In this document: positions 1-64,000 of the stretch, piece by piece | Layout: every line of letters starts with the position of its first letter | Numbering within the stretch: the first letter of the stretch is position 1 | From: an uncultured Shimia sp. | GTDB lineage: Bacteria > Pseudomonadota > Alphaproteobacteria > Rhodobacterales > Rhodobacteraceae | Reading direction: 5' to 3' | Assembly (NCBI GenBank): GCA_937897325.1 | Contig: CALCOY010000064.1 | Location: 1-64,000, forward strand | DNA: 64,000 nt | Notes under the pieces: model-generated | What the model was told of the DNA's origin: nothing | Databases searched by the model: none | Seen by the model: only the letters and a program-made list of their open reading frames with translations | Program-made: the position numbers and the translations under genes

Positions 1-222
1 TCTTCCTCCGTTTTCCTAAACATAGCGGAGGACCACTTCAGTGGGGGAAGACCAGTAAGTTGAGCATGAGGCGCTGTCCCGCCGGTGTCGGAAATCGCCA
101 CGTCCACTTCCAGAAGAACCGATCAATTTCTTCTTGTAAGACTGACGAGAGCTTTTAGCGCCTGATCGGCTGTGCCATCTTTCCGAAGAAGATAATTGAG
201 CAGGTGTCAAACAGCGTCGGCG

Positions 223-1479
223 ATGGCTTATCTCCGTTTCATCAAAACGAATTGGCTGTTCCTCTCCGCCGGTTTCCTTCTCACTTTCACTTCATCTTAC
301 GGCCAGACCTACATCGTTTCTCTCTTCGCTGGGCAGATCAAAGCTGACTTTGGCCTGACGGACGGAGAATGGGGCGGCCTCTACACGCTGAGCACGTTGC
401 TCTCTGCGGCGGCGATGGTTTGGGCCGGCGCCCTGATGGACCGCTTCCGCGTCCGCACCTTGGCCCTCATCATTATGTTGGTCATGGCCTTCGCCTGCCT
501 CGGAATGAGCCTCGTCACAAGCTGGTTCACGCTGATCATTGTGATTTTCCTTCTACGCTTCACGGGACAAGGGATGCTGACACAGCTCGGTACAGTCGCC
601 ATGATGCGCTGGTTCGAGCAGTCGCGTGGAAAGGCGTTATCGCTGGCGTCCACCGGCTTTGCTGTTGGGCAAGCTCTTCTGCCTGTGATCTTTGTCGCGC
701 TATTCGCGATCTATGACTGGCGGCTCGTATGGGTACTCGCCGCATTAGTCACTGTGACCACCATCCCGCTTTTGTGGATGACGCTTAAACAAGAACGCAC
801 CCCACAATCTATCGCGCAGGATGCCGAGATCGCAGGCATGGGCGGAAGGCACTGGACCCGCTCCGAGATGCTGCGCTCAGGCTTCTTTTTCCTTATGATC
901 CCGACTGTCATTGGTCCGTCCGCCTGGGGAGCTGCACTGTTCTTCCAGCAGGTGCATTTCGTGGAGGTGAAAGGATGGTCTTTGGTGTCTTACGTTGCGC
1001 TAATGCCGATCTTTACGATCTCATCGATTGTCTCAACGTTTGCTTCCGGTTGGGCCATCGACCGCTTTGGGGTCAGCCGCGTGGTCCCTGTCCAAATGCT
1101 GCCTGATGCGGCTGCATTCGCCATTCTCGCCTACGCCGATACGATTTCTATGGCAGGCGTTGGCCTCTTGATCTTTGGGCTCGGGCAAGGGCTGCAAGGC
1201 ACATGCATCGCAACCATCTGGCCCGAATACTTCGGCACGCGCTATATCGGTGCAATCAAGGCCGCAGTGGCTGCGCTCATGGTGTTTGGAACCGCAGTCG
1301 GCCCCGGGATTACAGGCTGGTTGATCGATCTGGGCTATGATCTCCCGAATCAAATGCTGCCAATCGCAGCCTTTTATTTGTTTGCTGGAGCCCTCGCGAC
1401 TTGGGGCATTCTTCGATACCGGCCAACTCTTGAAGAAAAGGCATATTCCAAAGCTTTGTTTGGTGCCAAATCGTCGTAA
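223..1479 (+). CDS. MFS transporter
   Basis: Major facilitator superfamily carrier of about 418 residues, predicted in the inner membrane with 12 helices; substrate not identifiable. The N-terminal half has the usual first helix with an SSYGQTY motif, and a loop with DRFRVRT after helix 2, like the MFS motif A region; a long polar loop near residue 200 separates the two six-helix halves. The overall look is of the oxalate/formate-antiporter-like MFS group common in Rhodobacteraceae. The ATG at 223 is preferred because the protein then starts just before helix 1. A TTG at 196 in the same frame, preceded by a purine-rich stretch, is an alternative. It stands alone; the next gene is on the opposite strand. 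Confidence 0.85.
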   Translation: MAYLRFIKTNWLFLSAGFLLTFTSSYGQTYIVSLFAGQIKADFGLTDGEWGGLYTLSTLLSAAAMVWAGALMDRFRVRTLALIIMLVMAFACLGMSLVTSWFTLIIVIFLLRFTGQGMLTQLGTVAMMRWFEQSRGKALSLASTGFAVGQALLPVIFVALFAIYDWRLVWVLAALVTVTTIPLLWMTLKQERTPQSIAQDAEIAGMGGRHWTRSEMLRSGFFFLMIPTVIGPSAWGAALFFQQVHFVEVKGWSLVSYVALMPIFTISSIVSTFASGWAIDRFGVSRVVPVQMLPDAAAFAILAYADTISMAGVGLLIFGLGQGLQGTCIATIWPEYFGTRYIGAIKAAVAALMVFGTAVGPGITGWLIDLGYDLPNQMLPIAAFYLFAGALATWGILRYRPTLEEKAYSKALFGAKSS

Positions 1480-1621
1480 GCGACGTTTCAAAGGGCTCCC
1501 ATAAACACTGGCTGGCGCTGCTTGCGGTGGTTTGAGACATCATCTTCCCGCTAGGGGAAAATTTGGAAGACCTTGTATGGCACGCCGCATAACTGTCGGA
1601 AGGCTGAGACGATAAACCCGC

Positions 1622-3067
1622 TCAACTGGCTTTTGTAGCCCGTTGCGCAACTTCTGACCAAAATGATGACTTCCGCTCATGGCTATTTTTCAAAGCTTCG
1701 AGATAGTCATCATGCGAACCGTAACTTTCAAAAGAATGGATCTGTCCGGCCACCGCAGCGCAATCCTTTAGGTGTTCTGCCACGTAGGGATACCTTGATG
1801 CGCGTCCTTCGCTAAGGGCGAAGTCAATCATCGAACGCCAAAGCAAAGTGGCCGCTAGGGGATAACGCTCTCTGAGGGCGTCCGCAGCCGGAGTGAGCAA
1901 CTCGTAATGGTCGCCGTCAATCTCTTCGGCACGTGATAAAACCAACTCCGACGCCGTCAGAAGATCGGGCCACGCGAGACAGAAGTGCAATGCTACTAAG
2001 ACGTTCGGGTAGCGCAACGCATAGGCGCGGGCGCGATCCTCGGCTTCCACATCTTCAAAATCGGGCAGATCCTTGAGGAATGCCCGCAGATGATCGACGC
2101 TCAGTCGCTTCTCAAAGCAGTGCCATCGATGCGCCTGCGCCTCGGCCTCTCGCCCCAGGGCCAGCAGCGCCGCGATATAGGCGTCATCCCACGCCTCATG
2201 TCCGAAGACGCGCCCTTCTTCGGCAGCTCTTAGAAGCGTCAGGGCGTCCTCAGCCCTCCCATCGTTTAGGAGCAGCATGGCCACCTGGGCGGCGATGGCC
2301 TTGTTGTGCAGATCATCTGGGGTGTATTGCGCGATGAATGCGTCAGTATCTCCCCGCTCTCTTGCGATGTCTTGAAGGCATTGCTGGACAAAGCGCTGCT
2401 TTTGCATCGCTTTGTAATCCGTGCCGCCGGGCAACTCGCGTAGGAACGCGATAGCCTCATGTTCTTGCGCAGTTTCCACCGGCGCGGCAGCGGCAAAGCG
2501 CTCCACGTGAGATTGTAGCTGCGCCAAACCAGCCTCACCCAGTGAAGGCGCCATCAGCTCAATCAGGCCATCCCACTCGCCATACCCATTGTCCGAGATC
2601 GCGCCCCAAACTCGATCTGCCAAAGCCTCAACATCGGTCTCCATACGCGGCGTGATAACGGCAAAATTCAGAATGGCTTCGCGAAACACAGTACCAACGT
2701 CGCAGCGCCTGTCATCGACGCGCTCATAAAGCGCAGGCGCCAGATCGATGAATTGCCAAAGCAGCTCAAATGCCTCACCCGGATCATCAGGTGCGATCTT
2801 ATCAACGATCATGGAAACCTGAGTTTCAAGGTCTTTGATCAACGCCTTGCGTTTGCGCCACGAGATGAAGCTTTTGGATTTGCGAAGGGAGGCCAGCCGT
2901 TTGCGGACCTCATGGGCCAGTTCTGCCGCGCCCAGATTGTGGCTGAGCTCCAGCCGCAGCCGCCGTTTGATATCCGCGCTGCCCTGGCTCACCTCCATGA
3001 GCAAATCTGCCAGGCGATCCGCACCTAGGGCTGCAAGGTTTGCTTTGTTCAGGGTCTTTTTGGACAT
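1622..3067 (-). CDS. DUF6880 family protein
   Basis: Hypothetical cytoplasmic protein of 481 residues. The N-terminus (about residues 1-110: LAALGADRLADLLME, then basic stretches and a region ending in FELLWQFIDLAP) matches what I remember of the DUF6880 family. The rest is an alpha-helical, repeat-like Ala/Leu/Glu-rich protein resembling TPR-type solenoids. No catalytic motif is visible. It lies 18 bases downstream of the DUF2805 gene and follows the Y-family polymerase gene in the same direction, so the three may be co-transcribed. Function unknown; the family assignment is from memory of its N-terminal pattern. Confidence 0.75.
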   Translation of the reverse strand: MSKKTLNKANLAALGADRLADLLMEVSQGSADIKRRLRLELSHNLGAAELAHEVRKRLASLRKSKSFISWRKRKALIKDLETQVSMIVDKIAPDDPGEAFELLWQFIDLAPALYERVDDRRCDVGTVFREAILNFAVITPRMETDVEALADRVWGAISDNGYGEWDGLIELMAPSLGEAGLAQLQSHVERFAAAAPVETAQEHEAIAFLRELPGGTDYKAMQKQRFVQQCLQDIARERGDTDAFIAQYTPDDLHNKAIAAQVAMLLLNDGRAEDALTLLRAAEEGRVFGHEAWDDAYIAALLALGREAEAQAHRWHCFEKRLSVDHLRAFLKDLPDFEDVEAEDRARAYALRYPNVLVALHFCLAWPDLLTASELVLSRAEEIDGDHYELLTPAADALRERYPLAATLLWRSMIDFALSEGRASRYPYVAEHLKDCAAVAGQIHSFESYGSHDDYLEALKNSHERKSSFWSEVAQRATKAS

Positions 3068-3085
3068 GTCTTTCGCACGCTTTGC

Positions 3086-3301
3086 CTATTTGTAGTGTTC
3101 GCGACGATCGCCAAAAGCCCTGACGCGCCGGCGCCATGCGCGGTAGCTGCCAGGCTTTAGCGTGTCGCGCATCAAAGCTTTGACGTCTTTTTCTCGCAGC
3201 CCGTACTGTCGCTCGATATCCGCAAAGCTCACGTGATCCGACAACGCCATCGACACCACTTCGCTGCGATCCGCATCGGTTAGGTCATGATCTTTAGCCA
3301 T
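3086..3301 (-). CDS. DUF2805 / TIGR03643 family small protein
   Basis: Small protein of 71 residues. The pattern (SMALSDHVSFADIERQYGL, then LKPGSYRAWRRRV) is that of the DUF2805/TIGR03643 family. The first half looks like a helix-turn-helix and the tail is basic, ending in RRRVRAFGDRREHYK. The start at 3301 is chosen because family members begin at about this point; the open frame extends further upstream into the end of the polymerase gene. In other proteobacteria the family is, to my recollection, often found beside photolyase genes, which fits the photolyase-like gene 8 kb away. Function unknown. Confidence 0.8.
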   Translation of the reverse strand: MAKDHDLTDADRSEVVSMALSDHVSFADIERQYGLREKDVKALMRDTLKPGSYRAWRRRVRAFGDRREHYK

Positions 3302-3339
3302 CAGCGTCTTTAATCCTTCGCACTTGACGTAGCGCGCGC

Positions 3340-4665
3340 TCAGAAGGTGCAAAAATGCGTGTCGCCGTCCTCGCCCGGGGCGGCCTCAAAATCCTCAGCC
3401 TCCGGGATCCGGCCAAAGGCGATCTTGGCACCGACATAGCCGCCCGGGACAGCATCATGGGTCCCCAGAGCGAGGGCGTTGCTGCCAAACCGCGCGCGGA
3501 GCGTGTCCATGACATCGCTCACGCCTTCCCATTTGTCACGCTCCTGCGTGTCGTCGGAAAGCGCAGACAACAGGTCCCCTGTGATATCAGCCTCGGCTGT
3601 AAGACCGTGCAACGTGACCGTGACCGCATGGGGCTCAAACCGCACGTCTCGGCGCACAGCCTCAAATCCTTGCATCAAGCAGCGCCGAAAGGTCCGGTCA
3701 TCACGGGAGGGGGGGAAGTGCCCCTCCCAACTCCAGCGCTCCACTTCCGCATTCTTGGCGCGGCTCGAGCGGAACCGCTGACTTCGCGTGGAGAGCGTGA
3801 GCTTCGAGGCGCGCAAATCTGTTCGGCGCAGACGTCTCGCCGCGCTGGCCAGCAGCTGTTTGGCGCAGTCCTCCACCCTTTCGGGGCTACGCCAATCATT
3901 CGGGAGCACGCGGCTATGGCCAAACATGCGCTTCTTGGTCTCTGACCGCGGTGCATGGGTGCCGTGCAGCTCTTGAAGAAACCGCTCCCCTTCCACGTTG
4001 CCCCAAATTGCGCGGGCCTGTTTTGGGGCCAGTGCCCAGAGCTCTGGAAAGCTCGTAACACCCGCTGCCGCCAATCGGGTTACCATCCCCTCACCGATGC
4101 CGGGCAACTTGCTAATTGAAAGATCTGCGAGCGCGCCTGGCAGGTCTTGGGTCTTCAGAAGAACCGCACCGTCCGGCTTTTGCCGCTCGGCGGCGACTTT
4201 CGCCAAAAGCTCTGTCGCGGCCATACCGATGGAGCAGGTCAGAACCGGGCTGAATGCTGCGCGCAAGGCCGTCTTGATCCGTGCAGCAAGTGCAAGGCCC
4301 TGACGCCCTTCGCTCGGCAGCAAGGCGCAGACAACTTCGTCAATGGAGCGCACATGCTGGATGGGAACGATGGTCTCCACGACCTCCAGGATGCGCTTGT
4401 GAAGCCGGACATAGACATCTGGGCGAGCCACGACAAAGATCATGTCGGGGACTTGCCTGCGGGCATCTTTGGCGAGCGTATTCGTCTTGACGCCGAGCAG
4501 CTTGGCCTCCCGGCTCACGGCGATACAGCCCGTATGAGGTGAATCCAGCGCGACAACGCCCACGGGCTTGCCGCGCAAAGCCGGGTTGAAGTGTTGTTCG
4601 GCGGACGCAAAGAAGCTGTCGAAATCGAGGTAAAGTCGTTCAGGGTCGCTCGTGTTGGCCGTCAT
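3340..4665 (-). CDS. Y-family DNA polymerase (DinB/ImpB/MucB/SamB family)
   Basis: Translesion DNA polymerase of 441 residues. The catalytic carboxylates are all present: Asp14 and Asp16 in LYLDFDSFF, and Asp109-Glu110 in VRSIDEVV. A helix-hairpin-helix segment (LPGIGEGMVTRLAAAG) lies near residue 190, followed by the little-finger region. It acts in DNA-damage tolerance by copying past lesions. The sequence is closer to the divergent ImpB/MucB/SamB proteins of Rhodobacteraceae than to canonical DinB. It is the first gene of a leftward group with DUF2805 and DUF6880. No LexA box was recognised in the 120 bases upstream. Confidence 0.85.
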   Translation of the reverse strand: MTANTSDPERLYLDFDSFFASAEQHFNPALRGKPVGVVALDSPHTGCIAVSREAKLLGVKTNTLAKDARRQVPDMIFVVARPDVYVRLHKRILEVVETIVPIQHVRSIDEVVCALLPSEGRQGLALAARIKTALRAAFSPVLTCSIGMAATELLAKVAAERQKPDGAVLLKTQDLPGALADLSISKLPGIGEGMVTRLAAAGVTSFPELWALAPKQARAIWGNVEGERFLQELHGTHAPRSETKKRMFGHSRVLPNDWRSPERVEDCAKQLLASAARRLRRTDLRASKLTLSTRSQRFRSSRAKNAEVERWSWEGHFPPSRDDRTFRRCLMQGFEAVRRDVRFEPHAVTVTLHGLTAEADITGDLLSALSDDTQERDKWEGVSDVMDTLRARFGSNALALGTHDAVPGGYVGAKIAFGRIPEAEDFEAAPGEDGDTHFCTF

Positions 4666-4789
4666 TCTCGCCTGCTCTTTTGCTCCGTCCGTGGAACGTA
4701 GCGCCGCTGGTTTGCCCGCCTATGTTTCGCCCCAGAGGATCGGCGCAGCCTGCCACGGCGGGCGCTAATCAGAGTGAGACAGATATCCT

Positions 4790-5065
4790 ATGGCCACTAC
4801 AGCGACCATTGAATTGCGGGACATGATGCTTCCCACCGGTATTGGCACCTACGGACAACCGGACGAGACGCCGCCGGATTATCACTTACTTGATCTCACG
4901 CTCGACATTGACCCCGGGAAGGCCCTTATCCTGGAAGACGGCATAGAACACGTCCCCACTGCGCCGAATTCGTGCAGTCAAATTCACAGCGCTCACTTTA
5001 GTGCACCTATTTCCAGACAAGTGAGGCTGTCTGCTTCTACTGCGTGGGCCGGATTGCGTACTTAA
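4790..5065 (+). pseudogene. truncated dihydroneopterin aldolase-like (FolB-like) fragment
   Basis: The first 50 or so residues (ATIELRDMMLPTGIGTYG, then DYHLLDLTLDIDP, then LEDGIEHV) align with the N-terminal half of the intact FolB-like protein at 12731-13126. The similarity ends abruptly near base 4950. After that the frame runs through unrelated sequence (PTAPNSCSQIHSAHF and on) to a stop at 5065, and its last bases overlap the 3' end of the gene on the other strand. The half holding the family's conserved lysine is missing, so this is read as the 5' remnant of a paralogue cut by a deletion or rearrangement. A short functional protein cannot be excluded but is unlikely. Confidence 0.7.
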
Positions 5066-5558
5066 AGATCTTAGGATGTCGACCCTCTACATCGTTTGAT
5101 GACGCACCTCTCCCCACCGTAACACGATAGGTAAGAGGCATCTGGATGGTATGGTCGTCGGCGGTGACTGCCGTCCAATCCACATTGGCAATAACTTCGA
5201 CCCGACCTTCTTCGCCATCAGCAGTCTCAATGCTCAGGATATCATTCGAGTTTTGTTTGATCGTACCCCAAGCAGCTTCAAAGTAGGCGCGGAGCTCAGC
5301 GACGTTCTTGATCTCGGCATTTGTATAAGACCATTGCTCAAAATCGCCGTCCGGCAAGTATTTGAGGTACTCTTCCACCGGGGTATTTGCGTCGATCATA
5401 CCAACCCATGTTCGGAAGAATGCTTCTGCCTCCTCCTCGGTGATGACCTCTGAACCGCTCGACTGAGCGCGCCCCTCCGAGGTCGTAAATGCTGCCATCA
5501 GCAGAACGAAGGCGAGCGCTGCGCAGATTGCTTTTAACGGGGTCCAAACTCGTGGCAT
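5037..5558 (-). CDS. secreted NTF2/SnoaL-like protein
   Basis: Exported protein of 173 residues. A signal peptide covers about residues 1-31 (basic MPRVWTPLK, hydrophobic AICAALAFVLLMAAF, cleavage near GRAQS). The mature part (EAEAFFRTWVGMIDANTPVEEYLKYL, and later VEVIANVDWTAV) has the pattern of an NTF2-like/SnoaL-like fold. The start at 5558 is fixed by AGGAG seven bases upstream; the frame is open further upstream without such a site. It is divergent from the TetR gene at 5664, with a palindrome between them, so it is the probable TetR target. No catalytic residues could be assigned. Confidence 0.8.
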   Translation of the reverse strand: MPRVWTPLKAICAALAFVLLMAAFTTSEGRAQSSGSEVITEEEAEAFFRTWVGMIDANTPVEEYLKYLPDGDFEQWSYTNAEIKNVAELRAYFEAAWGTIKQNSNDILSIETADGEEGRVEVIANVDWTAVTADDHTIQMPLTYRVTVGRGASSNDVEGRHPKIFKYAIRPTQ

Positions 5559-5628
5559 GGTGTCTCTCCTTTTGGTCATTAGATGCGCGCCGTCGCAAAC
5601 TTCGTGCTTGAGCATCGCATCAGAATCA

Positions 5629-5646
5629 GTAATGAATATTCATTAC
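5629..5646. promoter_or_regulatory. perfect 18-bp palindrome, probable TetR operator
   Basis: GTAATGAATATTCATTAC is a perfect inverted repeat without spacer. It lies 17 bases before the TetR start codon and 70 bases before the divergent NTF2-like gene. Size, symmetry and position are typical of an operator for a TetR-family repressor that controls itself and its divergent neighbour. Confidence 0.75.
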
Positions 5647-5663
5647 CATAAAAGAGGCAGCGA

Positions 5664-6239
5664 ATGGCAAGACTCTCAAAGGACGAAATCCAGTTGAAGA
5701 TCCGGGACGCCGTTGTGGATACGGTTGTCAAAAATGGTGCCGGGGCAGCATCTGTCGGAGAAATCGCAAAGCACGCGCGCGTGTCCGCAGGGACAATCTA
5801 CCTGCACTATGAGAACAAGGAAGACATGCTCCAAAAGGTCTACCTGCAGGTCAAGACCGAGTTTCATGCTCTGATGATGGCGTCTAAAACTGAGCAGTCA
5901 TCAGAAGCCATGATCAAACGCATGTGGTTTGACATGTTCGCGTTCGCAGAAGCCCACCCGCTCGATTTTCAGTTCATTGAGGATGCTGGGATGGTCTCAA
6001 CGCTCACACTTAATCAGCGAAAACAGGTTACCGCCATGGGTAGTGAGATCAACGACCTCGTGCAGCGCTCAATTGATGATCGCACACTCGACGAAATGCC
6101 CGTGCCCGTCGCAGTCAACCTCCTCATCGGCCCGGCGCTCCTTCTCGCGAAGAAACGCGCAAGCGGTGGCTCAGGGGCATCGAGGGACGTTGTAGATCAG
6201 ACCTTTGAGCGGGTCTGGCGGGCTGTTGCAGGTGGGTAA
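5664..6239 (+). CDS. TetR/AcrR family transcriptional regulator
   Basis: DNA-binding regulator of 191 residues. The N-terminal TetR helix-turn-helix is clear at about residues 10-55 (GAGAASVGEIAKHARVSAGTIYLHYENKEDML). The C-terminal ligand-binding part is helical and not informative about the ligand. It is divergent from the secreted NTF2-like gene, with the 18-bp palindrome at 5629-5646 between them, so autoregulation and control of that neighbour are likely. The ligand is unknown. Confidence 0.9.
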   Translation: MARLSKDEIQLKIRDAVVDTVVKNGAGAASVGEIAKHARVSAGTIYLHYENKEDMLQKVYLQVKTEFHALMMASKTEQSSEAMIKRMWFDMFAFAEAHPLDFQFIEDAGMVSTLTLNQRKQVTAMGSEINDLVQRSIDDRTLDEMPVPVAVNLLIGPALLLAKKRASGGSGASRDVVDQTFERVWRAVAGG

Positions 6240-6280
6240 GCCTTGCTTCTCTGAGGACCAACTAGCTTCCAATTCTAAGC

Positions 6281-6673
6281 TCATGCCCCTAAGATCCGAC
6301 AAAGCCGCTTATAACGATCTGTGACTTGGGCGGCATGGCTAGCGTAGATGGCGCAACTATCATCTATCCCCGTCTCAATCTCGTTTATCAAAGTGAGAGC
6401 CTGTGCCTTGGTAAGGATTGCATTCAGCTCTTTAAAGATCAACCGTTCTGAGGTTGGGTTTGCAGCTGAAATTTCGGATCGAAGTTCTGAGAGCTCCATC
6501 CTCAAAGTTTCAGCGCTTTCGTTCCGGATGCGCCCTTCCCACTTTGTCAGGTGGTAGATGACGTTGAACGGCGAGAAGCTAAATGCGGCGACACCACAGC
6601 AATCCTTTTCGCAGATCGTTTCGCAAGTTTGGCACAAAGCACGGATGTTCGGTGGCAACTGGATTTCCGTCAT
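6281..6673 (-). CDS. hypothetical Cys-rich protein, DUF6331-like
   Basis: Hypothetical protein of 130 residues. Its N-terminus carries a cluster of cysteines (CQTCETICEKDCCGVAAFSFSP, residues 14-35, with CxxCxxxCxxxCC spacing) that could bind a metal. The rest is helical and charged. The pattern resembles what I remember of DUF6331, but this is uncertain. No linked gene explains its role; it converges on the TetR gene. Confidence 0.6.
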   Translation of the reverse strand: MTEIQLPPNIRALCQTCETICEKDCCGVAAFSFSPFNVIYHLTKWEGRIRNESAETLRMELSELRSEISAANPTSERLIFKELNAILTKAQALTLINEIETGIDDSCAIYASHAAQVTDRYKRLCRILGA

Positions 6674-6953
6674 GTGCGCGAGTTTGAACCTTCACTACAG
6701 GAGCTTGCAACCGCCGCGTCTGAAAGTCTTGGAAGTTAGCACCCTCCTTATGGACACCGGGCCAATCTCCAGAAAGAGCATAGCTTTGGGCCGGTGCTTG
6801 GAGAAGCTTGGTGCTTCATCCATGCTAGTAAGGTGAAGGGTGCTTGGATATGTCCCACGACAGCATAATAAGTGCTGGCATGTTAACACCCGTGTATGAG
6901 TGGACGACATTCCTATCATTTACGGCACCGAATGCCCGCAGGAAGCATCGAAC

Positions 6954-7514
6954 ATGGACCAAGCACCCTTTTATCGCCTGGACTTAGATGGAGGGAAATC
7001 GCCCGTCTCGTTCGATGAGCTTTACCCCCTCCTGCGCGATATCGTGTTCTACTTCGAACTCAATCTGGCAGAACAGCAAAACGTCCTGGTGTTGGATGAG
7101 TTTTGCACATCACAGTACTGGAAGTTTCTGTCAGTCTCTTGGGCGGAGCCAGAGTTCGCGGAAAGCAGGCGCTACGCATGGTTATGTGAACGCGGCTGCA
7201 TGGCATTGATGAACGGAGCGGCGCTTTGCTTCCTCACAGAACAGCAATCCGTCGAGTCAGCGCTGTGGCTGCGCACCAAAGCTTGGGCTCGCGAAGCCAT
7301 GCCTTATCTCCGACATTTTCAGCCGTCCGATGAAATACTTGAAGAAGGTCGTACCCAGCTCCTCGACGCGCTAGGGTTCATCGCTGATATGTCGGAAGAA
7401 GACCTTGATGAGCATGGCATCCCGGCATTCGACACGACATCGCAAGGAGTTTGGTTCACAACAAACATCGTTGGGGACTATTTCCGCACCACGGCACAGC
7501 TTGATTTCGGATAG
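6954..7514 (+). CDS. hypothetical protein
   Basis: Protein of 186 residues not recognised as any family. It is acidic and aromatic-rich (FYRLDLDGGKSPVSFDELYPLLRDIVFYF; VWFTTNIVGDYFRTTA), with no signal peptide or membrane segment. The ATG at 6954 is preferred because AGGAAG sits about eight bases upstream; a GTG at 6900 in frame gives a longer form. The coding character is good throughout. It stands alone before a gene-poor stretch, so its context gives no clue to function. Confidence 0.55.
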   Translation: MDQAPFYRLDLDGGKSPVSFDELYPLLRDIVFYFELNLAEQQNVLVLDEFCTSQYWKFLSVSWAEPEFAESRRYAWLCERGCMALMNGAALCFLTEQQSVESALWLRTKAWAREAMPYLRHFQPSDEILEEGRTQLLDALGFIADMSEEDLDEHGIPAFDTTSQGVWFTTNIVGDYFRTTAQLDFG

Positions 7515-8179
7515 GCGAAGAAGCTGCGTTCCAAGAGCTATCTCGGAACCGAATGCGGAGCCTCGGACCCTGTGATTTGCCTTCACTAAAAGGGCCGCAA
7601 TTTCAGAGATGAAAGACGGCCCAAAGCTGACCTTGGCCATGCACAACCATCGCTGCGTTGCGGCCCGTCAGACCGGCCATTCGCTGCGTGTGCAATATTT
7701 CGGATGCGGTGAAATGGTGGTGTGCGGGACTCTGCCGACATTCCTTTTTGAGCGTTCGCTGACGCAGCATCCTCTCGGGCCTGCGGCACGTCGTGTGTTG
7801 CAGCGCGGCGCGTGTCGTCATTGCGGTCGTTCGCGCGGGTCGATTTCGTCTGAACCGACACCGCACTTTCGCCGCAGCGTGATCCGACAACTCAGACGCG
7901 GACAAAGATGCCAGTCGTCCGAACGATCTGAATGGCCAATAACCGCCCAAACCGGGCCTTGTTTTTGGTGGGCGGTCCTAATGCTACACGCACTTCACTA
8001 AACATGTAACTGCCACCAAGGGTGAAGCGGTCCTTCGTTGAGGAAGCAAAAGCGCCTTGGTGAGTTTGTATGTCCAACATTTACAGTTACTGAAGAGTGC
8101 GAGTCTGAAACACATTATCGCGCCGCTTGCTTGCCAAACGTACAGACCAAATATAGCGGAGCGTTTACAAATTTCTTAG
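7515..8179. other. gene-poor interval with degenerate intergenic repeats
   Basis: I see no supportable gene. Open frames on both strands are unlike any family and are rich in Arg, Cys and His, as expected from non-coding DNA. Around 7650-7690 the sequence ACCGGCCATTCG with nearby GCTGCG words recurs in other gene-poor intervals of this window (49983 exactly, 61695 with one mismatch). The interval ends at the broken edge of an IS3-family transposase. Confidence 0.5.
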
Positions 8180-8704
8180 ATTCAAGCGATAGCCCAGCCC
8201 AACCACGTCTGGGCGATCGACTTCGTGCATGACAAGCTGAGCAACGGACGGCCTTATAAGATGCTCACAGTGCTCGATGAGTACTCCCGTGAGGCGCTCT
8301 GCGTGGCAGTGCGACCCAGAATGAATGCAGCTGACGTTCTGGACGTTCTGCACCGGCTGCTAATGAAACACGGCGAGCCCGAGTTTGTTCGTTCAGACCA
8401 TGGCCCGGAGTTCATTGCTGCACCGCTTCAGGAATGGCTCCGACGGGTCGGCATCGAACCGATGCAGATCTATCCAGGATCACCATGGGAAAATGGCTAC
8501 AACGAACGCGTTAATGGAACACTCCGTCGCGAAGTCCTCAACGCCGAATGGTTTCATACAACCAAACAAGCTCAGGTCGCCATCAATATCTGGCTGAAGC
8601 AATACAACCAAATCCGGCCACATCATGCTCTGAACATGCACCCGCCGGTCCCAGAAACCTTATTAGAGAAACGCCAAATTAGTGGCACTGAAACAGGGGG
8701 CTAG
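8180..8704 (+). pseudogene. IS3-family transposase, 3' remnant (integrase core)
   Basis: About 174 codons of the rve integrase core of an IS3-type OrfB. All three DDE residues are visible: Asp in VWAIDF, Asp in FVRSDHGPEF and Glu in NGYNERVNG. Similarity starts at about 8180 directly after an in-frame stop, and the N-terminal half (helix-turn-helix and OrfA) is missing, so this is a truncated, inactive relic. A GTG at 8225 could start a shorter product but with no visible role. I did not find convincing terminal inverted repeats. Confidence 0.85.
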
Positions 8705-9096
8705 ACATAGAACACTGCCTGCACCGCGGCGGCTAGCTGTCGCAACCGTGATGCGAGCAACTAGTCGATCGCCGTACTCACGCTAACTCTAGTGTCAGAG
8801 AAACTCAGCATGTGGAGGCCCGGCATGGTGCTATCAACTATGGTCAAACTGAAAACTATTGGTCTGGCGAACAAGGTTATTCTCGGCGCTTTCATCAACG
8901 GCGCTCTGATCGGAGCGACCGTTGTTGCGGGTGCGGCGATCGCAAGTCGGGCAAAGACCGGTAAGGGCGGCTTTTGCGGAAACTCGCCCGATCGCGACGT
9001 CTCTTCGCAGGAGTAGCTGACGTACTGAGCCAAGAGTAAACGAGTGCTGCGTTCATGCACCGACCTACTCTCAACGGGGTCGCCGTACTCCCTGCT
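8705..9096. other. gene-poor interval after the IS3 relic
   Basis: No gene is supported with confidence. A 74-codon frame at 8792-9016 (+) contains a hydrophobic stretch (NKVILGAFINGALIGATVVAGAAIA) that could be one membrane helix. It lacks a clear ribosome binding site and its ends are low complexity. It may be a real tiny membrane protein but the evidence is thin. Confidence 0.35.
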
Positions 9097-9711
9097 TCAG
9101 CTTTGCTCAACGCCAGCATCTTCTCGCCCATCAGTGACCGGCACGAGCACTTCATTTCGTCTCAGGAAGGCAGGCGTGAAGGGGTCGTTGTAGTACCCAT
9201 ACTCAAATGGACCTTGAATGCTGAGGCCCTTGTCCTCGATCCATTGTTGAAGACGATGGGCGGCGTCATCGAACCGGCGATCGCTCCAAACGCCAGAAAA
9301 GCGAATTGTGGCCACCAAACGCGTGGGCTCGGTCACAAGCGTTACATCCCCTGTAGGCGTAGGTGCGTCTTCCGCTGCGATACCAGACGGAAGGATAAAT
9401 GACACAGCCCACGTCTCACCTACTGATTTCTGAACCACGGGAGCCGTCATGGCGATCTTCTCACCGACACGATCTTTGGCAAAGATGTACCGGGCCAACG
9501 GCGAGAAACCGGCTTGGACTGAGCTACGCCGTGTGCCCTCTCGCGTGACCTGTGCGAGGGTCATTTCTGGGTAACGTCGCACCTCGATATCGCCATCTTT
9601 CTGCACCACTGAATAGGCTGGGGTTTCAACCGATCGAGTGGCTGCCAAGTATGCGCCACCCGCCGCGAGCGCGCCAACCCCGACGGTTCCGAGAACGATC
9701 ATCTGCATCAT
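9097..9711 (-). CDS. SOUL family haem-binding protein
   Basis: Protein of 204 residues. It has an N-terminal hydrophobic anchor or signal (MIVLGTVGVGALAAGGAYLAA) followed by the SOUL domain (TPAYSVVQKDGDIEVRRYPEMTLAQV; KIAMTAPVVQ; FEYGYYNDPFTPAFLRRNEVLVPV). SOUL proteins bind haem or related tetrapyrroles. The start at 9711 is supported by GAGGAG eight bases upstream. It is last in a leftward series photolyase-like, FAD oxidoreductase, SOUL, separated from the second by 61 bases, so it may be part of that operon. Location is probably the periplasmic face of the membrane. Confidence 0.88.
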   Translation of the reverse strand: MMQMIVLGTVGVGALAAGGAYLAATRSVETPAYSVVQKDGDIEVRRYPEMTLAQVTREGTRRSSVQAGFSPLARYIFAKDRVGEKIAMTAPVVQKSVGETWAVSFILPSGIAAEDAPTPTGDVTLVTEPTRLVATIRFSGVWSDRRFDDAAHRLQQWIEDKGLSIQGPFEYGYYNDPFTPAFLRRNEVLVPVTDGREDAGVEQS

Positions 9712-9772
9712 GGTCACTGCTCCTCTATACGGCACGTCGGGCGCGCCCCCTTTGGTTTCTTTGAAAAAAGAA

Positions 9773-10750
9773 TTATCCGCTTTGGTTGGCAACTTCTGAT
9801 CTCACAGGAGCGGACGTTTCTAAAGTCCGCAGGACACTGGCAGCAATGTCCGTGCCCGATCGCCAAGCATCTTGGACTTTGGGACCACAACACCAGTCGC
9901 CGCCTGCCCAAAGCGTTCCATCTGATAGAAATGGCTGACCTAGGTGGGTCTCCACTAGTCCGTAGCGCCACCCTTGCAAGCCCGCATGGCGAAGTTTGGA
10001 AGGCGCAACGCTGAGTGCGGAACAGAGCAGATCCACCATTCGCGTTTTGATCTCTGACCGATCAGCATCAATATGCGTCTCACTCCAATCCGGATGCGCC
10101 TGAGCCACCCATGTTTGAAACGCCGTAGACCGACCTGGTTTCGTATTGTTTTGCGCGATCCAAGTAAGCACTGCGTTCGCATCACGCCGTGTTACAAAAG
10201 GTGCAGGCGTGTCGCGGTCGAAGGCTGCCATCAAGGTCAAGCAAGGACGCATGACGGCACTGGTGGCCTGCTGAACGATCGCGTGTGTCTCACCCAAGAT
10301 GGGTTCAAGTTGAGGTGCCGGGACCGTGACGACCACGTGTGAGGCCGTCATGTTGCCCGCGTCTGTCTCAATCTCCCAAAGGGCACCGCGCTCCACCACT
10401 GTCGTTACACGTGTGTTCAATGTGAAGTCGAGACCATCAGCCAAGGCCTTGGGCAACGCCGCCATGCCAGGCACACCAACGACGCGACTTGTCCGTTCTC
10501 CTAGCTGCCACACATCTACCGCGCCTCGCCCAAGTTTTGCGATCCTCTCGGCGTCCTCACTTTGATCGAGGTATTGCGTACCGTGATCGAACGTAATGCT
10601 CTCGCCAGCGACATCCGCGCGTCTCGTTGCAACGCGCCCGCCGAGTCCACGCCCTTTGTCGACCAAACGGACGGGTACGCTCGCTGTTTGCAGTGCCCTA
10701 GCGCAGGCAATGCCGGACATACCTGCCCCTATGACGAGGACGTCGGTCAC
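9773..10750 (-). CDS. renalase-like FAD-dependent amine oxidase/oxidoreductase
   Basis: Flavoprotein of 325 residues. The N-terminal Rossmann motif is GxGxxG-type (VLVIGAGMSGIACARAL), followed by GRGLGGRVATRR, the second FAD-contact region typical of renalase and amine-oxidase-like proteins. The C-terminal FAD motif is LWAGGDWCCGPKVQDAWRSG. The GTG start at 10750 overlaps the stop of the photolyase-like gene (GTGA), which indicates translational coupling; longer frames upstream have no merit. The substrate is unknown; renalases oxidise mis-reduced nicotinamides, but that cannot be assumed here. FAD oxidoreductases of this kind recur in photolyase-containing light-stress clusters. Confidence 0.85.
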   Translation of the reverse strand: MTDVLVIGAGMSGIACARALQTASVPVRLVDKGRGLGGRVATRRADVAGESITFDHGTQYLDQSEDAERIAKLGRGAVDVWQLGERTSRVVGVPGMAALPKALADGLDFTLNTRVTTVVERGALWEIETDAGNMTASHVVVTVPAPQLEPILGETHAIVQQATSAVMRPCLTLMAAFDRDTPAPFVTRRDANAVLTWIAQNNTKPGRSTAFQTWVAQAHPDWSETHIDADRSEIKTRMVDLLCSALSVAPSKLRHAGLQGWRYGLVETHLGQPFLSDGTLWAGGDWCCGPKVQDAWRSGTDIAASVLRTLETSAPVRSEVANQSG

Positions 10751-11985
10751 ATCAGCCCTGTATTGTGGAGAATGGCGGGGATCTGTTTCTTGACCTTGAA
10801 GAACCCGGCCGTGGCATAGGGCCAGATTGCGCTGTCCCAATCTCTGCGCCACTCGATCAGGTCTATTCCCGCTTCATCCAAGCTTCGCTTGGCTTCGAGT
10901 ATCCAATCCCGCAGCGGACCGGTGGGAATGTAGGGCGTTGCTATCTGTGTTGCGCCTAGGCGCGAGGCCCAGCATGATAGATCAGTGGGTACGCCCGCTC
11001 GCAACGCTGTGGCGTCCAGAGCGATCCGCGATGCGGTGTCCCTTAACGCGCCTTGTTCAAATTCCTCGACTAAGGGTGAAACTGGCAGACGCGAGCGCAG
11101 GTGGCTCGCGGAAAGTGTCGCATGTCCGACGAAGTTCAGAGAGGAGAGGTCAAAGTCTTCAGGGCGGCAGTCTTCTTCAGTGATCAGTAAAGCCGTGGGA
11201 CGGTCTGGATTGGGGACCTGCAAAGTACGGAGTGGTGTGACGCTTGGCAGGCCTTCTGGTTCTTCGCTTTCAAGACCTTCGACGACTTCTGCAAGCTCCG
11301 CTGGTCGCGGATCAAAGCGGTTATTGGTGAACTTCGCGATATTCCAGGCTTGTGCATGATAGGGCTTTCCGCGTGTGTGAAGGCCAGCCACCCACCTCCA
11401 TCCCAATGTGTTTGACGCAGGATCGCCGTCGAGGAGATTTCGGAAAAAGAAGTCCGAGCCCAACCGCCAGGGCAATTCGAGCGTGAAGATCCAGATCGAA
11501 GCAAACCACATGCGAGCATGGTTATGAAGGTAACCAGTCTCGACCAATTCTTCGGCCCAACTGTCAAAACAGTCGAGCCCGGTTTTCCCGGCCTCAGCGG
11601 CTGCCACACGGCGGCGAAGGCCACGATCCCGATCCAGAGATGCGAGATCCCTGATCAAGCCCTCTCGGTATTGGTCCCAGACAACCGGTCGCCGTTCCAT
11701 CCATCCTTTAAAGTAGCCACGCCAGATGACCTCTTGAATGAACTTCTCTGCAGCCTCCGCTCCGTGCTCCCGCACCGCGATTGCGACTGCGTCTTGTTCG
11801 AGCACAAGACGCAGTCGCAGGTATGGAGAGAGCATTGACACATCGCGGTGTTGGCCCGGACCGCGATCATAATTGCGGCCGTTGGTATACCTTTTGCCCA
11901 TGCGCGGCGCGAATGCCCGAAGTGCAGCCTCAGCTGCTGCTCGTGTTGGCGCGATCAGCTTTTTGTCTGAATGATCAAGCGGCAT
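10747..11985 (-). CDS. photolyase/cryptochrome-like FAD-binding protein with permuted domain order
   Basis: Protein of 412 residues. About residues 10-255 match the helical FAD-binding domain of photolyases and cryptochromes: MLSPYLRLRLV, FIQEVIWRGYFKGW, GYLHNHARMWFAS, and NTLGWRWVAGLHTRGKPYHA with its Asn and Trp residues. The usual N-terminal antenna domain is absent. Instead residues 265-412 (ALLITEEDCRPEDF, then IPTGPLRDWILEAKRSLDEAGI and TAGFFKVKKQIPAIL) look like the alpha/beta photolyase domain placed at the C-terminus. The start at 11985 has AGGAGG nine bases upstream; an ATG at 12003 lies before it. The gene leads the leftward operon and is divergent from the hypothetical/FolB-like series. 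Repair or signalling activity cannot be told from sequence. Confidence 0.85.
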   Translation of the reverse strand: MPLDHSDKKLIAPTRAAAEAALRAFAPRMGKRYTNGRNYDRGPGQHRDVSMLSPYLRLRLVLEQDAVAIAVREHGAEAAEKFIQEVIWRGYFKGWMERRPVVWDQYREGLIRDLASLDRDRGLRRRVAAAEAGKTGLDCFDSWAEELVETGYLHNHARMWFASIWIFTLELPWRLGSDFFFRNLLDGDPASNTLGWRWVAGLHTRGKPYHAQAWNIAKFTNNRFDPRPAELAEVVEGLESEEPEGLPSVTPLRTLQVPNPDRPTALLITEEDCRPEDFDLSSLNFVGHATLSASHLRSRLPVSPLVEEFEQGALRDTASRIALDATALRAGVPTDLSCWASRLGATQIATPYIPTGPLRDWILEAKRSLDEAGIDLIEWRRDWDSAIWPYATAGFFKVKKQIPAILHNTGLM

Positions 11986-12163
11986 AGCCTTTTGCCTCCT
12001 CATAGATGTCTTTAAGTAAGCTGAAATGCCGAACTGTCGAATTGGAGGGCGGTGGATTGAGCGATGCTCAGGCGTTCACAATACTCTTTTAAGGATTGAG
12101 CTTACAACGCGATGTCCTAGCTCACTGCCAACGAGCAAAAAAACGAGTGACGGGTCATCTGGC

Positions 12164-12496
12164 TTGAAAACAGATACGGTAAACACGCGCAATTTGGTCG
12201 ACGCCTACCTGCATCTGACGAAAGAAGTCCTTCCGTCTTTGGCGCGGAGTGGCGGAAAGGCTTGGCCGGTGCGCGAGGACCATTGCTTTCAGCGGATCGT
12301 TTTGGACACCATTTGTGGTGGCGTTTGGTACGCGCATCTTGATCGTCCTGCCTACAAGAATCTGACGCACGACCAAGCGCAACGCGCGGTTGCTCTTTGT
12401 CGCGAGATTGCTGCAGGGCGTGCTGACCTCCGCCAGTTGAATAACCAATCACTGATCTGGCGTGGCAAACGGCGCGAAGGTGTGAACAGCGTTTGA
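12164..12496 (+). CDS. conserved hypothetical protein of the photolyase cluster
   Basis: Small protein of about 110 residues (NLVDAYLHLTKEVLPSLA; WPVREDHCFQRIVLDTICGGVWY; YKNLTHDQAQRAVALCREIAAG). I recall similar Rhodobacteraceae proteins loosely labelled as acetyltransferases, but no acetyltransferase motif is visible and function is unknown. The start is uncertain: TTG at 12164 fits where the conserved-looking sequence begins, while the frame is open from 12026. It is the first rightward gene opposite the photolyase-like gene, with the next start 12 bases after its stop. Confidence 0.6.
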   Translation: MKTDTVNTRNLVDAYLHLTKEVLPSLARSGGKAWPVREDHCFQRIVLDTICGGVWYAHLDRPAYKNLTHDQAQRAVALCREIAAGRADLRQLNNQSLIWRGKRREGVNSV

Positions 12497-12508
12497 GGAG
12501 TGGTTGAG

Positions 12509-12706
12509 ATGCCTAAGCGAACGTCGCTGCACGATGCAAAGTGGGTTGAGACCGCAAACGATCTCGACGACGTGGTTCAGGACAAGCGAGAAGGCTGGCG
12601 TGCCACGGCTGCAAAAGCCCGCCGCCGTCAGCGCCGATACACGAAACGCATGACCAATGAGATCGCGCGCCTGGCTCAAGACGGCGCGGACGAAGCTGAC
12701 GAATAA
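12509..12706 (+). CDS. small basic/acidic hypothetical protein
   Basis: Protein of 65 residues with a charged middle (REGWRATAAKARRRQRRYTKRMTNEIARLAQ), probably one long helix, and an acidic end. The start at 12509 has GGAG nine bases upstream; the GTG at 12500 is an alternative. It sits between the conserved hypothetical and the FolB-like gene with tight spacing, so it is probably part of the same transcript. Not recognised. Confidence 0.6.
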   Translation: MPKRTSLHDAKWVETANDLDDVVQDKREGWRATAAKARRRQRRYTKRMTNEIARLAQDGADEADE

Positions 12707-12730
12707 TTGTGCAAGGGTGACTGCAAAAAC

Positions 12731-13126
12731 ATGAAGAGCACAATCGAACTCAAGAATCTGGAGCTTGAGCCGTCTCTAGGAACATATGGTCCCGGCGATG
12801 TGGTTCCTGACGTTCACCTCCTTGATCTCAAGCTGACAGTCGATCCGAAGTTGGTTCTCATTGATACCGATGGCATGGACCGGGTGTTTGATTACGATCC
12901 GCTGATTGCGGAGATCGATCGTCTCGCAAACGACGGGCATTATCACACGCAAGAGCGGCTGATGACGCGAATTGTTGCGGCCTGCGCGGCATATGCAGCG
13001 ATCGACGCGGTCGATATCTGCCTCAGTAAGCGCCCGGTCCTGCGGGACAGTGGCGAACTCGGGGTCCGATTGACTGTTGAGAGCGAAGGGCTTGCAGCAG
13101 TTCGTTCAACGTTTCCCGCGAGCTGA
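12731..13126 (+). CDS. dihydroneopterin aldolase-like protein (FolB family)
   Basis: Protein of 131 residues. The pattern is that of the FolB/FolX tunnelling fold: an early strand with GTYGPGDVVPDVHLLDLKLTVD, a YHTQERLMTRIVAACAAY helix where FolB has TVEALA-type sequence, and a conserved Lys in VDICLSKRPVL. FolB cleaves dihydroneopterin to hydroxymethyl-dihydropterin; this divergent copy may act on another pterin. The ATG at 12731 is preferred over an in-frame TTG at 12707. Its place opposite a photolyase-like gene suggests, as inference, pterin supply or modification for a chromophore. A truncated paralogue lies at 4790. Confidence 0.78.
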   Translation: MKSTIELKNLELEPSLGTYGPGDVVPDVHLLDLKLTVDPKLVLIDTDGMDRVFDYDPLIAEIDRLANDGHYHTQERLMTRIVAACAAYAAIDAVDICLSKRPVLRDSGELGVRLTVESEGLAAVRSTFPAS

Positions 13127-13148
13127 AGCCAACCAAAAGGCAAAACCA

Positions 13149-14042
13149 GTGGAAGTGCGACCCTTCGTCGTGAACTCTCGATTTCTCGGCGTTCACTCTA
13201 GCTCGCAAGATATGGCTTTCGGTCGCAACACTCCTTTCGACAGGCTTCTGGCACTGGTCCTTGGGCTTCTCAGGATGCCGCCTGGGCGGCGGCGCATCAG
13301 CATCGCCTTTGCGTATGGCCTCATGTGCCATGTCGTATTCGCGTTGGCTGTTGGGGCGATGATTTTGGCCATGTTCTTTGGGATGAGTGAAAGCCTTGGG
13401 CGCGTCCCGGAACCCTGGTCTTATCTGGCAAACGGATTCTTGGTCCTTCAGTTCCCCTTGATGCACTCGCTTTTGCTCAGCGCACGCGGCAGCAAACTAC
13501 TGAATTGGTTTGCACCGGCAGACTACGCACGAACCCTGAGCACGACGACGTACGCGATGATCGCCTCCCTCCAGCTTCTGATGCTGTTTGCGTTGTGGAC
13601 CCCGAGCGGTGTGGTTTGGTGGCGCGCAGAAGGCGCAGGTTTCTATGTCATTTGCGCACTCTATGCAGCGTCGTGGCTCCTGCTCATCAAGGCGAGCTAT
13701 GATGCCGGGGCAGAGGTGCAGTCGGGCGCACTTGGCTGGATGTCACTGGCTCAAGGTAAGAAGCCAGTCTTCCCGGGTATGCCGACAACGGGACTATTCC
13801 GAGTTATCCGGCAACCGATCTACGTCTCCTTTGCCCTGACACTATGGACCGTCCCCGTTTGGACGCCTGATCAGTTGGCGCTTGCGGTGACGTTGACCGC
13901 CTATTGCCTCCTTGCCCCCAGGCTCAAGGAAAACCGCTTCGAAAAAAGATATGGGGCGCAGTTTCGAGCGTATCAGAGTCAGGTTCCTTACGCCGTGCCG
14001 TATCTGAAAGGATCAAGAAAACATGACCAGCATTCCTCGTAA
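13149..14042 (+). CDS. isoprenylcysteine methyltransferase/NnrU-like integral membrane protein
   Basis: Membrane protein of about 297 residues with five or six helices. The C-terminal segment (RVIRQPIYVSFALTLWTVPVWTPDQL, then ENRFEKRYGAQFRAYQSQVPYAVPYL) is the signature region of ICMT/PEMT/NnrU-like S-adenosylmethionine-dependent membrane methyltransferases. The GTG at 13149 is supported by AAAGG about eight bases upstream; ATG at 13212 is an alternative, and the frame is open into the FolB-like gene. Its end overlaps the next gene by 20 bases. The substrate is unknown; a hydrophobic thiol or quinol-type molecule is conceivable. Confidence 0.75.
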   Translation: MEVRPFVVNSRFLGVHSSSQDMAFGRNTPFDRLLALVLGLLRMPPGRRRISIAFAYGLMCHVVFALAVGAMILAMFFGMSESLGRVPEPWSYLANGFLVLQFPLMHSLLLSARGSKLLNWFAPADYARTLSTTTYAMIASLQLLMLFALWTPSGVVWWRAEGAGFYVICALYAASWLLLIKASYDAGAEVQSGALGWMSLAQGKKPVFPGMPTTGLFRVIRQPIYVSFALTLWTVPVWTPDQLALAVTLTAYCLLAPRLKENRFEKRYGAQFRAYQSQVPYAVPYLKGSRKHDQHSS

Positions 14043-14742
14043 TGATCTCTCCATCTATGACCGTGTCGCCGATCAATGGTGGTCAGATGAGGTGCGCTGG
14101 GTCCGTACTCTCAAAAACCTCGTGCCTGGCCGCCTTGCTTGGTTCGGCCGCCACGTTGATTGGACGGACAAAGACGTTCTCGATCTCGGATGCGCCGGAG
14201 GTTTCATGGCCGAAGCATTGGTCACAAAGGGAGCGCGGGTGACAGGCATTGACCCTGCTGAAGATGCCATCGAAGCTGCACGAAGCCGGGCAACCCTGGT
14301 TGGTCAAGAGATACAATATGACGTTGGTGTTGGTGAGGCGCTCCCGTATGAAGACGCGGCTTTCGATGCGGTCGTCTGTGTCGATGTCTTAGAGCACGTC
14401 AGTGATTTAACGCAGGTGGCCGCGGAGGTTGCTCGCGTGTTGCGTCCTGGCGGTATGTTTCTGTACGACACGATCAACAGAAACCCGGTGTCCAGGCTGG
14501 CAACCATTACTGTCGCTGAAAACATCCTTGGTCTTCTGCCAAAAGGGACACACGATCCCGAGCTCTTCATCAAGCCGAAGGAGTTGGTGCGCGAACTCAC
14601 GGACGCCAGTCTTGTTGCTGGACCTCAGACCGGACTTGGCCCGCGCGGCATCAATCGAAAAGGCGACTTTGTCTTTGGGCCGCTCCCCCTCAAGTCTCTC
14701 ATCTACATGGGAATAGCGAAGAAACCGGAGGGTCCGAAATGA
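14023..14742 (+). CDS. UbiG-like class I SAM methyltransferase
   Basis: Soluble methyltransferase of 239 residues. Motif I is VLDLGCAGGFMAEALVTKGARVTGID. The middle and C-terminus (VLRPGGMFLYDTINRN; LLPKGTHDPELFIKPKEL) are characteristic of UbiG, the ubiquinone 3-O-methyltransferase family. Because it sits in a non-ubiquinone operon with FolB-like and membrane methyltransferase genes it is probably a paralogue acting on another phenol or quinone-like substrate, although a housekeeping ubiG role cannot be excluded. It overlaps both neighbours (20 bases upstream, ATGA downstream). Confidence 0.85.
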   Translation: MTSIPRNDLSIYDRVADQWWSDEVRWVRTLKNLVPGRLAWFGRHVDWTDKDVLDLGCAGGFMAEALVTKGARVTGIDPAEDAIEAARSRATLVGQEIQYDVGVGEALPYEDAAFDAVVCVDVLEHVSDLTQVAAEVARVLRPGGMFLYDTINRNPVSRLATITVAENILGLLPKGTHDPELFIKPKELVRELTDASLVAGPQTGLGPRGINRKGDFVFGPLPLKSLIYMGIAKKPEGPK

Positions 14743-15137
14743 CTGAGGTTGCGCTTCTGACGACAGCCCTCCTGTTCGGAGGAATGGTATTATACTCTTT
14801 CGGGTTTGCCGCATTTGTGTTCAACGCATTGCCTGCCGAAACAGCCGGGCCACTCATCCGACGTGCTTTCCCACACTTCTATTTGTTTGTGTTGGGCACC
14901 TCAGCACCGGCAGCTGCGGTAGTCGCTTTTTCCGACGATTGGATCTCGGCGAGCCTGCTCGCAGTCATTGCGCTAACCACCGTGTATGCAAGGCAAGTCC
15001 TTATGCCCGCAATAAACGCGGCTACTGACACAAAAAGGAAGGGCCGCTTCAAGGCCCTCCACGGTCTTTCTGTGCTCATCACACTGGCCCACATCGGTGC
15101 AGCTGGCGCGGTCATTGTTCGTTTGGCGAATACCTAA
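14739..15137 (+). CDS. DUF4149-like membrane protein
   Basis: Membrane protein of 132 residues with four predicted helices (LLTTALLFGGMVLYSFGFAAFVF; FYLFVLGTSAPAAAVVAF; SLLAVIALTTVYA; LITLAHIGAAGAVIV). The arrangement, including the FFPxFY-like RAFPHFY and the loop with RQVLMPAINAATD, matches DUF4149. Its start overlaps the UbiG-like stop as ATGA, which indicates coupling. It converges on and overlaps the LOV gene by four bases. Function unknown. Confidence 0.78.
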   Translation: MTEVALLTTALLFGGMVLYSFGFAAFVFNALPAETAGPLIRRAFPHFYLFVLGTSAPAAAVVAFSDDWISASLLAVIALTTVYARQVLMPAINAATDTKRKGRFKALHGLSVLITLAHIGAAGAVIVRLANT

Positions 15138-15526
15138 ACCGGGTTCTGTGCCCCAGCAAAGAACATAAGCCGGCCTGACGGGTCGTAGATCGGCCGGATG
15201 CGGAGTCTGTTCACGAAAGCCGTGCCGTCTTTGCGGTAGTTCAGAATGTCGATCGTGAAGCGGGTCTCTGCCTTCAACCCTTGACGGATGGCTTCAATGG
15301 CATGTGGGTTGGTTCCAGGCCCCTGTAGAAAGCGGCAATTCTGTCCGATTGCTTCTTCCGGCGCGTAACCAGTTTGTGTCTCGAATTCGTCGCTGACATA
15401 GATCATCGGGTTGTCAGGCTGAAACGGGTCCGAAAACACAACACTCATTTCTCTTTCATCGGCTTCCAGCAGGGCGCGTAGTTCTGCCTGACTTAGGGTG
15501 CTTTGGCCAAGTAAGTCGGTAGTCAT
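15134..15526 (-). CDS. short LOV-domain blue-light photoreceptor
   Basis: Protein of 130 residues consisting almost only of one LOV (PAS) domain. The flavin-binding motif GQNCRFLQG is intact at residues 61-69, with the adduct-forming Cys64. NYRKDGTAFVNRLRIRPIYD follows as in functional LOV domains. There is no effector domain, as in the short LOV proteins known from Rhodobacteraceae such as DsLOV and RsLOV. A near-perfect AAGGAGGT lies about nine bases before the start, so strong translation is expected. It is 56 bases downstream of the HAD-like gene in the same direction and converges on the FolB/UbiG-like series. Confidence 0.92.
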   Translation of the reverse strand: MTTDLLGQSTLSQAELRALLEADEREMSVVFSDPFQPDNPMIYVSDEFETQTGYAPEEAIGQNCRFLQGPGTNPHAIEAIRQGLKAETRFTIDILNYRKDGTAFVNRLRIRPIYDPSGRLMFFAGAQNPV

Positions 15527-15582
15527 TATTCGAAGACCTCCTTCGCAGGATTTGTGAGCTGCACAAATACCATTGCTCGATC

Positions 15583-16251
15583 CTATGCCGCTGCTCGGCT
15601 CGGAAATTTGAGGAAACGGCCCACGTTCAAGGTAGACTGAACAGCCACGACGTCTAAGAAGTTGGAGACGTCGTGGAAGCTTCCGGGGACCGCTAAGCAG
15701 TTGGTTCCACTCCCAATAGCCGCTAGCGCCCCATCCGGATTGTCTTCGACTGACAGCACATGGTGAGCTGGGACTTTCAGCTGATCAAGAGCGTAAAGAT
15801 ATGCGTCAGGATGGGGCTTGGGGCGGGCGACAAGACCGCTATGCACGACCAATTCGAAAACGTCCTCTGGAATTCCGAGCTTCTCAAGCAACTGTCTCAC
15901 GTTGTCTTGGCTCGTTGAAGTGACAAGAGCCAGCTTGCCGTCGTTAGACTTCACATACTCGATTGCTTCAATGACACCAGGTCGAGGCTCTACGATCCTA
16001 GAACGTAAAAGGTTGCGGTAGATTTCAGACTTCAGCCGATGGAGTTCGGCCGCATCGACCAGATCTCCCCTCACTTTAGCATAGTATAACACACGATCGT
16101 ACCCGCCAGCACTTAGGAGCATTCGCTTATAGTCGCAAACAGACCACCGCCAATCCAAAGCCGACTGGGCGAACGCCTCGTTATAGGCTTCGAGTTGAAG
16201 ACTTGACGTCTCTGCCAGAGTACCGATGGAACCGAAAAAGAGTGTATGCAT
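15583..16251 (-). CDS. HAD-superfamily-like protein lacking the catalytic aspartates
   Basis: Protein of 222 residues with the overall sequence of a subfamily IA HAD phosphatase (CbbY/Gph-like): cap region, VEPRPGVIEAIEYV, LVTSTS (motif II), the motif III Lys in ARPKPHPDAYLYALDQL, and VSVEDN-like LSVEDNPDGALAA (motif IV). Motif I, normally DxDGTL, reads FFGSIGTLAETS here. Both aspartates, including the nucleophile, are replaced by Gly and Ile. It should therefore be unable to form the phospho-aspartate and may be a binding or regulatory protein. It precedes the LOV gene by 56 bases in the same direction. Confidence 0.85.
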   Translation of the reverse strand: MHTLFFGSIGTLAETSSLQLEAYNEAFAQSALDWRWSVCDYKRMLLSAGGYDRVLYYAKVRGDLVDAAELHRLKSEIYRNLLRSRIVEPRPGVIEAIEYVKSNDGKLALVTSTSQDNVRQLLEKLGIPEDVFELVVHSGLVARPKPHPDAYLYALDQLKVPAHHVLSVEDNPDGALAAIGSGTNCLAVPGSFHDVSNFLDVVAVQSTLNVGRFLKFPSRAAA

Positions 16252-16554
16252 GCCAACCCGCCTATTGTGTGCTGTGGGCAGATGGATCGGCCAAGGTAAA
16301 AGTCAACGACGGTTCAGTTGGTGATCCGCTCTATGCTGGTGGGTTTGAGCAAAGGATGCCGGCTTGAACTCGGTGGGTCACCGCGGCTTGCAATTTGTGA
16401 TCGCACCAAATGCCCCATCGGACGGGCTGCGCCGTAGCATCGACACCCATACGCAAAGGGCCGCTGCGGGCCGATTACGCCGCCTGATTAGCTAAACGAC
16501 CGGAAAGTATGCTGCATAATCCGGTTTCCGGTCGGCTCAACAGCACTGTTAAAA
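16252..16554. other. gene-poor interval
   Basis: No gene is seen. The sequence carries GC-rich words such as GGGCCGCTGCGGGCCG around 16460 that resemble other non-coding stretches of this window. It holds the 5' region of the HAD-like gene and the 3' end of the rhomboid gene. No convincing terminator was found. Confidence 0.45.
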
Positions 16555-17205
16555 CTATAGCTCAGGCCATGACCGATGAGGCAAGTATGGGCGATGCCAT
16601 GTTATGAAGCCGCATAGTGTACCGGCGAGAAACCCGCCTACATGCGCCTCCCAAGCAATATTGCCAGGACTGGCGAGCGTCAGCGCCACGTTGATCGCCA
16701 GAAAAGCGAGCCCATTTTGGACAACCGGCATCAGGCTGTCGCGGCGCGCACATCGGTCGAGGATCTCCCACAGCGCCACGGTTCCCAAGAAGCCGAAGAG
16801 CACGCCGGAGGCCCCAACGGACGGTGTGCCGGAACTGGCGAGCGCCGCAAACAAACCGCCAGCCCCCAGCGCCGACAATCCTGCAATCGGCCAGAATGCC
16901 GCCTTTCCAACTCGATCAACGATGATAGGCCCCAACCACAACAGGCCCACCATGTTCATGAAGAGGTGCAACGGCCCCCCGTGCAGGAAGGCCGTGGTGC
17001 CAAACATGAAAACGGGTTGGCCCGCAAAAGCCGGGGTGGCCCCTTTCAAAAGGTCCGGCCAGAAGCCTCCAACGGCAACGAGAAAGCCGCGCATGCTGGC
17101 ACCATATCCGGCCAGCATGCCAGCCAGCGCGACAATCTCGAAAAACACGCACGCGAAGAGGAACAGCTTCACCGGTTGTGGTTGTAGAGCCCATGGAACA
17201 GGCAC
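16555..17205 (-). CDS. rhomboid-family intramembrane serine protease
   Basis: Six-helix membrane protein of 216 residues that should cleave membrane-embedded substrates. All catalytic signatures are present: His80 and Asn84 in GGPLHLFMNMVG, the nucleophile Ser133 in GASGVLFG, and His188 in WEAHVGGFLAG, giving the Ser/His dyad and oxyanion residues. The start is GTG at 17205 with GGGGTGA just upstream. It lies 25 bases downstream of the DoxX gene in the same direction, so the two are probably co-transcribed. The physiological substrate is unknown. Confidence 0.9.
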   Translation of the reverse strand: MPVPWALQPQPVKLFLFACVFFEIVALAGMLAGYGASMRGFLVAVGGFWPDLLKGATPAFAGQPVFMFGTTAFLHGGPLHLFMNMVGLLWLGPIIVDRVGKAAFWPIAGLSALGAGGLFAALASSGTPSVGASGVLFGFLGTVALWEILDRCARRDSLMPVVQNGLAFLAINVALTLASPGNIAWEAHVGGFLAGTLCGFITWHRPYLPHRSWPEL

Positions 17206-17230
17206 GTGGTCACCCCGTCATGCGTTGTCT

Positions 17231-17746
17231 TCAGCCGTACGCTGCTGCGGGACGGCTACCATAATTGTTGCCGCGCAACAGGAAAAAGGCCGACAAACCC
17301 AGTGCCATCACTTGCAGGTCGGCGATGGTCAACGCGCCCCAGTAGAAAAACGCGATGACGCCCAGGACCGCGGCAACACCTGCAAACCCGCCACCGCGTG
17401 TCAGCACGTCACCGATCAAGCGCAGCTCGCCAAGCGCGGGTCGCCACGTCTCAAAAATGCCGCCGAGGATCAGGGCAACAGCGCCCAGAACTTCTGCGAA
17501 GGCAGCCAGGATGTAGAGCACCGCGGGAACACCATAATCACCCGGTGCAACCAGTGCGCCAGGGAATTTCTGCAGACCGTAGTACATCAGCAAACCGGCC
17601 AGCGGAATGCGGATGGCCCAGTGTGCGAAACGGTCGGACCAGGAGAATCCGGGCACATACCCGGTCGATGTCGCCCGGTTGAACATCGCACGGGCCGTGT
17701 CGCGCAAGCGCGCGGTATTCTGCGAGTAATCGATATCCGTCGGCAT
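17231..17746 (-). CDS. DoxX-family membrane protein
   Basis: Membrane protein of 171 residues with four predicted helices. The DoxX pattern is visible: RIPLAGLLMYYGLQKFPGALVAPGDYGVP, then AAFAEVLGAVALILGG, a polar loop, and two further helices. The start at 17746 has AAAGGA about six bases upstream; the longer open frame lacks this. It is divergent from the pseudoazurin gene and upstream of rhomboid. DoxX proteins are linked to quinol oxidation and redox stress; the specific role here is unknown. A related tandem DoxX-like protein lies at 19010. Confidence 0.82.
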   Translation of the reverse strand: MPTDIDYSQNTARLRDTARAMFNRATSTGYVPGFSWSDRFAHWAIRIPLAGLLMYYGLQKFPGALVAPGDYGVPAVLYILAAFAEVLGAVALILGGIFETWRPALGELRLIGDVLTRGGGFAGVAAVLGVIAFFYWGALTIADLQVMALGLSAFFLLRGNNYGSRPAAAYG

Positions 17747-18079
17747 TGAGTATCCTTTCGTATCGTCTTTCATCTCCGGCGCGCTGACATGTGCGAGCAT
17801 GACGTCGCGCCGTGGAGGTTGGCTAGTTAGCGAGGTGTTCGAGAAAGCAAGGTCGGAAGCGCGACCAAACGACGCGAATGGTGCCGCACCTCACGCTGTC
17901 GTGAACGTTTGTGAGGACCGGCCTGAACGTGGGCTCAGGCCATAGTCTCACGCGCGCGACATGAACTTGCGTCCCGCCAGCGGATGGCTGCGTCAGACCG
18001 TCGCCATCGCACAAACAACGGCAGAATTCGCGCCATCGCGCCATAGGTGCTGGCCCACACGAAAGGAAAGGAAAGTCAC
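17747..18079. promoter_or_regulatory. divergent intergenic region between DoxX and pseudoazurin genes
   Basis: These 333 bases must hold the promoters for both the leftward DoxX-rhomboid pair and the rightward pseudoazurin operon. I looked for an FNR/NnrR box of the TTGAT-N4-ATCAA type, as expected for denitrification-linked pseudoazurin, and did not see one. No coding sequence is supported. Confidence 0.45.
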
Positions 18080-18556
18080 ATGAAACGCTTTGCAACAGCT
18101 GCACTTCTGCTGACGGCGTCGATCTCTCCGGCCTTTGCAGAGACCATCGAGGTCGAGATGCTCAACAAGAACGATGCGGGTGACCGTATGGTCTTCAGCC
18201 AGGAGCTGATCCGCGCAGAAGTCGGTGACGTGATCCGCTTTGTGCCCACCGACAAGGCGCACAATGCGCAATCCGTCAAAAATGCTTTACCCGCCGGGCA
18301 GGAGCCGTTCCGCGGCAAGATGAACCAAGCCGTGGAGTACGTCGTCACGGAAACGGGACTGACGGCGGTCATCTGCGCCCCGCACCAATCCATGGGAATG
18401 GTGGCGCTTGTGGTGGTCGGTGACGACCTCAGCAATGCGGAGCAAATCCTGGACGCGCGTATCCCGGGCAAGGGTGGCAAGAAGATCGCGGACCTTGTCG
18501 AAGAGGCACGGTCCACCATCGCAGCTGAAACCGTAGAACCGACCGGCAACAGCTGA
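18080..18556 (+). CDS. pseudoazurin (type 1 copper protein)
   Basis: Periplasmic electron carrier of 158 residues. The signal peptide is residues 1-20 (MKRFATAALLLTASISPAFA). The type 1 copper ligands are all present: His61 in DKAHNAQ, and Cys99, His102 and Met107 in ICAPHQSMGM, with the same spacing as classical pseudoazurin. It normally donates electrons to nitrite reductase or other periplasmic oxidases. The start has AGGAAAG directly upstream. A tail of about 20 residues after the usual end is rich in Glu and Thr. It leads a rightward operon of small membrane proteins; no nir genes are in the window. Confidence 0.92.
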   Translation: MKRFATAALLLTASISPAFAETIEVEMLNKNDAGDRMVFSQELIRAEVGDVIRFVPTDKAHNAQSVKNALPAGQEPFRGKMNQAVEYVVTETGLTAVICAPHQSMGMVALVVVGDDLSNAEQILDARIPGKGGKKIADLVEEARSTIAAETVEPTGNS

Positions 18557-18646
18557 TCAACGGTGCGCCAAGGGCAGCGGGTCCATGATCCGCTGTCCTA
18601 AGCGCCCCGACCGATCCAAAACCCAGTTGAAAACGAAAGCAACACC

Positions 18647-18796
18647 ATGCTTGAGACACTCATACTTGTTGCACTTGGCCTGACCGCCGTGGTGGTCGCC
18701 GTCACTCTGCGCGCCGACCGCGCGCGGCGCAGTTCCCAGCGCGTCGCCATTCCGGTGACGTCCGAGCGGCGCGACAAGCGCCGTACGCCGCGGTGA
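18647..18796 (+). CDS. 49-residue single-pass membrane protein
   Basis: Tiny protein with one N-terminal helix (LETLILVALGLTAVVVAVTL) followed by a strongly basic cytoplasmic tail (RADRARRSSQRV; ERRDKRRTPR). It is encoded 90 bases after pseudoazurin and overlaps the next small gene by GTGA. The clean membrane-helix plus positive-inside tail and the coupled overlap argue that it is real. Not a recognised family; it may be a membrane subunit or stabiliser linked to the operon's redox function. Confidence 0.6.
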   Translation: MLETLILVALGLTAVVVAVTLRADRARRSSQRVAIPVTSERRDKRRTPR

Positions 18797-18921
18797 CCAA
18801 ACCCAAACCGCCGTCCACGTTCCGCCGCAAGGCCGTCCGTGCCGTGGCCATCGCATTCATTGCGCCCGTCATCGCGGGAAGTGTCGCAGGCATTGCCCTT
18901 GCGGCGGTGCTGAACCTCTAG
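18793..18921 (+). CDS. 42-residue single-pass membrane protein
   Basis: Starts with GTG overlapping the stop of the previous mini gene (GTGA), so it is probably translationally coupled. The product has a basic N-terminus (TKPKPPSTFRRKAVR) and one helix (AVAIAFIAPVIAGSVAGIALAAVL). Together with its neighbour it forms a pair of mini membrane proteins with opposite placement of the basic segment. Too short for any family assignment. Confidence 0.55.
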   Translation: MTKPKPPSTFRRKAVRAVAIAFIAPVIAGSVAGIALAAVLNL

Positions 18922-19009
18922 GTTCGTCGCACCGCTCAACCAGCCTATCTGATGCAACCTGGCGTGCGCGCGATTGCGACCGGTCCGCCTGTGAAAGAAC
19001 GGTACCCAC

Positions 19010-20059
19010 ATGACCCATTCCAGCTTCAAACCGCGCTTCCGCCTGTGGCTCTTGGCTTTGCTGTCTCTGGCCGTCGGCATGCTGGTGACCACCGACGCGG
19101 CGGCCCATGTGCGCTGGTTTGTCGATGCCTACGCCACGGTTGAAACCTTTGAACCCTACAGCCTGACGGATACTGCGGTGCTTGTCTGGATCGCCGTCGC
19201 GCTTCTGCTGGTCGGAGCCTCGGTCGCGCTCGACATGCGCCTGCCGAATGTGCGCATCGTCGACACCAAGACGCGGCACGATTTTATCGAACTTCTGCGC
19301 GTGTTCACCGGCATGTCCATGCTGTTGACCGCGTATGAGGGTGCGGTTGTGGCTCCTCATCTGATTGCATTCGGTCCGTTCGGCACCCTGCTGCTCTTTG
19401 CGCAGGCGGGCATCGGGATCTTGCTCATCGCGAACCGTTTCGTGCGCCACGCGGCGATCCTGATGGTCCTGTTGCATCTGGGTCTTGCGATCAAGTTCGG
19501 GCTACTGGCGGCCTTCGAATATTTGATCATGGTGGCCATTGCGGTCTTTTTGCTGATCAACAACCTACCGACGGTCGCGCTGCGGGAGCGGTTCAAACCC
19601 TATTCCGTCGACCTGCTGCGGATCCTGACCGGGATCTCGCTCATCACGCTCGGCTTTTCTGAAAAGCTGTTGGGCGCGATGATGGCCGAAAGCTTTCTTG
19701 CGCAATACCAGTGGAACTTCATGAACGAGCTGGGGTTTGAATTCTTCACCGACCGCCTCTTTGCGCTGTCGGCCGGTGTGATCGAGGTCGTATTTGGCGT
19801 GATCCTTGTCCTTGGCACCACAACCCGGCTCAATGTTCTGGCGTTCTCCGTCGTTCTGTTTGCGTCCAACGTGCTGTTCCTGATCCAGGGCGAGAACGAA
19901 GCGGCGATGGTCGAGTTCATCGGCCACATGCCCGTGATCGGCGTTGCCCTTATCCTGCTACTGCTCGGGGCGGGTCAGCGGCTGAAGGTCACGAACGTCC
20001 TGCCGCAACGCCGCATCAACACCGCCACCACAACCGTGCGGGTACCTGCCGATGTCTGA
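19010..20059 (+). CDS. polytopic membrane protein with two DoxX-like repeats
   Basis: Membrane protein of 349 residues with about nine helices. An N-terminal signal-like helix is followed by two similar four-helix units. The first begins ELLRVFTGMSMLLTAYEG and ends RFVRHAAILMVLLHLGLA. The second begins DLLRILTGISLITLGFSEKLL and ends TTRLNVLAFSVVLFASNVLF. Both resemble the DoxX pattern (LxR--G at the start, a TR/R-A segment in helix 3-4), so this looks like an internal duplication of a DoxX unit. It lies between the mini membrane proteins and the His-rich protein, overlapping the latter by eight bases. Exact reaction unknown. Confidence 0.7.
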   Translation: MTHSSFKPRFRLWLLALLSLAVGMLVTTDAAAHVRWFVDAYATVETFEPYSLTDTAVLVWIAVALLLVGASVALDMRLPNVRIVDTKTRHDFIELLRVFTGMSMLLTAYEGAVVAPHLIAFGPFGTLLLFAQAGIGILLIANRFVRHAAILMVLLHLGLAIKFGLLAAFEYLIMVAIAVFLLINNLPTVALRERFKPYSVDLLRILTGISLITLGFSEKLLGAMMAESFLAQYQWNFMNELGFEFFTDRLFALSAGVIEVVFGVILVLGTTTRLNVLAFSVVLFASNVLFLIQGENEAAMVEFIGHMPVIGVALILLLLGAGQRLKVTNVLPQRRINTATTTVRVPADV

Positions 20060-20552
20060 TATTTCACTCCGATTGCCCTACCTGATCTACCTCAGCATCG
20101 GGTCGCTGTTGCTGGGCGTTTTGGTGGCACCCGCCTTTCGCGACATGCCGCCTGAAGAGGCACCTGTGGCGCAGGGTGCGGCGGCGCATGACGCGATGCA
20201 CGGGTCGATCGAGGTATCTCCCGTCGGGGCACCGGAGGTCGCGATGGATATCACCAAGGACCCCACGGGCGGGTGGAACATCACCCTGCGGACCGGGAAT
20301 TTCGCCTTCACGCCCGCGGCGGTGAACCAAGCACACACGCCCAACACCGGCCACGCGCATCTCTATGTCGATGGGGTCAAGATGGCGCGCCTTTATGGGC
20401 CCCATTTCCACATGCCGGACCTCGCACCGGGCCAGCACGAGGTCACCGTCGCGCTCAGCAGCAATGACCATGCACTCTACATGGTCGACGGCGTCCGCAT
20501 CGAAGCCCGGGCCATCGTGATGCAGGGCGACGTGCCTGTGTCCGGCAGTTGA
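20052..20552 (+). CDS. membrane-anchored His-rich periplasmic protein
   Basis: Protein of 166 residues with one N-terminal helix (LIYLSIGSLLLGVLVAPAF) and an extracytoplasmic domain rich in His: AHDAMHGS, NQAHTPNTGHAHLYVDG, YGPHFHMP, GQHEVTV and NDHALYMVDG. The beta-strand-like repeats around VDGVKMARLYG and VDGVRIEARAIV suggest a cupredoxin- or Ig-like fold. The histidines and methionines, and its location in a pseudoazurin operon, suggest copper binding, which is inference. It overlaps the preceding gene by eight bases. Confidence 0.6.
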   Translation: MSDISLRLPYLIYLSIGSLLLGVLVAPAFRDMPPEEAPVAQGAAAHDAMHGSIEVSPVGAPEVAMDITKDPTGGWNITLRTGNFAFTPAAVNQAHTPNTGHAHLYVDGVKMARLYGPHFHMPDLAPGQHEVTVALSSNDHALYMVDGVRIEARAIVMQGDVPVSGS

Positions 20553-20582
20553 ACGGATGCCTCGAAAATCCTGGAGAATACC

Positions 20583-21224
20583 TTGGACAAGCTCATCTTG
20601 ATCATCGGTGCCACGTCGGGCATTGGAAAACTTTGCATGGAAACGGCGCTGAACCGCGGTCTTACCGTGCGTGCGTTTGCACGATCTGCCGACACACTTG
20701 CAGAGCACCCCGAGCTGGAGCTCATGGCGGGGGACGCGCTGAACGCGGACGACATTGCCAAGGCGCTTGACGGTGTGCGGGCCGTTGTAGTCGCCTTGGG
20801 CATTCGCGAACGCGTGGCCATGCTGTGGGATGAGAAAACGCTCTTTTCGCGCAGCACCGAAATTCTGCTGGCCGAGATGCAAAAAACGGATGTGTCACGA
20901 CTGCTCGTCGTTACGGGTTTCGGCGCGGGTCGCAGCCGGTCGGCCATGAGTTTGCTGGAACGGCTGGGTCACAATGCGGTTCTCGGACGAGTTTACGCCG
21001 ACAAGAAGCGGCAAGAAGCTATGATCATGGCGAGCCCCCTCGACTGGACCATTGTCCGCCCTGTGATCCTCACCAACCGCCCCGCCTCAGGCAAGCTGAA
21101 GGTGCTCGAAGACCCATCGTCGTGGCGCAACGGGCTTGTCGCGCGGGCCGATGTTGCCGCCTATCTTGTCGACGCAGCGGAGCAGAACCTGCATGTGCAA
21201 AAGGATGTTGTGCTGACCCGTTGA
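20583..21224 (+). CDS. NAD(P)H-binding protein (NmrA/SDR-a-like)
   Basis: Protein of 213 residues with an N-terminal Rossmann fold (LILIIGATSGIGKLCMETAL). It continues with the pattern of NAD(P)H-binding atypical SDRs (VRAFARSADTL; DALNADDIAKALDGVRAVVVALG; VSRLLVVTGFGAG; LDWTIVRPVIL). The start codon is TTG at 20583 with GGAG seven bases upstream. It is the last gene of the pseudoazurin operon, 30 bases after the His-rich gene. The substrate is unknown; it may be a quinone or nicotinamide-dependent reductase. Confidence 0.8.
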   Translation: MDKLILIIGATSGIGKLCMETALNRGLTVRAFARSADTLAEHPELELMAGDALNADDIAKALDGVRAVVVALGIRERVAMLWDEKTLFSRSTEILLAEMQKTDVSRLLVVTGFGAGRSRSAMSLLERLGHNAVLGRVYADKKRQEAMIMASPLDWTIVRPVILTNRPASGKLKVLEDPSSWRNGLVARADVAAYLVDAAEQNLHVQKDVVLTR

Positions 21225-21553
21225 TCTATCGGTTCAATCGGCATTTCCTGGCCTTGGGCAACAGCAAATGCTGTGCGGCATAAAAATGTCGACGCAGGGA
21301 CGGCATCGCCTTCGCGCCACGACCAGGTTTGTGTGCGTCAGGTCATTCGGTATGCCGGTAACCTGTAAGCTGCAGCGTAAGACCGGCGTGTTGAATAGCT
21401 AATAGTCTATAGAATTTGAAAGCGTGTTTGGCTTTCTAGAAACGCCGCCACTTGCTCGAGGCAGTCAGACGACGTGCGCACGACCGGGAAAGACCAATCC
21501 GGATCGCGAATGCAGACGCAACAGAGAGACATGCGTTTTCGTGCGCTACGTGT
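21225..21553. other. gene-poor interval before the IS256 element
   Basis: No supported gene. If the IS256 element is removed and its target duplication collapsed, a leftward frame of about 55 codons can be read across the junction (ending around 21407, with CCVCIRDPDWSFPVVR). It has no convincing ribosome binding site, so I do not call it a gene, but it could be a small interrupted gene. Confidence 0.35.
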
Positions 21554-21562
21554 TGCCATGTA
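21554..21562. repeat. 9-bp target site duplication, left copy
   Basis: TGCCATGTA occurs here and as a direct copy at 22917-22925, exactly bracketing the IS256-type element. Nine bases is within the 8-9 bp duplication size known for IS256-family insertions. Confidence 0.85.
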
Positions 21563-21590
21563 GGTCACGTCCGTCAAGGTGGTGTAATTT
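21563..21590 (+). repeat. IS256 terminal inverted repeat, left
   Basis: The inner 14 bases AGGTGGTGTAATTT and an outer GTCCG match the right end in inverted orientation; over 28 positions 21 are identical. The first six terminal bases differ. Confidence 0.8.
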
Positions 21591-21612
21591 GTTGGGTGGC
21601 CTGAGGTCATGA

Positions 21613-22795
21613 TCAGGCGGCCTTTATGCTGAGAATTGGGTCTGTCTCCTCGTGGTCGATCTGGGCGAAGGCGTCGACCATCATGTAGCGGCTTGCGGTT
21701 TGCCATTCGTCATTCTGCTCGAAGAGCACGGCGCCGATGAGCCGGATGATGGACGCCTCGTTGGGGAAGATCCCGACGACATCCGCGCGGCGTTTCACTT
21801 CCTTGTTCAAGCGCTCGATTGGGTTGGTGCTGTGAAGCTTGGTGCGATGCTGGCGGGGGAATGCCATGTATGCGAGAACATCGTGTTCGCTGCTGTCCAT
21901 GAGGTCTGCCAGCTTGGGCCACCTGGGTCGGAGTTGGTCTGCGACTTTGCGCCAGGTCTCGCCTGCCGATGCACGGTCGGGCTGGTCGAAAGCCTGACGG
22001 ATCGCAGCTGCCACGACGGTGTGCTGGCCGCGTGACACATGCGCCAGAGCGTTGCGCATCCAATGGACGCGGCAGCGCTGCCAAGTCGCTTCAAACACGC
22101 GCTCAATTGCGGCTCTGAGGCCGCTGTGTGCGTCGCTGATCACCAGCTTTGTACCCTCCAGCCCACGGGAAATCCATCCAGAATGTCTCCGCCTCAGAGG
22201 GCCCCAGACCCAACCCTATGATCTCCCTGCGCCCATCGGTGTTGGCTGCGACAGCAATTATGGCCGCGACGCTGACGATGCGCCCGCCCTGGCGTACTTT
22301 CAGGTAGGTGGCGTCGAGCCAGACGTATGGCCATTCACCAGTCAGAGGGCGGGTGAGAAACTCATTCTCCCGCTCGTCGATGTCCTTGCAGAGCTTCGAC
22401 ACCGTGCTCTTGGAGATACCCGACAGCCCCATGGCTTGCGCCAGTTCATCGACACGCCGGGTCGAGACGCCGCCGATCCACGCTTCCTGGATCACGGCCA
22501 CAAGGGCTTTCTCCGAGGTTTTGCGCGGCTCCAGGAAGCCTGGGAAGTAGCTGCCCTGGCGCAGCTTCGGCACCTTGAGGTTTAAAGTGCCCAAACGGGT
22601 ATCGAGAGCGCGCTCTCGATACCCGTTCCTCCAGGTCGTGCGCTGATCAGCCCGCTCGTGTTTGCTTGCACCGATCAAGCCTTCAACGTCAGCTTCCATG
22701 ATCAGCTGAAGCACGGCCTCGGCGACAGCTCTGAGAAAGTCGCCGCCGTCCTGCTTGGCCAGAAGTTCGGATAGGTCCATGGTTGGTTTGGTCAT
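21613..22795 (-). pseudogene. IS256-family transposase (mutator type), frameshifted
   Basis: Two overlapping frames together encode a near-complete Mutator/IS256 transposase. The N-terminal part starts at 22795 (GGAGA upstream) and contains the first catalytic Asp in YVWLDATYLKV. The C-terminal part contains the second Asp in VISDAHSG and the catalytic Glu in STNPIERLNKEVK. Between FWMDF and RGLEGTKLVISD, near 22160-22170, about 17 bases are missing compared with the usual spacing, which shifts the frame. All DDE residues survive but on separate frames, so no full-length transposase is made. Confidence 0.88.
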
Positions 22796-22888
22796 CGGGG
22801 TCTCCGTATGGGTCGTGGTTGAAGCGTCGAAACTCCACCCAACCATACACCTCGGTGGCCACCCGGGATTACACCGTCGAAGGCGCAG

Positions 22889-22916
22889 AAATTACACCAC
22901 CTGCGCGGACACTAAC
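22889..22916 (-). repeat. IS256 terminal inverted repeat, right
   Basis: Inverted partner of 21563-21590. The core AAATTACACCACCT on the + strand is the exact complement of the left end's inner 14 bases. Confidence 0.8.
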
Positions 22917-22925
22917 TGCCATGTA
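22917..22925. repeat. 9-bp target site duplication, right copy
   Basis: TGCCATGTA, a direct copy of 21554-21562, immediately outside the right inverted repeat. Confidence 0.85.
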
Positions 22926-23022
22926 CGTACAACGCAGCATCGGAAAGTCGGGTTAGACCAAGTCGACGTAATACTATATCTCCGCGCGGGCAGGCCGTAC
23001 TGCGGTTCATCTAGCAGAAACA

Positions 23023-25164
23023 GTGAATAATCCAATTATGGACCTTTCTTCTTTGCCGCTTACCCGCGATCTGGTCCTTGTCGGCGGCGGTCACACTCAT
23101 GCGCTTTTGCTCAGGGCTTGGGCGATGAACCGGTTACCCGGTGCGCGACTGACCGTCATCAATCCCGAGCCCACTGCCGCGTATTCCGGCATGTTACCGG
23201 GCCATGTGGCAGGCCATTACGCGCGTGCGGACCTCGATATTGATCTGGTGCGTCTTGCCCAGTTTGCCGGTGCGCGGCTCATCTTGGGGCGGGCTGAGGC
23301 GATCGACCGAAACCAAAAGCGGATCACCGTGTCAGGCGCGCCTGATGTTGCGTTCGACATTCTGTCACTCGATGTCGGCGTCACCAGCGTCATGTCCGAT
23401 CTGCCAGGATTTGAGGCGCATGGCCATCCAGCCAAACCGCTGGGACCTTTTGCGCAGGCGTGGCAGAGCTACCTGGATGGCACGCCAGGGCTGGGTGTGG
23501 CCGTGCTTGGCGGCGGAATTGCAGGCGTTGAACTCGCCCTTGCCATGCGCCATCGGTTGCGGTCGCTGAGCCGTGACGTGCCCGTGACCATCATCGAGAA
23601 AAACCTTGCGCTGTCGACGCTTGGCGCATCGGCGCGGCGCTCCTTGTTGAGGGCTATGAAGAATGAAGGTGTAATTCTGCGCGAAGGCACAACCGTTACC
23701 CGGGTGAGCGACAGCGGAGTGCACTTGGATTGCGGCGACACCATCGCTTCCGATTTCGTTGTTGGGGCGGCTGGTGCCGCGCCACATCCGTGGCTGAAAG
23801 ACACGGACCTTACCGACCAGGATGGCTTTGTCCCCGTGAACGCGCGCCTGCAAACCATGGATCCATCCATTTTTGCGGTGGGCGACTGCGCTCATCTCAG
23901 CGAAACCCCCCGGCCCAAAGCCGGCGTGTATGCCGTGCGACAGGCGCCCGTTCTCCTCCACAACCTGCGCGCGGCCCTTTCCGGCAGCGGCGGCTTGAAG
24001 CGGTATCGCGCCCAGAAAGACTATCTCAAGCTTGTCTCTCTCGGCAGGCGCTCTGCACGAGCCGAGCGGTTCGGGATCTTCGTTGCGGGTCCTCTTCTGT
24101 GGCAGTTGAAAGATCGCATCGATCGAAAGTTCATGGACAAGCTGAACAGGCTGCCCTTGCCTGCGCATCCTGTCCGGCCCTGGCCGCGGGCTGCTGGCGA
24201 TCGTGAAGCGGCGGGCGCGTCCGAGCGATGTGGTGGCTGTGGCGCAAAACTGGGTTCCGAGGCCTTGCGCGATGGTTTGGCGAGTGACGCGCTCGGCGAT
24301 GATGCCGCGATACTCAATTTTGGCGGCCAGACGCAGGTGATGAGTACGGATCACCTGCGGGGCTTCATGACCGACCCCGTCACGATGACCCGCATTGCGG
24401 CGGTGCACGCCTTGGGCGACATCTGGGCGATGGGCGGACAGCCCCAAGCCGCAACCGCGACGATCATCTTGCCGCATCAAAGCGACGCGCTGGCCGCACG
24501 GCACTTACGCGAAATCATGCAGGTCGCCCGGGATGTCATGACACGCGCAGGGGCCGAGGTCGTGGGAGGGCACAGCACATTGGGCGCCGAGTTGACGATT
24601 GGCTTTACCGTCACTGGCATGTGTGACCGCGCGCCGATCACGCTGGCGGGTGCCCAACCGGGTGACCGGCTGATCTTGACCAAGCCCATTGGCACGGGCG
24701 TGATCATGGCCGCGCATATGCGGTGGCGTGCGCAAGCGGCGCATGTCATCGGAGCCGTTCGTGAAATGGTGCGCCCCCAGCACGAAGCGGCGCAAATCCT
24801 TGAAAACGCGCATGCAATGACGGACGTCACCGGATTTGGTCTTGCAGGTCACCTGCGCGCAATCTGCGAGGCGTCCGATGTCGGTGCCCGACTGAACCTA
24901 GGGCAAGTGCCCATTTTGTCGGGGGCGGAGACGCATGCAAATGCGGGTGTCCGCTCCAGTCTATTCCGAGAGAACTCCGCAGGCTTTGGTGAACCCGCTA
25001 CACCGCGTGCGGGTCTCATGTTTGACCCGCAGACAAGCGGCGGTTTGCTGGCCTGTGTCTCTGGGGGTGCCGAGGCGATCTGCGACCGGCTACAAGCCGC
25101 CGGGTTCACCGCCGCCATCATCGGCGAGATCACCGACCGGAGTGGTCAAATCGAAATGCTTTGA
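23023..25164 (+). CDS. selD: NADH-dehydrogenase-like/selenide water dikinase fusion (SelD)
   Basis: Fusion protein of 713 residues. Residues about 10-385 form a pyridine nucleotide-disulphide oxidoreductase of the NDH-2 type (LVLVGGGHTHALLL; VAVLGGGIAGVELALAM; IFAVGDCAHL). Residues about 400-713 are selenide, water dikinase, which makes selenophosphate from selenide and ATP. The SelD active site is CGGCGAKLG with Cys406 and Lys409 equivalent to the essential Cys17 and Lys20 of E. coli SelD; the second cysteine of that motif is Ala here. HALGDIWAMGG and DPQTSGGLL are further SelD motifs. GTG at 23023 is used; ATG at 23038 is possible. It converges on mnmH, its probable consumer. Confidence 0.92.
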   Translation: MNNPIMDLSSLPLTRDLVLVGGGHTHALLLRAWAMNRLPGARLTVINPEPTAAYSGMLPGHVAGHYARADLDIDLVRLAQFAGARLILGRAEAIDRNQKRITVSGAPDVAFDILSLDVGVTSVMSDLPGFEAHGHPAKPLGPFAQAWQSYLDGTPGLGVAVLGGGIAGVELALAMRHRLRSLSRDVPVTIIEKNLALSTLGASARRSLLRAMKNEGVILREGTTVTRVSDSGVHLDCGDTIASDFVVGAAGAAPHPWLKDTDLTDQDGFVPVNARLQTMDPSIFAVGDCAHLSETPRPKAGVYAVRQAPVLLHNLRAALSGSGGLKRYRAQKDYLKLVSLGRRSARAERFGIFVAGPLLWQLKDRIDRKFMDKLNRLPLPAHPVRPWPRAAGDREAAGASERCGGCGAKLGSEALRDGLASDALGDDAAILNFGGQTQVMSTDHLRGFMTDPVTMTRIAAVHALGDIWAMGGQPQAATATIILPHQSDALAARHLREIMQVARDVMTRAGAEVVGGHSTLGAELTIGFTVTGMCDRAPITLAGAQPGDRLILTKPIGTGVIMAAHMRWRAQAAHVIGAVREMVRPQHEAAQILENAHAMTDVTGFGLAGHLRAICEASDVGARLNLGQVPILSGAETHANAGVRSSLFRENSAGFGEPATPRAGLMFDPQTSGGLLACVSGGAEAICDRLQAAGFTAAIIGEITDRSGQIEML

Positions 25165-26201
25165 ACTTCCCAAACGAGTTCGCGGGCCGCGCGGTCGAGC
25201 GCGTCAGGTGAAACGGCGTGCATGTTGAACGTCGCGATGGGCCGCACTCCCTGTTCGCGATGTGTTTTGGAATATGCGGGGTCGTAGTGCCGGTCGGCAA
25301 GCGATTGGCAAAGCGCGACGCGGTCACCTTGGTCGATCAATGCATGCCAGTGATCAACAACTTCATGGCCTCGGAACCGTCGCAGTGGCTCAAGTTTTCG
25401 TTTCAATTCTGCACCGTTCTCCAAAACCGATGCATATGCGCGCGCCAGATAATGGGCCCGCGCGTCCAGTGGGGCGGTCACTTCGATGATCGGCGAAGAT
25501 TTCATCGCGTTCCACAACGCAGGCGGCAATGCGACCTCGCCGATCTTGCTGCTTTCCGCCTCGACAAGCACCGGGCGGGACGGATCGAGGCCTTGAAGCT
25601 CGAAGGCGAGGCGTGTTTCAAACGCCTTCTGGCTCGGCTGTCCCGTGTCCAGGCCACCGAGAAGCGAGCCGCGATGCTGCGCCAGCGCTTCCAGATCGAT
25701 TGACTGCAGACCGCGCGCGCGCACCTTTGCCAGCAACTCTGTCTTGCCCGTTCCGGTGTGACCGGCCAACCTGATAATGCGCAGCGGCAATGCGTTGTCG
25801 TAAATGTAATCAACGATTGTCCTGCGAAAGCTCTTGTAGCCACCGGATAGGGTTTGCGCCGGCCAGCCGATCTGATTGAGCATCCAAGAAAACGCGCCAG
25901 ACCGCTGTCCGCCGCGCCAGCAATAAACGAGTGGTCGCCATCCGCCTGGCTTGTCTGCGAGCTGGGTCTCAATATGCGCGGCGGCGTTGCGAAAGACCAA
26001 AGCTGCACCTGTCTTGCGGGCTGCAAATGACGACACCTGTTTGTAAATCCTGCCCACCTGCGCGCGTTCGTCATCGTTGAGCACGGGGAGATTAATGGCG
26101 CCGGGCACATGATCGTGCGCAAATTCGCTTGGGCTGCGAACGTCGATGATCGCATCGCATTCCAACGAGGCAAAATCCGAGATGTGGTTGAGACTGAACA
26201 T
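25146..26201 (-). CDS. mnmH: tRNA 2-selenouridine synthase (MnmH/SelU)
   Basis: Protein of 351 residues that replaces sulphur by selenium in the wobble 2-thiouridine of certain tRNAs, using selenophosphate and a geranylated intermediate. The N-terminal rhodanese domain has AIIDVRSPSEFAHDHVPGAINLPV and the catalytic Cys94 in VYCWRGGQRSG. The C-terminal part has a P-loop GHTGTGKT at residues 147-154. The start at 26201 matches family members; the longer upstream frame is unrelated in character. It overlaps the 3' end of selD convergently by 19 bases, an arrangement in which the two genes act in one pathway. Confidence 0.93.
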   Translation of the reverse strand: MFSLNHISDFASLECDAIIDVRSPSEFAHDHVPGAINLPVLNDDERAQVGRIYKQVSSFAARKTGAALVFRNAAAHIETQLADKPGGWRPLVYCWRGGQRSGAFSWMLNQIGWPAQTLSGGYKSFRRTIVDYIYDNALPLRIIRLAGHTGTGKTELLAKVRARGLQSIDLEALAQHRGSLLGGLDTGQPSQKAFETRLAFELQGLDPSRPVLVEAESSKIGEVALPPALWNAMKSSPIIEVTAPLDARAHYLARAYASVLENGAELKRKLEPLRRFRGHEVVDHWHALIDQGDRVALCQSLADRHYDPAYSKTHREQGVRPIATFNMHAVSPDALDRAARELVWEVQSISI

Positions 26202-26424
26202 GCTAGACACGTAGCGCGACCAGCGGCGCAACAAAAGAACGTCAGCCACAAGGCGCTCGGTATACGACGAGGTGGCTCTGTTTGGCTCGACACGAGACGA
26301 TTTGACCACATGCCCTTAATGATTGGGCGGAGAATTCTCGTCGCCGGTGATTGAGTTGCTTTCCTAGCACACATAGTTCCCTATGGTACACAGGTTCAAA
26401 AACTACCACGTAGAGACCACCGAG

Positions 26425-26685
26425 ATGGCGACGACGATCAAGACGCTGATGCCCCGCATAGGCACACTCTGCAGAACCATTGCGGTGGCCTTGATCGCGG
26501 GTGTTTGCAGATGGCGTTCGATCCGTGAAGTAAACGACCGGATTGTGGCGCGATCGGTACAAGAGCAAGCGTTAATAACTGCCGCGGTATTAGGCGTTCT
26601 CTTCGCGATTTGCTTGTTTGCTGCGCAATTCGGCTGGATTGGAATGCTAGTGTTTTTCTTGGCCGTAATCATTGTCGTCAACTAA
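26425..26685 (+). CDS. small hypothetical membrane protein
   Basis: Protein of 86 residues with a basic N-terminal half (TIKTLMPRIGTLCRTIAVALIAGVCRWRSIREVNDRIVARS) and two closely spaced helices (EQALITAAVLGVLFAICLF; GWIGMLVFFLAVIIVV). ATG at 26425 is chosen; only a weak GAG precedes it. A hairpin overlaps the stop codon. It has no recognised family and no linked function. Confidence 0.5.
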   Translation: MATTIKTLMPRIGTLCRTIAVALIAGVCRWRSIREVNDRIVARSVQEQALITAAVLGVLFAICLFAAQFGWIGMLVFFLAVIIVVN

Positions 26686-26709
26686 GTCCCCAATTGGGCA
26701 GGACTTTTG
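26684..26709 (+). terminator. possible intrinsic terminator
   Basis: AAGTCC and GGACTT form a 6-bp stem around a loop that itself holds CCCAATTGGG, followed by a short T-run (TTTT). It starts at the stop codon of the small membrane protein gene. The T-run is short, so termination may be weak. Confidence 0.45.
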
Positions 26710-26713
26710 AAGT

Positions 26714-26725
26714 ATACAATTGTAT
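26714..26725. promoter_or_regulatory. 12-bp palindrome upstream of a mini gene
   Basis: ATACAATTGTAT is a perfect inverted repeat in an AT-rich stretch about 90 bases before the 57-residue gene at 26818. It could be an operator or part of a promoter; no regulator can be named. Confidence 0.35.
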
Positions 26726-26817
26726 GCTGCTGTTTTTATTGTGATATTTTGTTCATCTTTATGATCTGGCGCTGAGATAGCCACGTACCTGGTACATCTC
26801 AGCAAACAGGAGCAGAT

Positions 26818-26991
26818 ATGGAAATTGGTCTTGGAATTCTCACCTTCGGCACGCTCGGCTTCGGGCTGCTGATTCCCTATCTTAACATCCGCGCACTTCA
26901 GAAGCTTAAGGAAAGTGACGCTCCGAAGTCGTCGCTTTCGCGAGACGGAATCGAAGAACGTTTGGCTTCGGCAACGGCGGCAGACCGCTAA
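26818..26991 (+). CDS. 57-residue single-pass membrane protein
   Basis: Tiny protein with one N-terminal helix (EIGLGILTFGTLGFGLLIPYL) and a charged tail (NIRALQKLKESDAPKS; GIEERLASATAADR). AGGAG lies six bases before the ATG, one of the best ribosome binding sites in the region, which is the main reason to call it. An AT-rich upstream region with a palindrome could be its promoter. No family is recognised. Confidence 0.6.
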   Translation: MEIGLGILTFGTLGFGLLIPYLNIRALQKLKESDAPKSSLSRDGIEERLASATAADR

Positions 26992-27663
26992 TTTCTGCGG
27001 GCCTCAGCGGGCGCGAGGTCAGGCCTCGTGGTCGCGGCATTATAAGACGGACGAGCAGGCGAAACGGGAGGAACAAAGTGGCCAATAGATCAGGTGCAGA
27101 ACCGTCCGACAAGGCGCTGTTTCGCCTTGACCGCGAGGAAGCTTCGGCGGGTGTAGTGCGAGGGGAAAACGGCGGCTCGCTCGACCTTCGCTCGCAGGAT
27201 ATATCTGCTGACAGAGATCGCGCAGCACATCGGCGGGCAACGTGGCTCTATGACGATTTGTTGAACTAAAGCTTTTCACCTCGTGAAATATTTTCTTAGC
27301 AATGCACGAGGCTTGAAGACCATAATGCGCCAAAACCTCAATACAGCCGAGCCTTAGACCTAGGCTTTTCGAACCGCTAGCTCTTGCGCATATTAAGAAA
27401 GGCCACTTTGTCCACGACCCGTGAATTGCCCAGTCTGTCTTTGCTGCGGCCAGCACCAATGACCGGTATTCCCGCCGCGAAGCAGCGCACATAACTACGC
27501 AGATGCAGCGATTTTCGTGCTGCGTGCGCGTGCGGCGAGAAAAAGCAATGGCCGGGTCGGGCTCGCTGCCGACCTCGGAGGCAGTGCGGCATCATGTGAT
27601 ATGTTGGCTTGGTCAACGTCGGGTTGTCGTTGTGGGAGGGCATGGCGGAGCAGAGGATCAGTT
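26992..27663. other. gene-poor interval before the recombinase
   Basis: No supported gene. Frames on both strands (for example 27040-27492 leftward, 27078-27269 rightward) overlap each other and have no family resemblance. The left edge is the 3' side of the 57-residue gene. The right part, 27500-27660, is GC-rich and continuous with the recombinase frame upstream of its ATG, but the amino acids there look non-coding. Confidence 0.4.
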
Positions 27664-28296
27664 ATGGAAACACCAAACTTACCAGCCATTCGCGCGCTTC
27701 GCCCTGCATGGAATAAGGGCCGCATCGTCGGTCAGAAACGGCCGCTTAAGCCGAAGCATGTCTGGGCGATCCGAGTTCGACTTGAATTGGCCGAGAACCA
27801 CCGCGATCTCGCGCTGTTCAATATGGCCATCGACAGTAAATTGCGTGGATGTGACCTAGTTAAGATGAAGGTCGTCGACGTCATGGCGTCTGGTCAGATT
27901 AAGGAACGGGCGTCGGTTCTACAAAGCAAAACGCAGAAACCGGTGCGCTTCGAGATTTCTGAAGGCACACGTGCGTCGGTTGAGAAATGGATGGAAGATG
28001 AACTCATGGTCGGCTCGGAGTACCTTTGGCCTGGCCGCTTCCATGAGCGCCTGCACATCTCGACACGCCAGTACGCCCGGATTGTTCGCGACTGGGTTAC
28101 GTCAATCGGTCTCGAGGCGAGTGCTTATGGCACCCATTCGATGCGCCGAACCAAGGTCACCCAGATATACAGGAAGACCGGCAACCTTCGAGCCGTTCAG
28201 CTTCTTCTCGGTCACACAAAGATGGATAGCACTGTCCGATACCTGGGTGTTGAACTCGAGGATGCCTTGGCCATCGCGGAAGCCATTGAAATCTAG
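27664..28296 (+). CDS. short tyrosine recombinase (phage-integrase family)
   Basis: Site-specific recombinase of 210 residues. The catalytic domain is nearly complete: first Arg in DSKLRGCDLVKMKV, HSMRRTKVTQIY (His and second Arg), LLLGHTKMDSTVRYLGV (third His and the nucleophile Tyr). The N-terminal arm-binding and SAM-like core-binding domains of ordinary integrases are missing; only about 40 residues precede the first Arg region. Such short proteins are widespread in proteobacteria. The ATG at 27664 is the only reasonable start. No att-like direct repeats were found around it. Confidence 0.85.
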   Translation: METPNLPAIRALRPAWNKGRIVGQKRPLKPKHVWAIRVRLELAENHRDLALFNMAIDSKLRGCDLVKMKVVDVMASGQIKERASVLQSKTQKPVRFEISEGTRASVEKWMEDELMVGSEYLWPGRFHERLHISTRQYARIVRDWVTSIGLEASAYGTHSMRRTKVTQIYRKTGNLRAVQLLLGHTKMDSTVRYLGVELEDALAIAEAIEI

Positions 28297-28314
28297 AGAG
28301 TTTGGGTCGCTTTC

Positions 28315-28375
28315 ACTAGCGGCCCAATCCTGCCGTTCAAGACGACAATTCATGCCACGATGCAGCTACCTGAAA
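28315..28375 (+). repeat. dispersed intergenic repeat, copy A
   Basis: Begins ACTAGCGGCCCA and continues with CTGCCGTTCAA. The first 26 bases match the copy at 44844 at 23 positions, and the following bases (TTCA, TGC-AC-TGC words) remain partly alike. It lies just after the recombinase gene in non-coding DNA. Confidence 0.6.
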
Positions 28376-28441
28376 TCAGACCTTTGGAGCGGAGCCCGGA
28401 TCTCAAAAAGCCAAGGTCACAATAACCGAGAGTTATAAGTA

Positions 28442-28894
28442 TTGAGCGACCGTTTCAAAAGTAGTTCAGGAAAGCCCTACTCTGAGGACAAATGGCTCGA
28501 GAACCACATTGTTATCAAGTCACACTTGAGAGCAGAATTGGTGCAAAAGATCGACTTACGCGCAAGTGACCGCGTGTTGGATATTGGTCGCGGAACAGAA
28601 AGCTGGACGTTCTTAATAGCGGACCGGTTTGGCCACTGAGGCTCAGTCGAAGCGATTGAATTGGACGAAGTCGCATTGGAGGCGGCTGAACACAAGCGGC
28701 ACTCTCACCATCATCGGGCTAGGGAAAGTTTCGATAAGTTAAGCGTCTTCGACTTACTTGAAGAACACACGTATGACGCGATAACGGCGTTCAATTCGTT
28801 GTGCTGCATAGATCGACCGGAAGTTGCCTTGAACGCAGTCAGCCGTTCAGGAGGAGAACAAAAAAGTAGGGCAAAGACCCCGACCCAGCTATAG
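28442..28894 (+). pseudogene. SAM-dependent methyltransferase remnant with in-frame stop
   Basis: One reading frame of about 150 codons with a TGA at 28637-28639. Before it: KWLENHIVIKSHLRAELVQKIDLRASDRVLDIG. After it: GSVEAIELDEVALEAAEHKRHS and FDLLEEHTYDAITAFNSLCCIDRPEVAL. Together they read as a class I methyltransferase, but motif I is damaged (DIGRGTES instead of DIGCGTGS) and the C-terminal third is lost. The combination of a motif change, premature stop and truncation indicates decay rather than recoding. Confidence 0.7.
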
Positions 28895-29350
28895 CATGTT
28901 CGTGCTGCACGTGCATACAGAAGGAAAGTCGCCGCAGATGTTTGGTCCAGTAGACCACGCGACAGCAAAAATTGCGGCCATACGTTGGTGGCGCAGAGAG
29001 CATCTCGACGAAAATTCACGGATCGTGAACAGAGCGCCAAATTACCGTGACAGCGTGAACGGATGGTTTGAAGCCAAAGGTTTTGGACAGGAGAAACGTA
29101 CCTGCATGAATTGAAGTTACCGAACCGGTTGATCGTGTGCCATTCGTAAGTAGGGATCGAGACAGGCATGCTCGCAAGGCTGCCGACAACCACTTTTTGA
29201 GAGATGCTTCAACCATGCGCCAAAGATACGCTTCCGACATGGCGGCAGTCGTCTTTCGCGACCTTCGGGTGCCATAACCATCCTAGTCGCTTTCATAACA
29301 AAGATGTGTCATGCCTATGTCGTCGGACGTACAAAGACGGGACGCAACAG
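28895..29350. other. gene-poor interval
   Basis: No confident gene. A 72-codon frame at 28896-29114 (+), with HVHTEGKSPQMFGPVDHATAKIAAIRWWRREHLDENS, has some coding character and could be a small protein. It has no ribosome binding site and follows directly on the methyltransferase remnant. The rest shows nothing recognisable. Confidence 0.35.
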
Positions 29351-29677
29351 ATGGAAATCGCAGCCGGCCTGATCAAGCTTAAACCAAACATGTGCAGTGA
29401 ACTGAGGGAATGGCGAGACACGTTGCAGGGAAAGTGCCGCGAGGTGCGGGCGTGCCTGCGAGAAGAAGGTGTAGCTCTTGAGGCTTGGTTTGAAATCGAA
29501 ATCAAATGTGAGCCTTATCTTCTTTGGGTCATGCAAGCGAAATCCGTCGCCGAGGCTAGACGAGTTTTTATGAATTCTACGCGTGAGATCGACGCCTTCC
29601 ATCTCGAAAAGATGATGCGCATCGGTGACGATCAGATCGAAGCAAGATTGCTTATTGATATGGGGCGCACTCCCTAG
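29351..29677 (+). CDS. DUF6176 family protein
   Basis: Protein of 108 residues. The pattern (LIKLKPNMCSELREWRDTLQGKCREVRACLREEGVALEAWFEIE, then YLLWVMQAKSVAEARRVFMNSTREIDAFH) is that of DUF6176. These are small alpha/beta, possibly dimeric ferredoxin-like proteins of unknown function. The ATG at 29351 fits the family start. It is followed at once by a hairpin. It stands alone among degenerate DNA. Confidence 0.7.
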   Translation: MEIAAGLIKLKPNMCSELREWRDTLQGKCREVRACLREEGVALEAWFEIEIKCEPYLLWVMQAKSVAEARRVFMNSTREIDAFHLEKMMRIGDDQIEARLLIDMGRTP

Positions 29678-29678
29678 G

Positions 29679-29705
29679 GTCTGACCCTATCGATTTAGGG
29701 CAGAC
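29679..29705 (+). terminator. hairpin after DUF6176 gene
   Basis: GTCTG-A-CCCTA and TAGGG-CAGAC form a ten-pair stem with one bulged A and a six-base loop, starting two bases after the stop codon. There is no T-run behind it, so it may be a Rho-dependent end or an RNA-stabilising structure rather than a classical terminator. Confidence 0.45.
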
Positions 29706-29996
29706 GTAATGTCAGTTTATCATAGCGAGATGTTTTATCCGTGAGCCCCTCCCATTCCCTAAATCATGAGTGACACGGAAAGACCTACACTTTTTCAAGG
29801 CCGATTTGAGGACCAACGAGCATATATCAGAACGAGGAGAGCCCTACCATCAGATCCAATGAACAAAGCTCGATTTGACCAATAAGTCACATTCGATTCC
29901 AAGAACCTACCCGTCACATAGAGACCGAGCAGACGGTCATTTTTCTCAGCATTGGCTTGGCTTGATCCTCGACCATTGGAGCGATATCCTAAACCT
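29706..29996. other. gene-free region upstream of the AraC gene
   Basis: No gene is seen. AT-richer than its surroundings, this stretch should contain the AraC-gene promoter. No clear Fur box or dyad was recognised here. Confidence 0.4.
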
Positions 29997-30977
29997 ATGT
30001 TAATTGGTCAGGAATTTGGAGCGGATTCCCGGTCGCTCGATGTAGAGCTGGCCGCGTCCATCCTTCGGTGCAATTTGAGATCTGCCACAGGCGTAACCGA
30101 AGCTGAACAAAATGGGGCCCTGCAAGGCAGCCTGTTGGCGCATGAGGTTCTCCCGGGGCTGTTTTCGATCGGACAGCGATTAAGTTTCGCAACAAAGCAT
30201 TCCTTAGAAAACGAGCTCGAAGGCGTCTTAAGCTGTTTCTTCACAGTATCTGGTCACCTCCCAGCGATCGAAGTCGGTAATCTTGCGCCAACGCAATTCA
30301 AAAATGGTCAAACGCTGACAGTATGCGCGGACGGAGCCACGGATTGCAGATCGCATCTTGAAGAGGGACATCACGGAACATTTGTGGGTTTTATGATCAC
30401 AAAACAGTGGTTGTCAGAGATAGACGATGAGGACGTAAGCTTTAACGGCGTGAAGGCCCAGTTTTATAAAGGTTTGTCACAAGAAAAGGTCGTCAGTCTC
30501 CCCTCATTGGTGTCGCTCGGGGCTGAAATGCAGAACCCCTCGCTCACTGGTTATGCTAGGCAATTGTTCATTGAAGGGTGCACAATTGCTGCTGTTGCAG
30601 AGCTTGCTGCCTTTTTCTCAAACACAGATGGCCAACGGATTGGTCTGTCTGAACGAAACAGACAGCACGCGATGCAAGCCAAGGAAATCCTAGACGATCG
30701 TCTTGCAAATCCACCGTCCATGCAGGAGCTATGTTTCGAAATCGGCGCCAACCCAACGACGCTTGGAAAGAGCTTTCAGGCGGTCTTTGGTGACACAGTT
30801 TTTGGCTATTTGAAGCAACAGCAACTTGAAGCAGCTAAGCTGTTGCTGTTGGAGACCGGGCTTCCAGTAGGTGACATTGCTGCGGCGATAGGGTTTTCCA
30901 ACGCCGGTGCTTTCGCAACAGCCTTTCGAAGGAAGCACGGAGTGTCACCACTGTCGCTGCGACGTAAAGGCAAGTAG
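29997..30977 (+). CDS. AraC-family regulator of siderophore uptake (PchR/YbtA-like)
   Basis: Regulator of 326 residues. The C-terminal AraC domain has two helix-turn-helices: NPPSMQELCFEIGANPTTLGKSFQAVFG and LPVGDIAAAIGFSNAGAFATAFRRKHGVSPLSLRR. The N-terminal part is the ligand-binding type found in PchR and YbtA, which sense a ferric siderophore. Its position directly before a TonB receptor, an RhtX-like carrier and an ABC fusion supports that role, as in the yersiniabactin system. The ATG at 29997 is preferred over a start at 29952. Dyads lie between this gene and the receptor. Confidence 0.88.
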   Translation: MLIGQEFGADSRSLDVELAASILRCNLRSATGVTEAEQNGALQGSLLAHEVLPGLFSIGQRLSFATKHSLENELEGVLSCFFTVSGHLPAIEVGNLAPTQFKNGQTLTVCADGATDCRSHLEEGHHGTFVGFMITKQWLSEIDDEDVSFNGVKAQFYKGLSQEKVVSLPSLVSLGAEMQNPSLTGYARQLFIEGCTIAAVAELAAFFSNTDGQRIGLSERNRQHAMQAKEILDDRLANPPSMQELCFEIGANPTTLGKSFQAVFGDTVFGYLKQQQLEAAKLLLLETGLPVGDIAAAIGFSNAGAFATAFRRKHGVSPLSLRRKGK

Positions 30978-30986
30978 AAATTTTGT

Positions 30987-31070
30987 CCGAAAAAGAAAAA
31001 GTTTAGCGCCGCGAACGCGCTAACGCCGCCGGCATGTCATTAATCCGACGAAAACAGTAAGCTTTTTCGG
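30987..31070. promoter_or_regulatory. nested inverted repeats upstream of TonB receptor, candidate AraC sites
   Basis: CCGAAAAAG at 30987-30995 is repeated in inverted orientation as CTTTTTCGG at 31062-31070, nine bases before the receptor start codon. Between them TTAGCGC and GCGCTAA form a perfect 7-bp dyad at 31003-31023. The arrangement fits binding by an AraC-type activator, or a structured leader. Confidence 0.5.
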
Positions 31071-31079
31071 GGACGGATA

Positions 31080-33251
31080 ATGGATAAGCACTTCGGCAGA
31101 TTCCTTGTATGGATAGGGACAATATTGGCATCTGGGCCTGTTGTGGCTCAATCAACAAGCGAGTTGGCCGCAACTCAGCCCTTTGATCTGGGCACAATAA
31201 TTCTGGAAGGTCGAAAGCGAGAGGAAGCTGTATTGGATGCGCCGGTGTCCGCTTCGATTGTGGACGGAGAGGACATTAGGCCTGGATCTGCAGACCCCAG
31301 CCGCGACATCGCACTACGCACGCCAAACTTCAATTTCATCGATTTTGGCTCACCCGGCTACAATTTCGCGGCGATAAGAGGCGTTGTCCCGCTTGGCACC
31401 CCTTTGAACAATCTCGACAATACGATCGGCTACTCCACCAACGGGGTACCGACATCTGGATTGGGCTTTTCGTCTCTACCGCTGGATGTTGAGCGTGTTG
31501 AGGTCCTTAGGGGTCCTCAGGGAACGCTCTTCGGTCGCAACGCTCTAGGTGGAGCGATCAATGTTGTGACGCGACAAGCGGATGGTGTTCGAGACGCCCG
31601 TCTCGGCATCGAGGTCGGTGACAATGGAAATCGTGTTGTGGATTTTGCGGCAGGTGGTTGGCTAATTGATGACACTTTGGCAGGCCGGGTGGCGCTGCGT
31701 TACCAGACGATTGATGGAGATATACCAAACCCGTTAACTGCCAGTGAAATTGGCGATGCAGAAATCGCTGCAGCCCGAGTTTCACTTGGTTTCAACCCTA
31801 ACTCTGACTTTCGCGCACAGCTAACGTTTGGGTACGAGCAGGACGAGCGGGCGAACCCGCAATTTGTCCTCATTGAAAGCCCAGAGTTTCCAATTGCTGG
31901 CGATGCGTTTGAACCTTTGGAGCGGAGAGAGATCAGTCACGTATCCCTGAAGGTTGAGCGGGAGTTCGAAGCCTTCACATTCACATCGACAACTGGCTTT
32001 CAGGATATTGGTATTACAATTCGGAATGACAATACAGATTCCTTCTTATACTCAGCCTTTTTTGGCGACTTAGGGTTTCCCACACCGCCTTCAGCATTTG
32101 CCGATCCCTTAGCCGATACAACCGACCAATTTGAAGAGGAACAGATCTTCAGCCAAGAGTTTCGGCTTAACTCGACAGAAGGTAGCGCAATCGATTGGGT
32201 TGCGGGGCTTTCATACTTCCGATCAGAGTATGATCAAGATCGCGTTCAGCAAGATACGAACTTCCCGAGCCTGAATGGCGTCTATGATACACAGATTGAT
32301 AGTGAAACAATCGCGATTTTTGGCGATGTAACAGTCCCGATTGGAAGCCGGTGGAACGCCTCAGCGGGCTTGAGGCTTGCCCGAGACACACAGGACTTTG
32401 CGACGACATTCGTTTCGAACGGGTTTCCAGGAACCGTGCCATTCTTTTCGCAAACAGGCACCTTTGAAGATGATTATGTGACGGGTCGTCTTGCCGTCGA
32501 CTATCAGTGGAGCGACGAAGTATTGTCGTATGCTTCTATTACCCGCGGCTATGCGTCTGGCGGATTTGAGAGGTTCTCACTTGATGCTTCCAACGGCAGG
32601 CCAGCACCGCCATTCAGACCGTCTGAAATCACCACTTACGAAGTCGGCGCGAAGGCGCAATTTCTTGACGGCGATGTTGTATTGACCGGCGCTGCTTTCT
32701 TTAATGATGTGACAGACGGTCAAGCACTTGCCTTCGACCCGACCACTTTCGCCGTGTTTTTCGACAATCAGGACTACGAGAGTTACGGATTTGACATCGA
32801 ATTGCAGGCCAAATTGTCATCCAGGCTCTTTTTGCGTGGCGCTGTCGGTCTCACAGAAACCGAGTTGGTCAATGTCGATCCGGCCAACGCGACAGGCGCA
32901 TTAAATGGTAACGAGGTCCCAAATTCACCCAATGTGACTGCAAGCCTTGGGCTGGAGTACATTCAACCCTTAACGCTTTTCGGCACCTCTGGAGATTTGT
33001 CATTCGCAGTTGATGTCTCGCATGTGGGAAGTCGCAAAGCGGACATTGCGAATTCCACCGAGATTGACAGCTACACCTTGACCGATTTGCGGGTTGGCTG
33101 GAGCCGAGGGGACTTTGAAATTTACGCCTATGGCCGCAACATTTTCGATGAACGTCCGGTTTATTTTGCCTCTGTGTTCTCGGCCAACGCGAATGCGGCA
33201 ACGGTTGGACGTGGCAGTCAATTTGGTATCGGCGCAAATTGGCGTTTCTGA
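31080..33251 (+). CDS. TonB-dependent siderophore receptor
   Basis: Outer-membrane receptor of 723 residues. The signal peptide is about residues 1-23 (ending GPVVAQS). A TonB box region (FDLGTIILEGRKREE) is followed by the plug domain with VERVEVLRGPQGTLFGRNALGGAINVVT, the classical plug motif, and a beta barrel ending in FGIGANWRF with the terminal Phe. There is no STN signalling domain. It is the first structural gene of the uptake operon and precedes the carrier gene by 23 bases. The ligand is unknown; context suggests a xenosiderophore, since no biosynthesis genes are present. Confidence 0.92.
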   Translation: MDKHFGRFLVWIGTILASGPVVAQSTSELAATQPFDLGTIILEGRKREEAVLDAPVSASIVDGEDIRPGSADPSRDIALRTPNFNFIDFGSPGYNFAAIRGVVPLGTPLNNLDNTIGYSTNGVPTSGLGFSSLPLDVERVEVLRGPQGTLFGRNALGGAINVVTRQADGVRDARLGIEVGDNGNRVVDFAAGGWLIDDTLAGRVALRYQTIDGDIPNPLTASEIGDAEIAAARVSLGFNPNSDFRAQLTFGYEQDERANPQFVLIESPEFPIAGDAFEPLERREISHVSLKVEREFEAFTFTSTTGFQDIGITIRNDNTDSFLYSAFFGDLGFPTPPSAFADPLADTTDQFEEEQIFSQEFRLNSTEGSAIDWVAGLSYFRSEYDQDRVQQDTNFPSLNGVYDTQIDSETIAIFGDVTVPIGSRWNASAGLRLARDTQDFATTFVSNGFPGTVPFFSQTGTFEDDYVTGRLAVDYQWSDEVLSYASITRGYASGGFERFSLDASNGRPAPPFRPSEITTYEVGAKAQFLDGDVVLTGAAFFNDVTDGQALAFDPTTFAVFFDNQDYESYGFDIELQAKLSSRLFLRGAVGLTETELVNVDPANATGALNGNEVPNSPNVTASLGLEYIQPLTLFGTSGDLSFAVDVSHVGSRKADIANSTEIDSYTLTDLRVGWSRGDFEIYAYGRNIFDERPVYFASVFSANANAATVGRGSQFGIGANWRF

Positions 33252-33274
33252 TTTCGAGCTCAAAGGCCGGAGAC

Positions 33275-34414
33275 ATGATCGGCGTTTCAGGCCTTAACGT
33301 AGTGCAAGGATTGCCGGGTTTCTTTTTTACGATTGCGATGCCTGCTGTTCTTAGAGAGCGTGGGGTCGGACTCGACGTCGTGTCGATCTCATACATTGTT
33401 TGGCTCCCGCTCGCGCTAAAATGGCTCTGGGCACCTGCCTTTGATCTTTACCCAAGTTTGAGGCTCTGGACGCTTAGGTTGGCACCCATGGCGATCGGCA
33501 TAGTGTTCGCATTTCTGGCCATATTCCGAATGGATGGTGATGTCTTGCCGATTATCGTTCTGGCGCTTGTGAGTTCTGCGATTGGGGCATCGCTACATGT
33601 GGCGGTATCGACTGAGGTCATTCTACGTTTTGAAGGGACCGCGAGAGCAAAGGCAAATGCAATTCAAGTCGGATCTTTGACGTTCGGCGCATTCCTCGGA
33701 AGCTCGGCACTTCTCTGGCTTGGTCAACACTTTGGCTGGACTGCGACGATTCTGTTGTCAGCTGGGTTTGTTGTGCTCACAGGCCTGACGGGATTTCTGC
33801 TTCGTCCGACATCAAGTTTTGCCGCGCCTGCTGCCGCATGCCAAGTGTCGTTTTTTCTGCCCAATAAACGTGTCTATGTGCTTATGACCTGCGCCGTCAT
33901 CGCAGCGCTGAGTGATGGCTTCATAGGCGTCTGGCTCATCGACAATGGAGAAAATGCTTTAGACGTGGCCTTGGCCCTTGGCTCAGTTGGAATGTTGATG
34001 ATGATCCCAGCTGCGGCGCTCGCAGCGCGTATGGTGAAGTTGATGGGGTGCACGCAAACGCTCTTCATGTTGATGGCTGCTAAAGCCACGCTGTTGTTTG
34101 GTGCAGCTGCTCTGCCCTACCACAGCGTTTCAGGCTTCACCCTCGCAGTTTTGATCTTTGGCTTATCAGGAGCAATTTTAACGGCATTTTGGCAGCTCTA
34201 CATGGACGAAACTAACAGCGGGTCAGCGGCTAGTGGCTTTGCTTTCATCACCTCAGTTGAGGCAGGTCTGTTGATGCTGGGAGGCATTGCTGTTGGTCAA
34301 CTCGGCGAAGCGACTGACGTGAGAGCGATTTTGCTATGCGCGATGGCAGGCTGCCTAGCCGCCAGCCTTCTCTCCTTGCGGATTGTGCCAAAGATATCGC
34401 GACAACTCAATTGA
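33275..34414 (+). CDS. RhtX/FptX-like siderophore MFS carrier
   Basis: Inner-membrane MFS protein of 379 residues with about 12 helices. The start LNVVQGLPGFFFTIAMPAVLRERGVGLDVVSISYIVWLPLALKWLWAP is the typical AmpG/RhtX/FptX-type beginning; RhtX and FptX move ferric siderophores such as rhizobactin and pyochelin across the inner membrane. The ATG at 33275 has GGAG very close upstream; a TTG at 33239 would overlap the receptor gene. It overlaps the start of the ABC gene, so the three are a tight operon. In the yersiniabactin system the equivalent is YbtX. Confidence 0.82.
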   Translation: MIGVSGLNVVQGLPGFFFTIAMPAVLRERGVGLDVVSISYIVWLPLALKWLWAPAFDLYPSLRLWTLRLAPMAIGIVFAFLAIFRMDGDVLPIIVLALVSSAIGASLHVAVSTEVILRFEGTARAKANAIQVGSLTFGAFLGSSALLWLGQHFGWTATILLSAGFVVLTGLTGFLLRPTSSFAAPAAACQVSFFLPNKRVYVLMTCAVIAALSDGFIGVWLIDNGENALDVALALGSVGMLMMIPAAALAARMVKLMGCTQTLFMLMAAKATLLFGAAALPYHSVSGFTLAVLIFGLSGAILTAFWQLYMDETNSGSAASGFAFITSVEAGLLMLGGIAVGQLGEATDVRAILLCAMAGCLAASLLSLRIVPKISRQLN

Positions 34415-37400
34415 CATATCTCAGTCGCCGTCAAACAGGCTTTCTTGCTCTAGCAACGTTTCTGTCGATTGCCGGTGCTGCTCTGGGGCTTACGCCCTTT
34501 GTTGCCGCGTACAACATTTCGCTTGGTTTCTCATCAGAGGATGCATCTGTCGCATCAGTCATCCAATGGTCAAGCGTCGCTGCGCTCGCCGTGGCAGTCA
34601 AATCCCTCTCTTTGGGTGCGGCAACAACCCTATCGCATCGCGTCGCATTTCAGGTAATGAAACATCTGCGCATTCAACTCGCGCAAAAATTGGTTCACGC
34701 GCCTCTCGGTTTCGTACTGTCGAAGTCTGCGGCCGAAATTCAGAAGAATCTGGTCGAGGATGTAAACGAGTTAGAAGACGCCGTTGCGCACGCGGTGCCT
34801 GAATTAGCGGTGGCAGCGTCGATCCCGATCATCTCAGCACTCTTGATTGCAGTGGTTGATATTCGGCTTGCGCTTGCATCCGTTCTATTTATTCCATTTT
34901 TGCTACTCGCTTATCGTGCAAGCATTCGACAGGCGGCTGATCTCGCCGGACCATACGGGCAAGCAATGTCGCTACTTCAGGCGCAAGCGATCCAGTTTGT
35001 CAGAGGCATGCCGGTGCTGCGAACCTTTTGGCACAGTGGAAAGCTCTTTGAAGGGTATGCTGAGGCCGTTGCCGGGGCTGAGCAAACTGGTAAGGCCTAT
35101 GCCTCCGCAACCCTCTGGCCAATGGCATTTTTCTATGCCGGCATACAATCCAACTTGCTCATCGTTCTTCCGTTAGGCTGGTATCTTCTGTCAAATGGTT
35201 CCGTGACGGTCAACGAGCTCGGTTTTGTTCTTCTTGTTGCATACGGTATGAACACTCCGCTTCTTCGTATCATCTTCACTGCCGGAACTTTCTTTCTGAA
35301 GCTGCGGACGACGAGCGAACGGCTGTCTGAGGTTTTGGAATGGCCCAGTCTCGTAGACGGACATGATAGTACTCTCCCAAGAAGTCACGCACTGATCTTC
35401 GACAACGTGAGTTTCTACGCCGGAGACCAGAGCATTCTGCAAAATGTGTCCTTCAAATTAACCGTCGGTTCGACGCTCGCATTAGTTGGAAAATCCGGCT
35501 CTGGAAAATCGACTATCGCAAAACTGGCCCTTAGATTTGATGATCCCACGACGGGGCGAATTATGGTGGGTGATGTAGATGCAAAGACCATTCCCATCGC
35601 AGACCTTAATCAGTGTTTCAGCGCGGTTTTTCAGGACCCTTGGCTGGAAAACAAAACACTGCGTGAAAACATTATGCTTGGTCGAAAAGACGCCTCCCAA
35701 GAAGACGTGATGCGTGCAGCAAGAGCAGCCGGAGTACTGGATTTTGCACCCGATCTCGATGTGAATGTTGGTGAAGGAGGCCAAAGGCTTTCGGGCGGTG
35801 AGCGCCAAAGGGTGGCTATAGCACGCGCCCTTCTCAAGGACGCCCCGATCCTAATCCTGGATGAGCCAACCGCGTCGCTTGACGGGGTGAATGAGGATGC
35901 CGTTCTCTCCAATCTGTTCGAGTACGCGAAACGAAAAACTATCATTCTCATCTCACATCGCCTCAACACAGTAAAAACCTGCGATCAGATCGCCTTTCTT
36001 GAAAACGGATCGCTCAGCGCTCTTGGAACACATGACACCCTCTACGAGAAAAGTACTGGTTACCGTGAACTATGGACGCGATATGAGGCCGTTGAAGGGT
36101 GGCGCTTAAGACCTGGCGCACCCAAGACTATGCCCAAACATGTATCATTGGGCGAAAGCGCAATACACGAGCACGGGTTGCGTTCAAGTTTCATCGGGCT
36201 CGTGCGTGACGTAATCCCGTCCGACATGTGGCAAACGCTCCAAAAGGCATTCGGATTTCTAGGGCTCCAAACACTCCTTTCTATCTGTCCTGTGATCATC
36301 GCTTTCGCGGCTCTCTATCCTTCCACGGTTTCGTCAATTGTTTCTCTGAGTTTAGTTTTTTTTGCGGTTTCACTTATTGCTATTCTTTGTCTACAGACGA
36401 TCACGAACCGATTTGCCTACGCAAGTCTTTGGCATGTTCAAACCGGAACCGTTGCCTCTCTTCAGCGGCGCATTGCTTCACACCTTAGTCACGTTCCTGT
36501 CGGGTATTTTTCATCGAATGCAACGGGTTCGACGGCGGCACTTGTTACGCGACACGCGGCAGGGATTGACTGTGTGACCCCTGCGACGCAGTTCACCCGC
36601 CTCATTGTCTGCACACTTGCCGTCTCAGTCATCCTGATCATCATAGACTGGCGCCTTGCTCTACTGGGATTTTCAACGCTCTCCTTGGCGATCTTGTTGA
36701 TAATGTGGCGTGACAGTCAGAATCGAGTATTCTTCGAAAAATTAAACGAAATCAATGACAAGCTTGCATCAAACGTCTTTTCTTTCGTCGAAGGCGTTCC
36801 AACGATGCGCACGTTCAACCTTCCAGAAGAGAGCATTTTGAAAATGACGGCAGGCTTTGAGCGGTGCGAGCAGGAAGCTAACATGGCCGTTAAAGCCCTC
36901 GTTCCAAGCCTTGCGATTGGATGGGCGTTTCTGGATTTAGCATTCTGTGCCGTCATCTGCCTTGCCGGCGTGCTTGCGGTCGCAGGCCAACTTGAGTCGC
37001 ATCAGTTTTTCATATCGACGATACTCGTTTTGGCTTTGTTTGCACCTTGGTCAGATCTGTTCGATTTAGCTTCTAGAATTCAGAGCATGCGCCGCTCAAC
37101 CTTCCGCATTGCTAATTTGCTGAACCAAAAAATGCTGGAAGAGCCGACATGCCCGTCAATACCTGAAGATGCCAGTATTGAGGTGAGAAACCTTTCGTTT
37201 TCATACGGGGGTCAATTGATCTTCCATGATTTCAGCGCGGCCTTCGCAGCTGGAAAGATCCACGCCATAGTTGGACCATCTGGTTCAGGAAAATCCACTC
37301 TCCTAGCTCTGATGGCACGCTTTTGGGATCCAGATGCCGGACAGATCATAATCGGTGGCGTTGATATGAAGAACATCCCCGGCCCTCAACGATCTCGAGT

Positions 37401-37806
37401 TTTGGCCGTTGTCCTGCAGGACACGTTTCTTTTTGAGATGTCGATCGAAGACAACATCAAGATTGGCAAGCCCGATGCATCGCATGAAGAAGTTGTCGCG
37501 GTTGCCAAAGCAACACTCTGTCATGACTTTGTTTCAGCACTGCCAGATGGCTATCAAACTCTGGTTGGTAACGAGACGCATTTTCTGTCTGGCGGAGAGA
37601 AACAGCGGATATCAATTGCAAGAGCCTTGTTGAAAGATGCGCCCATTGTGCTTTTAGATGAAGCCACTGCGTCTGTTGATCCGGACGGTGAATATGAAAT
37701 CAGGCGATCGATAGCTGAACTATGTGCGGGGAGAACTGTTATCCTGATTACGCACCGTCAAGAGACGCTGCGATCAGTTGATCAGATTGTAGAATTGCCA
37801 GTTTGA
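34336..37806 (+). CDS. single-chain ABC transporter with two TMD-NBD halves (IrtAB/YbtPQ-like)
   Basis: Protein of 1156 residues made of two complete exporter-fold halves in one chain. First half: six helices (to about residue 300), Walker A GKSGSGKST near 385, signature LSGGERQR near 485, Walker B ILILDEPTAS. Second half: helices about 620-910, Walker A GPSGSGKST near 980, LSGGEKQR near 1085, IVLLDEATAS. Both catalytic glutamates are present. Homologous systems (YbtP/YbtQ, IrtA/IrtB) import or reduce ferric siderophores but are two proteins. ATG 34336 overlaps the carrier gene by 79 bases; TTG 34411, overlapping its stop as TTGA, is a good alternative. Confidence 0.9.
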   Translation: MRDGRLPSRQPSLLADCAKDIATTQLTYLSRRQTGFLALATFLSIAGAALGLTPFVAAYNISLGFSSEDASVASVIQWSSVAALAVAVKSLSLGAATTLSHRVAFQVMKHLRIQLAQKLVHAPLGFVLSKSAAEIQKNLVEDVNELEDAVAHAVPELAVAASIPIISALLIAVVDIRLALASVLFIPFLLLAYRASIRQAADLAGPYGQAMSLLQAQAIQFVRGMPVLRTFWHSGKLFEGYAEAVAGAEQTGKAYASATLWPMAFFYAGIQSNLLIVLPLGWYLLSNGSVTVNELGFVLLVAYGMNTPLLRIIFTAGTFFLKLRTTSERLSEVLEWPSLVDGHDSTLPRSHALIFDNVSFYAGDQSILQNVSFKLTVGSTLALVGKSGSGKSTIAKLALRFDDPTTGRIMVGDVDAKTIPIADLNQCFSAVFQDPWLENKTLRENIMLGRKDASQEDVMRAARAAGVLDFAPDLDVNVGEGGQRLSGGERQRVAIARALLKDAPILILDEPTASLDGVNEDAVLSNLFEYAKRKTIILISHRLNTVKTCDQIAFLENGSLSALGTHDTLYEKSTGYRELWTRYEAVEGWRLRPGAPKTMPKHVSLGESAIHEHGLRSSFIGLVRDVIPSDMWQTLQKAFGFLGLQTLLSICPVIIAFAALYPSTVSSIVSLSLVFFAVSLIAILCLQTITNRFAYASLWHVQTGTVASLQRRIASHLSHVPVGYFSSNATGSTAALVTRHAAGIDCVTPATQFTRLIVCTLAVSVILIIIDWRLALLGFSTLSLAILLIMWRDSQNRVFFEKLNEINDKLASNVFSFVEGVPTMRTFNLPEESILKMTAGFERCEQEANMAVKALVPSLAIGWAFLDLAFCAVICLAGVLAVAGQLESHQFFISTILVLALFAPWSDLFDLASRIQSMRRSTFRIANLLNQKMLEEPTCPSIPEDASIEVRNLSFSYGGQLIFHDFSAAFAAGKIHAIVGPSGSGKSTLLALMARFWDPDAGQIIIGGVDMKNIPGPQRSRVLAVVLQDTFLFEMSIEDNIKIGKPDASHEEVVAVAKATLCHDFVSALPDGYQTLVGNETHFLSGGEKQRISIARALLKDAPIVLLDEATASVDPDGEYEIRRSIAELCAGRTVILITHRQETLRSVDQIVELPV

Positions 37807-38140
37807 CATGGAATTCTTAGAGAGTGATGCTTCCGTTTCGACATCTCTGATCTCCTAATCGTCGAAGACCAGCAGACCGCAATTTTTGGCCTATGTCAGT
37901 GTCCGAATTTCGGGTGGTAGCTCAGCCTAAGTAGGTGACCTGCGTGAAATCCACCGTGATAATGAACGGCAGATCATAATGGGTCCCATTATCGTTACCG
38001 CCCTGCCCGCTTACAAGCTGCGCGTCACGGGTTACGATTTGGCGCTGTTCTGGATGGTCAAAAACGAATTCGGGAATTGGAGCTCTGGTTTACCCAATTG
38101 ACAAGCGAACAAAGCCATTGTGAAACCGGATCAACGAAAC
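37807..38140. other. gene-poor interval after the siderophore operon
   Basis: No supported gene. A short stretch around 37965-38095 reads RQIIMGPIIVTALPAYKLRVTGYDLALFWMVKN in one frame and could be a fragment of something, but it is not recognised. No terminator with a T-run was seen behind the ABC gene. Confidence 0.4.
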
Positions 38141-38719
38141 CTACACGCGGCGATAAATCGACATCGAAACTCCGTTCGCCAGCGCTTCGAATTTAGCCAG
38201 CGACATATGCAGTTGCTCGCGGGTGTCCTCAACCAGCCGCTTTCCCGACCCCAGAAACACAGGGAACGTCCAGATGCGGTATTCATCAATGAGATCATGC
38301 GCCAGAAGCGTTTGAATTAGGTTGGCGCTCCCATGAACTTGAAGAAGAGGACCGTCTTCTTCCTTCAAATCCTTTATCGCCGAGGCGATGTCGCCCGAAA
38401 GCAGTTTCGCGTTCGCCCAGTCCAGCTTTGGCGTGCCTCGGGAGGCTACATACTTGCGAGCAGCATTCATCATGTCCGCAGCGGGATCGTCTTGCACATT
38501 GGGCCAATGCGCCGCGAAGGCGTCGTAGGTCTTACGACCAAAGACTATGTCGTATGGTTGTGACATGGCCTCACGTCCGACATGGTCCATGACACCGGAC
38601 CAAAATGGGGCGGCCCATCCTCCGTGTGGGAACCCGCCTGATGTGTCTTCGTCAGGCATGCTTGGTGATTGCACCACACCATCAATGGACTGAAACATCA
38701 GAATTGCGAGCTCTCTCAT
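38141..38719 (-). CDS. dihydrofolate reductase-like protein (RibD C-terminal family)
   Basis: Protein of 192 residues of the DHFR-like/RibD-C family. The start is RELAILMFQSIDGVVQSP. It has the GRKTYDAFAAHWP motif, a DxxNAARKYVASR segment, LLQVHGSANLIQTLLAHDLIDEYRIWTFPVFLGSGKRL, and a C-terminal strand. These proteins bind NADPH and probably reduce a pterin or flavin-like compound; none of the close group has a firm substrate. It is divergent from an ArsR gene with dyads between them, so it is probably an ArsR target. Confidence 0.88.
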   Translation of the reverse strand: MRELAILMFQSIDGVVQSPSMPDEDTSGGFPHGGWAAPFWSGVMDHVGREAMSQPYDIVFGRKTYDAFAAHWPNVQDDPAADMMNAARKYVASRGTPKLDWANAKLLSGDIASAIKDLKEEDGPLLQVHGSANLIQTLLAHDLIDEYRIWTFPVFLGSGKRLVEDTREQLHMSLAKFEALANGVSMSIYRRV

Positions 38720-38780
38720 TGTCTTCCTTTCAATGCGGCTGACAGCCCCGTTCGAAGGCTTTTCAGCTCGCGAATCTTAT

Positions 38781-38804
38781 GTTACTACTTGGTAAAGTAA
38801 CCAA
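38781..38804. promoter_or_regulatory. overlapping dyads in the ArsR/DHFR-like divergent promoter
   Basis: GTTACT-N9-AGTAAC at 38781-38801 and TTGGT-N6-ACCAA at 38789-38804 are interleaved inverted repeats between the divergent starts. This is the expected position for an ArsR operator. Only 97 bases separate the two genes, so a single site could control both. Confidence 0.5.
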
Positions 38805-38816
38805 TAGGTAAATAAT

Positions 38817-39152
38817 TTGTCAACAGACCATCTGAGCCTTGCCTTATCTGCACTGGCCCACCCTGTAAGGCGGGACATCCTGGCAAACCTAATGTCAGGT
38901 GAGCGCACCGTAACTGAACTGGCAGACCCGTTCGACATGACAGGCCCGGCCATAACCAAGCATCTAAAAGTGCTTGAACGCGCCGGGCTCATCGAACGCT
39001 CTCGTGACGCGCAGCGGCGTCCGTGCAAGCTGCGCGCGGACCCTTTCAGGGAAATACAGGCCCTACTCAGAGTGTATCAGCCGTTCTGGGACGAAAGTTT
39101 TGAGAAGTTGGACATCCTTCTCGCCGAAGAGGACAATCGAGTTGAAGAGTGA
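38817..39152 (+). CDS. ArsR-family transcriptional regulator
   Basis: Winged-helix regulator of 111 residues (LSALAHPVRRDILANLMSGERTVTELADPFDMTGPAITKHLKVLERAGLIERSRDAQRRPCKLRAD). There are no metal-binding cysteines, so it belongs to the non-metal ArsR group found with SRPBCC partners. The start is TTG at 38817 with AGGTAA about eight bases upstream. It overlaps the SRPBCC gene by 11 bases and is divergent from the DHFR-like gene. Confidence 0.88.
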   Translation: MSTDHLSLALSALAHPVRRDILANLMSGERTVTELADPFDMTGPAITKHLKVLERAGLIERSRDAQRRPCKLRADPFREIQALLRVYQPFWDESFEKLDILLAEEDNRVEE

Positions 39153-39621
39153 TGCTCCGCCCATCGGTTCTGATGCGACACCGGAATTGGTCTTCGAGCG
39201 CTTATTTAACGCGCCGGCCAAATCCGTGTTTCGAGCCTGGACCGATCCGACGCGCTTGGTCCAGTGGTGGGGTCCGCATGGATTTCGCACAACCATTGAA
39301 AGTATGGATGTCCGTGTTGGCGGGACTTGGTCCTACGTCTTGCATGGGCCTGACGGGGTCCAATACCCAAACACTGCCGTGTTCGAAGTTCTGGAGCCGC
39401 CGCATCGGCTCGTTTTCCACAACACGGGCGGGCACGTTGAAGACAAACACCTTACGTGCCGGATGGTCGTGACATTTGCGGAGGTGCGCGGGCAAACACA
39501 GGTCACGCTACGCATGCAATTCCGATCGATTGCCCAGCTTGAGAGCGCCAAGCAGCGAGGCGCTGTTGAGGGCGGCAGACAGTCATTTGAAAGGCTCAAA
39601 ACTTTGCTGCTGAGGAACTAA
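39142..39621 (+). CDS. SRPBCC (AHSA1/START-like) protein
   Basis: Protein of 159 residues with the AHSA1/START-like fold: ELVFERLFNAPAKSVFRAWTDPTRLVQWWGPHGF, then YVLHGPDGVQYPNTAVFEVLEPPHRLVFHN and a C-terminal helix (QSFERLKTLLL). These proteins have a hydrophobic cavity and often follow an ArsR gene. The start is TTG at 39142, inside the end of the ArsR gene, with AGAGG upstream. The ligand is unknown. A second ArsR/SRPBCC pair lies at 47005-47787. Confidence 0.85.
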   Translation: MKSDAPPIGSDATPELVFERLFNAPAKSVFRAWTDPTRLVQWWGPHGFRTTIESMDVRVGGTWSYVLHGPDGVQYPNTAVFEVLEPPHRLVFHNTGGHVEDKHLTCRMVVTFAEVRGQTQVTLRMQFRSIAQLESAKQRGAVEGGRQSFERLKTLLLRN

Positions 39622-39676
39622 GGCCCCTACCATTTGGGACCGCTCAGTTGGCTTCAAGCAGTCCGGATCCATTCCT

Positions 39677-40405
39677 TCAGTCACCGCTGCTCTGGCCCCT
39701 TGCCTGCCTTTCCAGGATTTCCTGACGCTCCACATCCATCGCGGCGCGCCACCGGGCGCGCAAGATGTCCATGCGCTCCGGAATGCGCTCGTCCAGAACT
39801 TTTGCGTCTGCGATGCGCTCCGTACGGAAGTACCGGAATCTCGCCCTCAATTCACACCATGCCGCAATGATCCGTCCGGCGTCGCGGTATCCCAACAGAA
39901 TTGGCCAAATAACCCGCTGTGTCACATCGCCCGATCCAGCACGATATGAGATCTGGATTTTTTGCCGCCGCCGAATGCACTGGCGTACATCTGCCGAGCT
40001 CAACACCTCAGCCATCTCTTGAACGGGCGCCACACTGGTGGTGGGCTCGACGAAGGAAAGGGCTGATTGTTCCGGAACGACTGCAGCGATCTTAGCCAAA
40101 AGTCGCTGAGCAGCGGTCGCCAGTTCTGGCTCTGCCCGTGTTTGAACCCACTGGGCGCCAAGGAGTGCTGCATCAATCTCGTCCTGTGTCAGCATCAACG
40201 GCGGCAAGTGAAATCCGGGCTCCAAAACGTATCCGACACTTGGCTCTCCCCGGATCGGGACGCGCTGCCCAGTAAGTGTCGCGACATCGCGGTACACAGT
40301 TCTTTTTGAGACTCCCAAAGTCTCACCAATGCGTGCGGCAGAGATCGGCGCCCTCGCGCTTCTCAAGACCTCAATAAGCTCAAACAGTCTGTCCCCGCGT
40401 CGCAT
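39677..40405 (-). CDS. YafY-type HTH/WYL-domain regulator
   Basis: Regulator of 242 residues. The N-terminal HTH-11/DeoR-like helix-turn-helix (RLFELIEVLRSARAPISAARIGETLGVSKRTVYRDVATL) is followed by a WYL-type domain (RRRQKIQISYRAGSGDVTQRVIWPILLGYRDAGRIIAAWCELRARFRYFRTERI). It is divergent from the GFA-VOC-DUF1993 series with about 100 bases between, and probably controls it. The effector is unknown. Confidence 0.88.
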   Translation of the reverse strand: MRRGDRLFELIEVLRSARAPISAARIGETLGVSKRTVYRDVATLTGQRVPIRGEPSVGYVLEPGFHLPPLMLTQDEIDAALLGAQWVQTRAEPELATAAQRLLAKIAAVVPEQSALSFVEPTTSVAPVQEMAEVLSSADVRQCIRRRQKIQISYRAGSGDVTQRVIWPILLGYRDAGRIIAAWCELRARFRYFRTERIADAKVLDERIPERMDILRARWRAAMDVERQEILERQARGQSSGD

Positions 40406-40510
40406 GCGAACCTCCTAAACCTTCAAAGTAGGATACTGCCACTATGCTGCCAACACGCTGTCAGCATGGCTCGCGTAGCTTTCCAAAAATTGCAGTCGAA
40501 TGAGGAAACC

Positions 40511-40900
40511 ATGACCATCAATGGAAGCTGTTGTTGCGGCGCTGTCCGCTTTGTGATCAAGAGCGCGCCCAACACAATGGGGACGTGCCATTGTTCGCGA
40601 TGCCGCAAGTTGGGCGTGTCGACGATCGTCTTTGTGAAACGCGATCAGTTCCACCTCGAAGCTGGTGCGGACGTAATTGAAACTATGGAGCCAACTGCGC
40701 CCTACAAATACTACCGATCCTTTTGTCGGCAATGCGGGACGTCCCTGGGAGAGCCGATGTCGCCAGATGAGAGTTTCCCAATCAACGCGCATTGCCTTGA
40801 TGACGACCCGGGCATTCGCAACGCGTTCCATGAGCATGTTGCCGAGGCACCTGCGTGGATCGAGCTACCTTCGGCAACTGCGGTGGATCAGGCACAATGA
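40511..40900 (+). CDS. GFA-family (CENP-V/Gfa-like) zinc-binding protein
   Basis: Protein of 129 residues with the GFA/Mss4-like zinc-binding pattern: GSCCCGAVRF, CHCSRCRKLG and SFCRQCGTSLGE. Glutathione-dependent formaldehyde-activating enzyme belongs here, but many relatives have no known reaction. The ATG at 40511 has GAGGAAACC directly before it. The stop overlaps the next start as ATGA. It is first in a three-gene operon divergent from the WYL regulator. Confidence 0.88.
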   Translation: MTINGSCCCGAVRFVIKSAPNTMGTCHCSRCRKLGVSTIVFVKRDQFHLEAGADVIETMEPTAPYKYYRSFCRQCGTSLGEPMSPDESFPINAHCLDDDPGIRNAFHEHVAEAPAWIELPSATAVDQAQ

Positions 40901-41328
40901 TCCGCGCTTGGCTCCTTGTTCTCATGCTGCTCGTTCAGGTTCCGGAACCATCCAGCGCGCAAGATACACATCGACCAGATCTCTTTGTCCGTATGGGAGC
41001 TTATATAGCGTCAGATGATCTTGCGCGCAGTGAGGAGTTCTATTCAAAGCTGTTTGGCCGCGCGCCCGTTGTGCGCCTAGAAGCCTTCGTCGCATTTGAT
41101 GTTGGGGGTGGGTGGTTTGCAGTTGTATCGCGCGCGCATTACGCGGCTGACGCCGTACCCGGGTCCGGTGCCGTACCGTATGTCGAGGTGCTTGATCTAG
41201 AGGAAATGCGGGACAGAGCAGTTCGGATATCAGGGGCTGACGTCTCCGATATTATTGTTGAGCCAGGTATTTCTCTGCTCAAGGTCATTGACCCGGACGG
41301 ACAGCTAATCGAGTTTTATGCTCTATGA
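40897..41328 (+). CDS. VOC/glyoxalase-like protein with signal peptide
   Basis: Protein of 143 residues. A clear signal peptide (MIRAWLLVLMLLVQVPEPSSA, cleavage near QDTH) precedes a single VOC domain (FVRMGAYIASDDLARSEEFYSKLFGRAP; FVAFDVGGGWFAVVSR; VEPGISLLKVIDPDGQLIEFY). VOC proteins are metal-dependent lyases, dioxygenases or binding proteins and are usually cytoplasmic, so the export signal is unusual. It is coupled to both neighbours by ATGA overlaps. Confidence 0.82.
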   Translation: MIRAWLLVLMLLVQVPEPSSAQDTHRPDLFVRMGAYIASDDLARSEEFYSKLFGRAPVVRLEAFVAFDVGGGWFAVVSRAHYAADAVPGSGAVPYVEVLDLEEMRDRAVRISGADVSDIIVEPGISLLKVIDPDGQLIEFYAL

Positions 41329-41816
41329 CCAATACCCACGATCTCGTCCCATTTCTGAAGAACGCCATAGTCCACTACCTGGACCGGTCAGGGCGATTGT
41401 TGGACATAATCATTCGGCACCCAAAGGCGGCGGATCTGCTGGCTACCAAGCTGGCACCGGACGGCTTTGACACCGGTTTTCATCTAGCTGTTGGAATGCA
41501 ATTTGCCGCCCGCGCAGTGTGCTTTCCCGTTGGTGCGCCAGTTCCGGAGATTGTCGAGCCCTATGGCGCAGAGAGCTTGAAAGCCTTGCATCAAGATGTT
41601 CTGGCAGCGGTTCAAAACGCTCCGCCAATTGATTGGTCGCACGAGATCACGCACACGGCCGGCCGGGCTTCGTTGCTGCAGAGTGCGGCCGATTACGTGA
41701 TCAGGTTTGCCTATCCGAATATGCTGTTTCACCTATCCCAAGCCTATGCGGGGTTGCGCCTTGCCGGCATGGACATCAGCAAGGAGGATTTCGACGGGCT
41801 TCACAAGTACCGCTAG
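41325..41816 (+). CDS. DUF1993 family protein
   Basis: Protein of 163 residues. The pattern (LDIIIRHPKAADLLATKLAPDGFDTGFHLAVGMQFAARAVCFPVGAPVPEI, then YVIRFAYPNMLFHLSQAYAGLRLAGMDISKEDFDG) is DUF1993, which resembles the four-helix DinB-like fold. The start overlaps the VOC gene's stop. It is last in the WYL-controlled operon and converges on the sigma factor gene. Function unknown. Confidence 0.82.
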   Translation: MTNTHDLVPFLKNAIVHYLDRSGRLLDIIIRHPKAADLLATKLAPDGFDTGFHLAVGMQFAARAVCFPVGAPVPEIVEPYGAESLKALHQDVLAAVQNAPPIDWSHEITHTAGRASLLQSAADYVIRFAYPNMLFHLSQAYAGLRLAGMDISKEDFDGLHKYR

Positions 41817-41834
41817 GGCGCTCGATTCAGGAGA

Positions 41835-42758
41835 TCACCGACAAGCATGTGTAGATTGAAGCTCTTGGAAACACGCACTGTCGGAGATGTATCTCGCGAA
41901 ATGAAAATCCCGGATGCTGGCAACTTGCTCGTCCCGACAATCCAGCACGATCAGGAATGGTGCCCCACTGCCGTCATCGATGTGAAGAGCCGGGTGCCCC
42001 TCAACCTGACCGACGCGCGTCGACCAGTCGTCCAGGCTTGCATAGTTGCCAAAGTACTTCGCAACGCGGTCTTTGCCCTCGGCTCGAACCTTGGCAACCA
42101 GATCGAGTCTTACGTCATCGCGGAGCATGGATTGGATCCCGGCAATGTCGCGGTTGCGAAAGCGCAATGCATAGGCCTCAAGCACCGCTTGGGTCTCGCG
42201 TTCCAAAGGCACGGGAACTTCGTCCTCCACCACCTTTGCCAGAGACTTCAGGTTGTTGCGCGCTCTGAAAAGCGCTGTCTTCACCGACCCAGTACTCTGG
42301 TTAAGAAGTTCAGAAATCTCTGCGAGGGAATAATCCAGGACGTCTTTCAGAATGACAGCGCTGCGCTGCAGAGGCGTCAACTGCAGAAACACCGACAACG
42401 CGAACCTGACTGTCTCGTTTGTGTCATACGGCGCTGGCTCAGGGTCCGCGGCATCGTATCCGTCGATTGGCTCGGTTCGCTGGCGCTGCAACCTACGCAG
42501 GTGATCGATTGATTTGTTATGGGCAATCTTCATGAGCCAAGCCTCAGCATTGCGCACCCCGTCTTCGGGCCATTTTTCATGGGCGATAACATACACCTCC
42601 TGGACGATATCCTCGGCATCGATTGCCGATCCGATCATGCGGGCACAGTACCGGTGCAGCTTTGGCCGGAAGGCTTGGAGATCTTCGGTTGGCGGCGGTT
42701 CGATACTTGCGGGTGTAGGGCGCATCACATGAGCTTTCTTGTCAACGGTCGGCTGCAT
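41835..42758 (-). CDS. ECF sigma factor with C-terminal SnoaL-like domain
   Basis: Sigma factor of about 307 residues. Region 2 is visible as LHRYCARMIGSAIDAEDIVQEVYVIAHEKW and region 4 as LTPLQRSAVILKDVLDYSLAEISELLNQSTGSVKTALFRARNNL. Beyond residue 190 there is a SnoaL-like extension (EAYALRFRNRDIAGIQSMLRDDVRLDLV, ending near the C-terminus), as in ECF41/ECF42-type sigma factors where this domain replaces an anti-sigma factor. The ATG at 42758 lies within the end of the upstream gene; ATG at 42725 is an alternative. It is co-oriented with the ABM-like gene, its probable partner. Confidence 0.85.
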   Translation of the reverse strand: MQPTVDKKAHVMRPTPASIEPPPTEDLQAFRPKLHRYCARMIGSAIDAEDIVQEVYVIAHEKWPEDGVRNAEAWLMKIAHNKSIDHLRRLQRQRTEPIDGYDAADPEPAPYDTNETVRFALSVFLQLTPLQRSAVILKDVLDYSLAEISELLNQSTGSVKTALFRARNNLKSLAKVVEDEVPVPLERETQAVLEAYALRFRNRDIAGIQSMLRDDVRLDLVAKVRAEGKDRVAKYFGNYASLDDWSTRVGQVEGHPALHIDDGSGAPFLIVLDCRDEQVASIRDFHFARYISDSACFQELQSTHACR

Positions 42759-43101
42759 CAAGGCGGCCGATCCTGTATGTGCCGACGATACGGGGTTGCG
42801 CGAATTCTGGTCCGTCAGGGCAGTGCCTCAGTAAGCTATCTGACCACCGACGAAATGTCGCCAAACTATGCAAAGGGTGCTGATCGACAATGTCATCGAC
42901 GACTGCCAGGTGCAGGAAGTCTTCCTCACTAATCTGAAGCGCAAGGTAGGAAAACGCGTCGGGGCGGGTGTCGTCCAACTCCTTGAACACCTGCGAGAGA
43001 AGCTCTTTGTTCCGGTCGGATGCAGACCCGGGCAGCCGATAGCTTACCAGCCTTTTGTAGGGTGTTTCCGATCCTCTCACGGCATCTCTCCGCTGACCCA
43101 T
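42742..43101 (-). CDS. ABM-like small protein linked to the ECF sigma factor
   Basis: Protein of 119 residues. The middle (VSYRLPGSASDRNKELLSQVFKELDDTRPDAFSYLALQISEEDFLHLAVVDD) has the pattern of small dimeric alpha/beta-barrel proteins of the antibiotic-biosynthesis-monooxygenase type. The start at 43101 has GGAG eight bases upstream. Its last bases overlap the sigma factor start, so the two are coupled. ECF sigma factors with a SnoaL tail are typically encoded beside such small enzymes. Confidence 0.65.
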   Translation of the reverse strand: MGQRRDAVRGSETPYKRLVSYRLPGSASDRNKELLSQVFKELDDTRPDAFSYLALQISEEDFLHLAVVDDIVDQHPLHSLATFRRWSDSLLRHCPDGPEFAQPRIVGTYRIGRLDAADR

Positions 43102-43250
43102 TAACTGCTCCACTTTGAAGACGATGGACAGTCGCAAAAGGTTACGGGTTCCGCAGAATTTCCAGAACCTTCCTTGCCGCCCGTATCTTTCCACGGATCC
43201 ACGTCGTCTTCGAAGTGAGTAACCCAAGACCCAATGGAAAGAGCGCATTC

Positions 43251-43634
43251 ATGACATTTGAAATCACTCCGATCTTTGTTGCGATTTTCCTGGTTTTCGG
43301 GATCGCCATCGCCTTCCCGATCGGCCCTCTTCGCGGTAAGGTCGACATCCACTTTTGGGGCGGTGAGCCGAGGCTGGACAGGTTGGTCCGGGGCCACGGC
43401 AACTTCATCGAGTATGTCCCATTCGCTCTTCTCGGCATGGCCACGGCCGAGCTTGTTGGCACATCGGCAGATTTTCTGATCGGAGCGGGCACCATTCTTT
43501 TGGTCGCCCGGGTCTTGCACTACTTCGGCCTTCAGGTCAGCGGCGTGGGGCCGGCACGGCTGATCGGGACGGTCGCGACCATGCTGGTTACGCTGTCGCT
43601 TGCCTGCGCGATCCTTTGGCGGGTCATTACCTGA
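43251..43634 (+). CDS. MAPEG-family membrane protein
   Basis: Membrane protein of 127 residues with four helices. The MAPEG pattern is seen: IGPLRGKVDIHFWGGEPRLDRLVRGHGNFIEYVPFALLGMATAELVG (RxxxNxxExxP-like loop) and LLVARVLHYFGLQVSG. MAPEG proteins include membrane glutathione transferases. The ATG at 43251 is chosen from the fold; a start at 43215 is possible. It is divergent from the ABM-like/sigma pair, so it may be a target of that sigma factor. Confidence 0.82.
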   Translation: MTFEITPIFVAIFLVFGIAIAFPIGPLRGKVDIHFWGGEPRLDRLVRGHGNFIEYVPFALLGMATAELVGTSADFLIGAGTILLVARVLHYFGLQVSGVGPARLIGTVATMLVTLSLACAILWRVIT

Positions 43635-43688
43635 GAGAGCGAGACACAGCCTTCAATAATCACCCCAACCCTTTCGAGAGGTAACCCC

Positions 43689-44105
43689 ATGATACTCCAT
43701 GACAACGATGCCTACGTCTTTGAAGAACTTAAGCAAGACCGTTTGCTACTCTTCACGTGGAAGCACGTTCCGGGCCTCGGCATCAAACTCTTCAAGGACG
43801 CAATTCTCGAGTTCGCCGAACTTTGCCAAAAGCACGAGCCCGCAAAGGGCGTCATTGATGCGCGCCAGTTGGATCAGTCCAGCCCCGCTGTCGCCTGGTT
43901 GAGGGGTCAAACCTCCGAAGAAGCCGAGCCATACGACGATTGGTGGGCCCAAGAAGTTCTGCCAAAATACGTCTCCGCAGCCCTTGGCCAACTCGCCGTG
44001 GCAACCGGTGACCCAAGCGCACCAGGCGAAGTCCCAAAGCCGCAGCAGGATGCGGCGCTTAGGATGGGCTACTTCCCTGACTTGGACGCCGCCCGCGAGT
44101 GGTAG
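43689..44105 (+). CDS. hypothetical protein, possibly STAS/SEC14-like
   Basis: Protein of 138 residues. FEELKQDRLLLFTWKHVPGLGIKLFKDAILEFAELCQKH, then GVIDARQLDQ and a C-terminal AALRMGYFPDLDAAREW resemble the SpoIIAA-like/STAS-type proteins that end in YFxxxxxAxxW. GAGAGG lies about seven bases before the start. It follows the MAPEG gene by 54 bases in the same direction and may be co-transcribed. The family assignment is tentative. Confidence 0.6.
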   Translation: MILHDNDAYVFEELKQDRLLLFTWKHVPGLGIKLFKDAILEFAELCQKHEPAKGVIDARQLDQSSPAVAWLRGQTSEEAEPYDDWWAQEVLPKYVSAALGQLAVATGDPSAPGEVPKPQQDAALRMGYFPDLDAAREW

Positions 44106-44332
44106 ACTCTAGCGTGGCGATGCCTAAGAATAGATCGGCTGCAATTCTCCAACAACGCTGTTTGGCTCGGGGCACGATAGCGCTGTTCAAGCTCTTGTTC
44201 CCTGGGCACACTCAGCATGACGTGCGTTCGATAACCATAGAACCAATCTGATACTTTGCGATGGGATAACATAAGGCTTCCCAAGATAAGAGTTTCGGAA
44301 CCCTTCGGCCTTTCAAGTTCCCGTGGTATGCA

Positions 44333-44806
44333 ATGCGAATGAGCCTTCTTCACCTTTCAATCAATGCCGATACTCCTGAAGAAGTAGCGAACTTTCTTGC
44401 GCATATTATGGGTGGCGTAGCGATGCCCTTTCCGCCGTTCCCCGACTGCTGGATAGCTTTCGCCGAGCGGGATGATGGCACAGCAATTGAGGTCTATCCA
44501 ACGACACATGTTCTGAAACCGGGGCCAGAACAAGTCGCCTGCGAAATAGAAGAGCGTGACGCGAAGCCTACGTTTGCACATGTAGCGTTGTGCGCAAAAC
44601 TCAATCAATCAGAGATAATCTCTTCCGCCGATGAACTTGGTTGGCGCGCACGTATCTGCAATCGCGGTCCCTTTGAATGCGTGGAAGTTTGGCTTGAAAA
44701 CAGACTGTTGGTCGAGCTTCTAGACGATGAAATGCAGCGAGATTACCGCAACGGGATGACCGTGGCGAATTGGGCGGCAATGTTTGGATTGGATCAGAGA
44801 TCGTAG
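44333..44806 (+). CDS. VOC-like hypothetical protein
   Basis: Protein of 157 residues. LLHLSINADTPEEVANFLAHIMGGVAMPFPPFPDCWIAF, DDGTAIEVYP, HVALCAKLNQSEIISSADELGW and VWLENRLLVELLDDEM follow the beta-alpha-beta layout of VOC proteins. There is no obvious complete metal triad, though His and Glu candidates exist. ATG at 44339 is a near-equivalent start. It stands alone. Confidence 0.6.
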   Translation: MRMSLLHLSINADTPEEVANFLAHIMGGVAMPFPPFPDCWIAFAERDDGTAIEVYPTTHVLKPGPEQVACEIEERDAKPTFAHVALCAKLNQSEIISSADELGWRARICNRGPFECVEVWLENRLLVELLDDEMQRDYRNGMTVANWAAMFGLDQRS

Positions 44807-45130
44807 TCGACGCTGCATTTAGCGATCACTGGATTCCTCCATAACTAGCGGCCCATAGCTGCCGTTCAACCACCTCGTTCAATGCTACGGTGCGGCCCGC
44901 CAAAGCCGCCGTTCGCTACCGTCGCGAAATCTGACTGGGCACGGATGTCGGCTAAGCGGATATTAGCAGCCGTTCAATTGAGCGATAAAGCTCTTGCATA
45001 GCCTTCCACGAGTTAGGTCAAGTCGTGTGAACCTTCCCGCTTGGTAACCATAATTTGAGAGTGAACACGTATCAGGTATCCGAAGCCGCAAGTCCGCGTG
45101 CGCGACATCCGCAGTGTTAGGAGGATTGGA
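44807..45130. other. gene-poor interval containing a dispersed repeat
   Basis: No gene. The first half holds repeat copy B (44844 onward). The second half is the leader of the GvpN-like gene, with its AGGAGG at 45119-45124. Confidence 0.5.
44844..44915 (+). repeat. dispersed intergenic repeat, copy B
   Basis: Starts ACTAGCGGCCCA and continues CTGCCGTTCAA; 23 of the first 26 bases match copy A at 28315. It continues with words (CGTTCAATGCTACGGTGCGGC) that partly match the sequence after copy A. Both copies lie in the same orientation, just after a rightward gene. Confidence 0.6.
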
Positions 45131-46057
45131 TTGCAAGAGTTGGAGACATCAGGCGAACTTGAAGCAATGAGCCTTCCCGTTTTGGACTTTGAACCAGCCG
45201 AAGGCTCCATGAAAACGCTCGAAAAAGTCTTGAGATACGCAAATTTGGGTTTTCCCGTCCATCTTTGCGGGCCTTCCGGTGTTGGAAAGACCGCAACCGC
45301 GATTGAAGCCGCAAGGCGTATTGGTCGGCCGATCAGCTTCTTCACCGGAAACTCCGGCCAAGACCCCTCAAGCCTCGTTGGAAGCGTCAGTGGTAAGGTG
45401 TCACACAACGTCGTTGACAGGTACATATCAAGTGTTCGCAAAACGACGTCAAACGAGAGACAGCTTTGGGTGGATGAAAGCCTGTCCGTCGCCTGTCTTG
45501 AAGGCCATACACTAATCTTCGATGAGTTTCATCGCTCACCGCCTGAAGCCACATCCCCTTTGCTGTCTGTATTGGAGGAGCGCATTCTTGTGCTGCCACG
45601 AAAGGCACATGAAACGCCTGTTATTCCGGTCCATCCCGAGTTTCGCCTTATCCTGACTTCGAACTCCACGGACGCTTCCGACACATCAGACGTTCTCAAC
45701 GCCCTTTACGACCGAATTGTGACCCTTGAGGTCAACATGCCCGACACAAGCTCCGAGACAAGGATACTGGTGAGTTCCACCGGTGTTTCTGAGGCCGACG
45801 CAAATCGAATTTTGGAACTGCTCGGTCGGCTCCGCAAAGACGAACGTTGTCGTTCAGCACCGTCACTCCGTGCGGCTCAGATGATTGGGAAGGCGGTTGT
45901 TGAGTTTGATCTTGACACATCGCTCGACGACCCGGACTTCGTTGAACTTTGCAAGGACATTCTTGGAAGCAAAATTGCTCACGACACCAAGGCTAAGCTG
46001 ACAAGGGAAGAAGTTATCCTTCGCGCACTGAAAGTCTCGAAGGCTAAGTCCGCTTAG
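45131..46057 (+). CDS. gvpN: GvpN-like AAA+ ATPase
   Basis: AAA+ ATPase of 308 residues of the GvpN type within the MoxR/CbbQ/NorQ group. Walker A is GPSGVGKT, Walker B is HTLIFDEFHRS, and ALYDR holds the arginine-finger region. GFPVHLCGPSGVGKT, WVDESLSVACLEGHTLIFDEF, LLSVLEERILVLP and VHPEFRLILTSN are characteristic of GvpN rather than CbbQ. GvpN is an ATPase needed for proper gas-vesicle growth. The start is TTG at 45131 with a perfect AGGAGG six bases upstream. No gvpA or other gas-vesicle structural gene is in the window, so the ATPase may serve another assembly. Confidence 0.75.
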   Translation: MQELETSGELEAMSLPVLDFEPAEGSMKTLEKVLRYANLGFPVHLCGPSGVGKTATAIEAARRIGRPISFFTGNSGQDPSSLVGSVSGKVSHNVVDRYISSVRKTTSNERQLWVDESLSVACLEGHTLIFDEFHRSPPEATSPLLSVLEERILVLPRKAHETPVIPVHPEFRLILTSNSTDASDTSDVLNALYDRIVTLEVNMPDTSSETRILVSSTGVSEADANRILELLGRLRKDERCRSAPSLRAAQMIGKAVVEFDLDTSLDDPDFVELCKDILGSKIAHDTKAKLTREEVILRALKVSKAKSA

Positions 46058-46185
46058 GAGATTGATATAAACTCAAAGTTGGCGCGAGTCTGAGATAACT
46101 TGTTTCAACCCGCCTTGAGCCAGAACAAAAAATTAGCGTTTCTTTGCTATCAACCTTCTCAAATCACCGGTCTAGGGAGCGCCAA

Positions 46186-46509
46186 ATGGAACGCAAGACC
46201 CGTCTACCAACGATTGGCCGACTTCGGTCGGAGCGGTCGATTGCGAGGCAAGCTGACTCGTCCGCGAGACGGGAAGCTCGAGAAGAGTTAAGCCTTCAAG
46301 TTCAGATTGATCGCGAGGATGCCCTCCGTACGCTATGTGACATCGCAGAAGATGTGACTAGGCTGGCTCAAGAGACCCATCGCTACATAAATGCTAGTCG
46401 ATCCGAACGGATATCCAATGGGCATTCACAGAGAGCGGCCCGCCGCGAGAATAGAGGCAGAGTACGCATGGAAGCAGAACAGATCGTTACATCGGATTTT
46501 CGATTGTGA
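46186..46509 (+). CDS. hypothetical protein following the GvpN-like gene
   Basis: Protein of 107 residues, charged and helical (LRSERSIARQADSSARREAREELSLQVQIDREDALRTLCDIAEDVTRLAQETHRYI), with a basic tail. GGGAG is about eight bases before the ATG. It follows the GvpN-like gene by 128 bases. A second frame at 46391-46732 overlaps its end, so the true 3' limit or a frameshift is uncertain. Not recognised as a gas-vesicle protein. Confidence 0.45.
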   Translation: MERKTRLPTIGRLRSERSIARQADSSARREAREELSLQVQIDREDALRTLCDIAEDVTRLAQETHRYINASRSERISNGHSQRAARRENRGRVRMEAEQIVTSDFRL

Positions 46510-46944
46510 AGAAACCTCGAAAATTTGTGCCGAAGACCGCGCGCTCGTTTGTGCGGCGTACCGCCAAGGCGCCCCATCGTCCTATTGCCAAAAACTCCTT
46601 GCTAGAGCTTCGGCTTTCAAAAAGTTTCGGTGTCGCGCGCAACGATGGCAGGCGCAGCATCAAACGCGAAGCGCCTCCTTTTTGCTAGGGGAAGGGGAAG
46701 CTGACTGGACGCGAGTTTGCGTCGTGGATTGAAACGCGGACCGCACTTCCCATCGATGGGCTACACGACCCAAGTTCACAGAAGGGTTTTATTGAGGCCG
46801 AGCTTATTGTAAGTTCGCGCTCAAAGCGGTCATCCGGCGTTTTTTGGCCGGGTTAGTTCACAAGTCTGAACCCTCCGAGGGCAGATGAGCGGACAAAGCG
46901 ACCGTTTTGCATTCAACTTTGAACGTCCGCTCTCAGGTCCAAAA
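46510..46944. other. region of broken reading frames
   Basis: Two overlapping frames have some coding character. One is 46391-46732. The other begins at 46506 (KKPRKFVPKTARSFVRRTAK), stops at 46688 with TAG and then stays open in the same frame (KLTGREFASWIETRTALPIDGLHDPSSQKGF). This could be a decayed gene, but nothing is recognised. The part after 46860 is upstream DNA of the ArsR gene. Confidence 0.35.
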
Positions 46945-46964
46945 ACTTACCCATTTGGAAAAGT
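46945..46964. promoter_or_regulatory. candidate ArsR operator, box 1
   Basis: ACTTACCCATTTGGAAAAGT, a palindromic box of the form ACTTA-N-CCA-NN-TGG-N-(T/A)AAGT. It matches box 2 at 46995 in 16 of 20 positions. The two boxes are spaced 50 bases apart, about five helical turns. Confidence 0.6.
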
Positions 46965-46994
46965 TTTCCTTGCGCAGACATCTCAGCACATCTA

Positions 46995-47014
46995 ACTTAA
47001 CCAAATGGATAAGT
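46995..47014. promoter_or_regulatory. candidate ArsR operator, box 2 over the start codon
   Basis: ACTTAACCAAATGGATAAGT, the second copy of the box at 46945, with better symmetry. The ATG of the ArsR gene (47005-47007) lies inside it, so binding here would block translation initiation as well as transcription. Confidence 0.6.
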
Positions 47015-47328
47015 ATCTACACACAAGCTTTCATGCTTTGGGCGATCCAACGAGGCTCGCAGTCGTCGAAAGGCTGCTCGATGGGCCTGCGTCGGTGAGC
47101 GACCTTGCGAAACCACATGCGATGGCACTTCCAGCATTCACCAAGCACCTTGGCGTGCTCGAGCGTGCCGGGCTCATAACAAGTGAGAAGAAAGGCCGAG
47201 TTCGGACCTGCTTTATTCACCCGCCAGGCATTCAAGCAATCGATCATTGGCTGACTGATCGACGCGCTATGTGGGAAGGACGCCTCGATCGTCTGGCAAA
47301 GCACGTCGACGCTAAACAAAGGAACTGA
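47005..47328 (+). CDS. ArsR-family transcriptional regulator (second)
   Basis: Winged-helix regulator of 107 residues (FHALGDPTRLAVVERLLDGPASVSDLAKPHAMALPAFTKHLGVLERAGLITSEKKGRVRTCFIHPPGIQAIDHWLTD). It is of the non-metal ArsR type with a C-terminal WLTDRRAMWEGRLDRL helix. It is followed after three bases by the SRPBCC gene. Two matching palindromic boxes lie just upstream, the second over the start codon, which suggests tight autoregulation. Confidence 0.9.
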   Translation: MDKYLHTSFHALGDPTRLAVVERLLDGPASVSDLAKPHAMALPAFTKHLGVLERAGLITSEKKGRVRTCFIHPPGIQAIDHWLTDRRAMWEGRLDRLAKHVDAKQRN

Positions 47329-47331
47329 CAC

Positions 47332-47787
47332 ATGGACATCTATCACGAAACGCTCGTCTTCGAGCGCGAGTTCTCGACAACGCCAGACAGTTTATTTGAA
47401 GCGTATGCGGACCCCAAACAACGTGAAGTCTGGTCCGCACCGACGCCCGAGACCATCATCGTCATTGATGAAAGCGACGTCCAAACGGGTGGTCGTGAAA
47501 TCGCACGGTGTGGCAGCGCGGAGAACCTAAGCTGGACGATGAAAGTCGCTTATCACAGCGTCATTACGAACCGGCTGATCACCTTCACAGAAGAGCTTTG
47601 GGACGGCGACTCCATTCTAACCATTGCTCTGATTACCTTTGATTTTCAGTCCAGTGGTACAGTTGGAACGAAGCTCAAGTTGACCGACCAAGTGACGTCC
47701 CTCGTTGGAGAAGGCGGTGTGGCGGGGCATCGTGATGGATATACGAAGGCTCTTGCCAATCTTGCTGCGTCTCTGGTTTCCGCTTGA
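47332..47787 (+). CDS. SRPBCC (AHSA1/START-like) protein (second)
   Basis: Protein of 151 residues of the AHSA1/START-like type (HETLVFEREFSTTPDSLFEAYADPKQREVWSAPTPE, then GGREIARCGS, YHSVITNRLITFTEELWDG and a C-terminal helix). It starts three bases after the ArsR stop and is the probable effector or target of that regulator. The ligand is unknown. It converges on the YdeI-like gene. Confidence 0.88.
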   Translation: MDIYHETLVFEREFSTTPDSLFEAYADPKQREVWSAPTPETIIVIDESDVQTGGREIARCGSAENLSWTMKVAYHSVITNRLITFTEELWDGDSILTIALITFDFQSSGTVGTKLKLTDQVTSLVGEGGVAGHRDGYTKALANLAASLVSA

Positions 47788-47845
47788 GCTAGAAGCGGGA
47801 CAGAGCCGCCATTGGCTGCATCCAGACGATAGTCTGCTTTGCATC

Positions 47846-48481
47846 TCAAGCGTCATAGCTCGCAATTTTAGGCAGATTCCGCCTTACCTGAGTTGTTTTG
47901 CGATAGTGGTTTGCGCGTTCATTTCGTTCCGCTTTCTCGGCCGTATCTTGGATGCGTTTGGTCCTGGTTTCGGGCCGCTTTGCCATTTTGATCCACTCCA
48001 GGATGATCTTCTTTGACGAAGGTGGGAAAGCGTCGAAGTGCCTTTGGGCATTCGGGAATTTTGAGAGTTCTTCCAGGAGGTCAGGCGGCGCGATGCCGTT
48101 ATCGACGTCATCCAAGAAGGACCACGCACCGTCCTCCTTGGCTTTCTCAATTAGAGCGAGACCCGGAGGTGCCATCAATCCCCGTTCTATCAGGCTGGTG
48201 ACACGCGTCTTGTTGACTTTCGACCAAGCGCTGCTTGGCTTGCGCGGCGCGATGTAATGCATGGATCGCTTGTCGTCCAAGGCGCGGGGTAGACTATCAA
48301 CCCAGCCAAAGCACAAGCACTCCTCCACCAGGTCATCGTATGGCAGGTAGTTTGGTGAGACCTTTTTGTGGCTGACAAGCCAAACACCGTCGTGACGACC
48401 GTGATTGACCGAAAGCCATTCTCGCAATTCTGCACGCGAGATGACCTCGACCTGCTCAGCCCCCTCAGACGGCTTCACCAT
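47846..48481 (-). CDS. YdeI/OmpD-associated-like protein
   Basis: Protein of 211 residues. EVISRAELREWLSVNHGRHDGVWLVSHKK, LVEECLCFGWVDSLPRALDDKRSMHYIAPRKPSSAWSKVNKTRV and the C-terminal EWIKMAKRPETRTKRI are typical of the YdeI/OmpD-associated family. The family may be involved in resistance to cationic peptides, but no reaction is established. GGAGG is eight bases before the start at 48481. Its start overlaps the SDR gene's stop by seven bases, so the two form an operon. Confidence 0.88.
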   Translation of the reverse strand: MVKPSEGAEQVEVISRAELREWLSVNHGRHDGVWLVSHKKVSPNYLPYDDLVEECLCFGWVDSLPRALDDKRSMHYIAPRKPSSAWSKVNKTRVTSLIERGLMAPPGLALIEKAKEDGAWSFLDDVDNGIAPPDLLEELSKFPNAQRHFDAFPPSSKKIILEWIKMAKRPETRTKRIQDTAEKAERNERANHYRKTTQVRRNLPKIASYDA

Positions 48482-49215
48482 GCAAGTACCTCCCCGTCGC
48501 GGAAGAAACCGGCCGTCGGCCCATCTTCTGGCAGTGTCGCTGCCCATAGGACACCTGTGGCGCTTTCATGCGGCGGTCTTGCGCCCATCGCCTCTCCTCC
48601 CTCGAAGGTTGCGGTGAAGCCGGGGCAAACGGCATTTATCTTGACGGTACTTTCCGCCTCCTCAAGAGCAAGCCTAACAGTGAGAGCGTTCAGAGCGGCC
48701 TTTGAAACGGCGTAGCTCGTGCCCATCTGGTTGCCTGTCGTCAGGCCAAACACCGGGTCACCATGTGAACCCGCACCGCTTGACACGTTCACGATCCGGC
48801 CGGCGTCGCTCTTGCGCAACAGCGGCAGCATGGCCTGGCACATCGCCCAAGTCCCAAAGAGCGTCGCATCGAACACTGCCCGTGCTTCTTCCATATCTGC
48901 CGATGCAGCCAACTCGCCGTAAGGGGAGGTCATTGCCGCGTTGTTTATCAACACGTCGAGTTTGCCGTACTCGGCATCGATTTTGGTGGCCGCCACTGAG
49001 ATGTCATTGGCGTCACTAATGTCGAGCGCCATCGGCACAGCCGTTCCCATGCCTGCGGCATTCAACAGGCTTGCGACTTTCTCAGCTTTCCCCTGGGTGC
49101 GCGCTGTGACGTAAACGGTCATGCCCTGCGACATGAGTGCCTGTGATACGGCAAATCCGAGACCGGTTTCTTTTCCGACGCCGGTTACCAAAGCGATTAT
49201 TTCATTCTGTGCCAT
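48475..49215 (-). CDS. short-chain dehydrogenase/reductase
   Basis: NAD(P)-dependent oxidoreductase of 246 residues. The cofactor motif is VTGVGKETGLGFAV (TGxxxGxG type), followed by LDVLINNAAMTS (NNA motif), the catalytic Ser in NVSSGAGS, and YAVSK with the Tyr and Lys of the active site. It overlaps the YdeI-like gene and is divergent from a HxlR regulator with a dyad between, so HxlR control is likely. The substrate cannot be told. Confidence 0.92.
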   Translation of the reverse strand: MAQNEIIALVTGVGKETGLGFAVSQALMSQGMTVYVTARTQGKAEKVASLLNAAGMGTAVPMALDISDANDISVAATKIDAEYGKLDVLINNAAMTSPYGELAASADMEEARAVFDATLFGTWAMCQAMLPLLRKSDAGRIVNVSSGAGSHGDPVFGLTTGNQMGTSYAVSKAALNALTVRLALEEAESTVKINAVCPGFTATFEGGEAMGARPPHESATGVLWAATLPEDGPTAGFFRDGEVLAW

Positions 49216-49279
49216 GTTCGAACCTATTGCAGTTGTGTGTCTTCAACTCTAGTTTTGCGCAAGCATGCAAAAAGTAAAG

Positions 49280-49299
49280 TACTGTCATATTTGTCAGTA
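49280..49299. promoter_or_regulatory. dyad in the SDR/HxlR divergent promoter
   Basis: TACTG-N10-CAGTA is an inverted repeat with 5-bp arms, 15 bases before the HxlR start and 65 before the SDR start. It is the most likely HxlR operator; the inner bases TCATATTTGT add partial symmetry. Confidence 0.5.
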
Positions 49300-49314
49300 T
49301 GGAAAGACACAGAA

Positions 49315-49632
49315 ATGGAAGCGCAGACACCTTGCCCTGTTCAGACAACCGTCAACGTCATCGGCGGCAAATGGAAACCAGGTATCGTATTCAGATTGCA
49401 GAACGGGACATATCGCTTCAGCGCGCTAAAGCGCGAGATGCCCTGGATTTCCGAGCGCGTGCTGATCCGTCAACTGAAAGAGCTAGAAGCCGATGGCATC
49501 GTGACACGCAAGGACTATCGAGAGGTTCCACCACGCGTCGAATACTCTCTATCAGATTACGGTGAGACACTGAGACCGCTATTGAGGGAAGTCGCAGCTT
49601 GGGGAGAGGCGCACCTTAGTCTTGAACTCTAG
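49315..49632 (+). CDS. HxlR-family transcriptional regulator
   Basis: Winged-helix regulator of 105 residues. CPVQTTVNVIGGKWKPGIVFRLQNGTYRFSALKREMPWISERVLIRQLKELEADGIVTRKDYREVPPRVEYSLSDYGETL is a textbook HxlR sequence, with the conserved N-terminal Cys (Cys6) that is redox-sensitive in several relatives. ATG at 49315 has GGAAAG upstream; the open frame extends to 49237. It is divergent from the SDR-YdeI operon, its probable target. Confidence 0.9.
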   Translation: MEAQTPCPVQTTVNVIGGKWKPGIVFRLQNGTYRFSALKREMPWISERVLIRQLKELEADGIVTRKDYREVPPRVEYSLSDYGETLRPLLREVAAWGEAHLSLEL

Positions 49633-50015
49633 GGCGTTGGAGATTCGCAGTGCTGCGGTAGCTTCGCAGAGGATCGAAAGCAGACATTGGTTTAGCGCGC
49701 AGCATTGGTAGAATTGGGCTCTGAACGGAGCAATGCCGGTGCGGCAATGCTCTTGCAACAGGCGGGTTCGAAGCGGCCATCGAGACTTCAGGCCAAGCCG
49801 TTGAAACCGCTATATGTTGCGCGAGGCGCAACCGTTGGCGGATCGAACGCCGTAGTTCGCACAGCTGGCGGCGAAACCTGACTGCGAGCCCAAAGCAGAA
49901 GTCTTCGAGTTCCGCTGCGTGCGCTCGCAGCACGAAAATCGCTGCAATCGCAAAGTTGCGATCGCTGCCATGCGGCGGAGAAACCGGCCATTCGAAATGC
50001 GCACAGCGCAGCTCG
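49633..50015. other. gene-poor interval with degenerate repeats
   Basis: No gene. The stretch is rich in CGCAGC/GCTGCG words and includes ACCGGCCATTCG at 49983-49994, identical to 7672-7683. It borders the IS66 relic. Confidence 0.45.
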
Positions 50016-50639
50016 TCAGGGCAATTTACAAGTTGACCCTTGGCGAGTGCGTTCGATGGGGCGAGATGGAAGGATAACCTGGCTGAACTGCTCGCAGCGT
50101 TTGCAGGAAAAACGCGGGCGGGTGATCTTGTTCACAACGAACCGGCCCGGCACATACTCCAGTTCTTCAGTCACATCCTCGCCAATCTGACGCAACGCGC
50201 CGCCGCATGTGCAGTGGTCCTTCGGCGGCGAGAACTCAATGTCGTTGCGCGGGATTTGATCCGGAAGCGGACGGCGCTTAGGTTTGTCCTTGGGCTGATC
50301 TGGAGGAAGCTTCATCTTGGCCGTCATTGCGGCCTCAGCCATCTCGCTCGCCTCAAGCGCCAACGTAAGCTATTTGGTCTGTTTCGAGGTCGAGCCGTAG
50401 CGCAAAGCTTTTTGTCCGGCGACCTGATGACGGAGCTTCTCAATGAGCATCGATTGAGCTTTGATCTCGGCCAAAAACTGGGTCGTGAACTCTTTGAGCT
50501 CCCTGTAATTCTCCGGCAATGTCATCGCTTCAAACGCCATGGCTAAAGCTTGCAACATTGGATTTGCGTAAGGAATCCTAGCCCGTGCGCAACGTTTGCC
50601 AAGTTCGCCCCGGAATGCGCCAGTCGATGCCTTCCACAA
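50016..50639 (-). pseudogene. IS66-family transposase (TnpC), broken N-terminal part
   Basis: Two frames carry the start of an IS66 TnpC. One has MTLPENYRELKEFTTQFLAEIKAQSMLIEKLRHQVAGQKALRYGSTS. The other has RRPLPDQIPRNDIEFSPPKDHCTCGG and then LEYVPGRFVVNKITRPRFSCKRCEQ, the zinc-finger-like region. They are separated by a frame change near 50365. The whole DDE catalytic domain, which should follow below 50016, is missing. It is an inactive relic. Confidence 0.85.
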
Positions 50640-50844
50640 GCATAGTCAGTAGAGCAGTTGTGAGAGACACTTTGCCTTCCTTGGTAGCTGGCCACACGAA
50701 CTTGCCGCGCTCCAGGCGTTTGGAGAACAGACACGCCCCTTGCACGTCCCACCAGACGATCTTGATCAGATCACCCCGGCAGCCTCGAAAGACAAACAGA
50801 TGCAAGAAACCAGCGGCGTATGGTGATGCCGAGATCTTGAAGGG
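50578..50844 (-). pseudogene. IS66 accessory protein TnpB (Orf2), truncated
   Basis: HLFVFRGCRGDLIKIVWWDVQGACLFSKRLERGKFVWPATKEGKVSLTTALLTMLVEGIDWR is the C-terminal two thirds of IS66 TnpB. The usual N-terminus (the part with DMRKGF) is not present; upstream sequence is unrelated. With the TnpC remnant it shows that an IS66 element once lay here in leftward orientation. Confidence 0.85.
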
Positions 50845-51298
50845 ATCAGACCGGGCGGTTCGAACGATTGTGAACCGGTGACAGAGACCGATTGGAACAT
50901 TGAGCTAACACGGTGCCGGCTTGAGGCAACTGCAAGGTCTTCCAATGCCGCGGCACAAAAGGCCACCCACTCGGAGCCGGGCCGACCCTTTGGCGGCGCG
51001 TCGCAGCCCGATATGACCGATGCCCCAAGGTGTTCCTCTCAGCCGTCGCTCTCGCTGCGCTCGTCATCTAATGGCTTTGAAACTAAATGAGGCCAGACCC
51101 TAGGGCGTATTCCTCAGCAAAGATGCCGCACAATCTAACCAATCAGATTGACAAAACACTCTTAGCTCAGGCAGCAGTCTGTCCCAAAAATCTCCGAGGA
51201 CGAACAATCAACATTAGCGACAGTTTCTTCTAATTCTTCTCACCATAGAGTAGACATAGCATACGTTGAAAGAACCACCTTCAAGGAGACTGCGTTTG
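50845..51298. other. gene-poor interval after the IS66 relic
   Basis: No supported gene. It includes GC-rich decayed DNA and then an AT-richer 150 bases that should hold the promoter of the gene at 51299. I did not find the outer inverted repeat of the IS66 element. Confidence 0.4.
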
Positions 51299-51757
51299 AT
51301 GACGGCCATCGCTATTTTCGTCTCTCTTTTGGGCCTTGCGTACCTTGCCGCCACTGATGCCAAACGGCGCAGCGTCTACAAGCAATCGCCAATCGCGTCT
51401 CGCGATTGGGTCATTGTTTCAAGGGCTGCGGTCTTTCTTCCAGGGGTGCTGTTTCTTGTTTCTGCGGACTGGTCTGGTTTTACAATCTGGGCCGGTTCAA
51501 TCACGACATTGGGATGGCTGATGGTCGCAGTATCGCCAAATGCATACGCGTCCGCTGTAGTCTCAATTTCAAGCTTGATAGAACCATATGCCGCGTCAAT
51601 CCAACGCCAAGCCATACAGCTGAATGCGCGTCTGCGCTCCCGACTTGCCGGTCAGCGGGTAGATGCGCGCGTAACAGCGCTTGAAGCCCGCGTAGACCTA
51701 CTGGAACGAAGGCTGTCTGCGGTCCAAGTCAGAGAAAGAGTTAACTCGGCAGAGTAG
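51299..51757 (+). CDS. hypothetical membrane protein with C-terminal coiled coil
   Basis: Protein of 152 residues. The first helix is AIAIFVSLLGLAYLAAT, a second is VIVSRAAVFLPGVLFLVSADW, and a third FTIWAGSITTLGWLMVAV. The C-terminus (VDARVTALEARVDLLERRLSAVQVRERV) has a heptad pattern of a coiled coil. AGGAG lies about ten bases before the ATG. It converges on the PepSY gene with a gap of two bases. No family is recognised. Confidence 0.6.
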   Translation: MTAIAIFVSLLGLAYLAATDAKRRSVYKQSPIASRDWVIVSRAAVFLPGVLFLVSADWSGFTIWAGSITTLGWLMVAVSPNAYASAVVSISSLIEPYAASIQRQAIQLNARLRSRLAGQRVDARVTALEARVDLLERRLSAVQVRERVNSAE

Positions 51758-51759
51758 TT

Positions 51760-53343
51760 TTATTCGGCCGGGGCCGCCGCTTCATGCGTATTCCTGCGCT
51801 GCTGCCGCGATCGTGCATGGGCAAGGCACGAAAACCCAAGTCCCGCACATAAGACATCCATCGCCAGGACGCTCCCAGCGCCGGCTTGCGCAGCTTCTGC
51901 CCAGGGTGTTCCGCCCATCTGTAGACGAACCAGTGGCAGCACCAGCAGTGACAGACCGAGGCATTGTATCATTCGAAACGCCAAACGCTCGACCGGAGTT
52001 TTGCGAGCAATGCGTTCCCAAAGGATGCAAGCAGTTAAAGCGCCCAGGAAAGAACACACTGTTAACGCTTCTTGTGCGTTTCCGAGCCCGCCGAGAAAGA
52101 ACCCATAAGCCGATGCGACAAGCGCCAATGGCAGTCCCCAGACGGTCATCATCATAGCACGTGCACCAGATTGCCATGCTGGATCATCAGACCGCCGTCG
52201 CAGCCACAGTTGAAGCCCAGAAACGATCGTATAGGTCATCGCAGCACCCAGCAACACCCAGACGATCTTGGACGGCAACCCTGCGAAATCGCCAAAGTGA
52301 AGCGGTGCCATCAGTTCAAGCAATGCATTGCCAAATGACGGCTGATCACCAATCGAAACAACCTGCTCGCGCAGAGCACCGGTGTTTCCGTCAAAGAGAA
52401 GTTGCGTGCGCAGGAGCTGTCTGTCCATCAAGACATGTCTGGTGACGATTTCAGAGTTGGCCAGACCCCAGTTATACGCGATGACAAGTTCGACAGGCGC
52501 ATTGGCCTCTTTCTCGGCCCGCTCAATGATCTGATCAAAATCGGCCATGTCTGACTGTTGTTCGATATGCGGCGGTGTTGCACGCAAAACGGCAGCAAGT
52601 GCAGCCTCCTGATCTCCATTGAATGCGGATATGGCACCGACAGGCAGTGCCAGCGACGTTGCAAAACTGTAAAATGTGCCTGTGATAGAGAGGATTACGG
52701 CAAAAGGCAGTGACCAGACGCCGACCAGATTGTGGCGATCCCGATAAGACACCAAACGGTTGCCGGGGCGGCCGCCGACAAAGATTTCCCTGATGATATG
52801 CCGGTGGATCAAGACACCAGTCACCGCCATCACAAGCATTGCCATTCCGGCAATTCCAGTCAGATAAAGCCCCAAGGCGCCGGGTACATGCAGCCGCACG
52901 TGCATCTCCCGCCAGAACTGAGCGAGAAAATGGTGAGGCTGCTGAAACTCAATGTCCTCGGCGCGACCGGCTTGTGCGGAAAGCAGATGCCCTGTCGTGG
53001 AGTTCACTTCGAACACACGATAGAACTCCTCATGACCGCCTTCTTGCGTCTCAATATGTCCGTGAAACATCAGTCGGGCCGACGCCGGGCCAGACCCTGT
53101 CACAATCAATTCCTCTCTCAGGGGCTGTGGCACCTGCGCTGCATAGTGTTCGAGGACGTCGCCGAACCCATCCTTGAACGGCGTTTCGATCTCTGCCTTC
53201 CCGCCGGACCAATAGGCGATTTCGTCTTCGAGCACGACGACAGTTCCGGTCAGCATGACGACATAGAGCAGAATGGCCAGAACAGTTGCGGACCATCCGT
53301 GAACAGATATGAGACGCTTTTTTGCCGGGGCTGCGAGTGGCAT
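51760..53343 (-). CDS. PepSY-associated transmembrane protein (PiuB/iron-uptake type)
   Basis: Membrane protein of 527 residues of the PepSY_TM family, inner-membrane proteins linked to TonB-dependent iron uptake and possibly ferric-siderophore reduction. LISVHGWSATVLAILLYVVMLTGTVVVLEDEIAYW is the conserved first helix. HVRLHVPGALGLYLTGIAGMAMLVMAVTGVLIHR and DRHNLVGVWSLPFAVILSITGTFYSF follow, with several histidines that could bind haem. It is the last gene of the fecI-fecR-receptor series and lies 12 bases after the small membrane gene. Confidence 0.9.
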   Translation of the reverse strand: MPLAAPAKKRLISVHGWSATVLAILLYVVMLTGTVVVLEDEIAYWSGGKAEIETPFKDGFGDVLEHYAAQVPQPLREELIVTGSGPASARLMFHGHIETQEGGHEEFYRVFEVNSTTGHLLSAQAGRAEDIEFQQPHHFLAQFWREMHVRLHVPGALGLYLTGIAGMAMLVMAVTGVLIHRHIIREIFVGGRPGNRLVSYRDRHNLVGVWSLPFAVILSITGTFYSFATSLALPVGAISAFNGDQEAALAAVLRATPPHIEQQSDMADFDQIIERAEKEANAPVELVIAYNWGLANSEIVTRHVLMDRQLLRTQLLFDGNTGALREQVVSIGDQPSFGNALLELMAPLHFGDFAGLPSKIVWVLLGAAMTYTIVSGLQLWLRRRSDDPAWQSGARAMMMTVWGLPLALVASAYGFFLGGLGNAQEALTVCSFLGALTACILWERIARKTPVERLAFRMIQCLGLSLLVLPLVRLQMGGTPWAEAAQAGAGSVLAMDVLCAGLGFSCLAHARSRQQRRNTHEAAAPAE

Positions 53344-53355
53344 GTCGAACCTTGT

Positions 53356-53694
53356 TTACAAGAGTGCCGCCATAACGACGAGGAGGCAGAGGAAGATCAG
53401 CCCGGTGTATACAGCCAGGCAGGTCGCCAGCTTTTCCGTGGTGACAGGCCAGACAATCGCGGCCGTCCATGTCACCGGTAGAATGATCGTCGGGACAATG
53501 AGATGATTCACACCTCCGGCACCTTCTGGCAGCACATGCGGTAGGGCGGCGAGCGACAGAATAGACACGACAAAGGCAAGAGGGCCGACCAGTATCCACC
53601 TCCAGACGTATGCGCGACCGTCAATACGCTCTGTCACGTCGATCCAAGATCGCTTTGCAACAGCGGCCCAGCTCTGAAAGTCAGCCTGTGTCAT
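53356..53694 (-). CDS. small membrane protein between TonB receptor and PepSY genes
   Basis: Protein of 112 residues with three helices (WILVGPLAFVVSILSLAALPHV; LIVPTIILPVTWTAAIVW; LAVYTGLIFLCLLVVMAAL). GGAAG lies about seven bases before the ATG. Its place between a TonB receptor and a PepSY protein is typical of small DUF3649/DUF3325-like iron-uptake membrane proteins, but I cannot confirm the family. Probably co-transcribed with PepSY. Confidence 0.65.
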   Translation of the reverse strand: MTQADFQSWAAVAKRSWIDVTERIDGRAYVWRWILVGPLAFVVSILSLAALPHVLPEGAGGVNHLIVPTIILPVTWTAAIVWPVTTEKLATCLAVYTGLIFLCLLVVMAALL

Positions 53695-53840
53695 CAAGGC
53701 TTCCCACTCAGCTTTGCCGCCGTAACACACGATCCACAAAACATGCTCTCAACACGCATCGGTCGGTTGAAGCATTGTTGGTTCCGAAAGGTGATCACCG
53801 TTCTTTGAAAGTACAATTTGCGCCCTCAAAACACATGTGA

Positions 53841-56219
53841 TCAGAAGGTCCGTTGTGCAAAAACGCCGATTGCCCTGCGATCGCCAACGCTGAAGCGCGC
53901 TGGCCCGCCGAGGCGCGGACCACTGCTGAAAACCTTGTACTTTTCATCGAACAGATTGCGCGCGTATGCACCGATCAGCCAGTCGTCTCTTTGATATGTC
54001 AGGTTCAGATCCACCAGCCATCGGCTGTCAATCGGAAGCATATTGTCGGCATCACTGAACGCATTGTCGCGGTAGGACGCCGTCATACCAAGCTTCACAC
54101 CACTGTCCCAAGTATAGCTGCCGCCAAACGCCGCGGTGACCTCTGGCGCGTCCGGAAACACGTTGCCCCTCAGATTTGCACCGGAATCCAGCGGAAAATC
54201 GTCAAAACGAGTATTCGCATACGCCACAGACCCAAAAAGAGACAGCCTCTCAGTGGGTTCGCCCGAGACAGAAACCTCGCCACCCCAAACACGCGACTCG
54301 CCCGCATTCACGGTTTCAAAAAACGTGTCCGTCGTGCCCGGCGTAGTCACCTCGCGTTCAATCTGCTGATCTCGCCAAGACGTGTAGAAAATGTTGGCCG
54401 CAACTCGCAGGCGCTCCTCGTAAAACTTTCCGCGATAGGCAAGCTCATAGTTGGTCGTGTATTCGGGATCAAACTCGGTAAAGCGCGAAAATCCGGCCAC
54501 AAGGCCGCCAAGGTTCACGCCCCCAGACCGGTAGCCCGCCTGTACGGTGAACGAAACCGACTGATCGTCGTTGAAGTCGTATGTAACACCAGCTTTTGGA
54601 AGAAATGCCTCAAACGATGTTGTCGTTGCGTTATCGGCATCTTGAAAAGGCGGCGGAAGCAGGCTGGAAAACCGCGTCGCCGAGCCAAAATCAAGATCCT
54701 CACGATCATAGCGTGCACCAAGCGTAAAGCTTAGGCCCTCGGCAATTTCATCTACGCGAATATCGACCTCACCGAAGATTGCAAAATTCTCGGTCTCCAC
54801 TGTGTTGACGTTGTCTTGAGTAATGGAGAACCCATTCGGTATTCCGACTGTTGCCAGGCCAAGATCAACCCGCGTTTGCGTGAGTCTCGACTCATCTATC
54901 TGGGTATAAAACAGACCAACAACACCGGAAACTCGACCAGATGAGAACTTGAGCCGCAAGTCCTGCTCGAACACATCGCTTTGTTCACGGTCATCGCGTT
55001 GCGCGAGGTCTGCAACACGGTCATCCAGATCAATGATACCGATCCGATCCAGTGTGTAGAAATTCGTCTCGGATTCCAGTTGCAGTGTATCCGAAACGTC
55101 CCATGTCATTCGAAGTCCGGTGTTGCGATGCGTTGTGTCGTCAGTATCATTGAAAGTCTGCCGGACAGAAAAGTCATCAGGAATCTCATCACCGTCAAAC
55201 TGCGCCCGCCCCCGAAAGTTCTCTGTGTAGCTGTGGGACAGAACGGCATCGAAATTGTCGGCGGGCGCCCATCTCAGCTTGGCGCGGTATGTTTCATTTT
55301 CGCGATTATCCGCATCATTGCCCAAAAAAGCGTTGTTGATGAAACCATCGGAGCTGAGGATCTCCGCCGCAAATCGAAACGCCAGCCTGTCTTCGATCAA
55401 GGGTGTGTTGGCCATGAGGGCAAACCCTTGCGTGGATTGTGTACCAACCTCCGTGCGCAGCTTAAACTCGGGAAATAACTCAGGATCCTTTGACCGGACG
55501 ATAACCGCCCCGGCCAAGGCGTTACGCCCCTGTTGAGTGGATTGCGGGCCCCGCAAAACCTCAACCTGCTCAAGATCCCAAGTGGAAAACGGGCCCTCGA
55601 AAAGTCCGAAACTGGGTAGGGCAACGCCATCGACCTGTGTCGAAACTGTCAAGCCCGATCCAGCCCCACCGACTCCGAATTGACTGATACCCCGGATAGA
55701 AAATCCGCCATCATCGTTCAGCACAGACACACCAGGCGTACGTTCAATAGCTTCAGTGATGTCGATATCCCCACTTGCTTCGAGTTCTTCACCCCGAATG
55801 ACGGCAGCTGATGTGGCGCTGTCCTGGAGTGGCCGATCCAACAATTCTCCGCGTAGGATAAGCGTACCCAGATCAAAGGGGGCTTCTGTTGCATCTTGCG
55901 AAACGAAGTTCATCTGGGCGTCGTCCGACACAACAAGGCTTTCATCCGGCAACTCGCGGACGGACAGGCGCGTTCCGGCAATCATGCGCTCCAACGCCTG
56001 CCGTGGCGACATTGGGCCCGTCACAGTCACGCTTTGGACATCTGCCAAGAGATCGCGGCGCACCATAATCGGCGTACCTGTTTCTGCACTCAGTTCACTA
56101 AGCGCCTCTAGAAGCGGCTGAGCTGGCACGTCTATTGCTAGCTGGTCTTGGGCCCATGCCCCGGAGGAGAGCATGATTAGGATAGCTCCCAGGGCGGTTG
56201 TTTTGCGCAGCTGTTCCAT
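53841..56219 (-). CDS. TonB-dependent receptor with STN signalling domain (FecA-like)
   Basis: Outer-membrane receptor of 792 residues. The signal peptide ends near GAWAQD. Residues about 25-105 form a secretin/TonB N-terminal (STN) domain (AIDVPAQPLLEALSELSAETGTPIMV; LLADVQSVTVTGPMSPRQALERMIAGTRL), which contacts the FecR-type regulator. The plug has LEQVEVLRGPQSTQQGRNALAGAVIV, and the barrel ends in AIGVFAQRTF. With fecR and fecI-like genes upstream it forms a cell-surface signalling system. The ligand is unknown, presumably a ferric siderophore or haem-like molecule. Confidence 0.93.
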   Translation of the reverse strand: MEQLRKTTALGAILIMLSSGAWAQDQLAIDVPAQPLLEALSELSAETGTPIMVRRDLLADVQSVTVTGPMSPRQALERMIAGTRLSVRELPDESLVVSDDAQMNFVSQDATEAPFDLGTLILRGELLDRPLQDSATSAAVIRGEELEASGDIDITEAIERTPGVSVLNDDGGFSIRGISQFGVGGAGSGLTVSTQVDGVALPSFGLFEGPFSTWDLEQVEVLRGPQSTQQGRNALAGAVIVRSKDPELFPEFKLRTEVGTQSTQGFALMANTPLIEDRLAFRFAAEILSSDGFINNAFLGNDADNRENETYRAKLRWAPADNFDAVLSHSYTENFRGRAQFDGDEIPDDFSVRQTFNDTDDTTHRNTGLRMTWDVSDTLQLESETNFYTLDRIGIIDLDDRVADLAQRDDREQSDVFEQDLRLKFSSGRVSGVVGLFYTQIDESRLTQTRVDLGLATVGIPNGFSITQDNVNTVETENFAIFGEVDIRVDEIAEGLSFTLGARYDREDLDFGSATRFSSLLPPPFQDADNATTTSFEAFLPKAGVTYDFNDDQSVSFTVQAGYRSGGVNLGGLVAGFSRFTEFDPEYTTNYELAYRGKFYEERLRVAANIFYTSWRDQQIEREVTTPGTTDTFFETVNAGESRVWGGEVSVSGEPTERLSLFGSVAYANTRFDDFPLDSGANLRGNVFPDAPEVTAAFGGSYTWDSGVKLGMTASYRDNAFSDADNMLPIDSRWLVDLNLTYQRDDWLIGAYARNLFDEKYKVFSSGPRLGGPARFSVGDRRAIGVFAQRTF

Positions 56220-56244
56220 TCCGATTGTCCCGTCGTGTGCTTTT

Positions 56245-56277
56245 GGGTTTTGAACCCTTCATTTGTTTAACGAAGGG
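56245..56277 (-). promoter_or_regulatory. overlapping alternative hairpins between fecR-like and receptor genes
   Basis: GGGTT-TTG-AACCC (56245-56257) and CCCTTC-N11-GAAGGG (56255-56277) share bases and cannot both form. They lie 25-58 bases before the receptor start codon. They could be a weak terminator or attenuator that adjusts receptor expression relative to the regulators. Confidence 0.35.
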
Positions 56278-56311
56278 GGGTCCGAATTTTGCTGCAAAAA
56301 GCTGAACTTTC

Positions 56312-57220
56312 TTAGGGCCGGATCAGCACACCCAACGGCGAAACGGCAATAACGTCGGCATCCACAGTCGCTGCGAGCGTGCGCAGGGCATCAATTGGTC
56401 TGGACAGGTCCAGCCGTCCGGAGACAACTGTCTGTGAGAGATCATCTGTCAGAACGATCACCGGACCAGGGATACGACGGTCAATGATTGCTGCGACCTC
56501 GCTCACCGTCAGTTGGTCAGTAAACAACAGATCGTCGCGCCACGAAGCAATCGCATCGCCTTCGACAAGTTCAGGCTGCTGGTCGATGATATCGGTCCAG
56601 CCAATACGGTGGCCCGCTGGAACCTCAATTGAGGCATGGGCTACTCTCACCCTGACAGCGCCGCTTGCGACAGAGACGTGGGTTTTCATGCCGTGCCGCG
56701 ATACTTCGAAGGCTGTCCCGAGTGTTTCCACAGTTGCATCGCCAACCCTCACGACAAAGCTGCGCTGACTGGTGTCCACTTCGAAGTAGCCCGCACCTGT
56801 CAGCAGGGTCACGGATCGTGAAACGGTGTCCGTTTCATCCATGATTGCCGAGGCTGCGTCCAGGATGACGATATCACCGGATGCGATCACAACCTCCTCG
56901 ACGCTGCGACCGCTCTGAAAATCAGCTATCATGGCGAGTTTCGCTGGCTGCCAAAAGAGTGCCATGGTCAGAAGACTGCCGCCGAGGAGGGCGAATGTGT
57001 ACCGCTTGTTCCGATCTCGCCGCAAGCTTGTTTCGGCTTTGCCAAGAGCGCGGAGAGTGCGATCATATGTCTTCCGCTCTGGTTCGCCGCGTTTCAGAAA
57101 GGCTTCCAGATCCTTCCGAGCCGCCGCGTCGTCAGGGCTTTCGTCCAGCCGTCTTATGATCCGTACGGCTTCGCGCGTCCGGTCTATTTCTTGGTGGTTT
57201 GGCTCATCGGATTTTGACAT
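56312..57220 (-). CDS. FecR-family anti-sigma/sigma regulator
   Basis: Inner-membrane regulator of 302 residues. The cytoplasmic N-terminal part (RIIRRLDESPDDAAARKDLEAFLKRGEPERKTYDRTLRAL) is followed by one helix at about residues 74-92 (TFALLGGSLLTMALFW). A periplasmic FecR domain comes next (FQSGRSVEEVVIASGDIVILDAASAI; GAGYFEVDTSQRSFVVRVGDATVETLGTAFEVSR) and a C-terminal STN-like part (IDALRTLAATVDADVIAVSPLGVLI). It passes the receptor's signal to the sigma factor. The gene lies between the two partners. Confidence 0.92.
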   Translation of the reverse strand: MSKSDEPNHQEIDRTREAVRIIRRLDESPDDAAARKDLEAFLKRGEPERKTYDRTLRALGKAETSLRRDRNKRYTFALLGGSLLTMALFWQPAKLAMIADFQSGRSVEEVVIASGDIVILDAASAIMDETDTVSRSVTLLTGAGYFEVDTSQRSFVVRVGDATVETLGTAFEVSRHGMKTHVSVASGAVRVRVAHASIEVPAGHRIGWTDIIDQQPELVEGDAIASWRDDLLFTDQLTVSEVAAIIDRRIPGPVIVLTDDLSQTVVSGRLDLSRPIDALRTLAATVDADVIAVSPLGVLIRP

Positions 57221-57293
57221 GGCTACTGCTACGATCTTTGGTGAGGCTTCTACTCACATAACGAAACAGACCTTTCGATTTGCTGCAAAAACC

Positions 57294-57791
57294 TCATGTC
57301 AAAGCGATGGAAATCTCCACCATCGCATTTTCGACAAGCGTGCGTGCGCGGGAGAGTGACAGATCAATCCGCTTGCCAATCTGGGCGTAGGTCAAGCCGT
57401 CCACGAACCTCAACCGAAATGCGCGTAGCGTTCGGGGGGGCAGTCTGTGCAGCGCTTCGACAACGCGCCGAAGTTCATCTTTTGCAATAACCGCACGTTC
57501 GCTACATGGTACCTCGCCACGAAGGGCCGCCAGGTCCGGCAGTGACGAGAACTCGCGGTGCCGCGCGCGCCGCCAGTCAAGGGCCAGATTCCTGACAATG
57601 GACTTAAACACAGGCGCGGCGTCATCTGCTGAATAGTCGTGCTTGCTCCAACGCAACCAGCTTTCTTGCACGAGTTCCTCCGCGACCGCATGGCTGTCTA
57701 CAATTCGAACAGCCAGCGCGATCAGCGCGTGCCGCTCATCGACATAGGTCCTGAGCCCTGGTTCACATGGCCGCGCGGTCATCATTCTCAT
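57294..57791 (-). CDS. FecI-like ECF sigma factor
   Basis: ECF sigma factor of about 165 residues. Region 2 is LVQESWLRWSKHDYSADDAAPVFKSIVRNLALDWRRARHRE and region 4 is LHRLPPRTLRAFRLRFVDGLTYAQIGKRIDLSLSRARTLVENAM. The start is uncertain: ATGs at 57791, 57785 and 57782 are close together and none has a clear ribosome binding site, while the frame is open to 57962. It is the first gene of the series sigma, FecR, receptor, small membrane protein, PepSY, and should direct its transcription. Confidence 0.88.
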   Translation of the reverse strand: MRMMTARPCEPGLRTYVDERHALIALAVRIVDSHAVAEELVQESWLRWSKHDYSADDAAPVFKSIVRNLALDWRRARHREFSSLPDLAALRGEVPCSERAVIAKDELRRVVEALHRLPPRTLRAFRLRFVDGLTYAQIGKRIDLSLSRARTLVENAMVEISIALT

Positions 57792-58665
57792 CCAGTCAAA
57801 GTAAAAGAACTGGCTTGCACTGGCAGCGCTGGCTTCATAACAAACTACATCGATTGGATGAAGATTCAAAGATGCCGGGGCTTCGCACCGTGCCACGTAG
57901 GGCGGTCGCTCCAACGTATGCACAAAGCTAAGACAGTCTAACTTGTTTCGCCATCCAATCAAATGGCAGCATTCAATAACGGGCAGTCCTTCATGGTAGC
58001 TGCAGCGAATTGGTGTTTTGTACTGCGCCTCGTTGGTCTGATCCGATTGCAGCGAAGTTCGGTATAGTTTTGGGTCATATCGGCGCCATTAACGACTGCT
58101 TCGGTGACATGAGCTGCATCGCAAAAGCAGGTGCGCTGCGGCTGCGAACCGATGCTGCGTAAGCGAAGGCTCGAAGTCCAATGTCTGGTTGGTCCCGCAC
58201 CTTACCTGTTGCAGGGCGTTCTTGCAAATGGCATTGATTGCCCGGTCGGGACTTTCGTCGGTCTCGCGGCGAAGGCGTTAAGAGAGCCCAACCTGTACAT
58301 TCGATTTTCTCGCTGCGCGCGCACGAAGCGAACAACTCGCTGCACCTGCTCTGTTAAAGATGCGGCTTTGCGGCAGAGAAAACAGCCATTCGTTCGCGAT
58401 GCGGAGAGCAACGAGCAGGAGGCGAAGAAATCTGTTCCTCCCGCGGCCGAAAAACACTGCTAAAGTGGTCTTGCGCTTTCTTGTTGCTCAATTTTGCGAT
58501 TTTGCAACAAGGTTTTGACACACTGCATCTTGGGACTGACAAGTCGGCTCGAAGCAGTTCAATCTATGAAGGACTGTGATTACAGCAGCTTGCGCAACTT
58601 CACTCTGCCGCAGAGTGTTGTGTTTTCGGACGTTTATGCGCTTGTGTTCTTCATCGCCGCGGCTA
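57792..58665. other. gene-poor interval with an inverted repeat
   Basis: No supported gene in about 870 bases. Frames such as 58131-58463 are Arg- and Cys-rich and look non-coding. Words like GCGGC/GCAGC and ACAGCCATTCG near 58382 resemble the other degenerate intervals. CTTGTTGC (58480-58487) and GCAACAAG (58504-58511) form a perfect 8-bp inverted repeat around a 16-base AT-rich loop, perhaps a small RNA structure or operator. Confidence 0.45.
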
Positions 58666-59556
58666 TCACGCATTCAACTCTTCTTCCAGCCAGGCGATAA
58701 GCTGGCCGGTGTTGGAATGTGGTTCACGCGATGTGCCACGGTAGACCGAAATCTCCGTTGGTCTCTCAACCTTCTCTTCACACGGTCGGATCAGCTTGCC
58801 TTCGGCGATCATGCCCTCGGTGGTCCTGCGCCATCCGAGTGCGACGCCTTGCCCTGCGACAGCGGCTTGGAGTGCAACGGGATAACTATCGAAGGACACA
58901 TAGCGAGGCCGCTTTGATGGTTTGACGTCTACGGTTTGGAACCAGTCATCCCACGTCGTCCAGTCTTGTGGCGCGATATTGTGAGCCAGAAGTGGGAACG
59001 CCGCGACCTGTCGCGGATCAAGAGGCAGCGTTTTCTGGGTAACGAGCGATGGCGCGCAGACCGGAAAGATGTCGTCGGCTGCGGTGAAAGCCAGACGGGC
59101 CGATCCCGACGCCCGGCCTGAGGTCTGCATCGCCACATCGAACGTCTCAGAGGTCTCCGTCAGCGGATTAAGGCTGCTCACCACGCGCAGCTCGACGCCG
59201 GGATGACGTTCGTGGAATCCCGATAGGCGCGGCATTAGCCAGTAGAACGCCTCGCAAAGCTGGCAGTGCAGGATCAGCTCGTCAGCGCGACGCCGACCTT
59301 GCAGCGCGGCCAGCTCAGCGGTGATGTCTGATAGCGCAGCGCTCACCACCCGACCCAACCTGCGACCGGCATCGGTCAGGAACACCGCCCGGTTGCGGCG
59401 CTCGAACAAGCTGACCCCCAATTCTCGCTCTAGCGCGGCGATCTGCTTGCTCACCGCCGTCTGAGTCATCCCCAACTCGGCTGCAGCCATAGAAAAGCTC
59501 TCAAGGCGGGCGGCGGCCTCAAACGGTCTCATGCGGTTTAGCGGAGGCAGGGCCAT
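58666..59556 (-). CDS. LysR-family regulator (GcvA-like)
   Basis: Regulator of 296 residues. The N-terminal helix-turn-helix is LESFSMAAAELGMTQTAVSKQIAALERELGVSLFERRNRAVFLTDAGRRLG. The beginning ALPPLNRMRPFEAAARLESF is of the GcvA/AmpR type. It is divergent from the EamA transporter at 59671 with 114 bases between, the classical arrangement in which LysR controls the neighbour. Confidence 0.92.
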   Translation of the reverse strand: MALPPLNRMRPFEAAARLESFSMAAAELGMTQTAVSKQIAALERELGVSLFERRNRAVFLTDAGRRLGRVVSAALSDITAELAALQGRRRADELILHCQLCEAFYWLMPRLSGFHERHPGVELRVVSSLNPLTETSETFDVAMQTSGRASGSARLAFTAADDIFPVCAPSLVTQKTLPLDPRQVAAFPLLAHNIAPQDWTTWDDWFQTVDVKPSKRPRYVSFDSYPVALQAAVAGQGVALGWRRTTEGMIAEGKLIRPCEEKVERPTEISVYRGTSREPHSNTGQLIAWLEEELNA

Positions 59557-59670
59557 GTAACGACGATCTATTCCTCTGGCTCATGCGAATGAGCCGAAAA
59601 CTCCTTTTTCGTATTGAACGATACATGCTTTATCGGCGCCGTCGAAGCCATTATCGGAGATCGAGTATTC

Positions 59671-60558
59671 ATGTCGGACGCCAGGATCGCTGTCTTCGCC
59701 ATCATCCTGTCCGTTGCCGCGCTTTCGCTTGGGGATGCGGTGATCAAAGCGACCGGCTTGTCGCTGCCGCTCTGGCAGATGTTCATCCTGCGCTCCTCCA
59801 TCGTCGTGCCGATCCTGTTGTGGCTCGCGCGTCGCAAAGGTCCGATTGCCGTGACGAATATCGGGTGGGCCGCGCTGCGAAGTGCGCTTCTGGTTCTGAT
59901 GTGGCTGAGCTACTATTCGGCGCTGCCTCTCATGCCGCTGTCGCTTGCGGCGGCAGCCTACTACACCGGCCCTCTGTTCATCGTCGCCCTGGCGGCTGCC
60001 GTCAGGCGCACATTGCCGCCCTGTCGTGCGATCCTTGCTATCGCGGCGGGCTTTGCTGGTGTTCTGCTGGTCATCCGCCCCGATACGTCTGGAATGACAC
60101 TCGGCACGCTGCTGCCGGTCGCCGCTGCGTTTCTCTACGCCTGTGCCATGGTGCTGACCTCGGCCAAGTGCCGCGAGGATGATCCTTTCGTCCTGGCTCT
60201 TGCCTTGAACGCTGCCTTCATCGTCAGCGGTGCGTTGCTTGGTCTGTTCTCAGGGCAGGACGGGTCGTTCATCTTCGGACCTTGGCAAGCGGTCGATCTC
60301 CGGCTCCTCACGACTGTGGCCGCGCTGGCCGTCCTGATCCTGATCGGCAGCGTCGGCGCGGCCGTCGCCTATCAGAAAGGGCCACCAAACACTGTAGCCG
60401 CCTTCGATTACAGCTATCTCGTTTTCAGCCTGGTCTGGGGCGGTTTGTTCTTCGCCGAATTGCCGAGCATAGCTGGATTGGTTGGCGTCTCGATTATCGC
60501 CACCGCCGGGCTTTTGGCCCTTCCGGCGTCACGACAGGAGAGGGCGAATGAGTTGTAA
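59671..60558 (+). CDS. EamA/DMT-family transporter
   Basis: Inner-membrane carrier of 295 residues with ten helices in two EamA repeats (for example VFAIILSVAALSLGDAVIKAT and LYACAMVLTSAKCREDDPFVLALALNAAFIV). The second repeat ends with the usual VAAFDYSYLVFSLVWGGLFFAELPSIAGLVGVSIIATAGLLAL. The ATG at 59671 fits the first helix; upstream ATG at 59614 would add a poor extension. It probably exports an amino-acid-like or other small compound under LysR control. Substrate unknown. Confidence 0.9.
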   Translation: MSDARIAVFAIILSVAALSLGDAVIKATGLSLPLWQMFILRSSIVVPILLWLARRKGPIAVTNIGWAALRSALLVLMWLSYYSALPLMPLSLAAAAYYTGPLFIVALAAAVRRTLPPCRAILAIAAGFAGVLLVIRPDTSGMTLGTLLPVAAAFLYACAMVLTSAKCREDDPFVLALALNAAFIVSGALLGLFSGQDGSFIFGPWQAVDLRLLTTVAALAVLILIGSVGAAVAYQKGPPNTVAAFDYSYLVFSLVWGGLFFAELPSIAGLVGVSIIATAGLLALPASRQERANEL

Positions 60559-60728
60559 AACAATGGCCTTTTATTGTTGGCAGAAGCGCTGAAAGTGCTG
60601 GACCTGGCATAACTTAGCGCAATCGTCTCCCTTTGTTGCACAAACCAGCGGTTAAGCGCGAGTCACTTGGTCGGAAGAGCGGACGGAGTTGCCGTTGACT
60701 ACTTTCCAGTGAAAGGCCCTGTCGCGCA

Positions 60729-61550
60729 TCAAGTGACAGTCGGTTCAAGTCGGATGCCGTCTTCCTCATAGATCATGCTCAGTCGCCAATCGGTGAGGTG
60801 CGACGGGTCGCTGAACAGCTCAGACACACGCGCCGAGAGCGCATCATTTCGCGCGCCAGTGCAGGGGTAGAAGCCGCATCGTCCCAGCGTCATGCACTCG
60901 AATCCTTCGTCTGTCGGCGAAGCAAGGATCATCGCGCCCCACCACTTGTCTCCGGTAAGTGGGAGCAGGAGCCGGGCACCAGCGGCAAGGCACTTGGACC
61001 ACGCCTCCGGCACATGCGTGACACCTGCGAAAGCGACAATCAGATCAAACCTGTCTTTGTCGTCCAGATCAGTCACCGCGTTCCCGTGGCGAACCTCGAC
61101 ATTCGGCCAATTAGCGACGTTGGCGGCCGCACGTTCAGCGAGTGGGGCCTCCATCTCGTAGGCGAGGACGCTCCCATTTGAGCCAGTCAGCTGAGCGAGG
61201 ATCGCGGTATAGTATCCCACACCCGCCCCAACCTGGAGGATGCGCGCGCCGGGCTTCACGTCCGCGCAGACGAGGAGGCGTGACCAAAGGCCAGGGTCTC
61301 CGATGTTGATTCCCCTCTTCTCGTCGAGGACCAGGAGGACTACGTTGTAGAGCCACTTGGGGTTCGCGTTGGGCGTCTCTCGAACCGGTAGGTTGAACCC
61401 AGCTAGCGGCGAACGGTATTTCCACGGTCCAGTACCCGCGAAGGCTTCGCGCGGGACGGCCCGGAAGGCGTCCAGGACCCGGTCCGTCGCCGACCCTGAT
61501 TCGAGCATGCCCACGATGCGAAGTTGGTCGGCGAAATGGTCTGCGTGCAT
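60729..61550 (-). CDS. protein-L-isoaspartate O-methyltransferase-like protein
   Basis: Methyltransferase of 273 residues of the PCMT family. RVLDAFRAVPREAFAG at the start and ILQVGAGVGYYTAILAQLTG (motif I) are typical, as are the acidic VLAYEME and the NVEVRHGNAVTDL segment. PCMT repairs isoaspartyl residues, but this protein has a longer C-terminus and lacks the usual sequence before motif I, so it may act on another substrate. It stands alone between degenerate intervals. Confidence 0.8.
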   Translation of the reverse strand: MHADHFADQLRIVGMLESGSATDRVLDAFRAVPREAFAGTGPWKYRSPLAGFNLPVRETPNANPKWLYNVVLLVLDEKRGINIGDPGLWSRLLVCADVKPGARILQVGAGVGYYTAILAQLTGSNGSVLAYEMEAPLAERAAANVANWPNVEVRHGNAVTDLDDKDRFDLIVAFAGVTHVPEAWSKCLAAGARLLLPLTGDKWWGAMILASPTDEGFECMTLGRCGFYPCTGARNDALSARVSELFSDPSHLTDWRLSMIYEEDGIRLEPTVT

Positions 61551-62053
61551 CGGGGCAACTCCGGACTTCTTGGCACTCGACCCACTTTATACTCAAACCG
61601 CAGCCCGAGAAACCGCGAGGCAACGGATCGATTGACCGTCATTGCGCGTCGATGCAGGCCACCGCTCCTGAACTAATAGTGGTGCGACGCTTCGAACCGG
61701 CTATTCGTGCGCACCGCAGCATCGGTCAAAATGGGCTCATTGCGGCCATCAGATGCAACGCAGCATCCTCATGGCTGTGCGATTGAACCATCTTCGAGGA
61801 CGGCACATAAGAGACATTCACCAGCCAACTTCGATGCTGCGGTCGCAGCCCGCATTGCGGACCTTCGCCGCGGGAGCGCAATTCATGATCACTGAGAGGT
61901 CAGGGGTGCGGACGCTGACCAATTCTTCGCCGCCGCATGAAAAAACATATCCCTTCAGCCCAGGAACGACTTTAAACAACTCACATAATGGTCCCTGATA
62001 GCGACCTGGGATAGGGGGATTCACTTCTTGCAGCTGGGTAGTAGTTGTTCAGA
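61551..62053. other. gene-poor interval with degenerate repeats
   Basis: No gene supported. ACCGGCTATTCG at 61695-61706, CACCGCAGCATCGGTCAAAATGG and CAACGCAGCATCC further along resemble the words at 7672 and 49983. Short frames on both strands (61707-61895, 61818-62024) have no family resemblance. Confidence 0.45.
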
Positions 62054-62959
62054 TCACCTCAGCAAAGCGGCTTCAAAGTCGTCGCAAAATGCCGAAGCAA
62101 GGCGAGATATCGGGCGCCCTGGACGCGTCAAAAGGCAAGCCCCCACTGGGATCATTGGATCGAAGGCCCGTTTGATCAGGCCCATATTCGGCAAGAAAGA
62201 TGCGGTATAGGGATCGACCACAGCCACCCCGTTGCTGGATTGCGCGAGAACAGCGGCAGTGTGGCAATAGCGGACCTCGACCTGAGGGGTGTACGGCACA
62301 CGGGCGCTCTCAAACGCAGTTTGCAGCAAAAGACCCAGCCGGGAAGCCCGATCAAGCCCGATAAACCCGTGCGTTGCAGCATCTGCGGGTGCGATCACCG
62401 AAAGATCTGCCAACGGGTGACCAGTCTTTACCAAAGCCACCATACGATCGGTTCGTAGTGTGCGTATGACCACGCCGGGATGGGCGTCCAAACCGAGGAC
62501 CAGGCCGAGATCAACCGCGCCAATGGCCACCGCGTCGATCACATTCTCCATTCGCCGCACGTCGTACTGCACGGTTACACGCGGGCGAGATGCAAGAAAC
62601 GCGTGCAGAGCCACAGGCGCTACTGAATGGCCCAATGGTGGGGTGGCCATGATCCGGAGCTTACCCGTGGACGCGCCACGCAGATCACGTACCCGGCTTT
62701 CGACAGAACGGAGTTGTTCGAAAAGCGGCTCGACCTCCTCGAACAAGCTGCGCGCTTCGCTGGTGGGCAGCATGCGTTTTTTGTGGCGCTCGAAGAGCGC
62801 GAATTGCAATTGGTCCTCAAGCTGTTTTATCGCAGTGGACACTGAGGGTTGCGATATGCCCAGCTCTGCCGCAGTGGCAACAGTCGTCTGATGGACCATA
62901 AGCGTGCCGAAAATCTCCAGCAGACGCAGAGAAAGGTCGTTTCGGCGCTTGATCTTCAT
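62054..62959 (-). CDS. LysR-family regulator of the hydantoin/racemase operon
   Basis: Regulator of 301 residues. The helix-turn-helix is LMVHQTTVATAAELGISQPSVSTAIKQLEDQLQFALFERHKKRMLPTSEA. The C-terminal part is the usual LysR effector-binding domain (GKLRIMATPPLGHSVAPVALHAFLASRPRVTVQYDVRRMENVIDAV). It is 18 bases downstream of the racemase gene in the same direction, so it is co-transcribed with the operon it probably regulates. Confidence 0.92.
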   Translation of the reverse strand: MKIKRRNDLSLRLLEIFGTLMVHQTTVATAAELGISQPSVSTAIKQLEDQLQFALFERHKKRMLPTSEARSLFEEVEPLFEQLRSVESRVRDLRGASTGKLRIMATPPLGHSVAPVALHAFLASRPRVTVQYDVRRMENVIDAVAIGAVDLGLVLGLDAHPGVVIRTLRTDRMVALVKTGHPLADLSVIAPADAATHGFIGLDRASRLGLLLQTAFESARVPYTPQVEVRYCHTAAVLAQSSNGVAVVDPYTASFLPNMGLIKRAFDPMIPVGACLLTRPGRPISRLASAFCDDFEAALLR

Positions 62960-62977
62960 GCGACCAATATATGCAGC

Positions 62978-63634
62978 CTAGAGCTGCGAAGCCAGAACGG
63001 TGCCCATTGCCATCGCCACAGCAGCTTGTGTCGGGTCAATCACTGGGCAGCCCAGTTCAGCTTCCAGTGGCGCGCGGTGAACGGCCATGCCCGCGCACCC
63101 CAGGACAAGCACATCTGCGCCATCCGCTTGCAAGGCCTTCCCAACCTCGGTGAGGCGCTTGAACGTGCCCTCCCCCCGGGCACTTTCATCGACGGTCATG
63201 TTCAACGCGCGCTCCCCGGCGACGCGGTCAAGCACACCCATCCGCCGCAAATAGCGGCGATGGCGCAGGATTGAGGCCTCGGCGATGGCCACGACGCCAA
63301 CCCGGTCGCCACGGGCCAAAGCGGTGAGCATACCGCTTTCCTGAATGCCGAAGACCGGCACCGGAGAGACGGAGCGACATGCGTCTATGCCCGGATCGGA
63401 GTAGCAGGCGATGATGAAGGTCGACGCATCCGCTCTTTGCGCGATCAGATCGACGAGCGGCAAAACGACCTGATCGGAATGGACCTGGCTTTCGATGCCA
63501 AAGGGACCGTCGGTGAGTGTGACACAGTCGATCGCTGGGCCGTCAGACCGCGCGAACGGTGCAAGTACCTTCGCAAGCCCGTCGGTCACGGCCTGATTGG
63601 AATTGGGGTTGATAACGACAATTGGCCCGGTCAT
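62978..63634 (-). CDS. aspartate/glutamate/hydantoin racemase family protein
   Basis: Protein of 218 residues of the Asp/Glu/hydantoin racemase superfamily. IVVINPNSNQAVTDGL is the family's N-terminal motif. The two catalytic cysteines are in IIACYSDPGIDA and VLVLGCAGMAVH. It probably racemises 5-substituted hydantoins or an allied compound produced with the hydantoinase. The start at 63634 overlaps the hydantoinase stop as ATGA. It lies between hydantoinase and LysR genes. Confidence 0.9.
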   Translation of the reverse strand: MTGPIVVINPNSNQAVTDGLAKVLAPFARSDGPAIDCVTLTDGPFGIESQVHSDQVVLPLVDLIAQRADASTFIIACYSDPGIDACRSVSPVPVFGIQESGMLTALARGDRVGVVAIAEASILRHRRYLRRMGVLDRVAGERALNMTVDESARGEGTFKRLTEVGKALQADGADVLVLGCAGMAVHRAPLEAELGCPVIDPTQAAVAMAMGTVLASQL

Positions 63635-64000
63635 GGCGCGATCTCGGCCCCGAAGTTGGTGGCCGGATCCAGCTCTGGCACGACATGGCCGGGATGCCCG
63701 GTCATATCGACCGGACGGCGGGGCACGAATTGGCCAGCGCCGGGTTTGGCAACCAATGTCCCTTGATCGACCACCCGCGCCCCGCGCGACAATACTGTCA
63801 CAGGCCAACCGGTAAGCGACCAGCCGTCATAGGGCGTGTAATTCATCGCGTCGTGCTGGTTTTCGACAGTGACAGTACGCGTCTCCTCCGGATCCCAGAT
63901 GGCGATGTCGGCGTCCATGCCGATGGCGATGCTGCCCTTGCTGTCCATCCCGTAAAGTTGGGCCGCATTGGTGGCAGACAGGGCCACGAATTGCTGTAAG
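63631..64000 (-). CDS. hydantoinase/dihydropyrimidinase, C-terminal part, cut by window edge
   Basis: The last 122 or so codons of a cyclic amidohydrolase; the start lies beyond base 64000. LSATNAAQLYGMDSKGSIAIGMDADIAIWDPEETRTVTVENQHDAMNYTPYDGWSLTGWPVTVLSRGARVVDQGTL is the characteristic C-terminal part of D-hydantoinase/dihydropyrimidinase, which opens hydantoin or dihydropyrimidine rings. The metal-binding residues are not in the visible portion. It is coupled to the racemase gene by ATGA. Confidence 0.88.
   Translation of the reverse strand, partial: LQQFVALSATNAAQLYGMDSKGSIAIGMDADIAIWDPEETRTVTVENQHDAMNYTPYDGWSLTGWPVTVLSRGARVVDQGTLVAKPGAGQFVPRRPVDMTGHPGHVVPELDPATNFGAEIAP

Follow-up and report, generated by a model that had tools for sequence, protein, structure and literature searches.

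A 64,000-nucleotide stretch of DNA from an uncultured Shimia sp. (hereafter the window) encodes in close succession a type 1 copper protein, two very small membrane proteins, a tandem DoxX protein, a histidine-rich anchored protein, and an NAD(P)-binding protein. This raises the question of whether the six form one membrane complex for electron transfer, dependent on quinol or copper and distinct from denitrification, as the original prediction proposed. We found that the tandem DoxX protein (tDoxX) and the anchored protein (HisP) are a little-studied pair that recurs in many other bacteria. The features of the locus are as follows.

13173..15526, strand ".": PEMT-like methyltransferase (weak match), methyltransferase, DUF4149, and LOV/PAS genes (profile matches)
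16555..17205, minus strand: rhomboid protease (PF01694, 89.6 bits)
17231..17755, minus strand: single DoxX protein (PF07681)
18080..18556, plus strand: pseudoazurin-like type 1 copper protein (PF00127)
18647..18796, plus strand: mini49, a 49-residue single-pass mini protein (open reading frame)
18793..18921, plus strand: mini42, a 42-residue single-pass mini protein (open reading frame, GTGA-coupled to mini49)
19010..20059, plus strand: tDoxX, a tandem DoxX membrane protein of 349 residues (PF07681, second half)
20052..20552, plus strand: HisP, an anchored, predicted periplasmic Ig-like protein (start overlaps tDoxX)
20583..21224, plus strand: NAD(P)-binding protein (PF13460, 146 bits)

Gene order in the window and elsewhere

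Open reading frames and profile matches place the named genes where they had been predicted. All genes between 18080 and 21224 lie on one strand with close or overlapping spacing throughout; mini49 and mini42 are coupled by the expected GTGA overlap, and the reading frames of tDoxX and HisP share 8 bases. The rhomboid protease and the single DoxX protein are indeed divergent, the latter scoring 23.4 bits in one profile search and 25.2 bits in another, on either side of the PF07681 cut-off of 23.6. A 59% relative of the single DoxX protein occurs in genome G207, where the adjoining gene resembles, by eye, the methyltransferase-like gene at 13173-14042. The neighborhood at 13173..15526 is common to pseudoazurin relatives elsewhere. 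Scans of the locus for promoters (one found, 1.2 expected) and terminators (seven found, 4.8 expected, sd 2.7) were uninformative.

By codon statistics mini42 appears to be coding, as only 3 of 340 non-coding segments score equally high, and mini49 is the weaker case (27/340). Neither has a credible relative in 149 genomes of the family, its own included; the best non-self matches reach E 0.02 for mini49 and E 0.01 for mini42, in searches that gave many chance matches up to E 1, and on these values we rejected the mini proteins as a conserved family. In seven close loci, inspection by eye of the region preceding tDoxX showed no counterpart. The NAD(P)-binding protein, identified as predicted, has ChuY/ShuY and biliverdin/flavin reductase as its sequence relatives in the PDB, and its gene is a variable third member that sometimes joins tDoxX and HisP.

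The original prediction had itself made conservation of gene order the test of the complex. None of the other loci examined shows the full order, so the six-gene complex fails. Pseudoazurin is absent from the fetched surroundings of tDoxX in six family relatives, and it is not near tDoxX in 31 of 33 close loci, some of which end early (for example L079, L071, and L072); a conserved six-gene operon is rejected on these counts. The six relatives recur among the 50 tDoxX loci collected, and the two sets are thus not independent. In the other two close loci (L074 and L077) pseudoazurin lies less than 5 kb from tDoxX, about 4 kb apart, bringing the total to three loci with the window. In G212, a genome that is 62% complete, the contig that carries a 72%-identical relative of the pseudoazurin is 9.5 kb long and lacks tDoxX. 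Pseudoazurin is therefore an occasional neighbor of tDoxX and HisP, usually found outside the set.

What does recur is tDoxX followed directly (within 200 bp) by HisP, as seen in 16 of the 33 close loci, with the HisP of one (L095) broken. More remote pairs adjoin in the same genome (contig C97), in G497, and on Phaeobacter plasmids, where G075 was not counted apart from the Phaeobacter porticola plasmid because their coordinates are nearly the same. An adjacent HisP is missing from 17 of the 33 close loci and from all 17 remote loci, with some contigs ending early, and HisP is therefore not obligatory for tDoxX. The predicted complex is thus retained as a recurrent tDoxX/HisP core, sometimes with the NAD(P)-binding gene, and lost as a six-gene set.

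In 6 of the 17 remote loci, relatives of tDoxX follow CCP_MauG-type genes (Pfam-checked in three of the six); these remote relatives with peroxidase neighbors stand without HisP. Of 61 plasmid records, which come wholly or almost wholly from one genus, 58 have a tDoxX relative behind vanadium haloperoxidase. A literature search, with most subscription papers outside its scope, found neither pseudoazurin and DoxX nor DoxX and haloperoxidase reported together.

The copper carrier and denitrification

The identification of a type 1 copper carrier is well borne out. The protein matches PF00127 at 51.1 bits (cut-off 21.2), which places it in the plastocyanin-azurin family, and its best solved match is the pseudoazurin 4bwu (E 1.4e-29), to which the ligands H61, C99, H102, and M107 align. 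It shares these ligands with pseudoazurin but scores 106.3 bits against the equivalog TIGR02375, below the cut-off of 109.85, and we therefore call the gene pseudoazurin-like.

It also differs from pseudoazurin in belonging to a genome where a NirK profile search gave no matches. A cytochrome d1 profile gave two partial matches, each covering ~100 of 368 positions; one exceeds the family cut-off, and neither is a full-length cd1 reductase. The predicted absence of nitrite reductase is thus upheld for the genome within the scope of these two profiles, and because neither NirK nor full-length cd1 is matched, a role as denitrification carrier is rejected as far as the profiles reach. Two further pseudoazurin-like genes are present in the genome; by eye, one has a TonB-receptor-like gene on one side and ABC transporter genes on the other, and the second adjoins siderophore-type ABC transporter genes.

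Features of tDoxX and HisP

Membership of tDoxX in the DoxX family is narrow: only its second half matches PF07681, at 23.9-24.1 bits, barely above the cut-off of 23.6, and 42 of 44 aligned tDoxX sequences match the profile at E <= 0.1. The proposal that two DoxX units are fused is supported by half-versus-half comparison in hhalign with the 44 sequences (probability 84.4%, E 7e-6, 94 columns); when the alignment is limited to 28 close sequences, the probability drops to 41.5% and only 16 columns align. The two fused units, an extra helix, and a predicted signal peptide set tDoxX apart from DoxX, HvfX, and DoxD. The DoxX of bufferin operons (HvfX, NF050144) is likewise linked to copper stress (PMC12452194). 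Against HvfX, tDoxX scores only 15.1 bits (cut-off 80), and no MNIO/DUF2063-like gene was recognized by eye in the adjoining reading frames. DoxD (PF04173), known from thiosulfate:quinone oxidoreductase, has no match at E 0.1 in the window tDoxX and is matched by 2 of the 44 aligned sequences (best E 0.0082).

The predicted structure of tDoxX (pLDDT 88.3) aligns best to the transmembrane domain of GGCX, a vitamin K hydroquinone enzyme, which is the closest structural match across most of the protein: 13 entries give Z 8.7-9.8 over 205-227 residues, and a 14th gives Z 5.5. The best of these (Z 9.8, rmsd 5.1, 205 residues) is below the Z of 13 advised for trusting matches between helical bundles, and sequence identity is 10%-12%. 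A single unit of NACHO aligns over 122 residues (Z 9.6, rmsd 2.7). Foldseek gave nothing at E <= 0.001 (best E 0.16, unrelated; GGCX E 0.46), and no believable sequence relatives of tDoxX were found in the PDB.

Conserved residues in tDoxX are H33, W36, K219, E302, and H306, with H33 the predicted mature N-terminus after the signal peptide. H306 is invariant in all 44 aligned sequences and E302 in 43. The alignment comprises the window and 43 of the 50 loci, retaining only frames with AH-x-[RKN]-WF, and the search pattern that collected the loci already included the N-terminal motif; the invariance of H33, W36, and F37 is therefore partly by construction. The seven loci left out all keep the histidine, and E302/H306 are kept in all six whose gene end is readable. 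The 12 sequences retrieved without the motif, the window's own included, all show by eye an A/S/V-x-A/S signal-type site immediately before the histidine. Two of the seven left-out loci (L086 and L092) have T and P before the histidine, a poor fit for signal peptidase. In most copies of tDoxX a histidine is predicted to become the mature N-terminus. Such a first mature histidine would be shared with the histidine-brace copper proteins (LPMO, CopC, and PmoB); tDoxX differs from these in being a membrane helical bundle, with a candidate second ligand and putative copper.

HisP fits its description as a His/Met-rich anchored protein: its 166 residues include nine His and eight Met, the start Met among them, and a single N-terminal helix spans residues 8-29. 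H50, H101, H103, H120, and H140 are invariant in all 16 aligned tDoxX-linked copies, and by eye some of the five are missing from remote HisPs (L051, L222, and the small-genome copies L207-L209). The predicted fold is a generic Ig/FN3-like sandwich (Z <= 8.4, uninformative), and no believable sequence relatives were found in the PDB. The window HisP falls below the cut-offs of DUF4399 (17.1 bits against 28) and DUF2846 (17.0 against 34.3), the best relatives reaching E 0.00054 and 3.2e-05, respectively.

Proposed function of the pair

Outside the inner membrane, the pair probably deals with copper or electrons. Our favored reading, which we hold tentatively, is a two-protein, periplasm-facing, quinone-linked, and probably copper-handling redox module. 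From the gene pairing, conserved residues, predicted folds, and associations documented above, we infer the parts played by quinone, copper, and electron flow. tDoxX would be an inner-membrane protein in which two DoxX-type bundles follow an additional first helix; in the predicted topology its conserved polar residues lie toward the periplasm, where it most likely binds quinone or quinol. HisP would be a membrane-anchored periplasmic domain whose invariant histidines bind a soft metal, most likely copper. Electrons from quinol may then pass through tDoxX to a copper site that HisP forms, perhaps jointly with the N-terminal histidine of tDoxX. At the periplasmic face the module would thereby set the redox state of copper or act as a source of electrons, close to enzymes producing or consuming reactive oxygen or halogen species. 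In this genome pseudoazurin may be an optional soluble acceptor or simply a neighbor. Of the predicted quinol- or copper-dependent membrane complex, then, a predicted periplasm-facing core with metal-type histidines and a DoxX/quinone-type fold persists, and the six-gene complex does not.

The company kept by HisP would also suit metal homeostasis without electron transfer, with HisP acting as a periplasmic Cu/Co/Ni chaperone for which tDoxX is the receptor or transporter in the membrane, in a CbtA-like role. HisP domains follow CbtB-CbtA in 4 of 17 class loci and lie beside them in 3 of 8 annotated plasmid regions examined, contexts that point to cobalt/nickel-type metals too. They are fused to PCuAC, as a separate domain, in 3 of the 17, and a HisP-domain protein of Sulfitobacter is annotated PCu(A)C; in one class locus a protein identified by eye as CopC/CopD lies at least 1.1 kb from HisP. 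HisP itself matches neither CbtA/CbtB nor PCu(A)C (PF04314, no match within HisP). We consider metal homeostasis alone somewhat less likely than the redox module: tDoxX shows no sign of a transport path within reach of these analyses, its remote relatives adjoin peroxidase genes without HisP, and DoxX relatives are usually redox-linked.

The peroxidase neighbors also bear on another role, in which the module would not feed a respiratory path but would protect the envelope from peroxide, singlet oxygen, or hypohalous acid. A DoxX-containing complex serves in envelope oxidative-stress protection in mycobacteria. Haloperoxidase and di-haem peroxidase are among the partners of tDoxX, and the window or L074/L077 has LOV, photolyase-like, SOUL, Dps-like ferritin, FAD amine oxidase, and response regulator genes. 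Such stress-type neighbors are shared by few loci (the window, L074, L077, and L079), and none of them is established as a stress gene in this setting. Protection seems improbable. Still less probable is the absence of any complex, with single genes gathered by mobile elements and only the tDoxX-HisP pair functional: the order not seen elsewhere, the orphan mini proteins, and a transposase with inverted repeats directly downstream would fit, but the close spacing on one strand and the nearness of pseudoazurin to tDoxX in L074 and L077 argue against it.

Within the redox module, the N-terminal histidine of tDoxX, H306/E302, and HisP could conceivably form a copper site that acts on oxygen or peroxide and is powered by quinol, which would make tDoxX a new type of quinol-linked copper redox enzyme, supplying or removing H2O2 beside periplasmic peroxidases. 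We give this little credence; if true, its H2O2 partners would be MauG-type peroxidases in Gammaproteobacteria and vanadium haloperoxidase in Phaeobacter.

DoxX proteins are widely distributed and still poorly understood, and the module provides a variant for which the periplasmic partner is defined, ligands can be proposed, and enzyme neighbors recur. In Phaeobacter inhibens DSM 17395 the neighbor of the tDoxX-HisP pair is a haloperoxidase operon. What the DoxX fold binds, and whether it moves electrons or metal, therefore become testable in a laboratory strain.

The gene cluster and the conservation of its order

The genes named by the original prediction were found as described between 16555 and 21224 of the window (C64:1–64000), which belongs to a genome of 5.36 Mb.

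Genes of the cluster and two related arrangements
16555–17205, minus strand: rhomboid protease
17231–17755, minus strand: single DoxX protein
18080–18556, plus strand: pseudoazurin-like protein
18647–18796 and 18793–18921, plus strand: two overlapping mini proteins, 49 and 42 aa
19010–20059, plus strand: tandem DoxX membrane protein (tDoxX), 349 aa
20052–20552, plus strand: anchored His/Met-rich protein (HisP), 166 aa
20583–21224, plus strand: NAD(P)-binding protein
L051, contig C97 of the same genome, 952–2468: second, remote tDoxX–HisP pair
L222, Phaeobacter inhibens plasmid, 2380–5303: haloperoxidase, remote tDoxX and HisP, the last two annotated hypothetical

Gaps of 90 bases (pseudoazurin to first mini protein), 88 bases (second mini protein to tDoxX) and 30 bases (HisP to NAD(P)-binding gene), with overlaps at the remaining plus-strand junctions, make a single transcript from pseudoazurin to the NAD(P)-binding gene plausible. 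Immediately downstream, minus-strand transposase frames (21613–22846; region 21569–22910), of IS256/mutator type by eye, lie between 22-nt inverted repeats (86%). A long frame at 23023–25164 resembles, also by eye, a fusion of FAD oxidoreductase and selenide water dikinase, and the stretch 15500–16307, which spans a HAD-type hydrolase gene region, has an 83% identical copy on contig C113 of the same genome.

The operon as a whole is not conserved. Relatives of tDoxX occur in seven of 248 genomes of the family, its own genome counted, those of pseudoazurin in 61 and those of the single DoxX in 17. No pseudoazurin was seen near tDoxX in the six family relatives, within the 14.7–19.9 kb fetched around it, and neither mini protein has a credible match in the 149 genomes searched for each, its own among them. 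A wider scan gave 50 tDoxX loci, 33 of them close (best segment at least 52% identity) and 17 more remote or partial. HisP lies no more than 200 bases downstream in 16 of the 33 close loci and in none of the 17 others; the NAD(P)-binding gene is downstream in seven close loci and pseudoazurin shares the locus in two, these counts being minima, as contig ends cut some loci.

The tandem DoxX protein and its His-rich partner

A DoxX match is present in 42 of 44 aligned tDoxX sequences, and profile comparison of the two halves backs two units, weakly if close relatives alone are used. The predicted structure, a confident one (pLDDT 88.3, pTM 0.85), aligned best in VIA-align to 13 GGCX entries (Z 8.7–9.8 over 205–227 residues, rmsd 5.1–5.9; a 14th reached Z 5.5) and, as a single unit, to NACHO/TMEM35A (Z 9.6, rmsd 2.7, 122 residues), matches to be read with the caution advised for helical bundles at Z <13; the next family stood at Z 7.3. 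Foldseek with the same model returned no match at E ≤ 0.001. Because GGCX uses vitamin K hydroquinone and DoxD is tied to TQO, quinone binding is our leading guess for tDoxX.

Invariant in all 44 sequences are H33, V34, W36, F37, L211, K219, F229, N236, G256, E259, G263, R273, G305 and H306 (the row filter itself required H33, W36 and F37, whose invariance there is no evidence), and E302 is kept in 43. In the seven loci dropped by this filter, the histidine is kept in all, and E302 and H306 in all six with the gene end present. A topology drawn from the helices of the model would place H33, H117, K219, E302 and H306 towards the periplasmic side. By eye, a signal-type A/S/V-x-A/S site precedes the histidine in all 12 sequences whose retrieval did not depend on the N-terminal motif (those of the window and of six relatives in the family, the paralogue L051, and loci L173, L174, L175 and L222); two of the dropped loci, L086 and L092, fit it poorly. 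Inspection by eye shows the late acidic residue and the histidine in the five remotest sequences as well.

In HisP, H50, H101, H103, H120 and H140 are invariant in 16 tDoxX-linked sequences (the window and 15 of the 16 loci, a broken copy in L095 being excluded); remote copies retain fewer by eye. The model (pLDDT 88.5) combines an N-terminal helix and an Ig-like sandwich. Of 385 genomes searched across the class, 20 have HisP; 17 loci were fetched from these, the window's own genome and two fragments being left out. At least four have the order CbtB–CbtA–HisP, one continuing with DUF1636, CobW and, by eye, CobN; at least three encode a PCuAC–HisP fusion, at least one lies near a putative CopC/CopD protein (by eye), at least two hold remote tDoxX–HisP pairs, and seven have other or unclear contexts. 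HisP is seen as an unnamed third member of CbtB–CbtA operons (L199, L215, L216, L220) and as a C-terminal domain fused to PCuAC (L197, L203, L204). It also occurs in 79 plasmid records; among eight annotated regions opened, three carry CbtB–CbtA–HisP and one a protein annotated PCu(A)C. These genomic and plasmid contexts are good, independent evidence that HisP is a periplasmic metal domain, with copper as the likeliest metal and cobalt and nickel as less likely alternatives. A pure role of the pair in metal delivery is the main rival to a redox function, and a somewhat unlikely one.

Enzyme partners and the pseudoazurin neighbourhood

In six remote gammaproteobacterial loci, by cluster assignment, tDoxX comes after genes for a YtkA-like protein and a CCP_MauG di-haem peroxidase; Pfam, run on three of them, placed YtkA above cut-off in one. 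On Phaeobacter plasmids, a vanadium-dependent haloperoxidase is followed by a remote tDoxX–HisP pair, and 58 of the 61 plasmid records that matched contain 80% or more of this trio (P. inhibens DSM 17395 included), nearly all from one genus and hence few independent events. With a profile including the remote form, full-length tDoxX relatives were found in four of the 385 class genomes, its own included, and 18 further genomes matched partially only. A haloperoxidase-like stretch (L104, 835–1923; 22% identity, E 2.6e-10) lies ~5 kb from a tDoxX with a CCP_MauG neighbour, a possible second tDoxX–haloperoxidase link.

The pseudoazurin-like protein aligns all its type 1 copper ligands (H61, C99, H102, M107) to solved pseudoazurins and scores 106.3 bits, below the NCBI equivalog cut-off of 109.85. 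Two loci, L074 of Sulfitobacter sediminilitoris and L077 of Tateyamaria pelophila, have pseudoazurin, ferritin/Dps-like, response regulator, two methyltransferase-like and DUF4149-like genes in that order, followed by a divergent LOV/PAS gene, tDoxX and the gene for the NAD(P)-binding protein; the L077 pseudoazurin is split over two frames and the L074 LOV/PAS gene is degraded. (Pfam assignments cover the ferritin and the response regulator of L074 and, in the window, the methyltransferase, DUF4149 and PAS proteins.) A 72% identical pseudoazurin in genome G212 has similar neighbours by eye (response regulator, methyltransferase, DUF4149), and its 9.5-kb contig has no tDoxX match. The window carries two methyltransferase-like genes and the DUF4149 and LOV genes at 13173–15526, preceded by SOUL, FAD amine oxidase and photolyase-like genes, and a single DoxX in G207 (59%) adjoins, by eye, a methyltransferase of that kind too. 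Pseudoazurin and the single DoxX are therefore members of a light- or oxidative-stress-type neighbourhood, and tDoxX–HisP forms a module of its own, found together with that neighbourhood only in some cases. Stress protection, as an explanation of the module itself, is unlikely.

The whole set from SOUL to LOV/PAS (9097–15526) is of light- or oxidative-stress type and partly common to L074, L077, L079, L056 and L148. Two further pseudoazurin-like genes of the same genome (L052 and L053, on C24 and C26) have other settings by eye, one between TonB-receptor-like and ABC transporter genes, the other adjoining siderophore-type ABC transporter genes. Profile searches of the genome gave no NirK match and no full-length cd1 reductase.

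A candidate periplasmic redox module

Our literature search found no publication on the tDoxX–HisP pair. Single DoxX genes have been tied to operons of copper-binding peptides (bufferins) (PMC12452194). On contig C45 of the same genome (L054, 1157–3306), adjacent DoxX, DUF2063-like and DUF692-like genes resemble a bufferin operon, DoxX being assigned by profile and the others by eye.

Chance assembly is the least probable explanation. The proposal of a quinol- or copper-dependent unit apart from denitrification holds for the tDoxX–HisP core and fails for the six genes together. The best single account, tentative as it is, is that tDoxX and HisP would form a quinol-linked, copper-handling redox module at the periplasmic face, with variable enzyme partners.
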